This document shows positions 1-64,000 of a DNA stretch of 64,000 nucleotides, piece by piece. The position numbers and the translations under genes were made by a program. The notes beneath the pieces are model-generated. The model saw only the letters and a list, made by a program, of their open reading frames with translations. It was not told where the DNA came from and ran no database searches. The stretch comes from Pseudomonadota bacterium (lineage in GTDB: Bacteria; Pseudomonadota; Gammaproteobacteria; Burkholderiales; Burkholderiaceae_C), in assembly GCA_018241325.1 (NCBI GenBank), contig JAFEEB010000004.1:38544-102543 (forward strand), given 5' to 3'. Every line of letters begins with the position of its first letter. The stretch's first letter is position 1.

Positions 1-531
1 CAGCATGCCGCCGATGATGGTGGCGCCCGAGCGGCTGGTGCCCGGGATCATGGCGGCGCACTGCACCAGGCCGACCTTGAGCGCATCCCACGCCGTCATG
101 TCGTCCACGCGCTGCACGCGCGCCGCGCCGGGCGGGCGCCGCTCGGCCCACAGGATGACGAAGGCCCCCAGGATGAAAGTGCTGGCCACCACCGGCGCCG
201 TGAACAGGTGCGCCTTGATCGCCTTGCCGAACAGCAAACCCAGCACCACGGCCGGCAAGAAAGCAATCAGCACGTTGAGCGCAAAGCGCTGCGCCGAGCG
301 GCTGCGAGGCAGCTGGGCCACCGTGTCGCGAATCTTGTGCCAATAGACGATCACCACGGCCAAAATCGCGCCGGTCTGGATGGCGATCTCGAACACCTTG
401 GCCTTGTCGCCGGTGAAGTCGAGCAAGCTGCCGGCCAAAATCAGATGGCCGGTGCTGGAGATGGGCAAAAACTCGGTCAGGCCTTCGACCACGCCCATGA
501 TGGCGGCCTTGAGCAGCAACAGCGTGTCCAC
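1..531 (-). CDS. uppP: undecaprenyl-diphosphatase, 3' end outside window
   Basis: This integral membrane enzyme dephosphorylates undecaprenyl diphosphate to recycle the lipid carrier of peptidoglycan synthesis, and confers bacitracin resistance. The visible 177 residues carry the family's first signature, [14 protein letters not shown] (residues 16-29, with Glu16, Glu20 and His29), and the second, [13 protein letters not shown], near the window edge. Several hydrophobic segments lie between them. I chose the GTG at 529-531 because AAGGGA lies about 7 bases upstream and because translation from it gives the usual short N-terminus directly before the first signature. The C-terminal third of the gene lies beyond position 1. 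Family assignment is near certain from the motifs. Confidence 0.93.
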
Positions 532-751
532 GCGACATCCCTTCCAATCGCTACGACATCTGTAGCTTCGGGCGGCGATTTTAGGGCGCCTCACGGCTTG
601 GCGCCGACCGATGCGTGCCCGCCGTGCGCATTTCATCGGCGGCGCAGGCCGTTCGCGCCGCCGTCGCGCATTTCATCGCATCCCGCTGGCGCGCCCAGCC
701 GCCGGCGGTCAGCATCGCGCCATTGATTTCACCCACCACCGGAGATTGACC

Positions 752-1303
752 ATGCTGCTCACCACCTTGCTCAGCCAGCACCCCTCGGCCATCGTCGACA
801 TCGTGCGCGAGACGCCCGTCTGGGTCGGCGCCCTGCTGGCGGGCCTGCTCGCCCTGGGCTACTCGGCCACGCGCGCACGCCGCGTGGCCGCCAGCCGGCT
901 GGCGCTGATGCCCCTGGCCATGCTGGGCCTGGCCCTGTGGGGCGTGCAGTCGGCCTTTGGCGCCAGCGGCCACCTGCCGGCGCTGGGGGCGCTGTGGGCG
1001 CTGTGCTTTGCCGGCGCGCTGGCCCTGGGCAGCCGCGCCGCAGCGCCGGCAGGCACGCGCTTCGACCCCGCCTCGCGCCAGTTTCTCCTGCCCGGCAGCT
1101 GGGTGCCCATGGTTTTGATCCTCGGCGTGTTCCTGATCAAGTACAGCGTGGGCGTGCAACTGGCACTGGAGCCCACGCTGGCCCGGCACCTGGGCTTTGC
1201 CATCACGGTCACGGCGCTGTATGGGCTGCTGTCGGGCCTGTTTGCCGTGCGCTCGCTGCGCGTGCTGCGCCTGGCCGCCCGCCCGGTGCTGCAAGCCGGT
1301 TGA
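752..1303 (+). CDS. DUF6622-like membrane protein
   Basis: The product is a 183-residue membrane protein with about six hydrophobic segments and no soluble domain. It begins with a short amphipathic stretch, followed by helices around residues 25-45, 50-65, 70-90, 120-140 and 145-170. I chose the ATG at 752 because GGAG lies 9 bases upstream; an in-frame upstream start would add a basic, non-hydrophobic extension. It resembles the DUF6622 family as I remember it, but no function is known. It precedes a 2TM-domain gene by 34 bases, so the two may be cotranscribed. Its substrate and role cannot be read from the sequence. Confidence 0.75.
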   Translation: MLLTTLLSQHPSAIVDIVRETPVWVGALLAGLLALGYSATRARRVAASRLALMPLAMLGLALWGVQSAFGASGHLPALGALWALCFAGALALGSRAAAPAGTRFDPASRQFLLPGSWVPMVLILGVFLIKYSVGVQLALEPTLARHLGFAITVTALYGLLSGLFAVRSLRVLRLAARPVLQAG

Positions 1304-1337
1304 AGCCCTCCTCTCACCACATCAAAAAGGATTCGCC

Positions 1338-1658
1338 ATGTCCTCCTTCGACTCCCACACCCCCGCGCCGGACGCCCCAGCCGCCGAGCGCGCCCGGATC
1401 GAGCGCCTGGCGCGCAAGCGCGCCGGCGCCAAGATGGGCTGGTATGTGCACGCGCTGGTCTTCGTCTGCGTCAACGCCGGCCTGGCGCTGATCTCCGTGG
1501 GCAGCGGCCGGCCCTGGTTCATCTTTCCGCTGGCCGGCTGGGGCCTGGGCCTGGCGATTCACGGCCTGGTGGTCTGGCTGGTCGGCGGCGGCGCCGGCCT
1601 GCACGAGCGTTTGCTGCAAGCGGAACGCATGAAGCTGCAAGGCCGCACACTACCGTGA
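1338..1658 (+). CDS. 2TM domain-containing protein
   Basis: A 106-residue protein with a charged N-terminus (residues 1-35, rich in Arg and Ala) followed by two transmembrane helices (about 37-55 and 62-82) and a basic tail. This is the layout of the 2TM domain, a small family found near, or fused to, LytS-type histidine kinases. Such a kinase is encoded 0.9 kb downstream (2520-3623), which supports the assignment. AAAGGA stands 7 bases before the ATG. The family may act as a membrane accessory to signalling; that is inference from genome context only. Confidence 0.72.
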   Translation: MSSFDSHTPAPDAPAAERARIERLARKRAGAKMGWYVHALVFVCVNAGLALISVGSGRPWFIFPLAGWGLGLAIHGLVVWLVGGGAGLHERLLQAERMKLQGRTLP

Positions 1659-1686
1659 CCCACCGCAACCGCAAGGGCCACCCGCC

Positions 1687-2361
1687 ATGATCACCGTCCA
1701 CCACCTGAACAACTCCCGCTCGCAACGCATCCTGTGGTTGCTGGAAGAGCTGGAGCTCGCCTACGACATTGTGCGCTACCAGCGCGACCCCAAGACCATG
1801 CTGGCGCCCCCGACCCTCAAGCAGATCCACCCGCTGGGCAAGTCGCCCGTGGTCACCGTCGATGGTTTGGTGCTGGCCGAGTCGGGCGCCATCATCGAAA
1901 CCCTGGTCGAGCGCTACGGTGCTGGCCGCCTCGCGCCTGCCGCCGGCACGCCGGAGGCGCTGCGCTACCGCTACTGGCTGCATTACGCCGAGGGCTCGGC
2001 CATGCCGCCGCTGCTGATGAAGTTGGTGTTCGACCGCATCGCCGGCGCGCCCATGCCCTTTTTCGCCAAACCCGTGGCGCGCGGCATCGTCGGCAAGGCG
2101 ATGTCGGGGTTCATCGCGCCGCAGCTGAAGCTGCACCTGGACTACATGGAGGGCGAGCTGGCCGCGCGCGACTGGTTTGCGGGCCCCGCCTTCACCGCCG
2201 CCGACGTGCAGATGAGCTTTCCGCTCGAAGCGGCGCAGGCGCGCGCCGGCCTGACGGCCGGCAGCCACCCGCGTCTGGCCGACTGGCTGGCGCGCATCCA
2301 CGCCCGCCCCGCCTATGCGCGCGCCGAAGCGCGCGGGGGCACCCTCGCCCTGAGCGCCTGA
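1687..2361 (+). CDS. glutathione S-transferase family protein
   Basis: A cytosolic 224-residue protein with the two-domain GST layout. The N-terminal thioredoxin-like domain (residues 1-80) starts ITVHHLNNSRSQRILWLLEE, where the Ser/Asn cluster near residues 8-10 occupies the glutathione-activating position. The cis-Pro and the SGAIIETL helix (about residues 64-72) bind the glutathione gamma-glutamyl group. The helical C-terminal domain follows (residues 90-220). The product should conjugate or reduce electrophiles with glutathione; the substrate is not predictable. The gene lies 28 bases after the 2TM gene, in the same orientation. Confidence 0.9.
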   Translation: MITVHHLNNSRSQRILWLLEELELAYDIVRYQRDPKTMLAPPTLKQIHPLGKSPVVTVDGLVLAESGAIIETLVERYGAGRLAPAAGTPEALRYRYWLHYAEGSAMPPLLMKLVFDRIAGAPMPFFAKPVARGIVGKAMSGFIAPQLKLHLDYMEGELAARDWFAGPAFTAADVQMSFPLEAAQARAGLTAGSHPRLADWLARIHARPAYARAEARGGTLALSA

Positions 2362-2519
2362 GCCTCGATGGCCCATGGCCCATGGCCCCGGCCACGCCGG
2401 CGCGCGAACGCTCGGCGCGCCCACCCGTCGCGCCCGCTCGCGACAGGCCAGCGCCCGCCCAGGGCGCTGCGGGTTTGCCTGAGAATCCGACTCCATCGGC
2501 CCGCTTCAACGAACCCTGA

Positions 2520-3619
<1,100 letters not shown>

Positions 3620-3623
<4 letters not shown>

Positions 3624-4471
3624 ACCCCGCCGCCCCCACCGCCCTGATCGCCGAAGACGAGCCCCTGCTGGCCGCCGCCCTGCAACACGAACTGGCCAAG
3701 GCTTGGCCCGAGCTGCGCGTGGTGGCCACCGTGGGCGATGGCGCCAGCGCCGTGCGCGAGGCGCTGCGCCTGGCGCCCGACGTGCTGCTGCTGGACATCC
3801 GCATGCCCGGCATGAGCGGGCTGGATGCCGCCGCCGAACTGGCCGACGCCTGGGACCTTGCCGCCAAGCCCTTCCCCGCCCTGGCCTTCGTCACCGCCTA
3901 CGACCAGTACGCCGTGCAGGCCTTCGAGGCGCAGGCGCTGGACTACGTGCTCAAGCCCGTGCAGCCCGCGCGCTTGCAAAAATCCGTGCAAAAACTGCGT
4001 CGGGCGCTTGACCAGCAAGCGCAAGCAGCTATCAATTCAGAAGCAAACAAAAGCAACCCGCTGCAAGCCACCGCCGAGCAGCTGCGCCAGTTGCTGGCCG
4101 CTCTGGAGCCCGCGGCGCCCACCGCCGCCCTGCCGGTGCTGCGCCAGCTCCCGGTCAGCCCCGCGGGAGCGGCCGGCAACACCATCCGCATGGTGCCGGT
4201 GAGCGAGGTGCTGTTTCTGCAAGCGGCCGACAAGTACGTGCGCGTGGTCACCGCCAGCGGCGAGCACCTGCTGCGCACGCCGCTCAAAGACCTGCTGCCG
4301 CAACTGGACGCCGACGCGTTCTGGCAGATTCATCGCGCCACCGTGGTGCGCGCCGACGCCATCGACACCGTGCAGCGCGACGAGGCCGGCAAGCTCCAGC
4401 TGCACCTGCGCGGCTGCGCCGAGCCGCTGGCGGTCAGTCGCCTTTACGCGCACCGCTTCAAGGCCATGTAG
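3620..4471 (+). CDS. LytTR-family response regulator
   Basis: A 283-residue DNA-binding response regulator. The receiver domain (1-125) has the acidic pocket AEDEP near residue 10, the phosphoacceptor Asp59 in LLLDIRMPG, Thr in FVTAYD, and Lys in YVLKPV. The C-terminal LytTR domain (about 185-283) includes VLFLQAADKYVRVVT and FWQIHRATVVR, typical of AlgR/LytR proteins. It is translationally coupled to the kinase gene. The inter-domain linker at residues 129-142 is encoded by a copy of a dispersed genomic repeat (4004-4044), so the linker is probably longer and less conserved than in relatives. Targets are unknown; AlgR-type regulators control surface structures and envelope functions. Confidence 0.93.
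4004..4044 (-). repeat. dispersed short repeat, family A, inside regulator gene
   Basis: Read on the minus strand this stretch contains TGATAGCTGCTTGCGCTTG followed by an inverted GCGCTTG/CAAGCGC pair. The same core appears at eight other places in the window. It sits in frame in the linker of the LytTR regulator. The inverted GCGCTTG...CAAGCGC arms suggest a small hairpin. Confidence 0.7.
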
Positions 4472-4519
4472 GCGGCGCCCTCCGCCCGTGCAAGGCCGGA
4501 CGCCGCCGCTGCACGCAAG

Positions 4520-4882
4520 TCAATCGTCCCAGTCGCGGTCGCGGTCGCGGTGATGCCAGCGACGGTACCGACGCCAGTCGTCGCGGTCGCGCCAGCCGCC
4601 GCCGTAGTACACGGGCGGCGGCCCATAGGCGCCCGGCGGCGGCCCATAGACCACGGGCGGCGGCGCCACGTACACCGGGCGCGGCCGGTAGTACACGGGC
4701 GGTGGCGGCATGTACACCGGTGCGGGCGCGTAGTACGGCTGCGGCGCACCCACGCCGACCGCAACCCCGGGCACACCCACGCCCACCGACCAATACACGT
4801 CGCGCGCCTGCGCCACGCCCGCAGCGCCCAGGGCGCCAGCGGCCAGCAGGCCGGCGGCCAAAACACGCAGCATTTTCGTCAT
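4520..4882 (-). CDS. secreted Tyr/Pro-rich repeat protein
   Basis: A 120-residue exported protein. Residues 1-27 form a Sec signal peptide (Lys/Arg start, Leu/Ala core, cleavage after AQA). The mature part is glycine/valine-rich, then a low-complexity stretch of PPPVYY/PPPVYV-type repeats (about residues 50-95), then a tail of alternating Arg, Asp and Trp ending RDRDWDD. No catalytic residues are visible. Such proteins are common and uncharacterised in Burkholderiales, probably periplasmic or envelope associated. The ATG at 4882 has GGAG 9 bases upstream. It converges on the LytTR regulator gene with 48 bases between stops. Confidence 0.82.
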   Translation of the reverse strand: MTKMLRVLAAGLLAAGALGAAGVAQARDVYWSVGVGVPGVAVGVGAPQPYYAPAPVYMPPPPVYYRPRPVYVAPPPVVYGPPPGAYGPPPVYYGGGWRDRDDWRRYRRWHHRDRDRDWDD

Positions 4883-5143
4883 GGTGAAACTCCTCGTGCG
4901 CGGCCCGTTCGGAAACCCCGAACAGCGCCCGCCCACCACCACAACGCACCAGACCACGGCACGGCGTACCACCCACACGTGACACGGGTATCCATGCGTA
5001 ACCCGGGCGGCACCAATGGATTGCATGCGCGAAAACCCCGTGAAATCTCCGGCCCGCGCGCCCGCATAATGGCCTTGGCATTCGGCGCGCGCGCAGCGCG
5101 CCTTTTCTTGTCCCCTTCGTCCCCATTTTCAGGAGCTTGCCCC

Positions 5144-6115
5144 ATGAAGATCCGTTCCATCGCCCTGGGCCTCGGCCTGGCCTTCGGCCTGATGGCCGCC
5201 GCCGGCGCGCAAACCGTCATGCGCATCAACATCTCCACCGCGCAGAACTCGCACCAGGGCGTGGCCATCGACGTCTTCGCCAAGGAGGTCGAAAAGCGCA
5301 CCAATGGCCGCTACAAGATTCAGACCTTCTACAACGGCTCGCTGGGCGGCGAGCGCGAATCGATCGAGGCGGTGCAACTGGGCACGCACGAGCTGACCTT
5401 CACCTCCACCGGCCCCATCCCCAACTTCGTGCCCGAGACCAAGATCCTGGACGTGCCCTTCCTGTTTCGCGACAAGGCGCACGCGCGCGCCGTGCTGGAC
5501 GGCCCCATCGGCCAGGAGATGCTGACCAAGTTCGACGCCAAGGGCATGAAGGGCCTGGCCTGGGCCGAGAACGGCTTTCGCAACATGACCAACAGCAAGC
5601 GCGACATCAAGGAGCCCGCCGACGTCAAGGGCCTGAAGATGCGCACCATGGAAAACCCGGTGCACATCACCGCCTACAAGGCGCTGGGCATCATCACCAC
5701 GCCCATGGCCTTCCCCGAGGTGTTCACCGCGCTGCAGCAGGGCACCGTGGACGGGCAGGAGAACCCGCTGTCGGTCATCATCTCGGCCAAGTTCGACCAG
5801 GTGCAGAAATACCTGTCGCTCACCGGCCACGTGTACTCGCCCTGCATCTTCCTGATGAACAAGGGCAGCTTCGACAAGCTGTCCAAGGCCGACCAACAAG
5901 CCTTCGTCGAGGCCGCCAAGGAAGGCACCAAGGCCAACCGCGCCCGCGTGGACGAAGACGACGCCAAGGGGGTCGAGCTGCTGCGCAGCAAGGGCATGCA
6001 GGTGGACACCGACGTGGACAAGGCGGCCTTCGTGAAGGCACTGGCCCCGGTCGAGGCCGACTTCGAGAAGCAGTTCGGCAAGGTCAACATGGACCGCATC
6101 CGCAATTACAAGTGA
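5144..6115 (+). CDS. dctP: TRAP transporter substrate-binding protein DctP
   Basis: A 323-residue periplasmic binding protein of the DctP family. A Sec signal peptide (residues 1-23, cleavage after AGA) precedes the mature domain. Family landmarks include NGSLGGERESIEAVQLGTHE, the conserved Arg of LKMRTMENPVH (typical carboxylate-binding Arg), and TALQQGTVDGQENP. It delivers a small carboxylic acid to the DctQM permease encoded just downstream; the substrate cannot be read from sequence. AGGAG precedes the ATG. A terminator-like hairpin 58 bases after the stop probably makes this mRNA more abundant than that of dctQM. Confidence 0.95.
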   Translation: MKIRSIALGLGLAFGLMAAAGAQTVMRINISTAQNSHQGVAIDVFAKEVEKRTNGRYKIQTFYNGSLGGERESIEAVQLGTHELTFTSTGPIPNFVPETKILDVPFLFRDKAHARAVLDGPIGQEMLTKFDAKGMKGLAWAENGFRNMTNSKRDIKEPADVKGLKMRTMENPVHITAYKALGIITTPMAFPEVFTALQQGTVDGQENPLSVIISAKFDQVQKYLSLTGHVYSPCIFLMNKGSFDKLSKADQQAFVEAAKEGTKANRARVDEDDAKGVELLRSKGMQVDTDVDKAAFVKALAPVEADFEKQFGKVNMDRIRNYK

Positions 6116-6148
6116 TCCGCGGCGGCTGCCCGGACCGCTGAACGGTAT

Positions 6149-6170
6149 GCTACTTTTTCGATAGCTATCG
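6149..6170 (+). repeat. dispersed short repeat, family A
   Basis: The core GCTACTTTTTCGATAGCTA belongs to the dispersed family listed in the findings. It contains the perfect palindrome CGATAGCTATCG (6159-6170) and lies directly before the dctP terminator hairpin. Confidence 0.65.
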
Positions 6171-6172
6171 GC

Positions 6173-6203
6173 GCCCGTCCGCTCTGCGCGACGGGCTTTT
6201 TTT
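6173..6203 (+). terminator. Rho-independent terminator after dctP
   Basis: GCCCGTC (6173-6179) pairs perfectly with GACGGGC (6190-6196) across a 10-base loop and is followed by seven T residues. It lies between dctP and dctQ, so it likely attenuates read-through into the permease genes. Confidence 0.85.
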
Positions 6204-6224
6204 ATTCAAGAACATGGGGCAATC

Positions 6225-6719
6225 ATGAAAGCGTTTGTCTTGACGCTGGAGTCCTGGACCACACGCATCGCCATGGTGCTGGCCTGCCTGATGCTGGTCA
6301 TCGCCTCGGCGCTGGGGGTGTTCCAGATCGTCACCCGCTTCGTGCTGGAGGAGCCCGCCGAGTGGAGCGAGGTGCTGATCCGCTTCTCGCTCATCTGGAT
6401 GGTGTTTCTGGGCATCCCCATGGCCTTTCGCCAGGGCGCCATGGTGAGCGTGGACGCGCTGTACCGCGCCGCGCCCGAGCGGGCGAAGCGCGTGCTCGAC
6501 CTGGTGGTGGCGCTGGCCGCGCTGACGCTGATGCTGATCATCCTGTGGTGGGGCGCCGACTACGCCATCCGCGGCGGCGTGCAGACCGTCGCCGGGCTGG
6601 AGTCGGTCACCATGTTCTGGGCCTACGTGGCCATGCCCGTGGGCGCGGTGTTCGCGCTGCTGGGCATCGTGGCCAACTACCTCGATCCGCGCCGGATGGA
6701 GCTGGAGACGGCGCAATGA
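6225..6719 (+). CDS. dctQ: TRAP transporter small permease DctQ
   Basis: A 164-residue inner membrane protein with four transmembrane segments (about 13-37, 50-68, 88-112, 130-152), the DctQ layout. The family motif EWSEVLIRFSLIWMVFLG lies at residues 46-63. It forms the membrane complex with DctM and the periplasmic DctP. The gene follows the dctP terminator by 21 bases and is separated from dctM by a 145-base repeat-filled gap, longer than usual for this pair. Confidence 0.94.
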   Translation: MKAFVLTLESWTTRIAMVLACLMLVIASALGVFQIVTRFVLEEPAEWSEVLIRFSLIWMVFLGIPMAFRQGAMVSVDALYRAAPERAKRVLDLVVALAALTLMLIILWWGADYAIRGGVQTVAGLESVTMFWAYVAMPVGAVFALLGIVANYLDPRRMELETAQ

Positions 6720-6720
6720 C

Positions 6721-6812
6721 ACCCACCCCCGAAGCACGCTTCGCGTGCCTCCCCCTCAAAGGGGCGCTCCCAGTGGCCGGGCAAAGCCCGCTCCACGGGA
6801 GCCCTGGCCAGC
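6721..6812 (+). repeat. GC-rich palindromic repeat between dctQ and dctM
   Basis: The stretch holds a run of small inverted repeats: GCACGC/GCGTGC around 6735-6750, CCCCTC-AAA-GGGGC, and GGGC-AAA-GCCC. Its composition matches a repeat type often seen between Comamonadaceae genes, with relatives in this window inside gcvP (12379-12491) and mutS (62160-62216). It begins one base after the dctQ stop codon. No open frame or promoter is evident in it. Confidence 0.6.
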
Positions 6813-6864
6813 CCGTGAACACCGCACGCACCGCGCGCAGAACTAACGTCCGTGGAGGCATCGC

Positions 6865-8142
6865 ATGACCTCTGCCATGCTCATCACCATGATCCTGGGC
6901 TTCGCGCTCAGCGCCTCGGTCGCGGTGTCGATCGGGCTGGCGGCCATCACCGGCATGCAGATCGTCAACGCGCCCATGCTCATCTCCGTCAAGGAGATGT
7001 TCAACTCGCTCAACAAGTTTCCGCTGGCCGCCATCCCCTTCTTCATCCTGGCCGGCAACCTGATGGAAACCGGCGGCATCTCGCGCCGGCTGGTGGACTT
7101 CGCCAAGAGCATCGTCGGCGGCGTGCAGGGCGGCCTGCCGATGACCTGCGTACTCACCTGCATGATCTTCGCGGCGGTCTCGGGTTCGTCGGTGGCCACG
7201 ACGTTCGCCATCGGCGCGATCCTGATCCCGGCGCTCATCAAGCACGGCTACCCCACCACCTGGGCCGCCGCGCTGCAAGCCACCAGCGCCGAGCTGGGCG
7301 TGATCATCCCGCCCTCGATCCCGATGATTTTGTACGGCGTGGCGGCCGAAGTGTCGATCGGCGAGCTGTTCATCGCCGGCTTCGGCCCCGGCATCGTGGT
7401 CGGCGGCGGGCTGATGCTGTTCATCTGGCTGTACTGCAAATGGAAGGGCTGGGGCAAGCACGACGGCGACGGCCGCCTGGGCGTGTGGACGGCCACGCGC
7501 AAGGCGGCCTGGGCGCTAATGATGCCCGTCGTCGTGCTGGGCGGCATCTACGGCGGCATCTTCACCCCCACCGAGGCGGCGGCCGTGGCCGTGGCCTACG
7601 CGCTGGTGGTCGGCATGGGGGTGCACCGCGAGATCGGCCTGAAGGATTTGGCCGATGCGCTGCGCAAGTCGGTCATCTCCTCGGCCGTGATCATGTTCAT
7701 CATCGCCAACGCCGGGCTGTTCGCCTTCCTGATCACGCGCGCCGGCGTGCCCGACGCCATCGGCCAGTGGCTGAGCGCCACGCTGCAGTCGCCGCACCTG
7801 TTCCTGCTGGGCGTCAACGCCGCGCTGTTTCTGATCGGCATGTTCATCGAGACCAGCGCCGCCATCATCGTGCTGGGGCCCATCCTGGCGCCGGTGGCCG
7901 CGCACTTCGGCGTCGATCCGGTGCACTTCGGCCTGATCATGGTGGTCAACCTGGCGCTGGGCATGATCACGCCGCCGTTTGGCGTCAACCTGTTTGCCGT
8001 GTGCACCGTGGCGCGCCTGTCGCTGGACAAGATCATCCGCGACCTGGTGCCCTTCGTGCTGGTGATCCTGGCCTGCCTGATGGTCATCACCTACGTGCCC
8101 TGGATTTCGCTGGCGCTGCGCGATCTGGTCTATGCCAAATAG
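6865..8142 (+). CDS. dctM: TRAP transporter large permease DctM
   Basis: A 425-residue inner membrane permease of the DctM/SiaM family with about 11-12 hydrophobic segments. Typical motifs are PLAAIPFFILAGNLME (residues 51-66), VSGSSVATTFAIG, ELGVIIPPSIPMILYG, and the C-terminal half repeat LGMITPPFGVNLF. It uses a sodium or proton gradient to import the DctP ligand. GGAGG stands 8 bases before the ATG. A candidate promoter for the downstream riboswitch lies at the very 3' end of this gene. Confidence 0.95.
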   Translation: MTSAMLITMILGFALSASVAVSIGLAAITGMQIVNAPMLISVKEMFNSLNKFPLAAIPFFILAGNLMETGGISRRLVDFAKSIVGGVQGGLPMTCVLTCMIFAAVSGSSVATTFAIGAILIPALIKHGYPTTWAAALQATSAELGVIIPPSIPMILYGVAAEVSIGELFIAGFGPGIVVGGGLMLFIWLYCKWKGWGKHDGDGRLGVWTATRKAAWALMMPVVVLGGIYGGIFTPTEAAAVAVAYALVVGMGVHREIGLKDLADALRKSVISSAVIMFIIANAGLFAFLITRAGVPDAIGQWLSATLQSPHLFLLGVNAALFLIGMFIETSAAIIVLGPILAPVAAHFGVDPVHFGLIMVVNLALGMITPPFGVNLFAVCTVARLSLDKIIRDLVPFVLVILACLMVITYVPWISLALRDLVYAK

Positions 8143-8146
8143 CCCG

Positions 8147-8152
8147 TAAAAT
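8147..8152 (+). promoter_or_regulatory. candidate -10 box for gcv leader
   Basis: TAAAAT lies five bases after the dctM stop and 7-10 bases before the first riboswitch pairing region, where a transcript start would be expected. The -35 region is weak, so this is a tentative call. Confidence 0.4.
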
Positions 8153-8158
8153 CACGGC

Positions 8159-8391
8159 CTGTCAGGAGAGCGCGCCCCCCGCCTCCGCAAGAGGTGGGCG
8201 CGGCGCCGCCGAAGGCGCGCGGCCCCGCAAGGCCCAAACGCTCAGGCAAAAGGACTGGCAAACGCCCGGGCAACCGGGCGCCCCCGGGCTGGAGAGAGAA
8301 GGCTGCACCGCGTGCGGGCGTGGCCTTCCACCGAAGGAGCAAGTGCGGCATCGCCCGCATGAATCTCTCAGGTAAAGCGGACAGCCGGGCA
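8159..8391 (+). ncRNA. tandem glycine riboswitch (two aptamers)
   Basis: Two aptamers in series show the conserved glycine riboswitch core. The first contains GGAGAG, GCCGAAGG, AAACGCTCAGGCAAAAGGAC (8162-8260). The second contains TGGAGAGA, CACCGAAGGAGCAA, ATCTCTCAGGTAAAGCGGACAG (about 8291-8384). Known riboswitches of this class raise gcv expression when glycine is in excess, matching the gcvT, gcvH and gcvP genes that follow. The variable stems between the conserved blocks form GC-rich hairpins. Confidence 0.95.
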
Positions 8392-8395
8392 TGCT

Positions 8396-8415
8396 CGCAA
8401 GCCGCAGGGCTTGCG
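8396..8415 (+). promoter_or_regulatory. expression-platform hairpin of glycine riboswitch
   Basis: CGCAAGCC (8396-8403) pairs perfectly with GGCTTGCG (8408-8415), immediately 3' of the second aptamer and 27 bases before the gcvT ATG. There is no long T tract after it, so control may be at translation or through an alternative fold rather than a classical terminator. That interpretation is inference. Confidence 0.55.
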
Positions 8416-8442
8416 TCCCATTTCCTTTCGTGGAGACCGCGC

Positions 8443-9567
8443 ATGTCCGATACCACCGATCTGCTCACCACCCCGCTGCACGCCCTGCACCTGGAGCTGG
8501 GCGCCCGCATGGTGCCCTTTGCCGGCTATTCGATGCCGGTTCAATACAAGAGCGGCCTGATCGCCGAGCACAAGCAGGTGCGCGAATCCGCGGGCCTGTT
8601 CGACGTCTCGCACATGGGCCAGCTGCAACTGATCGGCGAGGGCGCCGCCGCCGCGCTGGAAACGCTGATGCCGGTGGACGTGCAAGGCCTGGGCGTGGAC
8701 AAGCAACGCTACGGCCTGCTGCTGACCGACGAAGGCACCATCATCGACGACCTGATGTTCGTCAACCGGGGCGATCATCTGTTTTTGATCGTCAACGGCG
8801 CGTGCAAGGCGGGCGACATCGCGCACATGCAGGCACGCATCGGCACGCGCTGCCAAGTCAAACCTTTGCCCGATCAGGCCCTGCTGGCCCTGCAAGGCCC
8901 GCAGGCCGTCACCGCCTTGCAGCGCCTGGTGCCCGGCGTGCAGGCGCTGGTGTTCATGACCGGCGGCGCCTTCACCTGGCAGGGCACGCCGCTGTACATC
9001 ACGCGCAGTGGCTACACGGGCGAGGACGGCTTCGAGATCTCGGTGCCCGCCGCGCAGGCCGAGGCACTGGCGCGCGCCGTGCTGGCCCAGCCCGAGGTCA
9101 AGCCCATCGGCCTGGGCGCGCGCAACTCGCTGCGGCTGGAAGCGGGCCTGTGCCTGTACGGCAACGACATCGACACGACGACCACGCCCATCGAGGCGGG
9201 CCTGAACTGGGCCATCCAGAAGGTGCGGCGCAGCGGCGGTGCGCGTGCCGGGGGCTTTGCCGGCGCCGACGCGGTGCTGGGCCAGCTGGACGGCACCCAC
9301 AAGCTCGAGCGCCAACGCATCGCCCTCGTCGCAAAAGAGCGCGTGCCCGTGCGCGAGCCCGCCGTGCTCGAAAACCTGGACGGCCAAAGCATCGGCCAGG
9401 TCACCAGCGGCCTGCTGAGTCCCACACTCGACAAAGCCATCGCCATGGCCTACGTCAAGCCCGGCTACGCCACCGTGGGAACCGAGCTGTTTGCCATGGT
9501 GCGCGGCAAGCCCGTGCCCATGGTCGTGGTGGCCACGCCCTTCGTGCCCACGCGCTATCACCGCTGA
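8443..9567 (+). CDS. gcvT: glycine cleavage T protein (aminomethyltransferase)
   Basis: A 374-residue cytosolic enzyme, normal length for the family. It takes the aminomethyl group from lipoylated H protein, passes the methylene to tetrahydrofolate and releases ammonia. Landmarks are [15 protein letters not shown] (residues 20-34), [10 protein letters not shown] with the catalytic Asp, [12 protein letters not shown], and [20 protein letters not shown]. The ATG at 8443 follows GGAG at 8432 and matches the usual N-terminus [13 protein letters not shown]. First gene after the riboswitch. Confidence 0.97.
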
Positions 9568-9635
9568 ATTTTCAATCAAACAACGCGCCAGCGCTTGTCC
9601 ATGCTGCGCGACCAGCTATTCATCCAGGAGCAACC

Positions 9636-10004
9636 ATGAGCCTCAAGTACACCGAAGACCACGAATGGATCCGCGTCGAGGGCGACATCGCCACCGTCGG
9701 CATCACGCACCACGCGCAGGACGCGCTGGGCGACGTGGTGTTTGTCGATCTGCCTGCCGTCGGCCAGGGCTACGCCCAGAAGGAGACGGCCGGCGTGGTC
9801 GAGAGCGTGAAGGCCGCCGCCGACGTGTACATGCCCATCAGCGGCGAGGTCACCGAGGTCAACGAAGCCCTGCGCGCCGAGCCCAGCCTGGCCAACAGCG
9901 ACCCGATGAATGCGGGCTGGTTCTTCAAGGTCAAGATGACCGATGCCAGCCAGCTCGATCCGCTGATGGACGAAGCGGCCTACGCCGAGTTCAGCAAGGA
10001 CTGA
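9636..10004 (+). CDS. gcvH: glycine cleavage H protein
   Basis: A 122-residue lipoyl carrier that shuttles the aminomethyl group between P, T and L proteins. The lipoylated lysine is in [14 protein letters not shown] (Lys in ESVKAA, about residue 63). The fold starts [17 protein letters not shown], typical of the family. CAGGAG lies 6 bases upstream of the ATG. It follows gcvT by 68 bases and precedes gcvP by 127 bases in the same operon. Confidence 0.98.
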
Positions 10005-10131
10005 CCGCCCCTGAAGTGTCCCGCGCGCCGGCTCGCTTGCGTGCGGGTTTCAAGTCAAATCGGCCGCTTGCGCCCGCCTGGCGGGCGCCGGCAGCTCCTG
10101 TATTCGAAGCACCCGATCCGTTCGCCCCGCC

Positions 10132-13113
10132 ATGAGCCACCCTGCCCTGCACGACCTTGAGAACCCCGGCGAATTCATCGCTCGCCACATCGGCCTGTCC
10201 CCGCAAGACGAGCGGCAGATGCTGGCCGTCATCGGCGAGCCGTCCACGGCCCGGCTGATCGACTCCATCGTGCCGCGCTCGATCGCGCGCGCCGCGCCGA
10301 TGGACTTGCCCGCGCCGGCAAGCGAGGCCGACGCGCTGGCCGAGCTGAAGGCGATCGCGGGGCAAAACCGGCTGCTCAAGAGCTTCATCGGCCAGGGCTA
10401 CTACGGCACGCACACGCCCGGCGTCATCCTGCGCAACATCCTGGAGAACCCGGCCTGGTACACCGCCTACACGCCGTATCAGGCCGAGATCTCGCAGGGC
10501 CGCATGGAAGCGCTGGTCAACTTCCAGACCCTGGTGACCGACCTCACCGGCATGGACATCGCCAACGCCTCGATGCTGGACGAGGCCACGGCCGCCGCCG
10601 AGGCCATGACGCTGGCGCGCCGCTCGGTCAAGGCCAAAGGCAACGTGATCGTGGTGTTCGGCGATGCGCACCCGCAGACCCTGGAGGTGATGCAAACGCG
10701 CGCCGAGCCGCTGGGCCTGGCGCTCAAGCGGGCCAACTCGGCCGCCGAGTGGGACGCGGCGATCGCGCAGGACGATTACTTCGCCGCGCTCATCCAGTAC
10801 CCCGCCAGCAGCGGCTGGCTGATGGACTGGAGCGATGAGGTCAAGAAGATCCAGGCCAAGGGCGCGGCCGCGATCTTTGCCGCCGACCTGCTGGCCCTCA
10901 CGCTGCTCAAGTCGCCCGGCGAGATGGGCGCCGACATCGTGGTGGGCAACACGCAGCGCCTGGGCATGCCCATGGGCGCCGGCGGCCCGCACGCCGCCTA
11001 CATGGCGTGCAAGGACGCCTTCAAGCGCAGCCTGCCGGGCCGCTTGGTGGGCGTGAGCGTGGACGTGCACGGGCAGCCCGCGTACCGGCTGGCGCTGCAA
11101 ACGCGCGAGCAGCACATCCGCCGCGAAAAAGCCACCAGCAACATCTGCACCGCGCAGGTGCTGCCGGCGGTCATCGCCAGCATGTACGCCGTCTATCACG
11201 GCCCCGAGGGCCTGAAGCGCATCGCCCAGCGCGTGGCGCGCCTGACGGCCATCCTGAAGGCGGGCCTGGTGCAACTGGGCTTTTCGCACCACCATCACGA
11301 CAGCGCCTTCGACACGATCAGCCTGAAGACCGACGACGCTACCGATTCAATAGCTGCCCGCGCCGTGCAGATGGGCGCGAACCTGCGCAAGAGCTGGGAC
11401 ATCTACCTGTGCGTCTCGCTGGATGAGACGCACACCCGCGCCGACGTCGAGCTGCTGTGGCGCATCTTTGCCGGCGAGGGCAAGGCGCTGCCCGACTTTG
11501 CCGCACTCGAGGGCAGCGCGCCCGATTTGATCCCGCCCGCGCTGCACCGCACCAGCGGCTATCTGACGCACCCGGTGTTCAACACGCACCACAGCGAGAC
11601 GGCCATGCTGCGCTACATCCGCCAGCTCTCGGACAAGGACCTGGCGCTGGACCGCTGCATGATCCCGCTGGGCTCGTGCACCATGAAGCTCAACGCCACC
11701 AGCGAGATGATCCCCATCACCTGGCCCGAGTTCGCCCACGTGCACCCCTTTGCCCCGCTGGAGCAGCGCGCCGGCTACCAGCTGCTGAACGACCAGCTGT
11801 GCCAATGGCTGGCCAGCATCACCGGCTATGCGGGCGTGAGCCTGCAGCCCAACGCCGGCAGCCAGGGCGAGTACGCGGGCCTGCTGGCCATCAAGGCCTG
11901 GCACGCCGCGCAAGGCCAGAGCCAGCGCAACATCTGCCTGATTCCGGCCAGCGCGCACGGCACCAACCCCGCCAGCGCCATGATGGTGGGCATGCAGGTG
12001 GTGGTCACCAAGTGCGACGACAACGGCAACGTGGACATGCAGGACTTGCAGGCCCAGTGCGAAAAGCACAGCACCAACCTGGCCTGCGTGATGATCACCT
12101 ACCCCAGCACGCACGGCGTGTTCGAGACCCAGGTCAAGGCGCTGTGCCAGATCGTGCACCGCCACGGCGGGCGTGTGTACGTGGACGGCGCCAACCTGAA
12201 CGCCCTGGTCGGCCTGGCCGCGCCGGGCGAGTTCGGCGGCGACGTGAGCCACCTGAATCTGCACAAGACCTTTTGCATTCCGCATGGCGGCGGTGGGCCC
12301 GGCGTGGGGCCCGTGTGCGTGGTCGAGGATCTGGTGCCCTACCTGCCCGGCCATGGCGAGGGAGGCGTCAAAGGCGGCGTGGGGGCCATCAGCGCGGCGC
12401 GATCCGCCGCCGGGCCGTCCCAAGGCGGGTCAGCCCCCTCGGGGGGCAGCGAACCACGCGCAGCGGGGAGCGTGGGGGCCATCAGCGCGGCACCCTTTGG
12501 CAATGCGGCGGTGCTTCCGATCAGCTGGATGTACATCCGCATGATGGGCGCCGAAGGCCTGAAGCACGCGACGGAAGCTGCGATCCTGTCCGCCAACTAC
12601 ATCAGCCAGCGCCTGAAGGACCACTACCCCACGCTCTATGCGTCGGCCAACGGCCACGTCGCGCACGAGTGCATCCTGGATTTGCGCCCCTTCAAGGAAA
12701 GCAGCGGCGTGATGGCCGAGGACGTGGCCAAGCGCCTGGCCGACTACGGCTTTCACGCGCCCACGCTGAGCTTTCCGGTGGCCAACACACTAATGGTCGA
12801 GCCCACCGAAAGCGAAGACCTGGCCGAGCTGAACCGCTTCATCGACGCCATGATCGCCATCCGCGAGGAGGTGCGCCGCGTCGAAAAGGGCGAGTGGCCG
12901 CAGGACGACAACCCGCTCAAGAACGCCCCGCACACCGCCGCCACCCTGCTGGCCGCCGACTGGCCCCACCCCTACCCGCGCGACGTGGGCGGCGCGCTGG
13001 CGCGGCAGCGCCCGGGCAGCGTCAAGTACTGGCCGCCGGTGGGCCGGGTGGACAACGTGTATGGCGACCGCAACCTGTTTTGCAGCTGCCTGCCCATCGA
13101 AGAGCTGGCCTGA
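10132..13113 (+). CDS. gcvP: glycine dehydrogenase (P protein), with in-frame insertion
   Basis: A 993-residue PLP enzyme that decarboxylates glycine and transfers the aminomethyl group to GcvH. Both halves of the homodimer-like chain are present. The PLP lysine is Lys712 in [17 protein letters not shown]. Residues 750-780 are an extra 31-residue segment rich in Gly, Ser, Ala and Pro, lying between [11 protein letters not shown] and [13 protein letters not shown], where relatives run straight through. The DNA of the insert is a 93-base unit bounded by a 20-base direct repeat (12379-12398 and 12472-12491). The usual length is about 955-965 residues. The reading frame stays open, so the gene is probably functional, with a surface loop added. 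Confidence 0.96.
11338..11364 (+). repeat. family A repeat core inside gcvP
   Basis: GCTACCGATTCAATAGCTGC followed by CCGCGCC matches the dispersed family core. It encodes ATDSIAARA in frame, at about residues 403-411 of GcvP, on a position where relatives are variable. Confidence 0.5.
12379..12491 (+). repeat. palindromic element inserted in gcvP with 20-bp duplication
   Basis: The perfect direct repeat GTGGGGGCCATCAGCGCGGC occurs at 12379-12398 and 12472-12491. Between them lies a segment with the palindrome CCCCCTCGGGGGG (about 12434-12446) and a CGCGCAGCGG run, resembling an interspersed repeat of related genomes. The spacing of 93 bases equals 31 codons, preserving the gcvP frame. Confidence 0.85.
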
Positions 13114-13138
13114 CGCCACCCGGCACCGAGAAGCCCGG

Positions 13139-14119
13139 ATGTCCAGCGAAAGCCTGAAGCCCGAAAAACTGGCCGTCCTCATCGACGCCGACAACACGAC
13201 GGCCGCCTGCGCACAGGACTTGCTGGAGGAAATCGCCAAGTACGGCATCGCCAGCGTCAAGCGCATCTATGGCGACTGGAGCAGCCCTCTGCTCAGCGGT
13301 TGGCGCAGCATTCTTCTGAGGCACGCGCTCGTGCCGATCCAGCAGTTCGCCTACACCAAGGGCAAGGACGCCACCGACATGGGGCTGATCATCGATGCGA
13401 TGGACTTGCTCTACAGCGGCCACTTCGACGGTTTCTGCCTGGTCTCCAGCGACAGCGATTTCACGCCCCTGGCCTCGCGCATCCGGGCCTCGGGGCGCGT
13501 GGTCTATGGTTTTGGCAGAGAGAAGACGCCGGAGGCATTCCGGCAAGCCTGCGACCGGTTCTTCTACATCGAGAACCTCGGTGAAGCCGGAAAAACCAAA
13601 AATGAAACCAGTGCCGCATCGACCGAGACCCTGACCGACCCACCCGGCACCGCCCGGCCGGTGGCCAAGCCACGCCAAATGGACGCCGCCATCAAGAGCC
13701 TGCTGACCAAGTCGATCAAGGACGCAACCGACGAAGCCACGGGCTGGGCCTTCGTCGGCAAGATCGGCAACGTCATCAGCGAAACGCGGCCGGACTTCGA
13801 TTCGCGCACCTACGGCTATGCCAAGCTCTCGGGCATGCTGCGCGAGCTGCGAGGCCTGCAATTTCGCACCGACGACGCCAACCGCATGTATTGCCGAAAA
13901 ATCCCTTTTGGCGACCTCATCAAGTTGCTCGACGAAGCGTTCAACAAGTTCAAGAGCGCCAAGGGCTGGGCCAACCTGGACGTGGTCGGCAAATACGTCA
14001 AGCCGCGCTGGAACTGGCAGGAATACGGATTTGAAAGTTTCCCCGAGCTTCTGGGCAAGGTGGATCACGTGGAAATCACCAACGACGGCATGCGCATGCA
14101 GACACCCATGGCGTCGTAG
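13139..14119 (+). CDS. NYN-domain putative RNase with OST-HTH domains
   Basis: A 326-residue cytosolic protein. Residues 10-150 form a NYN (PIN-like, LabA-type) domain: LAVLIDADNTT with the first acidic residues, GKDATDMGLIIDAMDLLY, and FCLVSSDSDFTPLASRIRA, giving the Asp cluster that binds metal in these nucleases. After a low-complexity linker come two C-terminal OST-HTH/LOTUS-like modules (about 180-240 and 255-320), the first with WAFVGKIGNVIS and YGYAKLSGMLREL, the second with GWANLDVVGKYV and YGFESFPELLGKV. OST-HTH domains bind RNA in known proteins. It probably acts on RNA; the substrate is unknown. It starts 25 bases after gcvP. Confidence 0.9.
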   Translation: MSSESLKPEKLAVLIDADNTTAACAQDLLEEIAKYGIASVKRIYGDWSSPLLSGWRSILLRHALVPIQQFAYTKGKDATDMGLIIDAMDLLYSGHFDGFCLVSSDSDFTPLASRIRASGRVVYGFGREKTPEAFRQACDRFFYIENLGEAGKTKNETSAASTETLTDPPGTARPVAKPRQMDAAIKSLLTKSIKDATDEATGWAFVGKIGNVISETRPDFDSRTYGYAKLSGMLRELRGLQFRTDDANRMYCRKIPFGDLIKLLDEAFNKFKSAKGWANLDVVGKYVKPRWNWQEYGFESFPELLGKVDHVEITNDGMRMQTPMAS

Positions 14120-14151
14120 CGCCCACGTCAGCCCATCACCAACCTCCGCCC

Positions 14152-14637
14152 ATGCCGCCAATCACCGTCCGCCGCGCCGACTACGCCAGCGCCCTTGACC
14201 GCACGGCCCTGGTCGATCTGCTGGGCGCCTACGCCATCGACCCCATGGGCGGCGGCGCGCCGCTGGCCGATGAGGTGCGCGCCAGCCTGTGCGAGCGCCT
14301 GGCCCAGGTGCCGCTGGCCATCAGCTTCATCGCCTGGCTGGAGGGCGAGGCGGTGGGCCTCGTCAACTGCTTCCAGGGCTTTTCCACCTTCAAGGCGCGG
14401 CCGCTGCTCAACGTGCACGACCTCGTCGTCTTGCCCGCGCACCGCGCGCGCGGCGTGGGCCAGGCTCTGCTGGCCGCGGCGCAAAAGCACGCGCAGGAGC
14501 GCGGCTGCTGCAAGCTGACGCTGGAAGTGCTGTCCGGCAACGCCCGCGCGCTGCGCAGCTACGAGCGCTTCGGCTTTGCGCCCTACGTGCTCGACCCGCG
14601 CGAGGGCCAGGCGCTGCTGATGCAGAAGTGGCTGTGA
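14152..14637 (+). CDS. GNAT family N-acetyltransferase
   Basis: A 161-residue GNAT enzyme. Motif A, with the acetyl-CoA pyrophosphate loop, is LVVLPAHRARGVGQALLAAA (about residues 92-111), followed by LTLEVLSGNARALRSYERFGF, a typical motif B. It transfers an acetyl group from acetyl-CoA to an amine; the substrate is not predictable. It lies 32 bases after the NYN gene and may share its transcript. A repeat-filled gap of about 430 bases separates it from doxX. Confidence 0.88.
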   Translation: MPPITVRRADYASALDRTALVDLLGAYAIDPMGGGAPLADEVRASLCERLAQVPLAISFIAWLEGEAVGLVNCFQGFSTFKARPLLNVHDLVVLPAHRARGVGQALLAAAQKHAQERGCCKLTLEVLSGNARALRSYERFGFAPYVLDPREGQALLMQKWL

Positions 14638-14732
14638 ACTGAAGCGCCGCCAGCGCGGCACGCGCCGCGTGCGGTGGCACCCGGCGCCCGCCGCCGCAGG
14701 CCGCGGCGCCCTCGGGCTCAAGCGGCGCCGCG

Positions 14733-15069
14733 TCAGGCGGTGAGAGGAAACCGCGCGTGCCCGAAAGGTGCGTCAAAACGCCCTCCATCTAGGCGAAAAT
14801 CCAGGCGAAAACCGCAGCAACAGCGGTGCCGTTGCGAGGATTTTCTTGCGGCGTTGGGGGGTGTTTTGGCGCGCAAGGCGGGCATGGGGATTGCCTCCCG
14901 CCCGCTCAGAGGCTGAGAGTTTTTTGGGCGTGCCCGAGGAACGCGTCCAAACGCGCCCAATCAAGGCGCAAAGCGCAGTCGTAGCTCGGGCTCCGGCGAG
15001 CATTTGCAACGCCGAGTGGGTGCGTTTGGGCGTGATCAACGGGCATGAGCAAAAGACTCTCAGCCTCTC
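14733..15069. repeat. two tandem diverged hairpin elements (about 170 bp each)
   Basis: Most of the 430-base gap 14638-15067 is filled by two related imperfect palindromes. Copy B (14905-15069) has the perfect 13-base inverted repeat AGAGGCTGAGAGT (14908-14920) / ACTCTCAGCCTCT (15056-15068), and its arms stay complementary inward for some 70 bases with scattered mismatches, including ATGCCCG/CGTGCCCG and CCAAACGCGCCCA/TGGGTGCGTTTGG. Copy A (14733-14904) has the same order of blocks with more changes. No gene lies in the stretch. The right end of copy B overlaps the doxX stop codon. Confidence 0.75.
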
Positions 15070-15478
15070 AGTTCCAGCGGCCGTTGATCCCGCCCAGGCT
15101 GAAGCGTCCGGCGCCCAGCAACAGCACCGCCAGACCGGTGAAGAGAAAGAAGCCCTGCAGCTCCAGCGTCCAGCCGCCGGTCTTGGACAGGGTCAGCAAG
15201 TCGGCCATGTGGACCAGGCCGAACACGAACAGCATGTTCGCGATGATGATCAGCGCCCCCAGGCGCGAAAACAGTCCCAGGATGACCAGGATCGGCGCCA
15301 GCACCTCGCCCAGGTAAACACCGTAGGACACGAATGACGGCAGGCCGCGCGCGCCCAGCGGCCCCGCCAGCCAATCCACGCCGTAGCGCAGCTTGGAAAT
15401 GCCGTGCAGCAGCAGCAAAACGCCCAGGCACAGGCGCAGGACCAGTTTGCCCAGGTCATCTCCGGTGGAACTCGTCAT
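15068..15478 (-). CDS. DoxX family membrane protein
   Basis: A 136-residue protein with four hydrophobic segments (about 10-28, 50-70, 75-93, 105-125), matching the DoxX/SURF4-like family. The N-terminal LGKLVLRLCLGVLLLLHGISKL, split here as LVLRLCLGVLLLLHG and SKL, and the GARGLPSFVSYGVYLGEVLAP segment are typical. Family members are linked to thiosulfate:quinone oxidoreductase or redox-stress complexes, but most are uncharacterised. The ATG at 15478 is preceded by GGAGAG. Its stop overlaps the right arm of the hairpin element. Confidence 0.87.
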   Translation of the reverse strand: MTSSTGDDLGKLVLRLCLGVLLLLHGISKLRYGVDWLAGPLGARGLPSFVSYGVYLGEVLAPILVILGLFSRLGALIIIANMLFVFGLVHMADLLTLSKTGGWTLELQGFFLFTGLAVLLLGAGRFSLGGINGRWN

Positions 15479-15611
15479 CGGTGAAACTCTCCATTCATGT
15501 GTTGCGTCGGGGTGGCCCTCGCGGCGCGACATCCGCCAACACCCGATCCGGCTGCACGGTTTATAACACCCGCTCGCGCCGACGCCGTCAAGCCTCAAGG
15601 AGTTTCTCGCC

Positions 15612-16052
15612 ATGCCCGGATTCACCGACACCTCGCCCGCGGGCGAATGCATTTTCTGCAAACTGATCGCCGGCCAGATCCCGTCGGCGCGCGTGCACGA
15701 AGACGCGCTGACGCTGGCCTTCATGGACCTGGGCCAGGTCAACCCCGGCCACGTGCTGGTGGCCAGCAAGCGCCACGCGGCCACGCTGTTCGACCTCACG
15801 CCCGAAGAGGCCGGCGCCGTGATGCAGACCGCCCGCCGCGTGGCGCTGGCCGCGCGCGCCGCGTTCGCGCCCGAGGCTCTGAACCTGTTCCAGGCCAACG
15901 GCGCCGTGGCCGGGCAAACGGTGGGGCACTTTCACATCCACGTGCTGCCGCGCCATGCCGGCGACGGGGTGGATCTGGCCTGGCCGCGCAAGGACCCGGG
16001 CCCGGCGGCGTTGAACGACTACGCCCAACAGCTCCGGGCCGCCTTGAAATGA
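15612..16052 (+). CDS. HIT family nucleotide hydrolase/transferase
   Basis: A 146-residue histidine-triad protein. The triad GHFHIHVLPR places His106, His108 and His110, with His108 the expected nucleophile. An N-terminal CIFC pair (residues 13-16) could bind zinc. HIT enzymes cleave nucleoside phosphoramidates or dinucleotides such as Ap4A. The stop codon overlaps the ATG of the P1 peptidase (AATGA, 16049-16052), so the two are cotranslated. Confidence 0.93.
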   Translation: MPGFTDTSPAGECIFCKLIAGQIPSARVHEDALTLAFMDLGQVNPGHVLVASKRHAATLFDLTPEEAGAVMQTARRVALAARAAFAPEALNLFQANGAVAGQTVGHFHIHVLPRHAGDGVDLAWPRKDPGPAALNDYAQQLRAALK

Positions 16053-17086
16053 ACACGCCCAAACATCCGCCGATCGAACGCGCCGACACGATCACCGACG
16101 TGCGCGGCATCCAGGTCGGCCAGCACACCGACCCGCGCCGCCCCACCGGCTGCAGCGTGGTGCTGGCGCAAGGCCCCGATGGCGGCGGCGCCGTGGCGGG
16201 GGTGGACGTGCGCGGCGCCGCGCCCGGCACGCGCGAGACCGACCTGCTGGCGCCTACCAACCTGGTCGAGCGCGTGCAGGCGGTGCTGCTGTCGGGCGGC
16301 AGCGCCTGGGGGCTGGACGCCGCCAGCGGCGTGATGCGCTGGCTGGAGGAACACGGCCTGGGCCTGCCCGTGGGCACGGCGCCGGGGCAGCTGGTTCCCA
16401 TCGTGCCGGCCGCCGTGCTGTTCGACCTGCACGTGGGCGATGCGCGCATTCGCCCGGGCGCCGACGCGGGCCACGCCGCCTGCCAGGCCGCCAGCCGCGC
16501 GCCGCCCGCCCAGGGCAACGTGGGCGCGGGTGCCGGCGCGGTGGTGGGCAAGCTGTTCGGCATGGCCTCGGCCATGAAAGGCGGCATCGGCAGCGCCAGC
16601 GTGCGCGTGGGCGAGGTGACGGTGGGCGCGCTGATCGCCGTCAACGCGCTGGGCGACGTGGTGGACCCCGACACGGGCGCGCCCATCGCCGGCGCGCGCA
16701 CACCCGACGGCCAGGCGCTGCGCCACAGCGTGCGCGCCCTGCTGGCCGGCGAGGCGCCGCAGGCCATCCTGGCCGGCAGCAACACCACCATCGGCGTCGT
16801 CGCCACCGACGCGCCGCTCATCAAGGCGCGCGCCCAGCGCCTGGCCGGCGCCGGCCACGACGGCCTGGCGCGCGCCATCCGCCCGGTGCACACGATGAGC
16901 GACGGCGACACCTTGTTTGCCCTGTCAACGGGCCACGCGCCGGCCATTGATTTCAACCTGCTGTGCGCCATGGCCAGCGAGGCGGTGGCGCGCGCCTGCG
17001 TCCATGCGGTGCGCGCGGCGCGGGGCTTGCAGGCGGATGGCCTGTGGCTGCCATCTGCTATTGATTTGGAAGCTTCCCGCGCTTGA
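16049..17086 (+). CDS. P1 family (S58) self-processing peptidase
   Basis: A 345-residue Ntn-type hydrolase related to DmpA, BapA and NylC. The predicted autocleavage site is Asn245-Thr246 in LAGSNTTIGVVATDA, after which Thr246 becomes the N-terminal nucleophile of the beta chain. Other landmarks are VLLSGGSAWGLDAASGVMRWLEE (oxyanion region, split SGGSAWGLDAASG) and GAGAGAVVGKLFGMASAMKGG. It likely hydrolyses amides such as N-terminal beta- or D-amino acid peptides. The last residues, IDLEASRA, and the stop are encoded by a dispersed repeat (17056-17106), so the native C-terminus may have been replaced. Confidence 0.9.
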   Translation: MNTPKHPPIERADTITDVRGIQVGQHTDPRRPTGCSVVLAQGPDGGGAVAGVDVRGAAPGTRETDLLAPTNLVERVQAVLLSGGSAWGLDAASGVMRWLEEHGLGLPVGTAPGQLVPIVPAAVLFDLHVGDARIRPGADAGHAACQAASRAPPAQGNVGAGAGAVVGKLFGMASAMKGGIGSASVRVGEVTVGALIAVNALGDVVDPDTGAPIAGARTPDGQALRHSVRALLAGEAPQAILAGSNTTIGVVATDAPLIKARAQRLAGAGHDGLARAIRPVHTMSDGDTLFALSTGHAPAIDFNLLCAMASEAVARACVHAVRAARGLQADGLWLPSAIDLEASRA

Positions 17087-17106
17087 TTTGCATGCGCTCC
17101 AAGGCC
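17056..17106 (+). repeat. dispersed short repeat, family A, at peptidase 3' end
   Basis: TGCTATTGATTTGGAAGCTT then CCCGCGCTTG is a clear family copy. It contributes the C-terminal residues and stop codon of the upstream peptidase and runs on past the stop. Confidence 0.75.
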
Positions 17107-17182
17107 AAACGCCGTGATTTCTGTCCTGCCGCCGCCCGCTGTCGCCTGAGCCGCACCCGCCCCCGCAACACCCCGAACGCCC

Positions 17183-18556
17183 ATGCGCCGCCTCACCCTG
17201 CTCCTGCTCGCCATCCGCGATTTGCTCGTCAGCGCCGGCCCGGTGCTGCTGCTGGCCGTGGGCCTGCTGGCCGCGGCCTACGTGTGGCTCGACCCGCAGC
17301 CGCCCAAGACCGTGCGCCTGGCCACCGGGCCCGAGGGCAGCGCCTATGCGGGCTTTGGCCAGCGCTATGCCCAGGCGCTGGCGCGCGAGGGCATCACCGT
17401 GCAGCTCGTCCCCACCGAGGGCTCGGTGGCCAACCTGCAATTGCTGCAAGACGGCGACGTCGATGTGGCCTTCGTGCGTGGCGGCAGCGGCGCCGCGCCC
17501 GTGGTGGCCAACGCGTCGGCCGCCGCCAGCGGCACGGCGGCGGTCACCGACCCCAACGAATCGATCCAGTCGCTGGGCGCGCTGTTCTACGAGCCGCTGT
17601 GGATCTTCGTGCGCTCGCCGCGCGGTGCGTCCGCCCCGCGCGCGCCCGGCACGCTGGCCCAGCTCAAGGGCTTGCGCGTCAACGTGGACCAGAGCGGCAG
17701 CGGCGTGCCCGCGCTGATGCAGCGCCTGCTCAAGGCCAGCGGCCTGGACGCGGGCGACGTGCGCCTGAGCGAGCTGGACGCCCCCGCCGCCGCCCAGGCG
17801 CTGCAGGCCGGCCGGCTCGATGCCGTGGTGCTCACCAGCGCGCCGCAGTCGGCCGTGGTGCAGCGCTTGCTGCGCATGCCCGGCGTGGCCCCGCTGGAGC
17901 TGACGCAGGCCGACGCCTACACGCGCCGCTTTCCGTTTTTTCGCACCGTCACGCTGCCGCGCGGGGTGGCCGACCTGGCCGCCGACCTGCCGCCGCACGA
18001 CGTCACGCTGCTGGCGGCCACCACCTCGCTGCTGACACGCGAGCAAACCCACCCGGCCCTGCGCCAGCTGTTTGCGCAAGCGGCGCAAACCATCCACAGC
18101 CGCGCCGGCTGGCTCAACGGCGCGCGCGAGTTTCCCAACACCCGCACCAGCGAGCTGCCCGTCAGCCCCGAGGGTGACCGCGCCATCAACGGCACACCGG
18201 CGTTCTGGCAGCGCTATTTGCCGTTCTGGGCCAGCAACCTGGTGCAGCGCATGTGGCTGGTGATCGGCGGGCTGATCGTGCTGCTGTTGCCGCTGTCGCG
18301 CGTGGTGCCGCCGCTGTACACCTTCCGCGTGCGCCGGCGCGTGTTCCGCTGGTATGCGCGGCTGCGCCAGATCGAAGCGCGCGCGCAAGACCCCCGCGTG
18401 GCGCGCACCGCGCTGCTGGACGAGCTGGACGAGCTCGACCGCGTGGCCAACCAGATCGCCGTGCCGCTGGCGCACGCTGACGAGCTCTATGCCCTGCGCG
18501 ACAACATCGACACCGTGCGCCAGCGCGTGCTGGTGCAACGCAGCGAAGGGGCGTAG
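17183..18556 (+). CDS. TAXI family TRAP solute-binding protein, membrane-anchored
   Basis: A 457-residue protein of the TAXI (TRAP-associated extracytoplasmic immunogenic) family. An N-terminal hydrophobic helix (about 13-35) anchors or exports it; the binding domain shows VRLATGPEGSAYAGFGQRYA and LLQDGDVDVAFVRGGSG. A second strong transmembrane segment (about 350-378, WLVIGGLIVLLLPLSRVVPP) is followed by a cytoplasmic Arg/Glu-rich coiled tail of about 75 residues. No TAXI-type DctQM fusion permease is encoded nearby, so it is an orphan; this long membrane-anchored form is common in Burkholderiales. Ligand unknown. Confidence 0.88.
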   Translation: MRRLTLLLLAIRDLLVSAGPVLLLAVGLLAAAYVWLDPQPPKTVRLATGPEGSAYAGFGQRYAQALAREGITVQLVPTEGSVANLQLLQDGDVDVAFVRGGSGAAPVVANASAAASGTAAVTDPNESIQSLGALFYEPLWIFVRSPRGASAPRAPGTLAQLKGLRVNVDQSGSGVPALMQRLLKASGLDAGDVRLSELDAPAAAQALQAGRLDAVVLTSAPQSAVVQRLLRMPGVAPLELTQADAYTRRFPFFRTVTLPRGVADLAADLPPHDVTLLAATTSLLTREQTHPALRQLFAQAAQTIHSRAGWLNGAREFPNTRTSELPVSPEGDRAINGTPAFWQRYLPFWASNLVQRMWLVIGGLIVLLLPLSRVVPPLYTFRVRRRVFRWYARLRQIEARAQDPRVARTALLDELDELDRVANQIAVPLAHADELYALRDNIDTVRQRVLVQRSEGA

Positions 18557-18570
18557 AGGCCGCTGCAATA

Positions 18571-18699
18571 CCGGACGCAGAGGACGCGAAGAAATCGCAA
18601 AGGACGCAAAAAATACCCAATTGAATTTCCTGGCAAAAATCAGAATGGTTTTTGAACCTTTTGCGCCCTCTGCGTGATCTTTGCGTCCTCTGCGTCCGG
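18571..18699. repeat. 129-bp inverted-repeat element (MITE-like)
   Basis: CCGGACGCAGAGGACGC (18571-18587) is perfectly complementary to GCGTCCTCTGCGTCCGG (18683-18699). Further inside, GCAAAGGACGCAAAA matches TTTTGCG...CTTTGCG imperfectly. The AT-rich centre differs from the surrounding DNA. No reading frame is present. It separates the TAXI gene from tag. Confidence 0.8.
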
Positions 18700-18735
18700 C
18701 TGTTCAACCCCATCACAACCCGTACTGGAGCCCCC

Positions 18736-19341
18736 ATGCAAACCGCCCCCGGCCCCGACGGCCACCTGCGCTGCGCCTGGTGCCTGGCCACGCCGCAGTA
18801 CCTGGCCTATCACGACACCGAATGGGGCTTTCCCGTCACCGACGACCGGCGCCTGTTCGAGAAGCTGTGCCTGGAGGGCTTTCAGGCCGGCCTGAGCTGG
18901 CGCACCATCCTGGAAAAGCGCGAGAACTTTCGCCGTGCCTTCGCCGGCTTCGATATCGACACGCTGGCCGGCTGGGGCGCGCCCGAGGTCGATCGCCTGC
19001 TGCTGGACGCCGGCATCGTGCGCCACCGCGGCAAGATCGAGAGCGTGCTCAACAACGCGCGCCGCACGCAGGAGTTGATCCGCGCCGAAGGCTCGCTGGC
19101 CGCGTGGATCTGGCGCCACGAGCCCGCCGTGCCCGAACAGGCCGCGCATCAGGGCGTCACGACCTCGCCCACCTCGGTCCAACTGTCCAAGCAGTTGAAA
19201 AAGCGCGGCTTCAGCTTCGTCGGCCCGACCACCGTGCATGCGTTTTTGCAGGCCATGGGCCTGATCAACGACCACGCCGCAGGCTGCGTGGTGCATGCCC
19301 GCGTCGAGGCCGCGCGCGCCGCGCTCGAGCGGCCGGGCTGA
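18736..19341 (+). CDS. tag: DNA-3-methyladenine glycosylase I
   Basis: A 201-residue base-excision repair enzyme that removes 3-methyladenine from alkylated DNA. Family features are RCAWCLATPQYLAYHDTEWG (residues 12-31, with Cys and His of the zinc site and the catalytic Glu of TEWG), FEKLCLEGFQAGLSWRTILE (DNA-binding helix), and KKRGFSFVGPTTVHAFLQAM with later Zn-ligand His/Cys (HAAGCVVH). The ATG at 18736 gives the usual N-terminus, with GGAG 8 bases upstream. Confidence 0.96.
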   Translation: MQTAPGPDGHLRCAWCLATPQYLAYHDTEWGFPVTDDRRLFEKLCLEGFQAGLSWRTILEKRENFRRAFAGFDIDTLAGWGAPEVDRLLLDAGIVRHRGKIESVLNNARRTQELIRAEGSLAAWIWRHEPAVPEQAAHQGVTTSPTSVQLSKQLKKRGFSFVGPTTVHAFLQAMGLINDHAAGCVVHARVEAARAALERPG

Positions 19342-19479
19342 GCTCGCGCCCGAGGCCGGGGTCGCCACGAAAGCCCTGTCCCGGGGTTGTCATGAAGCTG
19401 TCGCGGGCCTGTCATGCGGGGCAGGCACCATGGGTGCACCCAGGTCGCCATCCGGGCGCCATCACCGGGAGCCCGCGCC

Positions 19480-21210
19480 ATGATCTCCGTGGACCAGATC
19501 GTCGATCTGCACCTGCCGCAACTGCAGCGCCACCCCTGGCTGAGCAAGGGCGTGCGCGGCCTGCTGCGCCGCCTGCTGCACGAGCAGAGCTTTCGCGGCT
19601 TTGCCCAGACCTACCCGCACCTGGAGGGATTTCCGTTCGTCGAGCAGGTGCTGGAGCATTTCGCCTTCAGCTGCGCCGTGCGCGACAACGAGCGCGAGCG
19701 CATCCCGGCGCGCGGGCGCGTGGTCATCGTCGCCAACCACCCCATCGGATCGCTCGACGGCCTGGCCCTGCTCAACCTGGTGGGCGGCATCCGCGGCGAC
19801 GTGAAGATCGTGGCCAACGGCCTGCTGGCGGCGCTGGAGCCGCTCCAGCGCCTGCTGCTGCCGGTCACGGTGCTGGGCGGGCGCAGCGGCGCGGGGCAGC
19901 TCAAGGCCATCCTGGAGCATCTGCGCGGCGAAGGGGCGGTCATCATCTTTCCGGCCGGCGAGGTGTCGCGCCTGCAGCCCGGCGGCGTGCGCGACGGGCG
20001 CTGGAACAGCGGCTTTCTGCGGCTGGCGGCGCAAACGCAGTCGCCCATCGTGCCAGTGCACATCGACGGGCGCAATTCGGCGCTGTTCTACGGCGCATCG
20101 ATGTGCTACAAGCCGCTGGCCACGCTGCTGCTGGTGCAGGAGATGTTCGGCCAGCACCGCAAGAGCATCGCGCTGCGCATCGGCCACCCCATCCCGCACG
20201 GCAGCCACGCCGCCATGCCCTTGCCGGACGCCGCCAAGGCCAAGCTGTTTTGCAAGCACCTCTACCGCGTGGCGCAGGACCGCCCGGGCCTGCTGCACAC
20301 CGAGACCGCCGTCGCCCACCCGGTCGATCGCAGCGCGCTGGCCCAGGCCGTGGGCGCGTGCGAGCTGTTGGGACAAACACCCGACGGCAAGCGCATCCAC
20401 CTGTTTCGCGGCGGCCTGGATTCGCCCGTGCTGCGCGAGGTCGGGCGTTTGCGCGAGCTGGCCTTTCGCGCCGTGGGCGAAGGCAGCGGCCAGCGGCGCG
20501 ATCTGGACCGCTACGACCTGCACTATGACCACCTGATCCTGTGGGAGCCGCGTGAGCTGGAGATCGTCGGCGCCTACCGCATGGTGCGCACCGCGCCGGT
20601 GCTGCGGCAAATGGGCGCCGAAGGTCTGTACACGCACAGCCTGTTCCGTTTTGGCGCGGGCATGAACGCGTATCTTGAGCAGGGGCTGGAGCTCGGCCGC
20701 TCCTTCGTGCAGCCGCGCTACTGGGGGCGCCGGTCGCTGGACTACCTGTGGTTCGGCATCGGCGCCTACGTGCGCCGCTACCCCGAGTGCCGCTACCTGT
20801 TCGGCCCGGTCTCGCTGTCGCGCGACATGCCCCAGGCCGCCCGCGAGCTGCTGGTGCACCACTACCGCAGCCACTACGGCGAAGCCGGCCTGGCCGAAGC
20901 CCGCCGCCCCTTTGTGCCGGGCACCGAGCTGGACGCGAGCGCGCACGGCAAGGGCGACAGCGCGGCGGACTTCATGCGTCTGAAGCTGCTGCTGGCCAAC
21001 ATGGGTTGCAGCGTGCCCACGCTGTACAAGCAGTACGCCGAGGTGGCCGAGCCCGGCGGCGTGCGCTTTCTGGACTTTGGCGTGGACCCGGATTTCGGCC
21101 ACTGCGTGGATGGCCTGGTGCTGGTGGACGTGCAGCGCATCCAGGCGCACAAGCGCGAGCGCTACATCGGCCCGGTCGAGGTGGCGAAGGTGGCGCCGGC
21201 CGATCAGTAG
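19480..21210 (+). CDS. OlsF-like fused acyltransferase (ornithine-lipid type)
   Basis: A 576-residue protein with two acyltransferase halves. Residues 60-280 are a PlsC-like O-acyltransferase: VVIVANHPIGSLDGLALL carries the catalytic His and Asp (here His-X5-Asp), followed by IIFPAGEVSRLQPGG and PIVPVHIDGRNS. Residues 300-560 resemble the GNAT-type N-acyltransferase of OlsB, with EIVGAYRMVRTAPVL, ELGRSFVQPRYWGRRSLDYLW (split after RY), and LFGPVSLSRDMP. This order matches the bifunctional OlsF of other Proteobacteria, which makes ornithine lipid by N- then O-acylation. The start at 19480 is chosen by the typical N-terminus MISVDQIV. Its stop overlaps the convergent asparaginase by 7 bases. 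Confidence 0.82.
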   Translation: MISVDQIVDLHLPQLQRHPWLSKGVRGLLRRLLHEQSFRGFAQTYPHLEGFPFVEQVLEHFAFSCAVRDNERERIPARGRVVIVANHPIGSLDGLALLNLVGGIRGDVKIVANGLLAALEPLQRLLLPVTVLGGRSGAGQLKAILEHLRGEGAVIIFPAGEVSRLQPGGVRDGRWNSGFLRLAAQTQSPIVPVHIDGRNSALFYGASMCYKPLATLLLVQEMFGQHRKSIALRIGHPIPHGSHAAMPLPDAAKAKLFCKHLYRVAQDRPGLLHTETAVAHPVDRSALAQAVGACELLGQTPDGKRIHLFRGGLDSPVLREVGRLRELAFRAVGEGSGQRRDLDRYDLHYDHLILWEPRELEIVGAYRMVRTAPVLRQMGAEGLYTHSLFRFGAGMNAYLEQGLELGRSFVQPRYWGRRSLDYLWFGIGAYVRRYPECRYLFGPVSLSRDMPQAARELLVHHYRSHYGEAGLAEARRPFVPGTELDASAHGKGDSAADFMRLKLLLANMGCSVPTLYKQYAEVAEPGGVRFLDFGVDPDFGHCVDGLVLVDVQRIQAHKRERYIGPVEVAKVAPADQ

Positions 21211-22226
21211 CGCAGAAACACCGCCTGCACCGCTGCCGGATCGCTGCTGCGCGAGAGCGCCAGCGCCGCCAGCAGGCGCGCGCGCGGCGCGTTCTGGTCG
21301 TCGGCCACCACCCAGCCGTGCGCGTCGTCGTCGATGCTGGCATTGCGCACCACCGGCCCGTCGCCCGTGCGCGAGCAGCGCACCAGCAGCACGCCGCGCG
21401 CGCGCAGGCCGGCCAGCGGCGCCTTCAAATAGTCGGGCACGGTGCCGCCGCCAAAGCCGGCATGCACGATGGCGCGCGCGCCCAAAGCGGCCCAGCTGTC
21501 GTAGATCTCGACGCGCATGTTGCCGTGGCTGGCCACCAGGCCCACCAGCGGCAGCGCGTCGATGCGATCGATGTCGAATTCGCTCGTCTTGCCGTGCGCT
21601 CGCTCCACCCGCCGGTACCAGCGCGGCGCGCCCTCCACCACCGCGCCCAGCGCGCCGTGCGGTGACGCGAACGCGTCCATGCGCAGGCTGTGCGCCTTGG
21701 CCACGTCGCGCCCGCTGTGGATTTCTTCGTTCATCACCACCAGCACGCCGCGCCCGGCGCTGCTGGGATGCGCGGCCACGGCCACCGCGTGCAGCAGGTT
21801 GGCGGGGCCGTCGGCCGCCAGCGCGGTGCCCGGCCGCATGGCGCCCGTGAGCACGATGGGCTTGCCGCTCGGCACCGTCAGATGCAGGAAGTAGGCCGTC
21901 TCCTCCATCGTGTCGGTGCCGTGGGTGATGACGACCGCGTCCACGTCCGCTCGCGCGCACAGCGCGGCCACGCGCCGCGCGAGGCGCAGCAGGTGCTCGT
22001 CGGTGAAGTCGGCCGAGTCGATCTGGAAGATCTGCTCGGCCTGCAGTTCGGCCAGCGCACTCAGGCCCGGCACGCCGGCGATCAGGTCCTGCGCCGTCAC
22101 CACCGCGGACTGGTAGGCGGCCGAGCCGGCACCAACCGCTGCGCCGCTGGTGCCCGAGCCCGCGATGGTGCCGCCGGTGCCCAGCAGCACGACGCGCGGC
22201 TGGTTCGATGCGTGTGGAGATTGCAT
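21204..22226 (-). CDS. L-asparaginase (bacterial type)
   Basis: A 340-residue asparaginase. The nucleophile is Thr20 in LLGTGGTIAGSG; the second catalytic pair is Thr104-Asp105 in ITHGTDTMEET. Further family motifs are VLTGAMRP and NLLHAVAVA. It hydrolyses asparagine to aspartate and ammonia. No signal peptide is visible before the first motif, so it is probably cytoplasmic. The chosen ATG (22226) has GGAG upstream. Type I versus II cannot be settled from sequence alone. Confidence 0.93.
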   Translation of the reverse strand: MQSPHASNQPRVVLLGTGGTIAGSGTSGAAVGAGSAAYQSAVVTAQDLIAGVPGLSALAELQAEQIFQIDSADFTDEHLLRLARRVAALCARADVDAVVITHGTDTMEETAYFLHLTVPSGKPIVLTGAMRPGTALAADGPANLLHAVAVAAHPSSAGRGVLVVMNEEIHSGRDVAKAHSLRMDAFASPHGALGAVVEGAPRWYRRVERAHGKTSEFDIDRIDALPLVGLVASHGNMRVEIYDSWAALGARAIVHAGFGGGTVPDYLKAPLAGLRARGVLLVRCSRTGDGPVVRNASIDDDAHGWVVADDQNAPRARLLAALALSRSSDPAAVQAVFLRY

Positions 22227-22342
22227 GGCGCGCATTGTCGCCCAGGGGCTCGCCCGCAGCCGGCGCGCAACAACCCTGCACTCCCTGCCGTCAAGTCTCG
22301 GGGGCATTTGCAAAGCCCGTGCCATCGTGCTTTGATGGGTGC

Positions 22343-23731
22343 ATGTCGGTGTGGCGCTTCATTGTCGTGAGCGTATTGGCGCTGCTCGGCGCGGCGACCG
22401 CCATGGCCGCCGCGCCCGCGGGGGCCGGTGCGTCGCCGCCCGCCGTGGTCTTGTTGCGGCTCGAGGGCGCCGTCAGCCCGGCCAGCGCCGACTACGTGGT
22501 GCGCGGGTTGCAGGACGCCCAGCAGCGCGGCGCGCAGGCGGTGGTGCTGGAGCTGGACACGCCCGGCGGCCTGTCGGACGCGATGCGTGACATCGTCAAG
22601 GCCATCCTGGGAGCCCGCGTGCCGGTGATCGGCTACGTGGCGCCTTCCGGTGCACGCGCGGCCAGCGCCGGCACCTACATCCTGTATGCCTGCGGCATCG
22701 CGGCCATGGCGCCGGCCACCAACATCGGCGCGGCCACACCGATCGCGTTGATCGGCGGCAACGATGCGCCGCCCCCGCGCGCGCCGGCCAGTGGCGCGTC
22801 CTCGACCGAACCGGCGCCGGCCAGCACGGAAATGCGCAAGGCCACCAACGACGCCGTCGCCTACATCCGCGCGCTGGCCGAGCGCCGCGGGCGCAACGTC
22901 GACTGGGCCGAGCAGGCGGTGCGCGCGGCCGTGAGCATCTCGGCCGATCAGGCGCTCAAGCAGCACGTGATCGATTTGATCGCGCCCGACGTGAGCACCC
23001 TGCTGGCCGACGTGGACGGCCGCAGCGTGGAGACGGCGGCCGGCACGCAGGTGCTGCACACGCGCGGCGCGACGGTGGAGGCCATCGAACCCGACGCGCG
23101 CAACCGCTTCCTGGCCGTGATCGCCAACCCCTCGGTGGCGCTGATCCTGCTGCTGCTGGGCTTTGGCGGCCTGGTGATGGAGGGCGCACATCCGGGCGGC
23201 ATCGTGCCGGGCGTGGTCGGCGCCATCTGCCTGCTGCTGGCGCTGTACGCACTGCAACTGCTGCCGGTCAACTTCGCCGGCCTGGGCCTGATGCTGCTGG
23301 GCGTGGTGCTGATCGTGTCCGAGGCCTTCGTGCCGGCCTACGGCGTGCTGGGCATCGGCGGGGTGATTTCGTTCGTGATCGGCTCGGTGGTGCTGCTGCG
23401 CACCAGCGCGCCGGCCTACGGCCTGGCCTTGCCGGTGGTGGCCGGCATCGCCATCGCCGGTGCCGGCGCGATGGCGGGCATCGTCTGGCTGGCGCTGCGC
23501 TCGCGCGACCATCCGGTGGTCAGCGGGCGCGAGCAAATGATCGGCGCCACCGCCGAGGTGGTGGCCGACTTCGAAGGCCGCGGGCTGGTGCACCTGCACG
23601 GCGAGCGCTGGCAGGCCCAGTGCGCCGTGCCGCTCAAGCGCGGCCAAACCGTGCGCGTCACCGGCCTGCGCGGGCTGGTGCTGGACGTGCAACCCGCGCC
23701 GCCCGCACCACTCAAGGAGCAAATGCCGTGA
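22343..23731 (+). CDS. NfeD family membrane serine protease
   Basis: A 462-residue long-form NfeD (NfeD1b type). A signal peptide (1-22, cleavage after AMA) is followed by a ClpP-class protease domain (35-220) with [16 protein letters not shown] and the nucleophile Ser in [15 protein letters not shown]. Then come about four transmembrane segments (250-380) and a C-terminal OB-fold NfeD domain (395-455). Such proteases cleave stomatin-like partners, and a slipin gene follows with its start overlapping this stop (GTGA). Spacing and family pairing strongly support a membrane quality-control unit. Confidence 0.93.
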
Positions 23732-24498
23732 TCCTCTCCATCTACCCCGTGCTGGCCGTGCTCATCGTCATCGCACTGGCCATCGTTCTGTCCTCGCTCA
23801 AGATCCTGCGCGAATACCAGCGCGGCGTGATTTTCCTCTTCGGGCGCTTTCAGGCCGTCAAGGGGCCGGGCATCATCGTGCTGATCCCGATCATGCAGCA
23901 GATGGTGCGCATCGACCTGCGCACCGTCGTCATGGACGTGCCGCCGCAGGACGTGATCTCGCGCGACAACGTGCCGGTCAAGGTCAACGCCGTGATCCTG
24001 TTTCGCGTCATCGACCCCGAGAAGGCGGTGATCCAGGTCGAAGACGCGCGCGAGGCCACCAGCCAGTTGGCACAAACCACGCTGCGCTCGGTGCTGGGCC
24101 AGCACGAGCTGGACGAGATGCTCTCCGAGCGCGACAAGCTCAACCGCGACATCCAGCTCATCCTGGACCAGCACACCGACGCCTGGGGCATCAAGGTGTC
24201 CAACGTCGAGATCAAGCAGGTGGACCTGGACGAGGGCATGATCCGCGCCATCGCCCGCCAGGCCGAGGCCGAGCGCCAGCGCCGCGCCAAGATCATCAAT
24301 GCCGAGGGCGAACAGCAAGCGGCGCAGAAGCTGATGGAGGCCGCGCAGACGCTCATGCGCCAGCCGCAGTCGATCCAGCTGCGCTACCTGCAGACGCTGG
24401 TGGAGATCGCCGGCGACAAGACCTCGACCATCGCCTTCCCGCTGCCACTGGACCTGATCGAGCCGCTCTTGGGCAAGGGCCGCCAGGGCACTGCCTGA
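23728..24498 (+). CDS. slipin (SPFH/stomatin-like membrane protein)
   Basis: A 256-residue SPFH protein with one N-terminal hairpin helix (residues 2-22) and the stomatin signature [16 protein letters not shown], then [20 protein letters not shown] and a C-terminal coiled coil rich in Ala/Glu ([20 protein letters not shown]). I chose the GTG at 23728: the only nearby ATG is in the NfeD frame, and AGGAGC lies 8 bases upstream. The GTGA overlap with nfeD implies coupled translation. It scaffolds membrane microdomains and is the likely substrate or regulator of the NfeD protease. Confidence 0.94.
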
Positions 24499-24499
24499 C

Positions 24500-24530
24500 A
24501 ACTATCTTTTTGATAGCTTACCGCGGTTTG
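24500..24530 (+). repeat. dispersed short repeat, family A
   Basis: AACTATCTTTTTGATAGCTT followed by ACCGCGG matches the family core. It lies between the convergent slipin and pncA genes, 2 bases after the slipin stop, and could serve as a bidirectional transcript end. Confidence 0.6.
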
Positions 24531-24541
24531 TTCATGCCGCC

Positions 24542-25177
24542 TCACGGCCGATTCTGTTCAAAGACTCGCTCCGAGAACACGCGCCGCACGCCCGCCGCCG
24601 CCATGTCGGCCCAGGCCCGCGCCAGCGAGCCGTCCCGATCGATGGCGCGGCACGCATCCTCGATCACGGTGACCTCGAAGCCGGCCGCCCGCGCGTCCAG
24701 CGCGCTCCAGGCCACGCAGAAATCGGTGGCCAGGCCGCACAGCCACAGCCGCGTGATGCCGCGCGCGTGCAGCCAGGCGGCCAGTCCCGTTGTCGTGCGA
24801 CGGTCGGCTTCGACGAAGGCCGAGTAGCTGTCGATGTCGCGCCGGAAACCCTTGCGGATGATGAGTTGCGCGTGATCGACCTGCAGCCCGTCGTGCAGCG
24901 CCGCGTCGCGCGTGCCCTGGACGCAATGGGTGGGCCACAGCACCTGCTCGCCATACGGCAACGCGATGGTCTCGAAGGGCTGGCGCGCCGGATGCCTGGC
25001 GGCAAACGACACATGGTCGCGCGGGTGCCAATCCTGCGTGAGCACCACGTTGGCAAAGCGCGGGGCGATGCGGTTGATGACGGGCACGACGGCGTCGCCG
25101 CCCGCCACCGGCAGGCCGCCGCCGGGCATGAAGCCGTATTGCACGTCAACGATGAGCAGGGCCGTGGCGTCGTTCAT
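24542..25177 (-). CDS. pncA: nicotinamidase/pyrazinamidase
   Basis: A 211-residue isochorismatase-fold amidase that converts nicotinamide to nicotinate in NAD salvage. The catalytic triad is visible: Asp11 (LLIVDVQ), Lys109 (IIRKGF) and Cys154 (ATDFCVAW). Metal ligands Asp49, His51 and His55 are in TQDWHPRDHVSF. Last gene of a four-gene minus-strand run; its first 32 bases overlap the 3' end of the serine hydrolase gene, in another frame. Confidence 0.96.
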   Translation of the reverse strand: MNDATALLIVDVQYGFMPGGGLPVAGGDAVVPVINRIAPRFANVVLTQDWHPRDHVSFAARHPARQPFETIALPYGEQVLWPTHCVQGTRDAALHDGLQVDHAQLIIRKGFRRDIDSYSAFVEADRRTTTGLAAWLHARGITRLWLCGLATDFCVAWSALDARAAGFEVTVIEDACRAIDRDGSLARAWADMAAAGVRRVFSERVFEQNRP

Positions 25178-26309
25178 GGCGCAATTGTCCCGCGCGCTGC
25201 AGGCGCCACACGGCCGGCAGGATGTCGCGGCGGATCAGCGTGGCGCCCTGCCCGCGCGCGGCGCTCTCGGGCGTGCGGCGCGAGGTGAGCGCCACCACCA
25301 GATCGAGCGCCGGATCGACATGAATCCATTGCCCGCCATAGCCACTGGCCATGATGCTGCCCGCGCCCAGCCACCACAGGTAGCCGTAGGCCGTGCCGAG
25401 CGGCGCACCACCGGCGCTGTGCCGCTGCGCCAGCGCGCGCATGTAGCCGCGCGGCACCACCGTGCGGCCCTGCCACTGGCCCTCGCCCAACACCAGCTCG
25501 CCCAGCCGCGCCATGGCCGGGGTGGTGAGCGACAGGCCGAAGGCGCCCAGCGCATGGCCCTGCGCGCCGCGTCGCCAGGCAAAGCGCTCGATGCCCAGGG
25601 GTTGGAACAGGCGCCGGCGCGCGTAGTCGGCCAGCGGTTCGCCCACGGCGCTGGCCAGCGCCAGCGCCAGCAGGTTGGCCGCGCCGTTGTCGTAGGCAAA
25701 GCGCGCGCCGGGCTCGGCCACGAAGGGCCGCAGCAGCAGTTGGCGCAAGTTGTCGTCGCGGCCTGGCTGCGCCGTCTCGTCGGGCGGCCAGCCGGCGGTC
25801 ATCGTCAGCAGGTGCGCAAAGCGCAGGCGCTGCACGCGGGGGTCGGCGTTCAGGCGCAGCATGGCGGGCAGGCGCAACGCCACGAGCTCGTCGGGCCCGC
25901 GCACGTGGCCGTCGGCCATGGCTTGGCCGAACAGCAGGGCCAGCACGCTCTTGGTGACGGACTGCACGTCGTGCAGACTGCCCACCGACCACGGCGGCCG
26001 ATGGAACTCGAAAGCCAGGTGGCCCCGGTGCACGACGGCGATGCCTTGCACGTCGGGCACGCCGTCGCGCAAGGTGGCAGCCAGCGCGCCAAAGATCTGG
26101 GCTTGGCGGCCTGCCAGCAGCGGCGGCGCGGTGGGCCATGCAGGCGACGCGCCGGCGCCGGCCATCGCGTCGACGTCGGGCGCGCCCGTTCGCGCCATGG
26201 CGGGCAGCGCGCCGTGCGTCGCGGCGGCGCCGAACGCGACGACCAGCGCGCGACGCGACAGCGGCCTGGGCACCCGCCCCGTGTCAGGCACCGGGTGCAC
26301 GCCCATCAT
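25146..26309 (-). CDS. exported beta-lactamase-family serine hydrolase
   Basis: A 387-residue class C-like (PBP-type) hydrolase. The N-terminus has a twin-arginine-like signal (RPLSRRALVVAFGAAA, residues 15-30) ending near PAMA, so it is probably exported folded. The catalytic SxxK is Ser117-Val-Thr-Lys120 in DVQSVTKSVLALL, and the YxN motif is YDN in FAYDNGAAN. The reaction may be an esterase, peptidase or beta-lactamase; the family does not decide. Two start codons are adjacent (26309, 26306); AAGG is better placed for 26309. It overlaps DUF167 at its start and pncA at its end. Confidence 0.87.
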   Translation of the reverse strand: MMGVHPVPDTGRVPRPLSRRALVVAFGAAATHGALPAMARTGAPDVDAMAGAGASPAWPTAPPLLAGRQAQIFGALAATLRDGVPDVQGIAVVHRGHLAFEFHRPPWSVGSLHDVQSVTKSVLALLFGQAMADGHVRGPDELVALRLPAMLRLNADPRVQRLRFAHLLTMTAGWPPDETAQPGRDDNLRQLLLRPFVAEPGARFAYDNGAANLLALALASAVGEPLADYARRRLFQPLGIERFAWRRGAQGHALGAFGLSLTTPAMARLGELVLGEGQWQGRTVVPRGYMRALAQRHSAGGAPLGTAYGYLWWLGAGSIMASGYGGQWIHVDPALDLVVALTSRRTPESAARGQGATLIRRDILPAVWRLQRAGQLRHERRHGPAHR

Positions 26310-26616
26310 GCCGACCCTTGTCCGCCCCGGGACCCATCCACTGGGCGACCAGCGCCTGGGCTTGCGCCAGCGCCGCCGCATTGGCCAAGGCAATGGCCAG
26401 CATCTTGTGGCGTCCCGTGCCGCCGTGCAGCAACTGCACGCACTGCCGGGGCACGCCAAAGGCGCCGGCAGCCCAGTCGATCAGCGCCGCGTTGGCCTTG
26501 CCATCGACGGGCGGCGCGGCCAGGCGCACGCGCAGCAGCCCGCCATGCGCGCCCGCCGCCTCGGTGCGCCTGGCGCCGGGTGTGGCGTGAATGGCCAGCC
26601 GGAGCACCTGGGTCAC
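26284..26616 (-). CDS. DUF167/YggU family protein
   Basis: A 110-residue small protein with the family signature LLRVRLAAPPVDGKANAALI followed by HKMLAIA. The known E. coli relative YggU has a small alpha/beta fold and no settled function. The GTG at 26616 overlaps the stop of the AbrB-like gene (GTGA), so translation is coupled; this fits better than any internal ATG because it gives the usual TQVLRLAIHATPGARR start. The Gly/Arg-rich C-terminal tail is longer than average. Confidence 0.85.
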   Translation of the reverse strand: MTQVLRLAIHATPGARRTEAAGAHGGLLRVRLAAPPVDGKANAALIDWAAGAFGVPRQCVQLLHGGTGRHKMLAIALANAAALAQAQALVAQWMGPGADKGRHDGRAPGA

Positions 26617-26819
26617 CGTCGTCGCCGCGGCTGCAGGCCGCGTCGCAGCCAGGCGGCAAACTCGGCGACATGGGGCCGCAGCGCCACGCCGCCGCGACGG
26701 TCGGTGACAAACGGCGAATCGCCCTTTTGCACCTTCAGCCGTGCCAGCACCTTCCTGGGCAGGATGACCCCGACGGAGTGGTCGATCTGGTTGCCCTGGC
26801 GGGCGATCGAGTTGACCAT
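26613..26819 (-). CDS. AbrB/MazE-like antitoxin, no toxin adjacent
   Basis: A 68-residue protein matching the SpoVT-AbrB swapped-hairpin domain: SVGVILPRKVLARLKVQKGD, then FVTDRRGGVALRPHVAEF. Normally such proteins read IGNSxGVILP; here extra residues (GNQIDHSVGV) interrupt the first strand, which may affect folding. Related antitoxins are followed by a toxin, but here DUF167 follows. It may be a remnant antitoxin recruited as a small regulator, or autoregulator of the four-gene run. Function beyond DNA binding is not predictable. Confidence 0.75.
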   Translation of the reverse strand: MVNSIARQGNQIDHSVGVILPRKVLARLKVQKGDSPFVTDRRGGVALRPHVAEFAAWLRRGLQPRRRR

Positions 26820-26920
26820 GCAGCCCCTTCACGCAACGGTATTGCAAGTGTTTTATTCTAGGGTGCCCCGTTCATCGGACGGCCCTTGCCTGCTCTCAAC
26901 CGCTGCGGCCTTCACTCCAC

Positions 26921-27511
26921 GTGCTTGATACATCCCCCAACGTCCACGACATCTTTCCCCACGTCCGCGTCGTGATGGGCATGGTGATCGGCCTGGGTGT
27001 GACGACCCTGCTGTCGGGCGTGGCCCGCATCGTCCAGCACCCGACGCAATACCGCCCCGACTGGGTGCATCTGACCTGGGTGGCCTCGCTGCTGCTGGCC
27101 CTGGTCCACTTCTGGTGGTGGCAGTTCGGGCTTTACGCGGTGACCCACTGGTCCTTTGGCACCTATGCGTTCGTCATCAGCTACGCGATCGTCCTGTTTC
27201 TGCTCTGCGCCCTGCTGTTTCCGGCCAGCATGGCCGACTACGCCGGCTACCGGGACTACTTTCTGGCGCGGCGTGCGTGGTTCTTCGCGCTGCTGGCGTT
27301 CAGCTACCTGCTCGATGTGATCGACACCTGGATCAAGGGCGACGCCCACTTTGCGCGCTTCGGCCGCGAGTACATGATCCGCACACCCATCCTGCTGGTG
27401 CTGTGCATGGTCGCCATCAAGACCCGCAACATGCGCTTTCACGCCCTGTTCGTCACGATGCTGCTGCTCTATCAGATTTCATGGGTTGTTCGGTTCTTCG
27501 ACAACCCGTGA
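26921..27511 (+). CDS. unknown five- to six-helix membrane protein
   Basis: A 196-residue inner membrane protein of no recognised family. Hydrophobic segments lie at about 16-34, 48-66, 78-102, 116-132, 147-164 and 168-186. Aromatic clusters (HFWWWQFGLY, residues 64-73) and a conserved-looking YRDYFLARRAWFF loop are notable. The start is GTG at 26921, the only start that keeps the first helix, though no strong ribosome site is visible. Downstream come an alpha/beta-hydrolase lipoprotein and an LssY_C lipoprotein; a shared role with them is only inferred from order. Confidence 0.7.
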   Translation: MLDTSPNVHDIFPHVRVVMGMVIGLGVTTLLSGVARIVQHPTQYRPDWVHLTWVASLLLALVHFWWWQFGLYAVTHWSFGTYAFVISYAIVLFLLCALLFPASMADYAGYRDYFLARRAWFFALLAFSYLLDVIDTWIKGDAHFARFGREYMIRTPILLVLCMVAIKTRNMRFHALFVTMLLLYQISWVVRFFDNP

Positions 27512-27537
27512 TCGCGCGCTCGCTGAATGCCCTGCGT

Positions 27538-27570
27538 ACTATTGAATTGATACCAGCCCGCGCTTTCTGC
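27538..27570 (+). repeat. dispersed short repeat, family A
   Basis: TACTATTGAATTGATACCAG then CCCGCGCTTTCTGC is a family copy with a variant core. It lies between the membrane protein gene and the lipoprotein gene, 30 bases before the likely ATG, so it forms most of the latter's leader. Confidence 0.7.
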
Positions 27571-27599
27571 ATGCGCCCTGCATCGTGATTCGGCAAAAA

Positions 27600-28664
27600 A
27601 TGATCGTGACGCCCCGGCACCGCTGCGCCGGCCTTTTGGCGGCGGCCGCCACCGCGGTGGCGCTGCAGGCATGCTCCACCGCCCCGCCGGTGGGGCAGGG
27701 CGCGGTGCCGACCCCGGGCACCTCATGGGCGCCAGGGCGCGACTTGCGGCCGGCGTTTCGCCGCGTGCTGTGCCAGCAATTGGCCGCCGAGACCGATTGC
27801 TCGCAAGTCTTGCGCCGTCTGCCAGACGAACGCGCCGCAACCGGTGCGGGGCCGACACCGCTGGCAAGCGCCACCGAACTGGCGCGCCGCTACCGTCTGG
27901 TGTTCGTGCCGGGCCTGCTGTCGGGCTGCGCCGGCTCGCTGGTCGCTCCGTTCCAGGATGTCGCCGATGCACTGCGAGGCCAGGGGTTCGACGTCCACAT
28001 CCTGTCCGTCGAAGGGCGCGGCTCGACCGAACACAACGCCGAGCTGATCGCCGAGCAGCTGTCCAGCGCAGCGGCCGACCCCCGACCGCAAATCGTTTTC
28101 GGCTACTCCAAAGGCTTGCCCGACGTGATGGAGGCATTGGTGCAGCACCCGCACGCCACGCGCCAGGTTGCCGCCGTTGTCAGTTGGGCTGGCGCGGTGG
28201 GCGGCACCCCTCTGGCCGATGACATGAGCGGTCTGGAAAAAACCCTGCTGGAGCACCTGCCCCTGGCGACGTGCCCCGCTGGCGATGGGTCGGAGCTCGA
28301 ATCGCTGCGCCGCGGGGTTCGCCACAGCTGGTGGCAAGCCAACCATCTGCGGCTGCACGTGCCGTTCTATTCGCTGGTGGCGCTGCCCGACCCGGGACAC
28401 ATCTCCGTGCCGCTGCGCGGCACGTCCGCGCAACTGGCACACTTCGACGTCAAAAACGACGGCCAGCTCGCCACCAACGATGCCATCGTACCCGGCAGTG
28501 CGCTGCTGGGCTACGTCAACGCCGACCACTGGGCCATCGCCATTGCGCTGTCGCGGCAATTGCCGCTGCTGCGCGGCCTGTTCGTCGATGACGTGCCGCG
28601 CGCCGCGCTGGCGCTGGCCGCCATCACAGTCATCCACCAGCAAGCCTCGCATCCTCGACCATGA
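27600..28664 (+). CDS. lipoprotein alpha/beta hydrolase
   Basis: A 354-residue lipoprotein. Residues 1-24 form a lipoprotein signal peptide ending in the lipobox LQAC with the lipidated Cys25. The mature part is an alpha/beta hydrolase: strand LVFVPGLLSGC, then the nucleophile elbow IVFGYSKGLPD (Gly-Tyr-Ser-Lys-Gly), and a late DHWAIA with a candidate catalytic His. It probably hydrolyses an ester in the envelope. I chose the ATG at 27600; a GTG at 27585 is possible, and neither has a clear ribosome site. Its stop overlaps the next ATG (28661-28664). Confidence 0.82.
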   Translation: MIVTPRHRCAGLLAAAATAVALQACSTAPPVGQGAVPTPGTSWAPGRDLRPAFRRVLCQQLAAETDCSQVLRRLPDERAATGAGPTPLASATELARRYRLVFVPGLLSGCAGSLVAPFQDVADALRGQGFDVHILSVEGRGSTEHNAELIAEQLSSAAADPRPQIVFGYSKGLPDVMEALVQHPHATRQVAAVVSWAGAVGGTPLADDMSGLEKTLLEHLPLATCPAGDGSELESLRRGVRHSWWQANHLRLHVPFYSLVALPDPGHISVPLRGTSAQLAHFDVKNDGQLATNDAIVPGSALLGYVNADHWAIAIALSRQLPLLRGLFVDDVPRAALALAAITVIHQQASHPRP

Positions 28665-29974
28665 TTCTTCCATCTGCACGCCGACCTCGCCGATCCGGCG
28701 CAACCCGTCTCGCGGCGGCGGCCCTTGGTACCCTGCTGCTCGTGGCGTGTGCCAGTCCGGGCGGCCCGACCGCGGTGGCCACACCCGCGGCGACCGCAGC
28801 CAGCGCCACGGCCTACCTGGAGCGCGCCCGCGCACAGGTGAGTACCCGCGACCAGGTGAGCGTGCGCGCGACCGCACTGCGCGCGGCCGAGAGCCAGGCG
28901 CATTTCGGCCTGCCGCTGGCCGACCGCGGCGTGCAGCCGGTGTGGTTGGAGATCGAGAACCACAGCCCGCAGCCCTACTGGCTCATGCGCTCGTTCATGG
29001 ACGCAAGCTACTACGCACCCCGCGAAGTCGCACGGCTGTTCAAGTCCCAGGTACCGGCAGACGCCCTGCGCGCCGCCCAAACCAGGCTGATCGACGACGC
29101 CATCAAGCTGCATGTGGCGCCGGGCCACACGGTCAGCGGCTTTGTCTACACCACGAAGGATCGCGGCCTGAAGCTGATGAACGTGGAACTGCTGGGCGTG
29201 GGCCGCGTGCTGCGCTTTGATCTGGCCGAAGACCAGCCGGACGGCAGCTTCGACTACGAGGCCAGCCGCATCCGGCGCGCGACTGAACACCAGAGCGCTC
29301 GCACCGTGACGGTGCGCGATCTCGGCGCCGAGATCGAACGAATGCCCTGCTGCACCACCGACGCCGACGGCAAGGGCCTGGGCGACCCGCTGAACATCGT
29401 CTTCGTCGGCGCCGAACGCGACGTGCTGGTGGCCCTGGTTCGCGCCGGCTGGGACTTCACCGAAACCATCAACGCCGCCAGCGTGGGACGCATGGTCTCG
29501 GCCTTTGCGTTCGGTGGCGGCGACCGCACTTCGCCCGTCAGCCCGCTGTACGTCGGCGGCCGGCCGCAGGAGCTGGCCATGCAGCATGCCCGCACCGACA
29601 TTGCCCAGCGCAGCCATCTGCGCCTGTGGTTGTCGCCATTGCAGGTCGAGGGCCAGCCCGTCTGGATCGGCCAGATCAGTCGCGACATCGGCGTGAAGGT
29701 GACCACCCGGTCGAAGACGCTGACCACGCACGTGATCGACCCGCAAGTCGATCACGCGCGCTTTCGCCTGCTCGAGACCCTGCTGCACAGCGGCAACGTC
29801 GAACGCTGGGGTTATGTCGACGGCGTCGAAGCGGCCAGCCGCGAGCACCCGCGCACCAACCTGACCGAAGATCCGTACTTCACCGACGGCAAGCGACTGG
29901 TCGTATTCATCAGCAAGACGCCGCGCGCCATGGACAAGGCCGGGTTCATCTCCTGGACCCGGTCCGAACCCTGA
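28661..29974 (+). CDS. LssY C-terminal domain lipoprotein
   Basis: A 437-residue lipoprotein: signal peptide with lipobox LVAC (about residues 26-29), then a mature protein whose C-terminal half (about 230-430) matches the LssY_C domain: PLNIVFVGAERDVLVAL, SPVSPLYVGGRPQELAMQ, HLRLWLSPLQVEGQPVWIGQ and IGQISRDIGVKVTT. LssY_C is found beside PAP2 phosphatases in lipid A or membrane metabolism proteins, function unproved; here it stands alone. Overlap with the hydrolase lipoprotein gene (ATGA) implies coupled production. No membrane domain is visible after the signal. Confidence 0.85.
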   Translation: MILPSARRPRRSGATRLAAAALGTLLLVACASPGGPTAVATPAATAASATAYLERARAQVSTRDQVSVRATALRAAESQAHFGLPLADRGVQPVWLEIENHSPQPYWLMRSFMDASYYAPREVARLFKSQVPADALRAAQTRLIDDAIKLHVAPGHTVSGFVYTTKDRGLKLMNVELLGVGRVLRFDLAEDQPDGSFDYEASRIRRATEHQSARTVTVRDLGAEIERMPCCTTDADGKGLGDPLNIVFVGAERDVLVALVRAGWDFTETINAASVGRMVSAFAFGGGDRTSPVSPLYVGGRPQELAMQHARTDIAQRSHLRLWLSPLQVEGQPVWIGQISRDIGVKVTTRSKTLTTHVIDPQVDHARFRLLETLLHSGNVERWGYVDGVEAASREHPRTNLTEDPYFTDGKRLVVFISKTPRAMDKAGFISWTRSEP

Positions 29975-30032
29975 GGCCACGCGCAGTCCGTGCCTGCATG
30001 CGCACGCGGCGCCAGCGCGCCTTGCGCCGCGG

Positions 30033-32093
30033 CTACTCGAATTCGACGATCGCCTGGTCCACCGCCAGGCTGTCGCCCTGCTCGGCCTTGACCGCCTTGA
30101 CCACGCCGTCGGCGCTGGCGAACAGCACGTTCTCCATCTTCATGGCCTCGATCACGGCCACGCGCTCGCCGGCCTTGACCTCCTGGCCCGGCTTGACGGC
30201 CACCTGCACCAGCAAGCCCGGCATGGGCGAGAGCACGTACTTGCTCATGTCGGGTGGCGCCTTGTAGGGCATCAGCCGGTGCAGCTCGGCCGTGCGCGGC
30301 TGCATCACCAGGGCGTCGAGCTGGGTGCCGTTGTGGATCACGCGAATGGCCAACGGGTTGCGCGCGCGGCCGCGCTCCAGTTGCGCGGTAAACGCGTGGC
30401 CGTTGCACTGGCCTTCGATGCGTGCGTCGCCCAGGCTGTGCTTCAGGTGCAGGTCATAGACCCGGTCGCCCGCCGGTGCATGCACGGTGACGCGCGTGGC
30501 GGGGCCGACGGCGCCCTCCTCCAGCGTGACGTTGACGTATTGGTTGTCGCCCGCATGGCCCAGCGTGCAGACCGTGAAGTCGCGCCGCGGCGAGCGCTGC
30601 TTGCCCTCCCAGAACTGCCCTTGCAACGAGCGCGCGCGGTTGCGATAGAACTTGTGCAGGCAAGCGGCCAGCGCGACCAGAAAGCTCGGGTCGGCATGCG
30701 GCACGTCGGCGGCCGAAAAGCCGTGCGCGTAGTGCTCGGCAATGAAGCCGGTGTTGAAGTCGCCGGCCTGAAACTTCGGGTGCGCCAGCAGCGCGGCCTG
30801 GAACGGGATGTTGCTTTGCACGCCCTTGATGACAAAGCCGTTGAGCGCCTCGCGCATGCGGGCAATCGCATCGCCCCGGTCCTTGCCATGCACGATCAGC
30901 TTGGCGATCATCGAGTCGTAGTACATGGGGATCTCGCCGCCATCGACCACGCCCGTGTCCACGCGCACGCCCAGCGCCGTGGTGGCCTGGCCCTGCTGAA
31001 GGTCCTGCGCCGGCGGCTCGAAGCGCACCAGCCGGCCGGTGGACGGCAAAAAGCCCCGAAACGGGTCTTCGGCATTGATGCGGCACTCCATGGCCCAGCC
31101 TTCGCGCTTCACGTCCTTCTGCGAGAAGGCCAGCTTCTCGCCCGCCGCCACGCGGATCATCTGCTCGACCAAGTCCAGCCCCGTGATCAGCTCCGTCACC
31201 GGGTGCTCCACCTGCAGGCGGGTGTTCATCTCCAGAAAATAAAAGTCCTGGTCCTTGCCGACCACGAACTCCACCGTGCCCGCGCTCTGGTAGCCCACGG
31301 CCTTGGCCAGCTGCACGGCCTGCTCGCCCATGGCCTTGCGCGTCGCCTCGCTGATGAAGGGCGAAGGCGCTTCTTCAATCACCTTCTGGTGACGCCGCTG
31401 GATCGAGCATTCGCGCTCGTTCAGATAAACCACGTTGCCAAAGCCGTCGCCCAGCACCTGGATCTCGATGTGGCGCGGCTGCTCGACGAACTTCTCGATG
31501 AACACGCGGTCGTCGCCGAAGGCACTCAAGGCCTCGTGCTTGCAGGAGGCAAAACCCTCGTGGGCCTCCTGGTCGTTGTAGGCCACGCGCAAGCCCTTGC
31601 CACCGCCGCCCGCGCTGGCCTTGATCATCACCGGGTAGCCGACGTTCTTCGCGATCTCCACCGCGTGCTCGGGCGAATCGATGGCCTCGTTCCAGCCGGG
31701 GATGGTGCTGACCTTGGCCTCGCCCGCCAGCTTCTTGGACGCGATCTTGTCGCCCATCGCCGCGATGGCCGCGTGCTTGGGGCCAATGAAGGCGATGCCC
31801 TGCTCCTCCACCTTGCGGGCGAACTCGGCGTTCTCCGACAGAAAGCCGTAGCCCGGGTGCACGGCCTGCGCGCCGGTCTGCTGGCACGCCTCGATGATCT
31901 TGTCGGCCAGCAGATATGACTCGCGCGAAGGCGGCGGGCCCAGGCGCACCGCCTCGTCGGCCAGTTGCACAAAGCGCGCGTTCTTGTCCGCGTCCGAATA
32001 CACCGCCACGGTGGCGATGCCCATGCGGCGGGCGGTGGTGATGACGCGGCAGGCGATTTCGCCGCGGTTGGCAATCAATATTTTTTTGAACAT
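30033..32093 (-). CDS. pccA: propionyl-CoA carboxylase alpha subunit
   Basis: A 686-residue biotin-dependent carboxylase subunit. The biotin carboxylase part (1-450) has KASAGGGGKGLRVAYNDQEA with the ATP-grasp glycine loop and EMNTRLQVEHPVTE with the catalytic region. The C-terminal biotin carrier domain ends with the biotinylated Lys652 in EAMKMENV. Pairs with PccB (34991-33459) to make methylmalonyl-CoA from propionyl-CoA. The ATG at 32093 faces the divergent CopG-like/MazF module, which separates pccA from the rest of its operon, so it likely has its own promoter. Confidence 0.95.
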   Translation of the reverse strand: MFKKILIANRGEIACRVITTARRMGIATVAVYSDADKNARFVQLADEAVRLGPPPSRESYLLADKIIEACQQTGAQAVHPGYGFLSENAEFARKVEEQGIAFIGPKHAAIAAMGDKIASKKLAGEAKVSTIPGWNEAIDSPEHAVEIAKNVGYPVMIKASAGGGGKGLRVAYNDQEAHEGFASCKHEALSAFGDDRVFIEKFVEQPRHIEIQVLGDGFGNVVYLNERECSIQRRHQKVIEEAPSPFISEATRKAMGEQAVQLAKAVGYQSAGTVEFVVGKDQDFYFLEMNTRLQVEHPVTELITGLDLVEQMIRVAAGEKLAFSQKDVKREGWAMECRINAEDPFRGFLPSTGRLVRFEPPAQDLQQGQATTALGVRVDTGVVDGGEIPMYYDSMIAKLIVHGKDRGDAIARMREALNGFVIKGVQSNIPFQAALLAHPKFQAGDFNTGFIAEHYAHGFSAADVPHADPSFLVALAACLHKFYRNRARSLQGQFWEGKQRSPRRDFTVCTLGHAGDNQYVNVTLEEGAVGPATRVTVHAPAGDRVYDLHLKHSLGDARIEGQCNGHAFTAQLERGRARNPLAIRVIHNGTQLDALVMQPRTAELHRLMPYKAPPDMSKYVLSPMPGLLVQVAVKPGQEVKAGERVAVIEAMKMENVLFASADGVVKAVKAEQGDSLAVDQAIVEFE

Positions 32094-32111
32094 GTCGGAT
32101 CTCTTGAATCT

Positions 32112-32157
32112 GAAACGTCGATCAACAAACTATTTGATAATTTGATATCATGAAATC
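32112..32157. promoter_or_regulatory. AT-rich divergent promoter/operator region
   Basis: This short AT-rich stretch lies between pccA (minus) and the antitoxin gene (plus). It contains the overlapping palindromes TGATATCA and ATCATGAT, and the run TATTTGATAATTTGATATCA. AT richness in a GC-rich genome and dyads next to an antitoxin ATG fit an autoregulated toxin-antitoxin promoter. Exact boxes cannot be fixed. Confidence 0.5.
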
Positions 32158-32517
32158 ATGATGAACACTTTGAACGTTCCACCCCGCCAAGTGCTGTTGC
32201 GTTTGCCCGAAGACTTGGCTGCGAAACTGGCGCGCGCAGTTGCGCCGCGCCAGCGCAACCGGTTTTTGGTGGACATGCTGCGCCGCAGACTGAGCGAGGA
32301 AGACCCCGAACTGGTGGCGGCCTGCGAATACATGAACGCCCTTGAAGCCGCCAAACCCGAATTGGCGCGAGAAGGCCAGGAGTGGGCGGACGCAGCGCTG
32401 ACCGATCCGGTGGACGTGTGGGACCCGGACTTCGACCGCGAAACCTTCGAGCGCGAAGTGGCCGAGGCCCAGGCCCGCATGCGCGCCCAGCAAGCCAAAC
32501 CCACGGGTGGGCGATGA
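32158..32517 (+). CDS. antitoxin of MazF-type toxin module
   Basis: A 119-residue protein. The first 45 residues (VLLRLPEDLAAKLARAVAPR then NRFLVDMLRRRL) look like a ribbon-helix-helix or similar DNA-binding head, and the acidic C-terminal half, ending in a helix (DFDRETFEREVAEAQARM), would wrap the toxin. Its stop overlaps the MazF ATG (ATGA at 32514-32517), the usual layout. The ATG at 32158 or the next at 32161 is possible. The pair lies opposite to the propionate operon. Confidence 0.8.
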   Translation: MMNTLNVPPRQVLLRLPEDLAAKLARAVAPRQRNRFLVDMLRRRLSEEDPELVAACEYMNALEAAKPELAREGQEWADAALTDPVDVWDPDFDRETFEREVAEAQARMRAQQAKPTGGR

Positions 32518-32852
32518 ACCGCACCATCCAGCGGGGTGACCTGTTCTGGGTTCATCTGGATCCGGTCGTGGGCTCGGAGATCGCCAAGACACGCCCCTGC
32601 GTCATCCTCTCGAGCAACGAAATCAACCGCAGGCGTAACACCGTCGTAATCGTTCCGCTCACCACCACGCCCGAGGCGGTGCGCTTTCCTCTTCTGGTGG
32701 CCGTACCTTCGGCCGGCACCAGCTCGAAAGCGCGCACCGAGCAGGTGCGCAATGTGGACAAGAGCCGTCTGCAAGGCCAGATCGGTGGGGTCAGCGACGC
32801 GGACATGGACGCCATCTCGCGCGGCGTGGCGCGTGTGCTGGGTTTGAGTTAG
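32514..32852 (+). CDS. MazF/PemK-family mRNA interferase toxin
   Basis: A 112-residue PemK/MazF fold: MNRTIQRGDLFWVHLDP with the conserved RGD, GSEIAKTRPCVILSSNEIN (RP-V-I-S motif), TVVIVPLTTT, and RTEQVRNVDKSRL, where the Arg/Thr pair belongs to the active site. MazF toxins cut mRNA at specific sequences. The antitoxin is encoded just upstream with ATGA overlap. Confidence 0.93.
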   Translation: MNRTIQRGDLFWVHLDPVVGSEIAKTRPCVILSSNEINRRRNTVVIVPLTTTPEAVRFPLLVAVPSAGTSSKARTEQVRNVDKSRLQGQIGGVSDADMDAISRGVARVLGLS

Positions 32853-32860
32853 CGCAACCA

Positions 32861-32959
32861 TCACTTCACCGCGTCCAGCAAGCGCTGCACCAGTGCCGCG
32901 CGCTCGGGCGCAGCCGGCTTGGTCGCCAGCAGGTTGCGCGCATCGACGCGCCCCGTTCG
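32861..32959 (-). other. possible 3' gene fragment
   Basis: On the minus strand a 32-codon open stretch without a start codon ends in TGA at 32861-32863. It encodes RVDARNLLATKPAAPERAAL followed by VQRLLDAVK, which reads like a protein C-terminus with an amphipathic helix. A stop codon lies directly upstream in the same frame (32960-32962). It sits between the mazF module and ridA. I cannot name its family; it may be a remnant left when the toxin module was inserted. Confidence 0.4.
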
Positions 32960-32968
32960 TCACCGTCT

Positions 32969-33445
32969 TCATCTCGCCGTGCCGGAAGCCATCAAATCCA
33001 GCTCGACACTGGCGTTCTTGGGCAACTGGAAAACACCGACGGAAGTACGCGTGTGCAGCCCCGCTTCACCCAGCACCTCGAACAGCACGGCCGAAGCACC
33101 ATCCGACACCTCGCTGTGCTGCGTGAACGAGTCGGTGCATTGCACGTAAACCGTCACGCGAAGAACGCGGCGTATCCGATCTAGGCTGCCGAACTGGCGG
33201 CGCAGCAGAGCCAAGGCGCGCATGGCGCAAATTTTGGCACCCAACTGCGCGTGTTCCAGCAACACCTCAGCACCCACACGGCCGGTAACGATGACGGTAT
33301 CGCCCACGCGCGGCACCTGACCGCTGACATAGGCAACGTCTCCATCCATGATCAACGGCGTGTAGTTGCCGCCGATCTTGATTTCGCCGTCGAACGAATA
33401 GCCCAAACGCAGGGCCAATTCATCGAATCGTTGATCTGCGTTCAT
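32969..33445 (-). CDS. RidA family protein
   Basis: A 158-residue RidA/YjgF-like protein: GNYTPLIMDGDVAYVSGQVPRVG near the N-terminus, then ALALLRRQFGSLDRIRRVLRVTVYVQ (RidA-typical strand), and a conserved C-terminal PKNASVELDLMA. RidA proteins deaminate reactive enamine/imine intermediates from PLP enzymes or act in related protective reactions. Lies 13 bases after pccB in the same orientation, suggesting a shared mRNA; the specific substrate here is unknown. Confidence 0.86.
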   Translation of the reverse strand: MNADQRFDELALRLGYSFDGEIKIGGNYTPLIMDGDVAYVSGQVPRVGDTVIVTGRVGAEVLLEHAQLGAKICAMRALALLRRQFGSLDRIRRVLRVTVYVQCTDSFTQHSEVSDGASAVLFEVLGEAGLHTRTSVGVFQLPKNASVELDLMASGTAR

Positions 33446-33458
33446 CGTGTGCGCCTCT

Positions 33459-34991
<1,533 letters not shown>

Positions 34992-35016
34992 CTTGGCTCT
35001 TCACTAAAAAAGTCAG

Positions 35017-36036
35017 TCAATTGGCGGTGGCGGCAAAGCCGGCCGCGGCCAGCAACTGGCGTGCGGCGGTGGACGGCGGCAGCCGTCCCTGCGTCACCTG
35101 CTCGGTCACGGCAGCCAGGCTGGCGCGCACGGCGGGGTGTTGGTTGAAGGCGGCCTTCAGGCCCGAGTCGATGAGCGCGCCCATCCACGCACGCGCCTGT
35201 TGCTGGCGGCGCACCACCAACTTGCCGTTGGCGGTTTGCAGGTCGCGAAAGCGCGTGACGCATTGCCAGAATTCGTCCAGCCCCTCGCCCTTCAGGCCGC
35301 TGATGCGGATCACGTCGGGGTGCCACTGCGCGGCGTCGTGGCGCATGTGCTCGGGATTGCCCTGCTGGCCGATCAAGCGCAGGGCCGACTTGATCTGCGC
35401 CTGCGCGCGGATGGCTGCGGCGGGTTCGATGTCAGCCTTGTTGATGACCACCAGGTCGGCCAGCTCCATCACGCCCTTCTTGATGGCCTGCAGGTCGTCG
35501 CCCGCGTTGGGCAGTTGCAGCAGCACGAACATGTCGGTCATGCCGCTGACGGCGGTTTCGCTCTGGCCCACGCCCACGGTCTCGATGAGCACCACGTCGT
35601 AGCCGGCGGCCTCGCACACCAGCAGCGCTTCGCGCGTTTTCTCGGCCACGCCGCCCAGCGTGCCGCTGCTGGGGCTGGGGCGGATGTAGGCCTGCTCGAG
35701 CACCGACAGGCGCTCCATGCGCGTCTTGTCGCCCAGGATGGAGCCGCCCGAGACGGTGGACGATGGGTCAATGGCCAGCACTGCCACGCGGTGGCCCCGC
35801 TCGATCAAATAGAGACCCAGGGTTTCGATGAAAGTGCTCTTGCCCACACCCGGCACGCCGCTGATCCCCAGGCGCAGCGCTCGGCCGGTATGCGGCAGCA
35901 GCGCCGTGAGCATCTCATCGGCCTGCGCGCGGTGGTCGGCGCGAGTCGATTCGAGCAGCGTGATGGCCTTGGCGATGGCGCGACGCTGGGCCACGGGCGT
36001 GCCGTGCAGCAGGGGATCGAGCAAGGCGTGGGTCAT
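35017..36036 (-). CDS. meaB: methylmalonyl-CoA mutase GTPase chaperone MeaB
   Basis: A 339-residue G3E-family P-loop GTPase. Motifs: GISGVPGVGKSTFIETLG (Walker A), LAIDPSSTVSGGSILGDKTRM, GVGQSETAVSGMTDMFVLL, and VINKADIEP (NKxD). MeaB guards and gates cobalamin loading of methylmalonyl-CoA mutase, encoded upstream in this operon. I chose the ATG at 36036; a GTG at 36045 lies directly after the vapC stop, so both are possible. Confidence 0.93.
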   Translation of the reverse strand: MTHALLDPLLHGTPVAQRRAIAKAITLLESTRADHRAQADEMLTALLPHTGRALRLGISGVPGVGKSTFIETLGLYLIERGHRVAVLAIDPSSTVSGGSILGDKTRMERLSVLEQAYIRPSPSSGTLGGVAEKTREALLVCEAAGYDVVLIETVGVGQSETAVSGMTDMFVLLQLPNAGDDLQAIKKGVMELADLVVINKADIEPAAAIRAQAQIKSALRLIGQQGNPEHMRHDAAQWHPDVIRISGLKGEGLDEFWQCVTRFRDLQTANGKLVVRRQQQARAWMGALIDSGLKAAFNQHPAVRASLAAVTEQVTQGRLPPSTAARQLLAAAGFAATAN

Positions 36037-36045
36037 GCGCGCCAC

Positions 36046-36474
36046 TCACAAAATCTCGAAGGCGCGCCCATCGGGCAGGCGGTAGCGCGAAAAGTCGCGC
36101 GCGTCCAGCGTCATGACGGTGGTCACCCCCGTCTCCGTAGCCAACCACACCAGCGAGGCATCGGCCAGGTCCATCTCGGTACGGGGCCGCTCGGTATAGC
36201 GCTGCATCAGGGGCACGAAGTCCAACAGTGACTCTTGCTGAAACGGAAACACCGACACGGCGCCCTGCCCCAGCCAACTGAGCAGCGCAAAGCGGTTGGG
36301 CGGCGGCACCAGGTAGCTTGCCTCGGTCACGCAAGGCCATGTCGTCGAGAGCGACCAGTTTTCAAGCGCCGCCAACTCCAGCAGATCGCGGTAGCGATCG
36401 GCGTGTGGTTCGCCCTGCCCAAAAACCGCCACCATGGCGCTCGCGTCAATCAGCGCCGAGGCCATGCTTGGCAC
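36046..36474 (-). CDS. VapC-type PIN toxin
   Basis: A 142-residue PIN-domain RNase. The acidic metal site is Asp10 (ALIDASAM), Glu51 (VTEASYL), Asp102/Asp105 (EMDLADASLVWLA) and Asp124. VapC toxins cleave tRNA or rRNA. It overlaps the end of its antitoxin gene by 29 bases, a typical vapBC arrangement, and its stop is followed directly by meaB. An internal ATG at codon 4 could also start it. Confidence 0.9.
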   Translation of the reverse strand: MPSMASALIDASAMVAVFGQGEPHADRYRDLLELAALENWSLSTTWPCVTEASYLVPPPNRFALLSWLGQGAVSVFPFQQESLLDFVPLMQRYTERPRTEMDLADASLVWLATETGVTTVMTLDARDFSRYRLPDGRAFEIL

Positions 36475-36739
36475 GCAACTTGGCGATCAACGCAGCGCGC
36501 GAGCGCTCGGTGTCATACGGAACGTCGTGCTCGGCCGCGAACACCCGACTCAACTCCTGGGCGCGCGGATTCTGAGCCATCTCCTGCTTGACCTTGAGCA
36601 TCAACTCATACGGGTTCTTGCGGCCGAGCGCCCGCTGCACTGCATCGATGATGAACTGTGACTTGGTGATGCCCTGGCGCTGGGCTGCGAGCTCGAGCTC
36701 TTTCTCGAGCAAGGGCTCCATGCGAACAGATACGGCCAT
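36446..36739 (-). CDS. VapB-type ribbon-helix-helix antitoxin
   Basis: A 97-residue protein. The first 45 residues (MAVSVRMEPLLEKELELAA then GITKSQFIIDAVQRAL) form a ribbon-helix-helix DNA-binding domain; the rest is a helical, charged toxin-binding tail with YELMLKVKQEMAQNPRAQEL. I chose the ATG at 36739 because GGAG lies 7 bases upstream; a TTG four codons earlier is possible. A perfect dyad upstream (36757-36773) is the likely operator. Confidence 0.82.
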   Translation of the reverse strand: MAVSVRMEPLLEKELELAAQRQGITKSQFIIDAVQRALGRKNPYELMLKVKQEMAQNPRAQELSRVFAAEHDVPYDTERSRAALIAKLRAKHGLGAD

Positions 36740-36756
36740 GATGTTCTCCAATCGAA

Positions 36757-36773
36757 ATACAGTATTACTGTAT
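36757..36773. promoter_or_regulatory. palindromic operator of vapB-vapC
   Basis: ATACAGTA-T-TACTGTAT is a perfect 8-base dyad, AT-rich, 18 bases upstream of the vapB ATG and 8 bases after the mcm stop. Ribbon-helix-helix antitoxins bind such sites. Confidence 0.65.
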
Positions 36774-36780
36774 CACATCA

Positions 36781-38937
<2,157 letters not shown>

Positions 38938-39095
38938 GGCGATCTCGGGCTGTGCGGCCGGGTGTCGGCGTTCGGTCTCGCGGTGGGCACGCCTGTTGCA
39001 AGCCTTGCCGAACCGCTTGGATATTTTCGTAATTATTAATTCAAAATTCAGTTTCGGGGCTAAAATTCGCAAAATTATTTTTCCTCCATCGCCTT
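38938..39095. promoter_or_regulatory. divergent promoter region of mcm and gntR
   Basis: The 158-base gap holds an AT-rich core (about 39018-39082) unlike its surroundings. Repeated motifs AAAATTC (39041-39047 and 39062-39068) and CAAAATTATTTTTC could be regulator half-sites. It must contain promoters for both the mutase operon and the GntR gene, but exact boxes cannot be set. Confidence 0.5.
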
Positions 39096-39728
39096 GTGAC
39101 CGCCACCCTTGCCCCCCGCGCGCTGTACGAAGAAGTGGCCGACCGGCTGCGCCAGCGCATCTTCGCGCACGAGCTGGCGCCGGGCGACTGGATCGACGAG
39201 CTGAGGATCGCGGGCGATCTGGGCATCAGCCGCACGCCGCTGCGCGAAGCGCTCAAGGTGCTGGCCAGCGAAGGCCTGATCACCATGAAGCTGCGGCGCG
39301 GCGCTTACGTCACCGAAGCTTCGCCCAAGGACCTGGCCGACGTCTACCACCTGCTGTCGCTGCTGGAGGCCGACGCCGCCCGCGCCGTGGCCCGCCACGC
39401 CACCGGCGCGGCGCTGGCCCAATTGAGCGCCCTGCACGAGGAGCTGGAAGCCGCGGTGCGCGACAGCGAGCGCTTCTTCGCGCTGAACGAAGCCTTTCAC
39501 ATGCGCCTGCTGGAGCTGGCCGACAACCGCTGGCGCCTGCAGGTGGTGCAGGACCTGCGCAAGGTGATGAAGCTGCACCGCCAGCACTCGCTGCACAAGC
39601 AAGGGCGCCTGACGCAATCGCTGGCCGAGCACCGCGACCTGATGGCAGCGCTGATGGCGCGTGACGGCGAGCGCGCCGCCGCCTGCATGCGCCGGCACTT
39701 CGAGGGCGGCCTGGAGGCGGCCAGTTGA
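39096..39728 (+). CDS. GntR family regulator (FadR/FCD subfamily)
   Basis: A 210-residue regulator: N-terminal winged HTH (residues 8-75) with [21 protein letters not shown] and [20 protein letters not shown], and a C-terminal all-helical FCD ligand domain (85-205) with a likely metal-binding His set in [18 protein letters not shown] and [16 protein letters not shown]. It is divergent from the mutase operon and probably controls it in response to a short carboxylate or CoA intermediate. The start is GTG at 39096. Confidence 0.9.
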
Positions 39729-39739
39729 AATGAAACACC

Positions 39740-40020
39740 CCCAGTCTCCACTCGCTGCGCGATGTTTCGCCTGGTGCTCGCCGCCGGAGGCGGCGGCCCT
39801 TCGGCCTGTCCAGACCTGCGCCGGCAGGTCTGGAGCCGCGGGCCTCAGCCCGTTTGCAGGGGCCGGGCCACGGGCCCGGCGCGGCCTGCAAGGCTCGCCG
39901 GTGACCGGCGCAGCTCCGGCCACGGCGATCGCGGGCACGGCCTGCTTGGCGTCCTGATGGCTCTTGGGTTTCACGCACCGCGCTGGACATGCAGCGCCAT
40001 GGGCAAGCGAGTCCGGTGGG
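39740..40020. repeat. hairpin-rich repeat stretch
   Basis: The gap between gntR and the peptidase gene is about 350 bases without a credible gene. It carries several GC-rich hairpins: CCGCC-GGA-GGCGG, CAGACCTG-CGCCGG-CAGGTCTG (39820-39841 region, perfect arms), GGGCCGGGCC-AC-GGGCCCGGCGC, and CCGG-TGA-CCGG. The 5' part, starting ACACCCCCAGTCTCCACTC, resembles interspersed repeats of related genomes. No protein-coding signal was found. Confidence 0.6.
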
Positions 40021-40022
40021 CG

Positions 40023-40050
40023 ACTACAATATCCATAGCTGCACGCGCGC
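40023..40050 (+). repeat. family A repeat before peptidase gene
   Basis: ACTACAATATCCATAGCTGC followed by ACGCGCGC fits the dispersed family. TACAATAT could double as a -10 element for the following gene, 50 bases ahead of its ATG. Confidence 0.5.
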
Positions 40051-40080
40051 GCTGATTGGGCGCGCGCGGCCTGTTCGACC

Positions 40081-40929
40081 ATGAATTCACGCCCTGCCAC
40101 CCCCTCCCGTCGCGCCCTGCTTGCTGCTGGCTTGGCCTGCGCCTGGCCCGCCGCGGCGCGCAGCGCCGACACGGGCCCCTGGCCGCGCGACGAGCGTGTG
40201 CCCGGCGGCGTTGCCCGCATCGATCTGGGGCCGGCCGCCGAACGGCCCCAAGCATTTTCGGGCGAGATGCCTCTGCTGGTCGTGGGCGACCCGATCAGCT
40301 GGACGGCCCTGCTTGGCATCGCCCTGGCGGCAGCGCCCGGCACCCAGAGCATCCGCGTGCGGCAGGGCGAAGCCGAGCGCAGCGTGGCCGTCACCATCGC
40401 CCCCAAGCGCTACGCCGAGCAGCACCTCAAGGTGGCCCCCAAGACCGTGGACCTGTCGCCCGCCGACTTGGCCCGCTACGAGCGCGAGCGCGATCACCAG
40501 CAGCGCGTGATGGCCCGCTTCAGCGCCCCGCCGGCGGCAAACCTGCAGATGCGCCCACCGGTGCCAGGCAAACGCTCAGACTCGTTCGGCAAGCGGCGCT
40601 TCTTCAACGGCCAGCCGCGCAATCCGCACAGCGGCATGGACATCGCGGCCGCCACCGGCACGCCCGTGATCGCCCCCTTGCCTGGCACGGTGATCGACGT
40701 CGGCGAGTATTTTTTCAACGGCAATACCGTGTGGCTGGACCACGGTGGTGGCCTGCTGTCCATGATGTGCCACCTGAGCCGCATCGACGTGCAACCGGGC
40801 GACCCCCTGGCGGTTGCCCAAGAGCTGGGCCGGGTGGGCGCCACCGGCCGCGTCACGGGCCCGCACCTGCACTGGAGCGTGGTGCTCAATCGCGCCTCGG
40901 TGGACCCGGCCCTGTTTCTCGACGTCTGA
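40081..40929 (+). CDS. exported M23 family metallopeptidase
   Basis: A 282-residue lysostaphin-like peptidoglycan hydrolase. The signal peptide carries a twin-arginine-like start (PSRRALLAAGLACAW) and cleaves near AARSA. The M23 domain (about 165-282) shows HSGMDIAAATGTPV (first zinc His and Asp), MMCHLSRIDV, and GPHLHWSVV (second pair of His). It should cut peptide cross-links of the cell wall, or activate an amidase if degenerate; here the key residues are present. Confidence 0.92.
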   Translation: MNSRPATPSRRALLAAGLACAWPAAARSADTGPWPRDERVPGGVARIDLGPAAERPQAFSGEMPLLVVGDPISWTALLGIALAAAPGTQSIRVRQGEAERSVAVTIAPKRYAEQHLKVAPKTVDLSPADLARYERERDHQQRVMARFSAPPAANLQMRPPVPGKRSDSFGKRRFFNGQPRNPHSGMDIAAATGTPVIAPLPGTVIDVGEYFFNGNTVWLDHGGGLLSMMCHLSRIDVQPGDPLAVAQELGRVGATGRVTGPHLHWSVVLNRASVDPALFLDV

Positions 40930-40985
40930 TCCGCGTTTGCTCGGGTTGACACCCACGGGCGCGCCGCGGAGCATTCCGGGCCATC

Positions 40986-42053
40986 GTGTCCCAGGACCAA
41001 CGCCCGCAGCCGACCCGTACCGCCGCCCGCTTGGCGCTGGCGCTGGCGCTTGCCGCCGCCCTGCTCGCGGCGTGTGCCGCGCCGCACCCCGCAGCGCCCG
41101 CCAGCGCGGCGCCGGCCCGCATCGTCTCGGCCACCAACCGCCTGGGCATGCGCTTCGTGCACGTGCCCGCCGGCGAATTTCGGATGGGCAGCGACGAATC
41201 CGCCCAAGCCCTGGCCCGCGCCTTTCCCAACGCCGAGCGCCGGCGCCTGCTGCAACTGGCCGACGAGGCGCCGGTGCATCGCGTGCGCATCACGCGCGAT
41301 TTCTGGTTGGGGGAGACACCGGTCACCGTCGGACAGTTTCAGCGCTTCATCCGGGCCTCCGGCTACGTGCCCGAATCGATCCGCGACGGCACCGGCGGCT
41401 ACGGCTTCAACCCCGACTACGACCCGGCGCGCACGCGCCGCCACGACGCCTTTGAAGGGCGCGATCCCCGCTATTCATGGCTGAATCCGGGCTTTGCGCA
41501 GACCGGCGAGCACCCGGTGGTCAACGTGACCTGGAACGACGCCGCAGCCATGGCCCGCTGGCTCAGCGCCCGCGAAAACGCGCGCTGCCGCCTGCCCACG
41601 GAGGCGGAATGGGAGTACGCCGCCCGCGCCGGCACCCGCACGCGCTATCCGGGCGGCGACGATCCAGAGGTCTTGCTGACCACGGCCAACACCTTCGACC
41701 GCAGCAGCGCCGCCCACTGGCCGCGCTGGCGCGAGCAGGCCGGCGCCGGCAGCGACGGCTACGCCTTCACCGCGCCGGTGGGCCGCTTTGCGCCCAACGC
41801 CTTCGGCCTGTACGACATGATCGGCAACGTGTGGGAATGGGTGGCGGACTGGTATGGCGAAGACTATTACCAGCGCTCGCCCACCGACGACCCGCAAGGC
41901 CCGGCCGAGGGCACCGTGCGCGTGCGCCGCGGCGGCTCCTGGCACACCTGGCCGTTCTACGCGCGCGTGGCCTTTCGCAACTGGAACAGCCCGCAAACGC
42001 GCTATGTGCTGGTCGGCTTTCGACTGCTGTGCGAGGCGCGGCCGAGTCGCTGA
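40986..42053 (+). CDS. lipoprotein with FGE-sulfatase (SUMF1) fold
   Basis: A 355-residue lipoprotein (lipobox LLAAC near residue 30) followed by a formylglycine-generating-enzyme fold: FVHVPAGEFRMGSDESA, VNVTWNDAAAMARWLSARE, CRLPTEAEWEYAARAG, and NVWEWVADWYG. The paired active-site cysteines of true FGE are absent: the stretch that follows RRGGSW reads HTWPFYARVAF with no Cys. It is therefore probably a non-catalytic binding or scaffold protein. The start is GTG at 40986. It follows the M23 peptidase by 56 bases and may share its transcript. Confidence 0.87.
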   Translation: MSQDQRPQPTRTAARLALALALAAALLAACAAPHPAAPASAAPARIVSATNRLGMRFVHVPAGEFRMGSDESAQALARAFPNAERRRLLQLADEAPVHRVRITRDFWLGETPVTVGQFQRFIRASGYVPESIRDGTGGYGFNPDYDPARTRRHDAFEGRDPRYSWLNPGFAQTGEHPVVNVTWNDAAAMARWLSARENARCRLPTEAEWEYAARAGTRTRYPGGDDPEVLLTTANTFDRSSAAHWPRWREQAGAGSDGYAFTAPVGRFAPNAFGLYDMIGNVWEWVADWYGEDYYQRSPTDDPQGPAEGTVRVRRGGSWHTWPFYARVAFRNWNSPQTRYVLVGFRLLCEARPSR

Positions 42054-42099
42054 GGTCTTGCGCGCAACAACCGCCGGTCCGGCACCTGGACGGCAACCG

Positions 42100-44754
42100 C
42101 TACACGAGCGCGGGGGACGCGCTGGGCTCGATCTCGCTGTCGGCACCCTCGGACAAGCGCTTGAGCGCCCGTTCGACCACCGGGTCGATGTCGACGGGGT
42201 GCAAGTGGCGCAGGCGCATCAGCTTCTCGCAGGTGCGCTGCGTCATGCTGTGCGCGCGCCCGCCATGGCTGACGAACATGAACAGGGAGCCGTTGTCGCT
42301 CATCCAGCTCAGCTGGGCGCGGCGCCACACGCCATGCACGTACAGATCGACCCAGTCACCCACGCGCAGGCGCGCCACCTCGGCGCGAATGCGGGTCAGC
42401 AGCTCGCTTTCCGTCAGGTCGGCCGGGCTTGCGGCCGCTGGCGCTGCCGGCGACGGCTGAACCGAGCCGTCCACTGCCGGTTCGACCGTCTCGGTCAGCA
42501 CGGGCACTGCGGCATCGGCAGCGCCGCCGGCCGACGCCTCGGCTGGCATCGGCCCGGCAGGCGGCGCCCATTCCAGCTCGTCCGCCGTGTCCTCGAACCC
42601 GGCCGCCTCGCGTTCATGGCGGCCCAGCCACGGCTGCTCGGCCTTGCGCGGCGCCGGCTGCTCTGCGGCCTGCTCCTCCAGCACCGGCAGCGCATCCCAG
42701 GAGTCGCCGGTGCGCGCAAAGCCCGACGCCTCGACGTCTTGCGCGCTGCGCAAGCGTCGCAGCCGCAGCACCGGATCGTGATAGCGGATCAGCGCATCGA
42801 AAAACGCCTGCGTCTCGGCCGGCTCCTTGCCCAGCATGCCCAGCCCGCGGCGCAGGGTCTTGATCAAGCCGGGCACCACCTCGAACAGCCGCGCGGGCTG
42901 CTTGATGGCCTGCTCGCGGTTGACCGACCACAGCAGATCGCTGACCACCGCCAGATAGCCACCCGGGTCGAGCCGCGCGCCCGCGTTGGTCAATTGCGCA
43001 TGGGCGATGACCAGCGACCAGTCGCGGTACAGAAAGTCCGCCACCACCGCGGGCACGCCCACCAGGTCCGAGCGCAAGCTGAACTCCCACGCAATGCGGT
43101 CGGCCAGCGTCTGGCGCTCCTGGGCGAACTGCATCGAGTTCTGCGCCTGCATGCGCGCGTCGTGATCGCCATCGTCACGGGCCTTCCAGCCGGTTTGCAG
43201 CGCCAGGCGCCGCTCCTCGAAGTCCTTCGGCGCGGCCACCGGCAACTCGACCAGCTCGCGCACGGCAGCGCGCACCGGCTGCATGAAGTGCTCGAACTCC
43301 GGATCGAACTCGTCGTTGTACTTGAAGCTGCGCTGCGCAACGGCCTCGACGAACAGCCGTGCCGGATGCGCCTCGTCGCCAAAAAAGCGCGGGTGATCCA
43401 GCGCCATGCGCAGCAGCGCCGGCTCCAGCGCCACGAAGGCCTCGCGCACGGGCGCCAGCATGCGCTCGTCGCCGGCCACCTGGTCGATCAGCGCGCGCAC
43501 CGCATCCAGACCCAGCACTTGGCTGATCTTCTTGGCCTTGGCCTTGAGCTCCATCAGCGCGCGCGCGCGCGCCTGCACCGAGCCGTTTTCGCCCCAGTCG
43601 TCCGGCGGCAGCGGCAGCTCCACCCCCACGGGCCGCGCCGGACGCTCCATCACACCCTGGCTGCGCCGCTGTTCACGGTCCAGCGCGTGCGCGGCGGCAT
43701 CGAACGCTGTTTGCGGGCGCCGCGCCAACCCGCCCATCTCGGCGTCCACGGCGTCGTAGTAACCGGGCGGCAAGGGTTCGTCGTATTCCTCCACCCATTG
43801 CGGTCGATAGAGAAACTCGCGAATCATCGCCGCCCCCACGGCCGGACGCACTTGCGAGAGCTGGTCCATTCGCGGCATGAAAGCGCGGGCGCGCGCGCGC
43901 GCCGATCCGGACCCCGCGACGGGTGCCCGGTGCGCGCCCTGCGCGGCGGTCGCATCGCCCGCGCCGCCCGCGCCGCCGGAGCCGAACCCGCCCCCCGTGG
44001 CGCCACCGCCACCGCTACGACCGCCCTCCGCGCCCCCGGCACCCTCCGCAAGCTCGGCGCCGCGGCCACCGCCCCGGCTCGCCCCGGGCCCGCTGCCTTC
44101 GGTCAGCCTCAGGCGATAGCGCGCCTCCTCCACCCCGCTGGCCTCCAGCAGGGCGATCAAGGCCTCGTACAGCGCGTGCAATTCGGCGGCAAAGGGGCGG
44201 CCGATGTGGCGCGTCCAGAGCGCACGCACCTCGGCGGCCTCGGGCTGGTCCTCAAGGACGCGCAGCAGCGCCCCGCAGTACACGTCCGGGCGAAACGGGT
44301 TGAGCTCGGCGCGCACCACGGGCAGCCCGAGCACCGAGCTCATCAGCGAGTCGAGCACCCCCAGCGAACGCTCGATCACGGGCATGGCGCTTTGCTGCAG
44401 ACGCGAAGCCTCGACAAAGCGCGCCACTTCGGTGTCATCCAGCAGGGCCAAGGCCGAATCCTCGCTGCTCGGCCGACGCCGAGGGTCGGGCTGGGTGTCC
44501 TCGCGCAGCGCGGCCTCGATGCGCTGCATCAACACCTGCGGGAATTCCGCGCGCACGCGCGGCGCGTAGCGCAGCAGCGCCGCATGCGCGTCGCCCAGTT
44601 GCAGGCGGCGCGACACCGAGCGCGCATTGCGCTGTTCTTCCTCGATGGCGCCGCAAGCAGCCTGAATCGCGCGATCGAGCATGGGCGCGGCATGCAGCAG
44701 CGCCTCGCGCTTGCTGCGCTCGACCAAGGGGTGGTTCAGGTGCTGGGCGTGCAT
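42100..44754 (-). CDS. DUF1631 family protein
   Basis: An 884-residue soluble protein of the DUF1631 family, widespread in Betaproteobacteria with no proved function. The N-terminus (residues 1-190) is helical; a Gly/Ala/Ser low-complexity linker spans about 215-275; the middle includes long conserved helices (about 380-590); and the C-terminal 90 residues (DWVDLYVHGVWRRAQLSW, then DNGSLFMFVSHGGRAHSMT) look like a PilZ-like or small beta-barrel module. A possible link to cyclic di-GMP signalling is inferred from this end only. Confidence 0.8.
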   Translation of the reverse strand: MHAQHLNHPLVERSKREALLHAAPMLDRAIQAACGAIEEEQRNARSVSRRLQLGDAHAALLRYAPRVRAEFPQVLMQRIEAALREDTQPDPRRRPSSEDSALALLDDTEVARFVEASRLQQSAMPVIERSLGVLDSLMSSVLGLPVVRAELNPFRPDVYCGALLRVLEDQPEAAEVRALWTRHIGRPFAAELHALYEALIALLEASGVEEARYRLRLTEGSGPGASRGGGRGAELAEGAGGAEGGRSGGGGATGGGFGSGGAGGAGDATAAQGAHRAPVAGSGSARARARAFMPRMDQLSQVRPAVGAAMIREFLYRPQWVEEYDEPLPPGYYDAVDAEMGGLARRPQTAFDAAAHALDREQRRSQGVMERPARPVGVELPLPPDDWGENGSVQARARALMELKAKAKKISQVLGLDAVRALIDQVAGDERMLAPVREAFVALEPALLRMALDHPRFFGDEAHPARLFVEAVAQRSFKYNDEFDPEFEHFMQPVRAAVRELVELPVAAPKDFEERRLALQTGWKARDDGDHDARMQAQNSMQFAQERQTLADRIAWEFSLRSDLVGVPAVVADFLYRDWSLVIAHAQLTNAGARLDPGGYLAVVSDLLWSVNREQAIKQPARLFEVVPGLIKTLRRGLGMLGKEPAETQAFFDALIRYHDPVLRLRRLRSAQDVEASGFARTGDSWDALPVLEEQAAEQPAPRKAEQPWLGRHEREAAGFEDTADELEWAPPAGPMPAEASAGGAADAAVPVLTETVEPAVDGSVQPSPAAPAAASPADLTESELLTRIRAEVARLRVGDWVDLYVHGVWRRAQLSWMSDNGSLFMFVSHGGRAHSMTQRTCEKLMRLRHLHPVDIDPVVERALKRLSEGADSEIEPSASPALV

Positions 44755-44969
44755 CGGCTTGACGAAATTCGATCAAACCCTTCGAAGGGCCTGCGGCACG
44801 GCGCAGCACGGATCGGCGGGCCCCATGCCACCACCCACTGCGCGGGCGTGCAGCGCCATCGATTCAGCGGACGAGGGACGGTTGCTGGACATGTTGAATG
44901 GTGGGCGCAGCGCAGGCCAATCGCCTCCGGCTCGGCATTGCACGACAGGGATGCGCCGGCCCTGTGGCA

Positions 44970-45926
44970 TCAGGCCGACCGCGGCTTCGTCAAATATACC
45001 GCCTCGCGCCCGACAATCGGCCGGCGCGTGGGCATGAAGACAGTGCATTCGTCACACGGCGAGCGGATTTCACCGGCCGCGCCGTCGCTGGCGATCAGCT
45101 CGCCCTGGGCAAAGGTTTCGAAGCCGCTGAGCGGCCGCGTGAACCGAAATGCCTCGGTCTGAACCATGCAGGTGCGCAGCAGCTCAAAGCGCCGCTGCGC
45201 CGCAGGCGTCGCGTTGGCGACCGGTGCATCGATCAGCCCGAAGTGGGCCAGAAAATCGAGCGCCGTGCGCGTGGCGACCTCAGCCGAGCTGCGCAGGAAA
45301 TGCTGCCCGCACTCCACCACCAGGGCGGCGCCAGCCACCTCGCCGGGCTGCCCGTGCCGCCCGTGCTCGATCAAGGGCGTGCCACTGCCCAGGCCGCTGG
45401 GCATCACCAGATGGGTGGTGACCGCACCCCCCGCGCCAACGGCCAAGGCCGTGCGTGCGTTGCGCGCAAAGTCCGGGTAAACCCAGAACGCGCCGCCGTC
45501 GTGGCTGGTGGAATGGATGTCCAGAATGTGGTCGGCTGCCGCCACCACCGGGCGAAGCTGGCGCGCCCGCCGCAGCTCGGGGCTGTCCTCGCTGCCGCTC
45601 AACCACGCGTCGGACCACACCCGGTTCAGGTTGTGGACGATCTGCCGGTTGGCAAACGGGTCGTCGGCGCGAAACGCCTCATACGCCTCGACGTGGGCAA
45701 AACTCACGGTCAGCACGCCGATCAAGGGGCGCACGCCTGTGTCCAGCAGATGCGTGGCGGCCACCATGCCGCAAATCTCGTTGCCGTGCGTCAGTGCATT
45801 GACGAGCACGTGCGGCCCGGGCCGGCCGGAGTCGAAGCGGTGTACGTAGTCAACGCCGGTGTTGCCGGCCCGGTAGGCCGACAGCTCGCGCGGCAGAACT
45901 TGCAGGGGAGTGTCGTTGGGCTTCAT
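44970..45926 (-). CDS. aspartoacylase/AstE-like zinc hydrolase
   Basis: A 318-residue metallo-carboxypeptidase-fold enzyme. The zinc motif is [15 protein letters not shown] (His and Glu of HGNE), with [14 protein letters not shown] supplying the third ligand and VVECGQHF the catalytic Glu region. It removes an acyl group from an N-acyl amino acid, such as in succinylglutamate or N-acetylaspartate turnover; substrate unknown. Divergent from the LLM oxidoreductase, and followed at 215 bases by DUF1631. Confidence 0.86.
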
Positions 45927-45992
45927 CGGCAGGGTTCGAGGGCTGGCGTGCCACGGGTGCGCAGTGCAGCGACATTCGCGCACAATCGGCGC

Positions 45993-47000
45993 ATGGCCAA
46001 AGCTTTGCAGGATATCGCGTTTTCCATGCTCGATCTGGTTGCCGTGCGCCAGGGGCGCACCGTGGCCGATGCCTTGGCGGTGGCGCTGCGCACGGCGCAG
46101 CACGCCGAGCGTCTGGGCTTTGCGCGCTACTGGATGGCCGAACACCACAACATGATCGGCATCGCCTCGTCGGCCACGGCCGTGCTGGTGGGCCACATCG
46201 CCGGCGGCACCCAGCGCATCCGCGTGGGCTCGGGCGGCGTCATGCTGCCCAACCACGCCCCGCTGGTGGTGGCCGAGGCCTTCGGCACGCTGGCCGAGCT
46301 GCACCCCGGCCGCATCGACCTGGGTCTGGGCCGCGCGCCGGGCACCGACCCCATGACCATGCGCGCGCTGCGCCGCGACCGGGTCGAATCGGTGGACGAC
46401 TTTCCGCGCGACGTGGCCGAGCTGCAGCAGCTGCTGGACGAACCCCGGCCTGGCCAGAAGCTGATCGCCACGCCCGGCGCCGGCACCCGCGTGCCGATCT
46501 GGCTGCTGGGCTCCAGCCTGTTTTCGGCGCAACTGGCGGCCGAGCGCGGCCTGCCCTACGCGTTCGCCTCGCACTTTGCACCGGCGCTGCTGCTGCCCGC
46601 GATCGAGCTGTACCGGCGCCTGTTCAAGCCCTCGGCCCAGTGCGCCAAGCCCTACGTGATCATCGGCGTGCCGCTGGTGGCCGCCCCCACCGACGAAGAA
46701 GCCATGCACCTGGCCGGCAGCGTGTTCCAGCGCGTGCTGGGCATCCTGCGCGGCGAGCGCGGCTTGCTGCAACCCCCGCCTGAGGGCTTTTTCGCGCGCC
46801 TCGCCGAAGCCGAGCGCGCCGGCATCGCCGACTTCCTGGCCTGCGCCGTGATCGGCGGCCCCGCCACCGTGCGCGCCGGCCTGCAAGCCCTGGCCGAACA
46901 GACCGACTGCGACGAGATGATGCTGGTGTGCGACGTGTACGACCCGGCGCTGCGCCTGCGCGCGCTCGACATCGCGGCGGCGGTGCGCACGGCGGCCTGA
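45993..47000 (+). CDS. LLM-class flavin oxidoreductase
   Basis: A 335-residue luciferase-like monooxygenase (MsnO8-like group). The barrel starts [29 protein letters not shown] and [23 protein letters not shown] are typical of bacterial luciferase-like proteins; [13 protein letters not shown] lies in the flavin region. It probably uses FMNH2 or F420-like flavin from a separate reductase. The substrate cannot be inferred. A cacaatc-like -10 and ATG 12 bases later suggest a short or absent leader. Confidence 0.9.
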
Positions 47001-47067
47001 GCGGCATCGATAAAATACCGCCTCCCGAACGCCGCCGCAGCCTCTGGCGGCCCGCCGCCACCTTCGC

Positions 47068-47688
47068 ATGGACTACCCTGCAAACCTGTTTGTTGTCGCC
47101 GCGCCCAGCGGCTCGGGCAAGTCGAGCCTGGTCAAGGCTCTGATGGAGCTCGACGCCGGCGTGGCGCCCTCCATTTCACACACCACCCGGGCGCCGCGCG
47201 GCCAGGAAATGGACGGGCGGGAGTATTTTTTCGTCGATCGCACTGCCTTTGACGCCATGATCGAAGCGGGCGACTTCTTCGAATGGGCCGAGGTGCACGG
47301 CAACCGCTACGGCACCTCGCGCCAGGCCATCGCCGCGCGCATGCAGGCTGGCCATGACGTGGTGCTGGAGATCGACTGGCAGGGTGCGTTGCAAATCCGG
47401 CGCCTGTTTGCCAACGCGGTGCTGATCTTCGTGCTGCCCCCCAGCTGGGACGAGTTGCGCGCTCGCCTGCAGCGCCGCGGCGAGGATTCGGCCGAGGTGA
47501 TCGAGCTGCGCCTGGCCAACGCACGCAGCGAGTTCGGACAGGTAAGAAACTTCGACTACGTTATAATCAACGAGATATTTGAACGCGCGCTTTTTGACCT
47601 CAAAGCCATCGTGCACGCGCAGCGCCTGAAGTATGGCGCCCAAAGACGCACCCGCGCCGCCACGTTCAAAGCCCTCGACATCGACTGA
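47068..47688 (+). CDS. gmk: guanylate kinase
   Basis: A 206-residue kinase that phosphorylates GMP to GDP. The P-loop is [14 protein letters not shown] (residues 12-25), followed by [23 protein letters not shown], which holds the GMP-binding residues. It precedes rpoZ and spoT, a common order in Proteobacteria. Two rare ATA codons near its 3' end form a perfect TATAAT (47562-47567), perhaps an internal promoter for rpoZ-spoT. Confidence 0.97.
47562..47567 (+). promoter_or_regulatory. candidate internal -10 box for rpoZ-spoT
   Basis: A perfect TATAAT lies in the gmk frame as part of GTT-ATA-ATC, followed by another rare ATA a few codons on. ATA is very unusual in this GC-rich gene set. The -35 region is poor (GGACAG-like at a long spacing), so this is tentative. 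Confidence 0.4.
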
Positions 47689-47706
47689 ACACCCCCACAC
47701 ACCGCC

Positions 47707-47907
47707 ATGGCCCGCATCACCGTCGAAGACTGCCTCGAAAAAATCCCCAACCGCTTTCAGCTGGTGCTGGCCGCCACTTACCGCGCGCGCATGCTCAGCC
47801 AGGGGCACGCGCCCAAGGTCGAGACCACCAACAAGCCGGGCGTGACGGCCTTGCGCGAGATCGCGGCCGGGCAGGTTGGCCTGGAAATGCTCAAGAAAGT
47901 GCCCTGA
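47707..47907 (+). CDS. rpoZ: RNA polymerase omega subunit
   Basis: A 66-residue protein matching RpoZ from end to end: [33 protein letters not shown], and [16 protein letters not shown]. It helps assemble RNA polymerase and is part of the ppGpp-responsive site with beta-prime. It lies 18 bases after gmk and is followed by a terminator, then spoT. Confidence 0.97.
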
Positions 47908-47934
47908 GCCCGAGCGTCGCTCAGGACATCCCCC

Positions 47935-47959
47935 AAAGCGCCCTTCGTGGCGCTTTTTT
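47935..47959 (+). terminator. Rho-independent terminator after rpoZ
   Basis: AAAGCGCC (47935-47942) pairs with GGCGCTTT (47949-47956) around the loop CTTCGT, followed by three further T. It lies 27 bases after rpoZ and 44 bases before spoT, so spoT probably also has its own start. Confidence 0.85.
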
Positions 47960-48003
47960 CATGGCCGCCACGCCAATGGCTCGCGCATGGTTAAATTCGG
48001 GCA

Positions 48004-50238
48004 ATGAGCACGGCAAGCGCGTCGATCGACCCGCCACTGGCCGCAGTCACCGCGGCTGCGGCCAGCTTTGCCGCGCTCGAGTCCAAACTGGGCTATCTGG
48101 ACGCGGCCGATATCGAGCAGGTACGCTTGGCCTACCGGTTTGCCGACACCGCGCATCTGGGCCAATTGCGCCACAGCGGCGAGCCCTACATCACCCACCC
48201 CATCGCCGTGGCCGCCCAGGTGGCCGAGTGGAAGCTGGACGCGCCCGCCATCATGGCCGCGCTGCTGCACGACACGATGGAAGATTGCGGCGTCACCAAG
48301 GCGGATCTGGTCGAGCATTTTGGCGCGCCCGTGGCCGAGTTGGTGGACGGCCTGACCAAGCTGGACAAACTGCGCTTCAACACCCGCGAGGAAGGTCAGG
48401 CCGAGTCCTTCCGCAAGATGCTGCTGGCCATGGCGCGCGACGTGCGCGTCATCCTGGTCAAGCTGGCCGACCGCCTGCACAACATGCGCACCATGGGCGA
48501 CATGCCGCGCAGCAAGTGGGGCCGCATCAGCGGCGAGACGCTGGACGTGTACGCCCCCATCGCGCACCGGCTGGGCCTGAACCAGACCTATCGCGAACTG
48601 CAGGACCTGGCGTTTCGCCACCTCAAGCCCTGGCGCTACAGCGTGCTGGCCAAGGCCGTGGGGCGCGCACGCCAGCGTCGGCGCGACCTGATCCAGAAAG
48701 TCCAGCAAGACCTGGAGCGCGCGCTCAGCGAGGCGGGCCTGTCCGCGCGCATCATCGGGCGCGAAAAACAGCTGTACTCCATCTACCGCAAGATGGACGA
48801 AAAGCGCCTGTCCTTCGCGCAGGTGAGCGACCTGTACGGCGTGCGCCTGATTCTGCCGGACGTCATTGCCTGCTACACCGCGCTGGGCGTGCTGCACCAG
48901 CTCTACAAGCCGGTGCCGGGCCGCTTCAAGGACTACATCGCCATCCCCAAGATCAACGGCTACCAGTCGCTGCACACCACCCTGGTGGGACCGGCCAGCA
49001 TCAACGTCGAGTTCCAGATCCGCACCGAGGCGATGGACCTGGTGGCCGAGGCCGGCGTCGCCGCGCATTGGCTGTACAAGAGCGGCGAGCACGGCCATTT
49101 GCACGGCGAGCAGCTGGGCAATCAGTGGCTGCAGTCGCTGCTGGACATCCAGAACGAGACCCGTGACGCGGCCGAATTCTGGGACAACGTCAAGGTCGAT
49201 CTGTTTCCCGACGCGGTCTACGTCTTCACGCCCAAGGGCCAAATCCTGGCGTTGCCGCGCGGCGCCACCGTGGTGGACTTTGCCTACGCCATTCACAGCA
49301 CCGTGGGCGACCACACGGTGGCCGCCAAGGTCAACGGCGAGCAGGTGCCGCTGCGCACCGAGGTGACCAACGGCGACGTGGTCGAGGTCGTCACCGCCCC
49401 CGTCTCCAGCCCCAACCCGGCGTGGCTGGGGTTTGTGCGCACGGGCCGTGCGCGCTCCAAGATCCGCAGCCACCTCAAGTCGCTGGCGCAAGACCAGTCA
49501 CGCACCCTGGGCGACAAGCTGCTGGCGCAGGCGCTGCGCGCGGAAGGCGTGGGCCAGCCGCCCGGCACCGGACCCGAAAGCAAGCCGACCTGGGACAAGC
49601 TGCTGCGCTTTACGGGCAACCGCTCGCGCGACGAGTTGCTGCTGGACATCGGCCTGGGCAAGCGCAGCGCCAGCATGGTGGCCAAACGGCTGGCCACGCT
49701 GCTGGGCGAGCAAGGCGTCAAGCCCGATGCGCTGCTGCTCACCCGCGCGCGCTACACCGCCCACGAAAACCTCTCGCAAGGCGCCGTCACCGTGGACGGA
49801 TCGGCCGACGTGTCGATCAAATACGCCACCTGCTGCCGCCCGATCCCGGGCGACGGCCTGCTGGGCTACCTCGGGCGCGGCGAAGGCCTGGTGGTGCACA
49901 CCGACGAGTGCGCCGTGGCGCGCCGCCTGCAACACAAAGACCCCGAGCGCTTCATCACCGTGGCCTGGGCCGACGAGCCGGTGCGCGCGTTCGAGGTGGG
50001 CGTGGTGGTCACCGTGGTCAACGGCAAGGGCGTGCTGGCGCGCGTGGCCGCGGCCATCGCCTCGGCCGAATCCGACATCGTGCACCTGGGCATGCCCGAC
50101 GAGGTGGCGCAGGACGCACTGGATCTGCGCTTCGTCATCACGGTGCGCGACCGCACGCACCTCGAGCACGTGCTGCGCACGCTGCGCTGGACGCAGTCGG
50201 TGCTGCGCGCCACGCGCACCGTGCCCACGTCAAGCTGA
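48004..50238 (+). CDS. spoT: bifunctional (p)ppGpp synthetase/hydrolase
   Basis: A 744-residue Rel/Spo protein. The hydrolase HD domain (about 40-200) keeps His65, His89-Asp90 (ALLHDTMED) and KLADRLHNMRTM, so hydrolysis should be active. The synthetase domain has YSIYRKMDEKRLSF and DYIAIPKINGYQSLHTTLVG. TGS (about 400-460), a conserved Cys-containing region (TCCRPIPGDGLLGYLGRG) and a C-terminal ACT domain follow. It degrades and makes the stringent alarmone. TAAATT ends 6 bases before the ATG, suggesting a leaderless transcript. Confidence 0.97.
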   Translation: MSTASASIDPPLAAVTAAAASFAALESKLGYLDAADIEQVRLAYRFADTAHLGQLRHSGEPYITHPIAVAAQVAEWKLDAPAIMAALLHDTMEDCGVTKADLVEHFGAPVAELVDGLTKLDKLRFNTREEGQAESFRKMLLAMARDVRVILVKLADRLHNMRTMGDMPRSKWGRISGETLDVYAPIAHRLGLNQTYRELQDLAFRHLKPWRYSVLAKAVGRARQRRRDLIQKVQQDLERALSEAGLSARIIGREKQLYSIYRKMDEKRLSFAQVSDLYGVRLILPDVIACYTALGVLHQLYKPVPGRFKDYIAIPKINGYQSLHTTLVGPASINVEFQIRTEAMDLVAEAGVAAHWLYKSGEHGHLHGEQLGNQWLQSLLDIQNETRDAAEFWDNVKVDLFPDAVYVFTPKGQILALPRGATVVDFAYAIHSTVGDHTVAAKVNGEQVPLRTEVTNGDVVEVVTAPVSSPNPAWLGFVRTGRARSKIRSHLKSLAQDQSRTLGDKLLAQALRAEGVGQPPGTGPESKPTWDKLLRFTGNRSRDELLLDIGLGKRSASMVAKRLATLLGEQGVKPDALLLTRARYTAHENLSQGAVTVDGSADVSIKYATCCRPIPGDGLLGYLGRGEGLVVHTDECAVARRLQHKDPERFITVAWADEPVRAFEVGVVVTVVNGKGVLARVAAAIASAESDIVHLGMPDEVAQDALDLRFVITVRDRTHLEHVLRTLRWTQSVLRATRTVPTSS

Positions 50239-50793
50239 GGCCTGCGGCGGCGGATAACGCACCGCCAGCACCTCGATCTCCCGCACCCCTGCCGGCGTGG
50301 CCAGTTGCAGCACGTCGCCCACCCGCGCGCGCAGCAGGGTCCGCGCAATCGGGCTGATCCAGCTCACCTCGCCCTGGCTGCTTTCGGCCTCGTCGATGCC
50401 CTTGATGGTCACCGTGCGCTCGGCGCCCTGCTCGTCCGCGTACGTCACCGTGGCGCCGAAAAACACCTGCTCGCCGCCGTGGTGCAGGCTGGGGTCGGTC
50501 ACCTCGGCAATCTCCAGGCGCTTGGTGAGAAAGCGAATGCGCCGGTCGATTTCGCGCAGGCGCTTCTTGCCGTACAGGTAGTCGCCGTTCTCGCTGCGGT
50601 CACCGTTCTTGGCCGCCCAGTGCACCGCCTCGACCACCTTGGGCCGCTCGTCGTCGATCAGGCCCAGCAGTTCGGCGCGCAATCGCGCACAGCCCTGGGG
50701 CGTGATGTAGTTCTTGCCGCCGGCGGGCAGCGGCGGCTGCACCGGCTCGTCGTCGTCCTCGCCGTCGCTCTCGCGCGTGAAGGCCTTGTTCAT
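50230..50793 (-). CDS. greB: transcript cleavage factor GreB
   Basis: A 187-residue Gre factor that rescues backtracked RNA polymerase by stimulating RNA cleavage. N-terminal coiled coil (NYITPQGCARLRAELLGLID) with the acidic tip GDRSENGDYLYGKKRLREID, and a C-terminal FKBP-like domain (VTYADEQGAERTVTIKG, SWISPIARTLLRARVGD). The extra acidic head (SDGEDDDEPVQ) is longer than in GreA and typical of GreB. It converges on spoT with a 9-base overlap. ATG at 50793. Confidence 0.94.
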   Translation of the reverse strand: MNKAFTRESDGEDDDEPVQPPLPAGGKNYITPQGCARLRAELLGLIDDERPKVVEAVHWAAKNGDRSENGDYLYGKKRLREIDRRIRFLTKRLEIAEVTDPSLHHGGEQVFFGATVTYADEQGAERTVTIKGIDEAESSQGEVSWISPIARTLLRARVGDVLQLATPAGVREIEVLAVRYPPPQASA

Positions 50794-50854
50794 GCGTCGA
50801 TGATAGCCATGTGACAATGGCCGACCCTGCGGGCCGCTGCCCGCGAAACACCGC

Positions 50855-53095
50855 ATGACCCGCCCGGCCGCCCACGCCCTCTTGACCCGTCTGCGGTTGC
50901 GCGCCATGCGCCGCGCGCTGCTGAGCAGCTACGTCCTCAACGGTGCCGCGGTGGCGCTGGGCATGTTCCTGATCACGGCGCTCATCCATGCCACGCTCGG
51001 CCCGGTCGCTTCGGCCAACGCCAGCGTGGGCACCATCATCGCGCTCATCTCCGACAACCCGCGCGCCTGCCGGGGCAAGTTCTCGCACCTGATCGCCGCG
51101 CCGATCCTGGGCGTGCCCTTGTTTCTGGCCGTGCAACTGCTGCGCGAGCACCCGGTGGAGCTGGGCCTGTTGCTGCTGCCCGGCACCTTCCTGGCCTTCC
51201 TGTCCACGGCCTGGGGACGGCGCGGGATGCCGGTGGCGGCGGCTGTGATGTTCGCCATGCTGCTGGCCATGGCGCCCAAGCCGGCCGCCGACCTGCACGA
51301 AGCCTTGCTGCGCACCGGCTGGTGCGCGCTGGGCGCCGCGCTGTACGTGCTGTGGGGCACGGCCAGCGGACTCGTGCTCAACGGGCGCTACCGCACGCAG
51401 ACCCTGGCGGAATTGCTGCTTACCCTGGCCGCGCTGCTGGACCTCCATGCCCGGCGCATCACGCGCGCGCTCGACCCGCAAGGCGCCGAAGACCCGCTCG
51501 CCCTGGGCGAGGTGCTGCGCCGCCAGGCCGCCCTGGCCGAGCAGTTGCAGGCCGCGCGCGACCTGATCCTCGAAGCGCCGGGCACGCCGCGCCGCCAGCG
51601 GCTGGCCGGCATGCTGATGGTGGCGCTGGAGATGCGCGACCGCCTGATCGCCGGCGAGCTCGACATCGAGCACGTCCACCCCGGGCCGTCGGCCACGCTG
51701 GCACAGCTGGCCACCGTCTTGCACGCCATGGCCCAGGACGTGGCCGACCTGGCCGACGCCCTGTTGGCGGCCCGCGCGCCTGCCGCCGCGCACGACCATG
51801 GGCAAGCGCTCGCCAGCCTGCGCGAACAAGCCTACGCCGAAGCCCATCAAAACCCGGACGACGTCCGGGCCGTGGCCCACGCTGCCCTGCTGCGCAGCGT
51901 GAGCGTGCGCATCGGTGACCAGAACGCCGCCGTACGCCAATTGACGGCCATCGCGCGCGGCGAGCAGGCGCCCGACCTGTCGGCGGTGCGCAACGGCTGG
52001 CAGTTGTTCGTCAGTCCCGCCTACTGGTCCTTGCAGCCCTTGCTGCGCGTGTGGCACTGGCACCAGCCGGCGCTGCGCCATGCGGTGCGCGCGGCATTGG
52101 CCATCGGCACCGGCTACATGCTGGCCATGCTGTTGCCCTGGGGTTCGCGCGATTACTGGATCCTGATGACCATCGTGGTGGTGCTGCGCGGCAACCTGGC
52201 GCAAACGCTGGAGCGGCGCAACGACCGCGTGCTGGGCACCCTGGTCGGCAGCATGCTGGCCGTGGCCTTTCTCGCGCTGGAGCCGCCCGCCATCGCGCTG
52301 TTGATGGTGGTGGTGGTGGCGCAGGGCGTGGCGCACGCCTTCGCGGTGCGGCGCTACACCGTCACCTCGGTGGCCGGCTCGGTGATGGGCCTGGTGATGG
52401 TGCACCTGCTGTACAGCGGCGGCCATCCGACGTTTGACTTCGTCGAGCGCGTGGGCGACACCCTGCTGGGCACGGCCATTGCCTGGGCGTTCTCCTACGT
52501 TCTGCCCTCGTGGGAGCGCATGCAGATCGCCGCCACCGTGCGCCGCGTGTGCCGCGCCATGGCCCAGCACGCGCGCCAGTCGCTGGCGCTGGCCACGCTG
52601 GTCGAAGTCACCGGTCAGCCCGAGCTGGCCTGGCGCCTGGCGCGGCGCGAGGCCTACGACGCCCTGTCCGCCCTGGTACAGGCCACCGGCCGCGCGCTGG
52701 TCGAGCCGCGCGCGGTGCGCCCGCCCATGGCCGCACTGGAGCAGCTGCAGGGCCACGGCTACCAGTTGCTGGGGCAACTGTCGGCCATTCAGTCCATCTT
52801 GCTGCTGCGCCGCCAGCGGCTGGTGCTGGCCGACGTCACCGCGCCGCTGGCCGACACCGCGCAAGCCGTCGGCCAGGCGCTCGAGCTCGATCAGCCGTGG
52901 CACGTCCGTTCGTCCGACATCCCGCGGGACCCCTCGCTGCCCGAGCGCCTGAGCGCGATCCCCGAGAACCTGCCCGACCCCTTCGCGCCCAACACCAACG
53001 CCTGGCTGCTGCGCCGCCTGCACCTGGCCGAGGACCTGGCCGCCCACGTGCGCGCCGACGCGCTGCGCGTCATCGGCCCGGCGGCGGCGCCATGA
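50855..53095 (+). CDS. FUSC/YccS family inner membrane transporter
   Basis: A 746-residue protein with two sets of about six transmembrane helices (residues 25-190 and 400-560) separated by a cytoplasmic helical domain, the FUSC layout (fusaric acid resistance and aromatic acid efflux type). YWILMTIVVVLRGNLAQTLERRNDRVLGT is the family's second-half signature. The last 25 residues lie in a segment duplicated at 58545-58636, where a truncated copy remains. It likely exports or stores aromatic or fatty acids. Divergent from greB. Confidence 0.9.
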   Translation: MTRPAAHALLTRLRLRAMRRALLSSYVLNGAAVALGMFLITALIHATLGPVASANASVGTIIALISDNPRACRGKFSHLIAAPILGVPLFLAVQLLREHPVELGLLLLPGTFLAFLSTAWGRRGMPVAAAVMFAMLLAMAPKPAADLHEALLRTGWCALGAALYVLWGTASGLVLNGRYRTQTLAELLLTLAALLDLHARRITRALDPQGAEDPLALGEVLRRQAALAEQLQAARDLILEAPGTPRRQRLAGMLMVALEMRDRLIAGELDIEHVHPGPSATLAQLATVLHAMAQDVADLADALLAARAPAAAHDHGQALASLREQAYAEAHQNPDDVRAVAHAALLRSVSVRIGDQNAAVRQLTAIARGEQAPDLSAVRNGWQLFVSPAYWSLQPLLRVWHWHQPALRHAVRAALAIGTGYMLAMLLPWGSRDYWILMTIVVVLRGNLAQTLERRNDRVLGTLVGSMLAVAFLALEPPAIALLMVVVVAQGVAHAFAVRRYTVTSVAGSVMGLVMVHLLYSGGHPTFDFVERVGDTLLGTAIAWAFSYVLPSWERMQIAATVRRVCRAMAQHARQSLALATLVEVTGQPELAWRLARREAYDALSALVQATGRALVEPRAVRPPMAALEQLQGHGYQLLGQLSAIQSILLLRRQRLVLADVTAPLADTAQAVGQALELDQPWHVRSSDIPRDPSLPERLSAIPENLPDPFAPNTNAWLLRRLHLAEDLAAHVRADALRVIGPAAAP

Positions 53096-53110
53096 AGCGC
53101 CAAGCCAACG
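53016..53110 (+). repeat. left copy of duplicated FUSC 3' end
   Basis: The first 46 bases (53016-53061) match 58545-58590 at 43 positions. The likeness continues more weakly through the stop codon, into a stretch whose minus strand reads WRFM, like the end of the MFS transporter encoded at the right copy. The two copies bracket the 5.4 kb catabolic block. Confidence 0.8.
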
Positions 53111-53331
53111 AGTCGATCAGCGCTGCTTTCTCTGCCCCAGATGGCCTGTCCGGCGTCATTCGCTGCCACCAACGAATTTGCCGACGTCACCCTTGCCGAG
53201 CGCAGCTTGCAGCGGCATCATGTCGGACAAGACGCGTCACGACAGCCTTCTGACCTTCAGCAAGACGGTCGAGTCTGCCCTGCGAAACGCAAGAAGTGGC
53301 TGGCCCGCGACCGCGACGGCAAGGAGACAAC

Positions 53332-54102
53332 ATGGACCTCGGCGCAAAACTGAATGGCAAACGCGTGCTCATCACCGGCGCATCGTCCGGGCTCGGTGAA
53401 AATTTCGCCCGTCTGGCCGCTGGCTGCAAGGCCAAGGTGGTGATCGCGGCGCGGCGCAAGGGCCGGCTGGAAAAACTCGCCAAGGAACTGGAGCAACTCG
53501 GCGCGCCGCAAGTCACCGTCATCGAAATGGACGCTGCGTCCGAGCCCTCGATCGACGCCGCCTTCGCGCAGATCGACGCCTCGGGCGACATGCTCGACGT
53601 CGTCGTCAACAACGCCGGCGTCTCCAACGACGGACTGGCGCTCACCCTGCCCACCAAGGATTTCGACGACCTGATGGCGGTCAACGTGCGCGCCGTCTGG
53701 CTGGTTTCGGTGCGCGCCGCACAGCGCTGGCAGGCAGCCGGGCGAGGTGGCTCCATCATCAACATCGCCTCGATCCAGGGCGAGCGCGTGATGCCGGGCA
53801 TCACGCCCTATTCCACGTCCAAGGCCGCGGTGGTGCACATGACCAAGAGCCTGGCGCTCGAATGGGCACGCTGGGACATCCGCGTCAACGCGATCGAGCC
53901 GGGCTACATCGGCACCGAGATGACGGATGCGATGTGGGAAACCGATTACGGCAAGGCGCTGATCAAGCGCATTCCGATGCGCCGACTGGGCAAGCCCGAA
54001 GAGCTGAACGGACTGTTTTTGCTGTTTGCGACCGATGCCGGCTCGTGGATGACGGGTGCCTGCGTGCCGGTCGACGGCGGGCACCTGTGCTCGTCTCTGT
54101 AA
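53332..54102 (+). CDS. SDR family NAD(P)-dependent oxidoreductase
   Basis: A 256-residue short-chain dehydrogenase. The dinucleotide motif is TGASSGLGENF (residues 15-25), NNAG at 93-96, and catalytic Ser147, Tyr160 and Lys164 (PYSTSKAAV). It probably acts on a hydroxyacyl or alcohol substrate in the same pathway as the next genes. AAGGAG precedes the ATG at 53332. The gap before it (53096-53331) has no gene I can support. Confidence 0.93.
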   Translation: MDLGAKLNGKRVLITGASSGLGENFARLAAGCKAKVVIAARRKGRLEKLAKELEQLGAPQVTVIEMDAASEPSIDAAFAQIDASGDMLDVVVNNAGVSNDGLALTLPTKDFDDLMAVNVRAVWLVSVRAAQRWQAAGRGGSIINIASIQGERVMPGITPYSTSKAAVVHMTKSLALEWARWDIRVNAIEPGYIGTEMTDAMWETDYGKALIKRIPMRRLGKPEELNGLFLLFATDAGSWMTGACVPVDGGHLCSSL

Positions 54103-54186
54103 AGCATCAAAGACAGCGCACGGCCTGACCGTCGCCAACGCCCCGATAGCCGGCGTCCTGCCTGCACTCACATCCAGGAGAAAAAG

Positions 54187-55164
54187 ATGACTGACTCGAA
54201 TGCCGCTGTGCTTGACCGATATCGCAACGTCGCCGTCGTTGGCGCAGGCGTGATCGGATCATCCTGGACTGCGCTATTTCTGGCGCATGGCCTGAAGGTC
54301 GTGGTCAACGACCCGCGCGCCGACATCGAGTCCGCCGTCAAGAGCGATCTTGTCGAGATCGCACCGACGCTCAAGGCGCTCGGGCTGCCTTCCGAGGGAC
54401 TTGAGAAGAATTTGCGCTTCGAGGCCGACCTCGAACGCGCGGTTTCCGGTGTCGACCTGGTGCAAGAAAACGGCCCCGAGAAGCCCGAATGGAAGCAGCA
54501 GCTCTGGGCCCGCATTGAAAAAGCGGTGCCTGCCCACGCGCTGCTGCTGTCGTCCAGCTCGGCGCGCCCCGCCACCGAGCAAGGCAGCCAGATGCAAAAC
54601 GCAAGCCGGCTGCTGGTCGGCCACCCGTTCAACCCGCCGCACCTGATCCCGCTGGTTGAGGTGGTGCCGGGCGAGCGCACCGACCCCCAGGCCGTCGAAG
54701 ACGCGGTGGCGTTTTACGCCGCGCTGGGCAAGGTGCCGCGCGTGCTCAAGAAAGAAATCCAGGGTTTCGTGGCCAACCGGCTGCAGCGCGCCATCATGCG
54801 CGAGGCCTGCTATCTGGTGCAAGAAGGCGTGGTCACGGTCGATGAGCTGGACGACATCGTCACCAGTTCCATCGGCATGCGCTGGGCCGTCAACGGGCCC
54901 TTCAGCTCGTTCCACATGGGCGGTGGCCCGGGTGGCCTGGCCGCCTTCTTCACCGATGGACTGGGCAAGAACATGGTGGCCGCCTGGAAGAAAGTGCCCA
55001 CCGTGGAGATGGACGACGTGCTGCGCGAGCGCATCATCAGCCAGACCGCGGCGTCGTTCGGCAAGATTCCGATGGAGCAGATGGAGCGCACCCGCGACAA
55101 CAGGCAGGTCGCGCTGCTGCGCGCGCTCGGCAACGCCCACGCGTCGGGCACGCAGAAGCAATGA
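54187..55164 (+). CDS. 3-hydroxyacyl-CoA dehydrogenase family (lambda-crystallin/carnitine DH type)
   Basis: A 325-residue NAD enzyme. Rossmann motif VVGAGVIGSSWTALF (residues 17-31), SSSSARPATEQ, catalytic His146 in VGHPFNPPHLIPLVEVVPG (split after PP), and the helical C-terminal domain. The nearest known members are L-carnitine 3-dehydrogenase and L-gulonate 3-dehydrogenase, which act on free 3-hydroxy acids rather than CoA thioesters. CaiB next to it makes a carnitine- or hydroxyacid-like substrate plausible, but this is inference. GGAG lies 7 bases upstream. Confidence 0.9.
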   Translation: MTDSNAAVLDRYRNVAVVGAGVIGSSWTALFLAHGLKVVVNDPRADIESAVKSDLVEIAPTLKALGLPSEGLEKNLRFEADLERAVSGVDLVQENGPEKPEWKQQLWARIEKAVPAHALLLSSSSARPATEQGSQMQNASRLLVGHPFNPPHLIPLVEVVPGERTDPQAVEDAVAFYAALGKVPRVLKKEIQGFVANRLQRAIMREACYLVQEGVVTVDELDDIVTSSIGMRWAVNGPFSSFHMGGGPGGLAAFFTDGLGKNMVAAWKKVPTVEMDDVLRERIISQTAASFGKIPMEQMERTRDNRQVALLRALGNAHASGTQKQ

Positions 55165-55215
55165 TGGCCTCGGCCCGGCGCTGACACCCTGGGCCCCAAC
55201 CGCGAGGAAAACCCC

Positions 55216-56418
55216 ATGACCAACATCCTGGACGGCTTGCGCGTCATCGACTGCGGCAGCTTCATCGCCGCCCCTGGCGCCGCCACCGTGTTGTCCGACT
55301 TCGGCGCCGACGTCATCAAGGTCGAGCCGCCCGGCGCGGGCGACGCCGCGCGCACGATTTCGCGCATGCCGGGCAACCCATCCAGCGAGCACCCCTACGG
55401 CTGGCTGCTGGACAACCGCAACAAGCGCGGCCTGGCGCTCAACCTGGCCAGCCCCGCCGGCTTGGCGGTGCTCAAGCGCCTGGCCGAACGCGCCGATGTG
55501 TTCATCACCAACTTTCCGCTGGCGACGCGCAAGAAACTCGGCATCGGTTACGAAGCCCTTTCGGCACTGAACCCGCGCTTGATTTACGCATCATTCACCG
55601 GTTACGGTGAGCGAGGGGCCGAAGTGGCCAAACCCGGCTTCGATCTGACGGCCTACTGGGCGCGCTCGGGCCTGATGGACGGCTGCCGCACAGATGCAGG
55701 CACACCGCCTGCGCGCGCGCTCACCGGCATGGGCGACCACCCCTCGGCGATCTCGCTGTTCGGCGCCATCATGCTAGGGCTGTACCAGCGCGAGCGCACC
55801 GGCAAAGGCTCGCAGGTGGGTTCTTCGCTGCTCGCCAATGGTTTTTGGGCCCATGGTTTTCAGGTGCAGGCGGCGCTGTGTGGCGCAACCTTCTACCCCC
55901 GGCCGCCGCGCGATCAGCACTTCAACGCCCTGACGGCTTACTACCGTTGCCGCGACGACAAGTGGATCATGCTCACCATCCTCAACGAGAATCGCGATTG
56001 GCCGGTTCTGGCCCAGTGCCTGGGCCGCGAGAACCTGATCGATGACCCTCGCTTCGTGCAGCGCGCCGACCGCTTCAAGCACGCCCACGCCTTGATCGCC
56101 GAGTTTGACGCCGCCTTCGCCACGCGCGATCGTCCTGAGTGGCGAAAGATTCTGGGCGACGCCGGCCTGGTGTTCGAGATCGTTGCCAGCGCCCAGGACA
56201 CCGTCACCGACCAGCAGGCCATCGACGCCGGCGTGCTGGTGCCGTTCGACAACGACACCTTGATGACCATCGACAGTCCATTGCACGTGGATGGGGTCGC
56301 CAAGGTCAAGCCACGCAAAGCGCCGGACGTGGGGCAGCACAGCGGCGAGATCCTGCGCGAAGCCGGCTACAGCGACGGCGAGATCGAACAACTTCGCGCC
56401 AGCGAGACCGTGGCTTGA
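55216..56418 (+). CDS. CaiB/BaiF family CoA transferase
   Basis: A 400-residue family III CoA transferase. Landmarks are LRVIDCGSFIAAPGAATVLSD (start of first domain, split CGSFIAAPGAATV), DNRNKRGLALNLASPAG, the catalytic Asp174 in TGMGDHPSAISLFG, and GSQVGSSLLANGFW. It moves CoA between acids without a covalent enzyme-CoA. GAGGAAAA lies upstream. Part of the catabolic block with the adjacent dehydrogenases. Confidence 0.93.
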   Translation: MTNILDGLRVIDCGSFIAAPGAATVLSDFGADVIKVEPPGAGDAARTISRMPGNPSSEHPYGWLLDNRNKRGLALNLASPAGLAVLKRLAERADVFITNFPLATRKKLGIGYEALSALNPRLIYASFTGYGERGAEVAKPGFDLTAYWARSGLMDGCRTDAGTPPARALTGMGDHPSAISLFGAIMLGLYQRERTGKGSQVGSSLLANGFWAHGFQVQAALCGATFYPRPPRDQHFNALTAYYRCRDDKWIMLTILNENRDWPVLAQCLGRENLIDDPRFVQRADRFKHAHALIAEFDAAFATRDRPEWRKILGDAGLVFEIVASAQDTVTDQQAIDAGVLVPFDNDTLMTIDSPLHVDGVAKVKPRKAPDVGQHSGEILREAGYSDGEIEQLRASETVA

Positions 56419-56488
56419 AGGAGCCGGCGGATTGAACACCTGCCCTCGTGCCATCCGAGAACCTTTCCACACCACCCCAAGAGCCCCC

Positions 56489-57472
56489 ATGACACTGAAA
56501 CTGACCCGCCGCGAAAGCCTCATCCTGTTGACCGCTGCATCGCTGGGCCCCTCGGCCCACGCACAGTCGTACCCGAGCAAGCCGATCACGATGGTGGTTC
56601 CCTATCCGCCGGGCGGCGGCACGGACGCCACGGCGCGACTGATGGCCGAGAAAATGGGCAAGAAGCTCGGCCAGAACGTGATCGTTGACAACCGGTCCGG
56701 GGCGTCGGGACTGATCGGCACCGGCGCGGTGGCCAAGGCAGCGCCCGACGGGTACACGATTTTGGTGGCCCTGAGTACCCAGTTCGTGATCAACCCCTTC
56801 CTGTTCAAGAAGCTGCCCTATGACCCGAACAAGGACATCGCGCTGGTGTCCATGATCGCGTCGGCGCCGATCGTGCTGCTGGTGCATCCCAGCGTGCCGG
56901 CCACCGATGTGCCGTCGATGATCAAATACATCTCGGCCAACAAGGGCAAGCTGGCCTATGGCTCCTACGGCATCGGCTCGGCGTCGCACCTGAGCGGCGC
57001 GCACTTGAGCCAGATGACCCACAGCGACATGAATCACGTGGCCTACAAGGGCGAGGCGCCGATGATCCAGGACTTGATTGGAGGCCAGATTCCGATGGGC
57101 TTCGGCAGCGTGGTTCAGGCCAAGTCCATGATTGACGCCGGCAAGCTCAAGGCGATCGCCGTCACGGGCGAAAAACGCCTCGCCCTGCTGCCCAATGTGC
57201 CGACCTTCGTCGAGCAAGGGGTCAAGGACGACGTGTTCCGCACCGTTGGATTTGTCGGAATGGCCGTCCCGGGCGCAACGCCCAAGCCGGTGATCCAGCG
57301 CCTGGCGGCCGAGGTGAAGGCCGCCTGCGATCTGCCCGACGTGCGCGAGCGCATCGCCGGCTTCGGCTTCGAAGCCGTTGGCCTCGGGCCCGACGAGTTC
57401 AACGCGAAAGCCAAGGCGGACGCACAAGTGTGGGCCCGGCTCGTCAAGCAGACCGGCGCATCGCTCGATTGA
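56489..57472 (+). CDS. Bug family tripartite tricarboxylate receptor protein
   Basis: A 327-residue periplasmic receptor of the TctC/Bug family. The signal peptide is Tat-like (LTRRESLILLTAASLG, residues 4-19), cleaved near AHA-QS. The mature domain starts YPSKPITMVVPYPPGGGTD, the Bug hallmark, then NRSGASGLIGTGAVAKA and GGQIPMGFGS. Such receptors feed carboxylates to TctAB permeases or signal; no permease gene is nearby, so it probably serves a permease elsewhere. Confidence 0.94.
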   Translation: MTLKLTRRESLILLTAASLGPSAHAQSYPSKPITMVVPYPPGGGTDATARLMAEKMGKKLGQNVIVDNRSGASGLIGTGAVAKAAPDGYTILVALSTQFVINPFLFKKLPYDPNKDIALVSMIASAPIVLLVHPSVPATDVPSMIKYISANKGKLAYGSYGIGSASHLSGAHLSQMTHSDMNHVAYKGEAPMIQDLIGGQIPMGFGSVVQAKSMIDAGKLKAIAVTGEKRLALLPNVPTFVEQGVKDDVFRTVGFVGMAVPGATPKPVIQRLAAEVKAACDLPDVRERIAGFGFEAVGLGPDEFNAKAKADAQVWARLVKQTGASLD

Positions 57473-57541
57473 AGCTTGCGCAGACAGATGTGCGGCGCCC
57501 AGATGCGTCGCCCGCAGCAACCGCCGTTTTGAGAAAGCACC

Positions 57542-58444
57542 ATGAAAGCATTGCTGGCCCTGCTGATCCGCTACAAGCGTCTCGTGCGCATCGACCTGGC
57601 CGATGGCTCGGTGCAAGACCTGACCGACAACACCGGCGACGCGCCCGATGGCGTCGTCGTGGAAAACGGTGTCGTCTACTGGACGACGATGGGCAAGCCG
57701 ATCGTCGACCCGAACGATCGCAGCGAAAAGGGTCGTGACTACTCGCCGAAAAACGGTGGTGTTCATGGCATGAAGCTGGACGGATCGGCGCCCTTCGACG
57801 TCGTTCCGTCTGGCGGCCTGACGACCGGCAAGCAGCTCGCCAGCGACGGTGCGGGCACGCTCTACTGGGGTGATCGGGAAGGCTTCAAGGTTTCCCGGGT
57901 ACGCATTGACGGGACGGGTCTGGAAGACGTCGTGGTCAATCCTCGCGACGACCAGGGTCTGGGGGAGTGCGTCGGTTGCGCGGTGGATCGGAAACGCGGC
58001 CACGTTTACTGGAGTCAGAAAGGGCCGTCCAAAGGCGGCCAGGGTCGTATCTTTCGCGCCAACCTGACGCTGCCCAAAGGACAAACGCCGGCCACGCGCA
58101 GCGATATCGAAGTGCTGTGGACAAACCTGCCCGAACCCATCGACCTGCATGTCGAAGGCGACCGGCTGTATTGGACCGATCGCGGCGCGCCCCCCAATGG
58201 CAACACCCTGAACCGCGCCTCCATTCCCGGCCCTGGCGAGCGCGGCGTCAAGCCGGAAATTCTGGCCTCGGGCTTTGGCGAAGCGATCGGCCTGTGCGTC
58301 AACGAGGCGATGGGTCTGGCCTGGGTATCGGCGCTCGACGGCAAGATTCGCGAAGTGCCGCTGCCGGACATGCCCGCTGCCGACCGCGCCGAACGCATCC
58401 TCGTATCCTTCGAATCGGCCGTCACGGGGCTGGCCGCGCTCTGA
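57542..58444 (+). CDS. YWTD-repeat beta-propeller protein
   Basis: A 300-residue protein with recurring YW-x-D units: VVYWTTMG (about 45-52), TLYWGDRE (107-114), HVYWSQKG (153-160), RLYWTDRG (208-215), and the decayed LAWVSALD. This is the LDL-receptor YWTD or SMP-30-like six-bladed propeller. No signal peptide is evident; the short hydrophobic start (LLALLIRYKRLVRIDLADGS) is not a classical one. It is the last gene of the block and might bind or hydrolyse the substrate (lactonase-like), but the catalytic metal residues of SMP-30 are not clear. Confidence 0.75.
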   Translation: MKALLALLIRYKRLVRIDLADGSVQDLTDNTGDAPDGVVVENGVVYWTTMGKPIVDPNDRSEKGRDYSPKNGGVHGMKLDGSAPFDVVPSGGLTTGKQLASDGAGTLYWGDREGFKVSRVRIDGTGLEDVVVNPRDDQGLGECVGCAVDRKRGHVYWSQKGPSKGGQGRIFRANLTLPKGQTPATRSDIEVLWTNLPEPIDLHVEGDRLYWTDRGAPPNGNTLNRASIPGPGERGVKPEILASGFGEAIGLCVNEAMGLAWVSALDGKIREVPLPDMPAADRAERILVSFESAVTGLAAL

Positions 58445-58544
58445 CGCGTGACGATTCTGCTCTGCAACAAGCGCCCTGGACCCGACAAGCCTCCCCATTG
58501 ACGCGCCGCCCGAAAGGGTTGGACGGCATTCCGCTGATGCCGCA

Positions 58545-58636
58545 GCCTGCACCTGGCCGCGGACCTGGCCGCCCATGTGCGCGCCGATGCCGACCGGCTC
58601 ATCCGACCACAGGCGGGACCCGCGGCGGCGGCATGA
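58545..58636 (+). pseudogene. truncated FUSC transporter 3' remnant
   Basis: An open 30-codon stretch without a start reads LHLAADLAAHVRADADRLI then RPQAGPAAAA and ends in TGA. It is the homologue of the FUSC C-terminus (LHLAEDLAAHVRADALRVIG) at 53017-53095. It overlaps the 3' end of the convergent MFS gene. It most likely marks the original FUSC end displaced by the 5.4 kb insertion. Confidence 0.75.
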
Positions 58637-59816
58637 AACGCCAGGCGATCGCCCAACCCAGCGCCTGCACCCCCAGCAGCAAGGCCACCGTCCCGGGCCA
58701 GCCGCCGCGCGCATACGCAAAGCCGCCCACCCAGGCGCCGCCAAAGCCGCCCAGGTAGTAGGCCGTGTAATACAGCCCGCTGGCCAGCGAACGCCCCTGC
58801 GTGATGCGATAGGCCAGAAAACTCAGCGTGGCCGACTGCGTGATGAAGGTGCCGCACGAAGCCAGCGCCAGTGCCACCACCACGCCGCCCGCCGTCGGCA
58901 GCAGCGTCAGCCCCACGCCCAGCACCGACAGCCCCACCGACAGCAAGATGGTGCGCCGCGCGCCCAGGCGTGGAATCAGGCGCCCGGCGAGCGGCGTGAC
59001 CACCACGCCGATCAGATACACCGCAAACACGTTGGCCAGTGCCGCCGGGCCGAAGTGATAAGGCGCCCCCGCCAGATGAAAGTTGACGTAGGTGAACATG
59101 CCCACCTGCACGAACAGCACCGTCAAGCCCAGTGCGCACGCCGCCTGCAGACCCGGATGGCGCAGCAGCTCGCCCAAGGTGCGCAGCGCGCCGCCCAGGC
59201 GCAGGTTGGGCACGAAATGGCGCGAGGCCGGCAGCACCCGCCCGACCAGCACGGCGCCCGCCAGGTTCAGCCCGCCCAGCACGCCGAAAGCCGCGCGCCA
59301 GCTCATCCACTCGGTCAGGTGGCCCAGCACGAAGCGCCCCAGAAACCCGCCCAGCACGTTGCCGGCCACATACACCGCCATCACCCGCGCCATGGCCGCG
59401 CCGCGAAACTCCTCGCCGATGTAGGCGATGGTGACCACCGTCACCCCCGGCACCGCCAGGCCTTGCAAAAAGCGCAGCACCGTCAGGCCATGCACCGACT
59501 CGACCTGGATCATCGCCATCGTCGGCAGCGCCAATGCGCACACCGAGGCGACCACCATCGCCTTGCGCCCCAGCGCATCGGAGGCCATGCCCATCAGCGG
59601 CGACACCAGCGCCACCGCCAGCACCGTGGCGCCCACGGCACTGCCGATCTGCACCACGGTGGCGTTCAGGTCGCGTTGCAGCTCAGGCAAAATCGACTGC
59701 ACCGAATACACCTGCAAAAACGCAAACACGCCCACCAGCGCCATCGTCAACAGCAGCAGCGGACCGGGGCGGTCGTTCCAGTCGGGCAGGGCTACGGGAT
59801 TTGGTGATGCAGACAT
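58599..59816 (-). CDS. MFS transporter
   Basis: A 405-residue major facilitator with 12 predicted helices. The loop 2-3 motif is GMASDALGRKAMVVAS, repeated in the second half as GRLIPRLGARRTILLS, both typical of drug/proton antiporters. The C-terminal WRFMPPP region lies in the duplicated FUSC-end segment, so this gene converged on the FUSC gene before the island. The substrate is unknown. Divergent from mutS (87 bases between starts). Confidence 0.92.
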   Translation of the reverse strand: MSASPNPVALPDWNDRPGPLLLLTMALVGVFAFLQVYSVQSILPELQRDLNATVVQIGSAVGATVLAVALVSPLMGMASDALGRKAMVVASVCALALPTMAMIQVESVHGLTVLRFLQGLAVPGVTVVTIAYIGEEFRGAAMARVMAVYVAGNVLGGFLGRFVLGHLTEWMSWRAAFGVLGGLNLAGAVLVGRVLPASRHFVPNLRLGGALRTLGELLRHPGLQAACALGLTVLFVQVGMFTYVNFHLAGAPYHFGPAALANVFAVYLIGVVVTPLAGRLIPRLGARRTILLSVGLSVLGVGLTLLPTAGGVVVALALASCGTFITQSATLSFLAYRITQGRSLASGLYYTAYYLGGFGGAWVGGFAYARGGWPGTVALLLGVQALGWAIAWRFMPPPRVPPVVG

Positions 59817-59903
59817 GGGCGCGACGCAGACTGCGGGCACGGCCGCCGCGTCCACGCAATGACAAACGCCAAGTCTATGCGGACACCGGCCTGAACACAT
59901 TCC

Positions 59904-62738
59904 ATGACCGAAACCGATTTCTCCGCCCACACCCCCATGATGGCGCAATACCTGCGCCTGAAAGCCGACTTCCCCGACACCCTGCTGTTCTACCGCATGG
60001 GTGACTTCTACGAGATGTTCTATCAGGACGCCGAGCGCGCCGCGGCCCTGCTGGACATCACGCTCACCACGCGCGGGCAGTCGGCCGGCCAGCCGATCGC
60101 GATGGCGGGCGTGCCGTTTCACTCGGTTGACGGCTACTTGGCGCGCCTGATCAGGCTGGGCGAGTCGGTGGCGATCTGCGAGCAGGTGGGCGACGTGGCC
60201 ACCAGCAAGGGCCCGGTGGAGCGCAAGGTGGTGCGCGTGGTCACCCCCGGCACGCTGACCGACAGCGAACTGATGAGCGACAAGAGCGAGTCGCTGCTGC
60301 TGGCCGTGCACCCCGGCGCGCGGGGCCGCGTGGGCCTGGCCTGGCTGGCCGTGACGCAGGGCCGGGTGCAGCTGGCCGAGTGCGCCGCCGATGCGCTGCC
60401 GGCATGGATCGACCGCATTGCGCCCAGCGAGCTGCTGCTGCCGCAGGACGCCCCGCCCGCCTTCGAGCAGCGCCTGGGCAACGCACGCGCCGCCCTCACC
60501 CACCGCCCCACCTTCCAGTTCGACGCCGCGCTGGGTCGGCGCAAACTGCTGGAGCAGTTGCAGACCGCCAGCCTCACCGCCTGGAGCGCCGACGACCTGC
60601 GCGAGGCCCACGCCGCCGCCGCCGCGCTGCTGACCTACGCCGAGCACACGCAGGGCCGCGCCCTCACCCACGTGCGCGCGCTGGCGGTCGAGCGCCCGGG
60701 CGAGCTGATCGAGCTGCCCGCCACCACGCGCCGCAACCTGGAGCTGGTACAGACCCTGCGCGGCGAGGACGCGCCCACGCTGTTTTCGCTGCTCGACACC
60801 TGCATGACGGGCATGGGCAGCCGCCTGCTGAAAAGCTGGCTGCTGGCGCCGCAACGCGCGCGCGACGCTGCCAGCGCGCGCCTGCTGGCCATCGGCGCGC
60901 TGCGCGAAGGCGGCCGGTGGCAGCGCCTGCGCGCCACGCTCAAGGGCACCAGCGACGTCGAGCGCATCACGGCCCGCCTGGCGCTCAGCCAAGTGCGCCC
61001 GCGCGAGCTGGTGGCGCTGCGCAGTGCACTACAAAAACAAGAGCTACTTGCGCTTGTCCAGCAAGCGCCAGAGGCATTTTTTACTTCTGATCCTGATCGC
61101 GCGCCCGCCCCTCACCCCTCCCTCTCCCCAGAGGGGCGAGGGCGATCGGCCGCGCCCGTTTTACCCCCTCTCCCCCTGGGAGAGGGTGGGGGTGAGGGCG
61201 CACCCCTTGCCTCGCAGCACGGCGAGCGCCCTGCCCTGTTGGCACAAATCGCCAAAGACTTGCATCCGCCGGCCGAAGCCCTCGACCTGCTGCAAGCCGC
61301 CCTGCAAGACGAGCCCGCCGCGCTGATCCGCGAGGGCGGCGTGATCGCCCCCGGCCTGGACGAAGAACTGGACGAGCTGCGCGCCATCCAGGACAACTGC
61401 GACGCCTTTTTGCTGGAGCTGGAAGCGCGTGAGCGCACGCGCACCGGCATCGCCAACCTGCGCGTGCAGTTCAACAAGGTGCACGGCTTCTACATCGAAG
61501 TCACGCAAGGCCAGGCCGCCAAGGTGCCCGACGACTACCGCCGCCGTCAGACACTCAAGAATGCCGAGCGCTTCATCACGCCCGAGCTCAAGGCGTTTGA
61601 AGACAAGGCCCTGTCGGCGCAGGAGCGCGCACTGGCGCGCGAGAAGTGGCTGTACGAGCGCTTGCTGACCCAGTTGCAGCCGCACGTGCCACAGCTCACG
61701 CGCTTTGCCAACGCCATCGCCACGCTCGATGCGCTGTGCGCGCTGGCCGAGCGATCGCTGACCTTGAACTGGTGCGCCCCCGAATTCGTGCGCGAGCCCT
61801 GCATCGAGATTCGCGCCGGCCGCCACCCCGTCGTCGAGGCGCGCCTGGCCGAGACCAGCGGCACGCCCTTCATCCCCAACGACACGCTGCTGGGCCCCAA
61901 GGCGCGCATGCAGGTCATCACCGGCCCCAACATGGGCGGCAAGAGCACCTACATGCGCCAGGTGGCGCTGATCGCGCTGCTGGCCAGCATCGGCTCTCAT
62001 GTCCCCGCGCAAAGCTGCCGCCTGGGGCCGCTGGACGCCATCCACACCCGCATCGGCGCCGCCGACGACCTGGCCAACGCCCAGTCCACCTTCATGCTGG
62101 AGATGACCGAGGCCGCACAAATCCTGCACGCCGTCGCGCGCCAGGAAGCGCCGGGCCGCCCCAAGCTTGCTGACTCCCCTCGGGGGACGAGCGAGGCGCA
62201 GCCTCGATCCAGGGGCGAATATTCTCTGGTGCTGATGGACGAAATCGGCCGCGGCACCTCCACCTTCGACGGCCTGGCGCTGGCGTCGGGCATCGCCGCG
62301 CACCTGCACGACAAGGCGGGGGCCTTCACCTTGTTTGCCACCCATTACTTCGAGCTGACCGAGTTTCCGGCCACCCACCACGCCGCCGTCAACATGCACG
62401 TGACCGCGGCCGAAAGCGGGCATGACATCGTCTTTCTGCACGAGCTGCAACCGGGGCCCGCCAGCCGCAGCTACGGCATCCAGGTCGCACGCCTGGCCGG
62501 TGTGCCCGCCGCCGTCGTCAACCACGCGCGCCATGCGCTGGCGCAACTGGAGCAAGGCGCCGCTGCCCATCAAGCGCAGGTCGATCTGTTCGCGCCGCCG
62601 CCGGCGACCGCCGCACCCGAACCCAGCGCCGTGGAAGCGGCGTTGGACGCCATCGACCCCGACGCCCTCAGCCCGCGCGAGGCGCTGGAGGCGCTGTATA
62701 GCCTCAAGGCCAAACTGAACAAGCGCGTGGATTCTTGA
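59904..62738 (+). CDS. mutS: DNA mismatch repair protein MutS with in-frame insertions
   Basis: A 944-residue mismatch recognition ATPase, longer than the 850-880 usual for the family. The mismatch motif is Phe35-Tyr-Glu37 (GDFYEMF), the Walker A is GPNMGGKST (Gly674 to Thr682, Lys680), and the Walker B pair is Asp779-Glu780 in [10 protein letters not shown]. Residues 375-435 and about 750-772 are low-complexity segments encoded by repeat DNA; the second sits only a few residues before Walker B, between ARQEAPGRP and [10 protein letters not shown]. The gene remains open, but its activity may be altered. Confidence 0.96.
61028..61075 (+). repeat. family A repeat inside mutS
   Basis: ACTACAAAAACAAGAGCTAC then TTGCGCTTGTCCAGCAAGCG and CCAGAGGC is the fullest family copy in the window, with the GCGCTTG/CAAGCGC inverted pair. 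It encodes [17 protein letters not shown] in the MutS frame. Confidence 0.85.
61106..61200. repeat. 95-bp hairpin repeat inside mutS
   Basis: The left arm CGCCCCTCACCCCTCCCTC (61106-61124) and right arm GAGGGTGGGGGTGAGGGCG (61182-61200) are complementary with few changes, the layout of a widespread CCCTCACCC...GGGTGAGGG intergenic repeat. In frame it encodes Pro/Gly-rich residues 401-432 of MutS. Confidence 0.85.
62160..62216 (+). repeat. palindromic repeat inside mutS ATPase domain
   Basis: CCCCTCGGGGG and AGCGAGGCGCAGCCTCG form small palindromes (GAGGC/GCCTC); the element resembles those at 12379-12491 and 6721-6812. It encodes [19 protein letters not shown] just before the Walker B strand. 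Confidence 0.75.
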
Positions 62739-62792
62739 CGTCCTCGAATTCATGCCGCATGATGGCAGCATCGATAATCGAGGAACCCGACC

Positions 62793-63089
62793 ATGCTCAA
62801 GGAAGTCGGCGCCAGCGGCCAAATTTCGCTGGGCAAGAAATTTGCCGGCCAGTTGTTCGACCTGCAAACGCAGGCCGACGGCAGCATCGTGCTGCAGCCA
62901 GTCAAGGTGGTGCCCGTCACGCACACCGTTCAAGAGCCACGCGCCCCGTACGCGGCCGCATCGCCTCAAAGCGACGTCGCCGCTTGGGCCGAAGCGCATG
63001 CCCAGCAAATTGCCGAGTACAACGCTTGGGCTGCCGAGCGCGAACCGTACTCTCAGCGTGTGCGGCGCTGGCGCAGCGAAGGCGGCTGA
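62793..63089 (+). CDS. chimeric antitoxin (AbrB-like head, CcdA-like tail)
   Basis: A 98-residue protein. The head (1-42), MLKEVGASGQISLGKKFAG then TQADGSIVLQPVKVVP, has the strand pattern of AbrB/SpoVT swapped-hairpin DNA-binding antitoxins. The tail (about 58-96) reads AWAEAHAQQIAEYNAWAAE and EPYSQRVRRW, which resembles the toxin-binding tail of CcdA (helix, then polar residues and a terminal Arg/Trp). CcdA normally has a ribbon-helix-helix head. The stop overlaps the ccdB ATG (TGATG). Function as antitoxin of the next gene is strongly implied. Confidence 0.8.
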   Translation: MLKEVGASGQISLGKKFAGQLFDLQTQADGSIVLQPVKVVPVTHTVQEPRAPYAAASPQSDVAAWAEAHAQQIAEYNAWAAEREPYSQRVRRWRSEGG

Positions 63090-63403
63090 TGGCGCGCTTT
63101 GACATTCACCCCAACCCCATCAAGGCCGATCGCGCCGACTTCCCTTACGTCCTTCAGATTCAGAGCGATTTTCTGTCTGGTTTTGCCGAGCGCGTGTGCG
63201 TGCCGCTGGCGCGTCCCGGGGCGTTTCCCGGCATGACCGAACGGTTCAACCCTGTTATCCGGGTGGGTCATGAGGCCGCTCACCTGCATCCGTTGGGTAT
63301 CGCCGTTTTCCTGCATGCCGAACTGCGTGAGCCCTGTGCCACAGCCAAACCCCAAATGCTGGACATCGAGACTGCTCTGGACATGTTGTTGCGTGGTTAC
63401 TGA
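63089..63403 (+). CDS. ccdB: CcdB family gyrase-directed toxin
   Basis: A 104-residue CcdB-like protein: MARFDIHPNPIKADRADFPY, then VLQIQSDFLSG, RVCVPLARPGAFPG, FNPVIRVGHEAAHLHPLGIAVF (split here as FNPVIRVGHEA and HLHPLGIAVF), ending ALDMLLRGY. CcdB poisons DNA gyrase and has the MazF-like barrel. The C-terminal residues differ from the Trp-Gly-Ile of plasmid CcdB, so potency is uncertain. Translationally coupled to its antitoxin; lies between mutS and dbpA. Confidence 0.87.
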   Translation: MARFDIHPNPIKADRADFPYVLQIQSDFLSGFAERVCVPLARPGAFPGMTERFNPVIRVGHEAAHLHPLGIAVFLHAELREPCATAKPQMLDIETALDMLLRGY

Positions 63404-63438
63404 TCGGGGGCATCGCGGCTCGCGCCGATACCGTCAGG

Positions 63439-64000
63439 CTACGCCTCCCCCACCCGCCGCACCGTCACCTTCTTGCCCTTGATGCGCCCCGCGTTCAGCC
63501 GCTGCAGTGCCTGCGCCCCAATGTCGCGCGCCACGGCCACGTAGGTGGCCCACTCCATCACTTGAATCTTGCCGACCTGCTCGCGCGTGAAGCCGGCCTC
63601 GCCGGTCAGCGCGCCCAGCACGTCGCCGGCGCGGATTTTTTCCTTGCGCCCGCCCACGATCTGCAGCGTGGTCATGGGGGCGCGCAGCGGGGCCGCCTCA
63701 GCCGGCGTGAGCGTGTCCACGCCCTGCCATTGCGAGGTTTGCCCGGTGAACTGCTCGATGCGCCCGATGCGGCCCATGTCCTCCATCGTCGCCAGGCCCA
63801 GCGCCAGGCCGCCCTCGCCCGCGCGGCCGGTGCGGCCGATGCGGTGCACGTGCACCTCGGCATCGGGCGTGATGTCCACGTTGATCACGGCGGCCAGCTG
63901 CGTGATGTCCAGCCCGCGCGCGGCCACGTCGGTGGCCACCAGCACCGAGCAGCTGCGGTTGGCAAACTGCACCAGCACCTGATCGCGCTCGCGCTGCTCC
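63439..64000 (-). CDS. dbpA: ATP-dependent RNA helicase DbpA, 5' part outside window
   Basis: The last 187 codons of a DEAD-box helicase; the 5' end lies beyond position 64000. The visible part has motif V VLVATDVAARGLDI and motif VI HVHRIGRTGRAG of helicase domain 2, then the DbpA-type C-terminal RNA-binding domain with GGRKEKIRAGDVLGALTG and GKIQVMEWATYVAVAR, which binds 23S rRNA hairpin 92. It therefore probably acts in large ribosomal subunit assembly. Confidence 0.93.
   Translation of the reverse strand, partial: EQRERDQVLVQFANRSCSVLVATDVAARGLDITQLAAVINVDITPDAEVHVHRIGRTGRAGEGGLALGLATMEDMGRIGRIEQFTGQTSQWQGVDTLTPAEAAPLRAPMTTLQIVGGRKEKIRAGDVLGALTGEAGFTREQVGKIQVMEWATYVAVARDIGAQALQRLNAGRIKGKKVTVRRVGEA

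Follow-up and report, generated by a model that had tools for sequence, protein, structure and literature searches.

The locus described here lies in a window of 64,000 nucleotides (the whole stretch of DNA analyzed) and consists of a block of five genes placed between the gene of a YccS-like FUSC protein and the convergent gene of an MFS transporter (Table 1). The five gene assignments of an earlier note on this DNA were all recovered, with the SDR, the HADH-type enzyme, the family III CoA transferase, and the TctC/Bug receptor identified by Pfam and the YWTD protein, for which Pfam gave only a sub-threshold SMP-30 match, by a family profile. In the PDB, the HADH protein was comparable to FHMPC dehydrogenase and lambda-crystallin. 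Its best NCBIfam scores all fell under the cut-offs, so by that measure we could not call it an L-carnitine dehydrogenase (235.9 bits for PRK07066, whose cut-off is 414). Tentatively, the operon might combine uptake through the Bug receptor with the oxidation and CoA activation of a small acid, perhaps a 3-hydroxy or carnitine-like one.

Table 1. Features of the locus, with positions in the window and the evidence for each.
Feature	Coordinates	Strand	Evidence
FUSC (YccS-like)	50855..53095	+	Pfam FUSC-like and FUSC_2 above cut-off, ORF; last 28 codons including stop in left copy
Left FUSC/MFS tail-to-tail junction copy	53012..53110	+	Alignment, ORF; holds FUSC end and minus-strand MFS end WRFMAPPPGR*
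Left spacer	53111..53331		Genome search: self-match only
SDR-family oxidoreductase	53332..54102	+	PF13561 1.9e-56; homologues 62-63% identical in G413, G292
HADH, 3-hydroxyacyl-CoA-dehydrogenase-fold dehydrogenase near L-carnitine dehydrogenase/lambda-crystallin type	54187..55164	+	PF02737 and PF00725
CaiB/BaiF-type CoA-transferase family III	55216..56418	+	PF02515 8.9e-97
Bug/TctC periplasmic solute receptor	56486..57472	+	PF03401 1.2e-67
YWTD beta-propeller protein	57542..58444	+	10-homologue profile matches LRP/LDLR propellers
Right spacer	58445..58540		Position, alignment
Right FUSC/MFS junction copy	58541..58651	+	Alignment; detached FUSC tail, stop 58634-58636, overlaps MFS 3' end
Convergent MFS transporter	58599..59843	-	PF07690 3.4e-46, ORF end; 3' end within right copy

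In the left spacer, the 6 of 10 stop-free peptides (at least 20 amino acids) that were searched gave two Pfam matches below the cut-off (E values of 0.024 and 0.16), which we take as chance, and no Pfam match was found in the 4 of 5 stop-free peptides searched from the right spacer. An Rfam scan of positions 50000-64000 gave no match, the promoter scan found nothing, and terminator-like sites were about as numerous as in shuffled sequence (5 versus 4.6).

A stretch of about 100 to 110 bp, in which the 3' ends of FUSC and of the convergent MFS gene overlap, is present twice, on either side of a block of 5.43 kb. Without gaps, positions 53012-53087 and 58541-58616 are 80% identical, and in a second register, offset by 12 nt, positions 53075-53110 and 58616-58651 are 81% identical; in a gapped alignment a single 12-nt indel, which keeps the frame, unites both registers. 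The earlier count of 43 agreeing bases out of 46 (53016-53061 versus 58545-58590) was the same when repeated by eye, and the repeat extends further. Its local score is 89 versus a shuffle mean of 20.9 (standard deviation, 3.1), a value reached by none of 300 shuffles, and the duplication described in the earlier note is real. A search of the genome with the right copy returned the left copy as the only other match (75% over 101 bp). No repeat homology was detected beyond 53110 toward MFS (53107-53331 versus 58648-58900, score reached by 57 of 300 shuffles) or before 53012 into FUSC (52900-53011 versus 58445-58540, 277 of 300 shuffles). The longest exact run common to both copies, by eye, is 15 bp, inside the 80%-identical 76-nt repeat.

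Both copies keep the FUSC frame and the MFS frame open up to a stop, which for FUSC in the left copy is at 53093-53095. The FUSC C-terminal peptides had been described as identical but are only similar (LHLAEDLAAHVRADALRVIGPAAAP and LHLAADLAAHVRADADRLIRPQAGPAAAA). On the minus strand, the MFS frame of the left copy was read by eye (Table 1) and that of the right copy ends in WRFMPPPRVPPVVG*; WRFM is thus found at both MFS ends, as had been claimed, but the tails past it are strongly different (by eye).

The same junction was found without the block in two relatives, L024 (which its coordinates equate with the G816 locus) and L026/G017, both with FUSC, the convergent MFS gene, and mutS. Among the matches listed for the 28 other genomes of the genus, all of which were included in the block search, none exceeds about 870 of 5,701 bases, with the Bug gene accounting for the long ones. 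In tetranucleotide profile the block deviates more than any other part of the window (distance of 0.251 versus a mean of 0.152 and a standard deviation of 0.028, with 0 of 118 comparison windows as high), and its GC content is 0.650 versus about 0.695 in the flanks, a value that is not unique, with other comparison windows down to 0.645. As the site is empty in two relatives, no long match is listed in the genus, and the tetranucleotide profile is the most deviant, the 5.43-kb block is an insertion, and the empty sites and foreign composition bear out the proposal of the earlier note that it entered at the FUSC/MFS junction. An empty site with a remnant-like C terminus had also been predicted and was not seen, the FUSC tails of L024 and L026 (VRADADRVLAEL... 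and LRAATDHVLAEL...) being close to neither copy (33 to 41 of 57 bases). The lone junction of L024 resembles parts of both copies, namely, 58533-58596 at the FUSC tail (82%) and 53082-53107 at the MFS end (92%).

A protein search for FUSC covered 24 of the 28 genus relatives and found it in 14, and G816 was reached separately. Downstream of FUSC, none of 17 relatives' loci has a comparable second FUSC tail (best scores of 21 to 41 versus 93 in the window); the scores of L025, G004, G013, and G033 (27 to 37) equal or exceed the best of their own 40 shuffles and are taken as chance. The FUSC-mutS interval was readable in 10 genus relatives, and there was no mutS match in the contig or fetched stretch of G018, G016, G012, G004, G002, and the second FUSC of G011. 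The neighboring mutS itself contains two in-frame insertions that are absent from six relatives, the first a dispersed repeat and the second adjoining a conserved motif.

The two junction copies are mutually the nearest sequences, agreeing at 48 of 57 bases versus at most 41 of 57 with the sequences of 19 relatives, and they differ at 9 of the 57 bases (about 16%) plus the in-frame 12-nt indel. Among the FUSC codons with a single difference, laid out by hand with the indel excluded, six of nine are silent (expected fraction of 0.30, P = 0.026); the other three alter the residue, and in one further codon all three positions are changed. Read by eye, the MFS frame adds two silent differences and one replaced codon. 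Third-position differences amount to 7 of 12, an excess that is not significant alone (P = 0.066). At the nine differing sites, L024 favors the right copy 5:2 and L026 does so 4:3, and of the 19 relatives' sequences nine are nearer the right copy, nine nearer the left, and one is tied, so these sites do not single out a native copy. The FUSC identity profiles versus the 19 sequences all drop alike toward the C terminus, with no break that would mark a replaced 3' end.

We propose, with a probability of roughly one-half for the account as a whole, that the foreign 5.43-kb operon was inserted by a single crossover of a circularized donor fragment with a related junction. A foreign catabolic operon would have arrived at the tail-to-tail junction on a molecule in which it was joined to a related strain's version of that junction, about 100 bp long, and this molecule would have closed to a circle and recombined once with the chromosome inside the junction stretch. 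The outcome would be a junction copy on either side, with the left edge of the block as the end of the donor junction and the right edge as the point of circle closure. The repeat layout fits one crossover inside shared homology giving two copies. As the copies differ by nine substitutions and an in-frame indel, with six of nine FUSC codon changes silent, the participation of a related sequence is supported, but not proven, by this comparison, and we favor two related lineages as the source of the copies. A related donor is probable; for the circle and single crossover, our confidence falls a little short of even. According to the part of PMC3240628 used here, 56 of 60 Lac- clones of E. coli yielded the PCR product that indicates a flanking duplication. 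The 14 duplications that were sequenced had lengths of 109 to 950 bp and were explained there by one crossover with a circle from which part of the homology had been lost, so these clones offer a precedent for the event proposed here. Against this account stand the few informative sites, the three residue-changing single changes and the wholly different codon, the replaced MFS codon and the strongly different MFS tails (both by eye), the nonsignificant third-position excess, the even split of the relatives over the two copies, and the length of the longest exact run, at present a short one for pairing by RecA. A donor that combines the junction with the block was not found.

Homologous recombination of a linear donor (FUSC end and block) within FUSC, followed by an illegitimate right join, would, as the earlier note supposed, make the left copy the donor end and the right copy the native remnant. 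We consider this unlikely, even though five of the seven decided sites of L024 agree with the right copy and homology-facilitated illegitimate recombination has been reported, in the parts of PMC3240628 and PMC2884548 used, for three competent species and, as a rare event, for E. coli. In the same part of PMC3240628, that route is described as yielding a deletion, and the duplication clones are ascribed to a single crossover. The 9:9 split of the relatives' sequences also speaks against the linear donor, as do the FUSC identity profiles, which contain no break of their own.

Less probable still is a duplication in situ, in which a staggered break or insertion would have doubled some 100 bp of the resident junction, the two copies being identical at first and diverging later. 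Donor homology would be unnecessary, the copies would be expected to be each other's nearest sequences, as they are, and selection on one copy would enrich silent changes too, which also counts against the circular donor. However, substitution of about 16% plus an indel implies an old event, yet the composition of the block is still the most deviant, the silent bias (P = 0.026 only) involves a copy detached from FUSC, and about 100 bp far exceeds ordinary target-site duplications.

Islands that integrate at gene 3' ends leave a restored end on one side and the displaced end on the other, and this is the layout seen here. We nevertheless regard as very unlikely a site-specific island whose own att restored FUSC, with the native end displaced and the integrase lost later, as no integrase, transposase, relaxase, or phage gene was recognized in the five block proteins or in 10 of 15 spacer peptides (at least 20 amino acids), the tRNA scan found none in the window, and no comparable second tail was found in the 17 relatives' loci. 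An insertion sequence or composite transposon finds no support either, with no transposase among the block proteins by Pfam, and a comparison of the left spacer with the inverted right spacer, whose score was equaled or exceeded by 283 of 300 shuffles, revealed no terminal inverted repeats. An assembly chimera of two related strains' contigs joined at the repeat is scarcely credible in spite of the 93 contigs of the assembly, as the copies share, by eye, no exact run longer than 15 bp, which is under usual assembly word lengths, and the block and both flanks lie within a single 130-kb contig.

Parts of the block gene set recur together in other bacteria, and YWTD relatives adjoin HADH or CaiB in several distant ones. 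Plasmid p186_1 of Bradyrhizobium sp. 186 codes for an HADH-CaiB-SDR cluster (likeness of 64%, 57%, and 38%, respectively) with partners unlike those of the block, an acetoacetate decarboxylase and a fatty acid-CoA ligase, and plasmid pRinCIP108029d of Rhizobium indigoferae for a CaiB-YWTD-HADH cluster (HADH, 39%; YWTD, 41%; CaiB, 47%). These clusters differ in gene order and partners, with no match to the Bug receptor in the stretches read. YWTD relatives lacking such neighbors speak against a fixed set of genes, as no HADH or CaiB match was found within the approximately 3.7 kb examined in G745 and G637, and the annotation shows neither immediately next to YWTD in Paraburkholderia largidicola or in Rhodococcus pyridinivorans YF3, where a CoA transferase lies about 1.8 kb away. 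Among 399 genomes of the family (including its own and five genus relatives), a YWTD relative at an E value of ≤1e-40 was found in 1 of the 398 others. HADH, CaiB, the YWTD propeller, and SDR form a recurring, uncharacterized gene set in distant bacteria.

If they weaken mismatch repair, the mutS insertions could have made it easier for diverged sequences to recombine. On a highly speculative reading, which we think very improbable, genes would be gained repeatedly in the FUSC-mutS interval of this genus, and the cargo at the present locus would have entered through recombination between diverged junctions, possibly helped by these insertions. The locus is of interest because the gene acquisition has left a readable scar but no recognizable mobile element, and the two diverged junction copies suggest that an operon of several kilobases can be led into a chromosome by short, diverged homology. 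Neither the scar nor the recurring gene set is surprising.

With its empty site, foreign composition, and direct repeats at the base, the block has the features of a horizontally acquired small variable segment, and the acquisition is of the ordinary kind, with an unusually readable scar. As described in the part of PMC2884548 used, such segments are likewise short, present in one genome, missing in relatives, and flanked by repeats at the base, but 66 to 94% of those repeats are under 30 bp, whereas the present ones measure about 100 bp, are imperfect, and have frames open in both directions. The insertions in the part of PMC3240628 used, which were observed alongside homology-facilitated illegitimate recombination, came from an experiment with a cloned lacZ piece, in contrast to the natural, diverged copies seen here; in both cases the foreign DNA lies between short duplicates of the 3' part of the target gene (109 to 950 bp there).

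The 5.43-kb stretch of five genes that lies between two copies of the FUSC/MFS junction, here called the block, is a foreign insertion explicable by known routes. Its entry at this junction, as the earlier note had proposed, is borne out by empty sites in two relatives and by its composition. The loci L024 (JAFKGE010000015.1) and L026 (MKTG01000001.1) both contain FUSC, a convergent MFS gene, and mutS, with no match to the block between them. The alignment of the window with L024 runs to 53061 and resumes at 58623. L024 has 90 bp in this gap, and in and beside these 90 bp short stretches of its one junction match each of the window copies. Base composition, which the earlier note had suggested comparing with the flanks, also sets the block apart: its GC is 0.650 versus ca. 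0.695 on each flank, GC3 is 0.77 to 0.87 versus 0.87 to 0.93, and its tetranucleotide distance exceeds that of all 118 sliding windows, while GC by itself is not unique, as other windows reach 0.645. Sliding windows starting at 29001 to 33001 combine low GC (0.645 to 0.651) with a raised tetranucleotide distance (0.19 to 0.20), so this region is possibly a second foreign stretch.

Coordinates of the features in the window
Feature	Position	Remarks
Possible second foreign stretch	29001-38430	
Repeat, part 1	53012-53087 and 58541-58616	80% identity
Repeat, part 2	53075-53110 and 58616-58651	81% identity, register shifted 12 nt
Match to L024 junction, left copy	53082-53107	92% over 26
Block (SDR, HADH, CaiB, Bug/TctC receptor, YWTD-type protein)	53111-58540	5430 bp, between the two junction copies
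Match to L024 junction, right copy	58533-58596	82% over 65
mutS	59904-62738	944 aa
mutS in-frame insertion 1	61080-61238	53 aa, residues 393-445
mutS in-frame insertion 2	62145-62222	26 aa, residues 748-773

In L024 (12271-13477) and L026 (7223-8376), the match to MFS is split in two, each part in a different frame, and one TGA was reported within it in G816, by coordinates the same place as L024; the gene may therefore be broken in both empty-site relatives, or the contigs may carry indels. In seven other genomes of the genus (G019, G010, G023, G014, G011 at its second FUSC, G001, and G013), FUSC lies at most 0.6 kb from mutS with no MFS match between, and in G024 (L060, 9102-11129) a methyltransferase and a PLP enzyme of Cys/Met metabolism take the place of MFS. 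The interval is thus variable, with other genes in other lineages; the E. coli mutS-rpoS region is also described as mosaic (PMC4209514). MutS, 944 aa long in the window, reads as 865 to 874 aa in six relatives; both of its insertions, the second of which directly precedes a conserved motif, are absent from all six when aligned. The first is dispersed-repeat sequence, 61060-61190 having 55 matches in the genome with itself counted, and the stretch that holds the second (62120-62240) has six genome matches including itself, five of them short.

Besides the SDR and the Bug/TctC receptor, the block codes for a 3-hydroxyacyl-CoA-dehydrogenase-fold enzyme (HADH), whose top-scoring models, one 3-hydroxyacyl-CoA dehydrogenase and two carnitine dehydrogenases, all fall under their own cutoffs, a family III CoA-transferase (CaiB), and a fifth protein whose family profile matches the YWTD propellers of LDL-receptor-related proteins. 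The predicted role is to take up a small acid and oxidize it, with CoA activation. Neither the five block proteins nor the 10 of 15 spacer peptides searched included an integrase or transposase. A DNA search gave matches in 27 of 28 other genus genomes; among the matches listed, coverage was at most ca. 870 of 5701 bases, and the long ones were to the Bug gene. YWTD relatives (E ≤ 1e-40) occur in 1/398 other family genomes and 4/397 other phylum genomes. Plasmid p186_1 of Bradyrhizobium sp. 186 has adjacent HADH (64% identical) and CaiB (57%) with an SDR (38%) behind the pair, and Rhizobium indigoferae has consecutive CaiB, YWTD, and HADH. YWTD adjoins HADH in Paraburkholderia caribensis, Streptomyces SAT1, Tsukamurella, and genomes G235 and G711; G537 holds CaiB, YWTD, and HADH inside 3.7 kb, and in G413 and G292 SDR (62 to 63%) and HADH (56 to 58%) are at most 7 kb apart. 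Some genomes speak against a fixed gene set: in G745 and G637 neither HADH nor CaiB was matched in the ca. 3.7 kb examined, and no HADH is annotated next to YWTD in Rhodococcus pyridinivorans YF3 or Paraburkholderia largidicola. In the plasmid collection, no record reached 80% coverage of the block at a single place.

The two junction copies form a repeat of ca. 100 to 110 bp, both parts of which join in a single gapped alignment. Its similarity is far above chance (score of 89 versus 20.9 for shuffles, standard deviation 3.1, reached in 0/300), and none was detected past either edge by the same comparison. The near identity reported in the earlier note holds (43/46 bases, counted by eye), and a search of the genome with the right copy matched only itself and the left copy. 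FUSC and MFS stand tail to tail. The FUSC stop is the TGA of CATGAA in either copy, and the opposite-strand MFS frame crosses it and terminates within the FUSC tail, so each copy contains both gene ends. The MFS end (WRFM) is indeed present in each, as had been noted, but beyond WRFM the tails are strongly unlike, WRFMAPPPGR* in the left copy (read by eye) and WRFMPPPRVPPVVG* in the right.

The copies agree at 48/57 bases, and the best of 19 FUSC sequences from 18 relatives' genomes agrees with either at 41/57. The shared tail LHLAxDLAAHVRADA and stop position place their origin in a single lineage or in close sister lineages. Across 25 aligned FUSC codons, single differences are silent in 6/9 (expected 0.30, P = 0.026) and nonsilent in 3, and a further codon is changed at all three bases; taken by itself, the excess at position 3 is weak (7/12 differences, P = 0.066). 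Adjoining MFS codons show two silent differences and one replaced codon (by eye), and the 12-nt indel preserves the frame. From these differences, we lean towards the copies having diverged before the insertion, as working gene ends in two related strains. No donor was found. The direction of FUSC-end replacement put forward earlier could not be confirmed: at differing sites L024 sides with the right copy 5:2, L026 with the right 4:3, and G016 with the left 7:1; taken together, the 19 sequences divide nine to nine with one tie.

Regarding the mechanism, a deletion is the described outcome when a linear fragment is joined by homology at one end and illegitimately at the other (PMC3240628). Repeats at the base of short variable segments are reported as common (10 to 18% of segments), 66 to 94% of them being under 30 bp (PMC2884548). 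The duplications described for merodiploidy by transformation (PMC3784515) are, at ca. 100 to 900 kb, far larger than the repeat in the window. By analogy, the layout fits the flanking duplication of E. coli, for which a diagnostic PCR product was reported in 56/60 Lac- clones; the 14 duplications sequenced there spanned 109 to 950 bp and were attributed to one crossover with a circular molecule from which part of the homology was missing (PMC3240628). The left edge of the block would then be where the donor's junction ended, and the right edge the point where the circle was closed.
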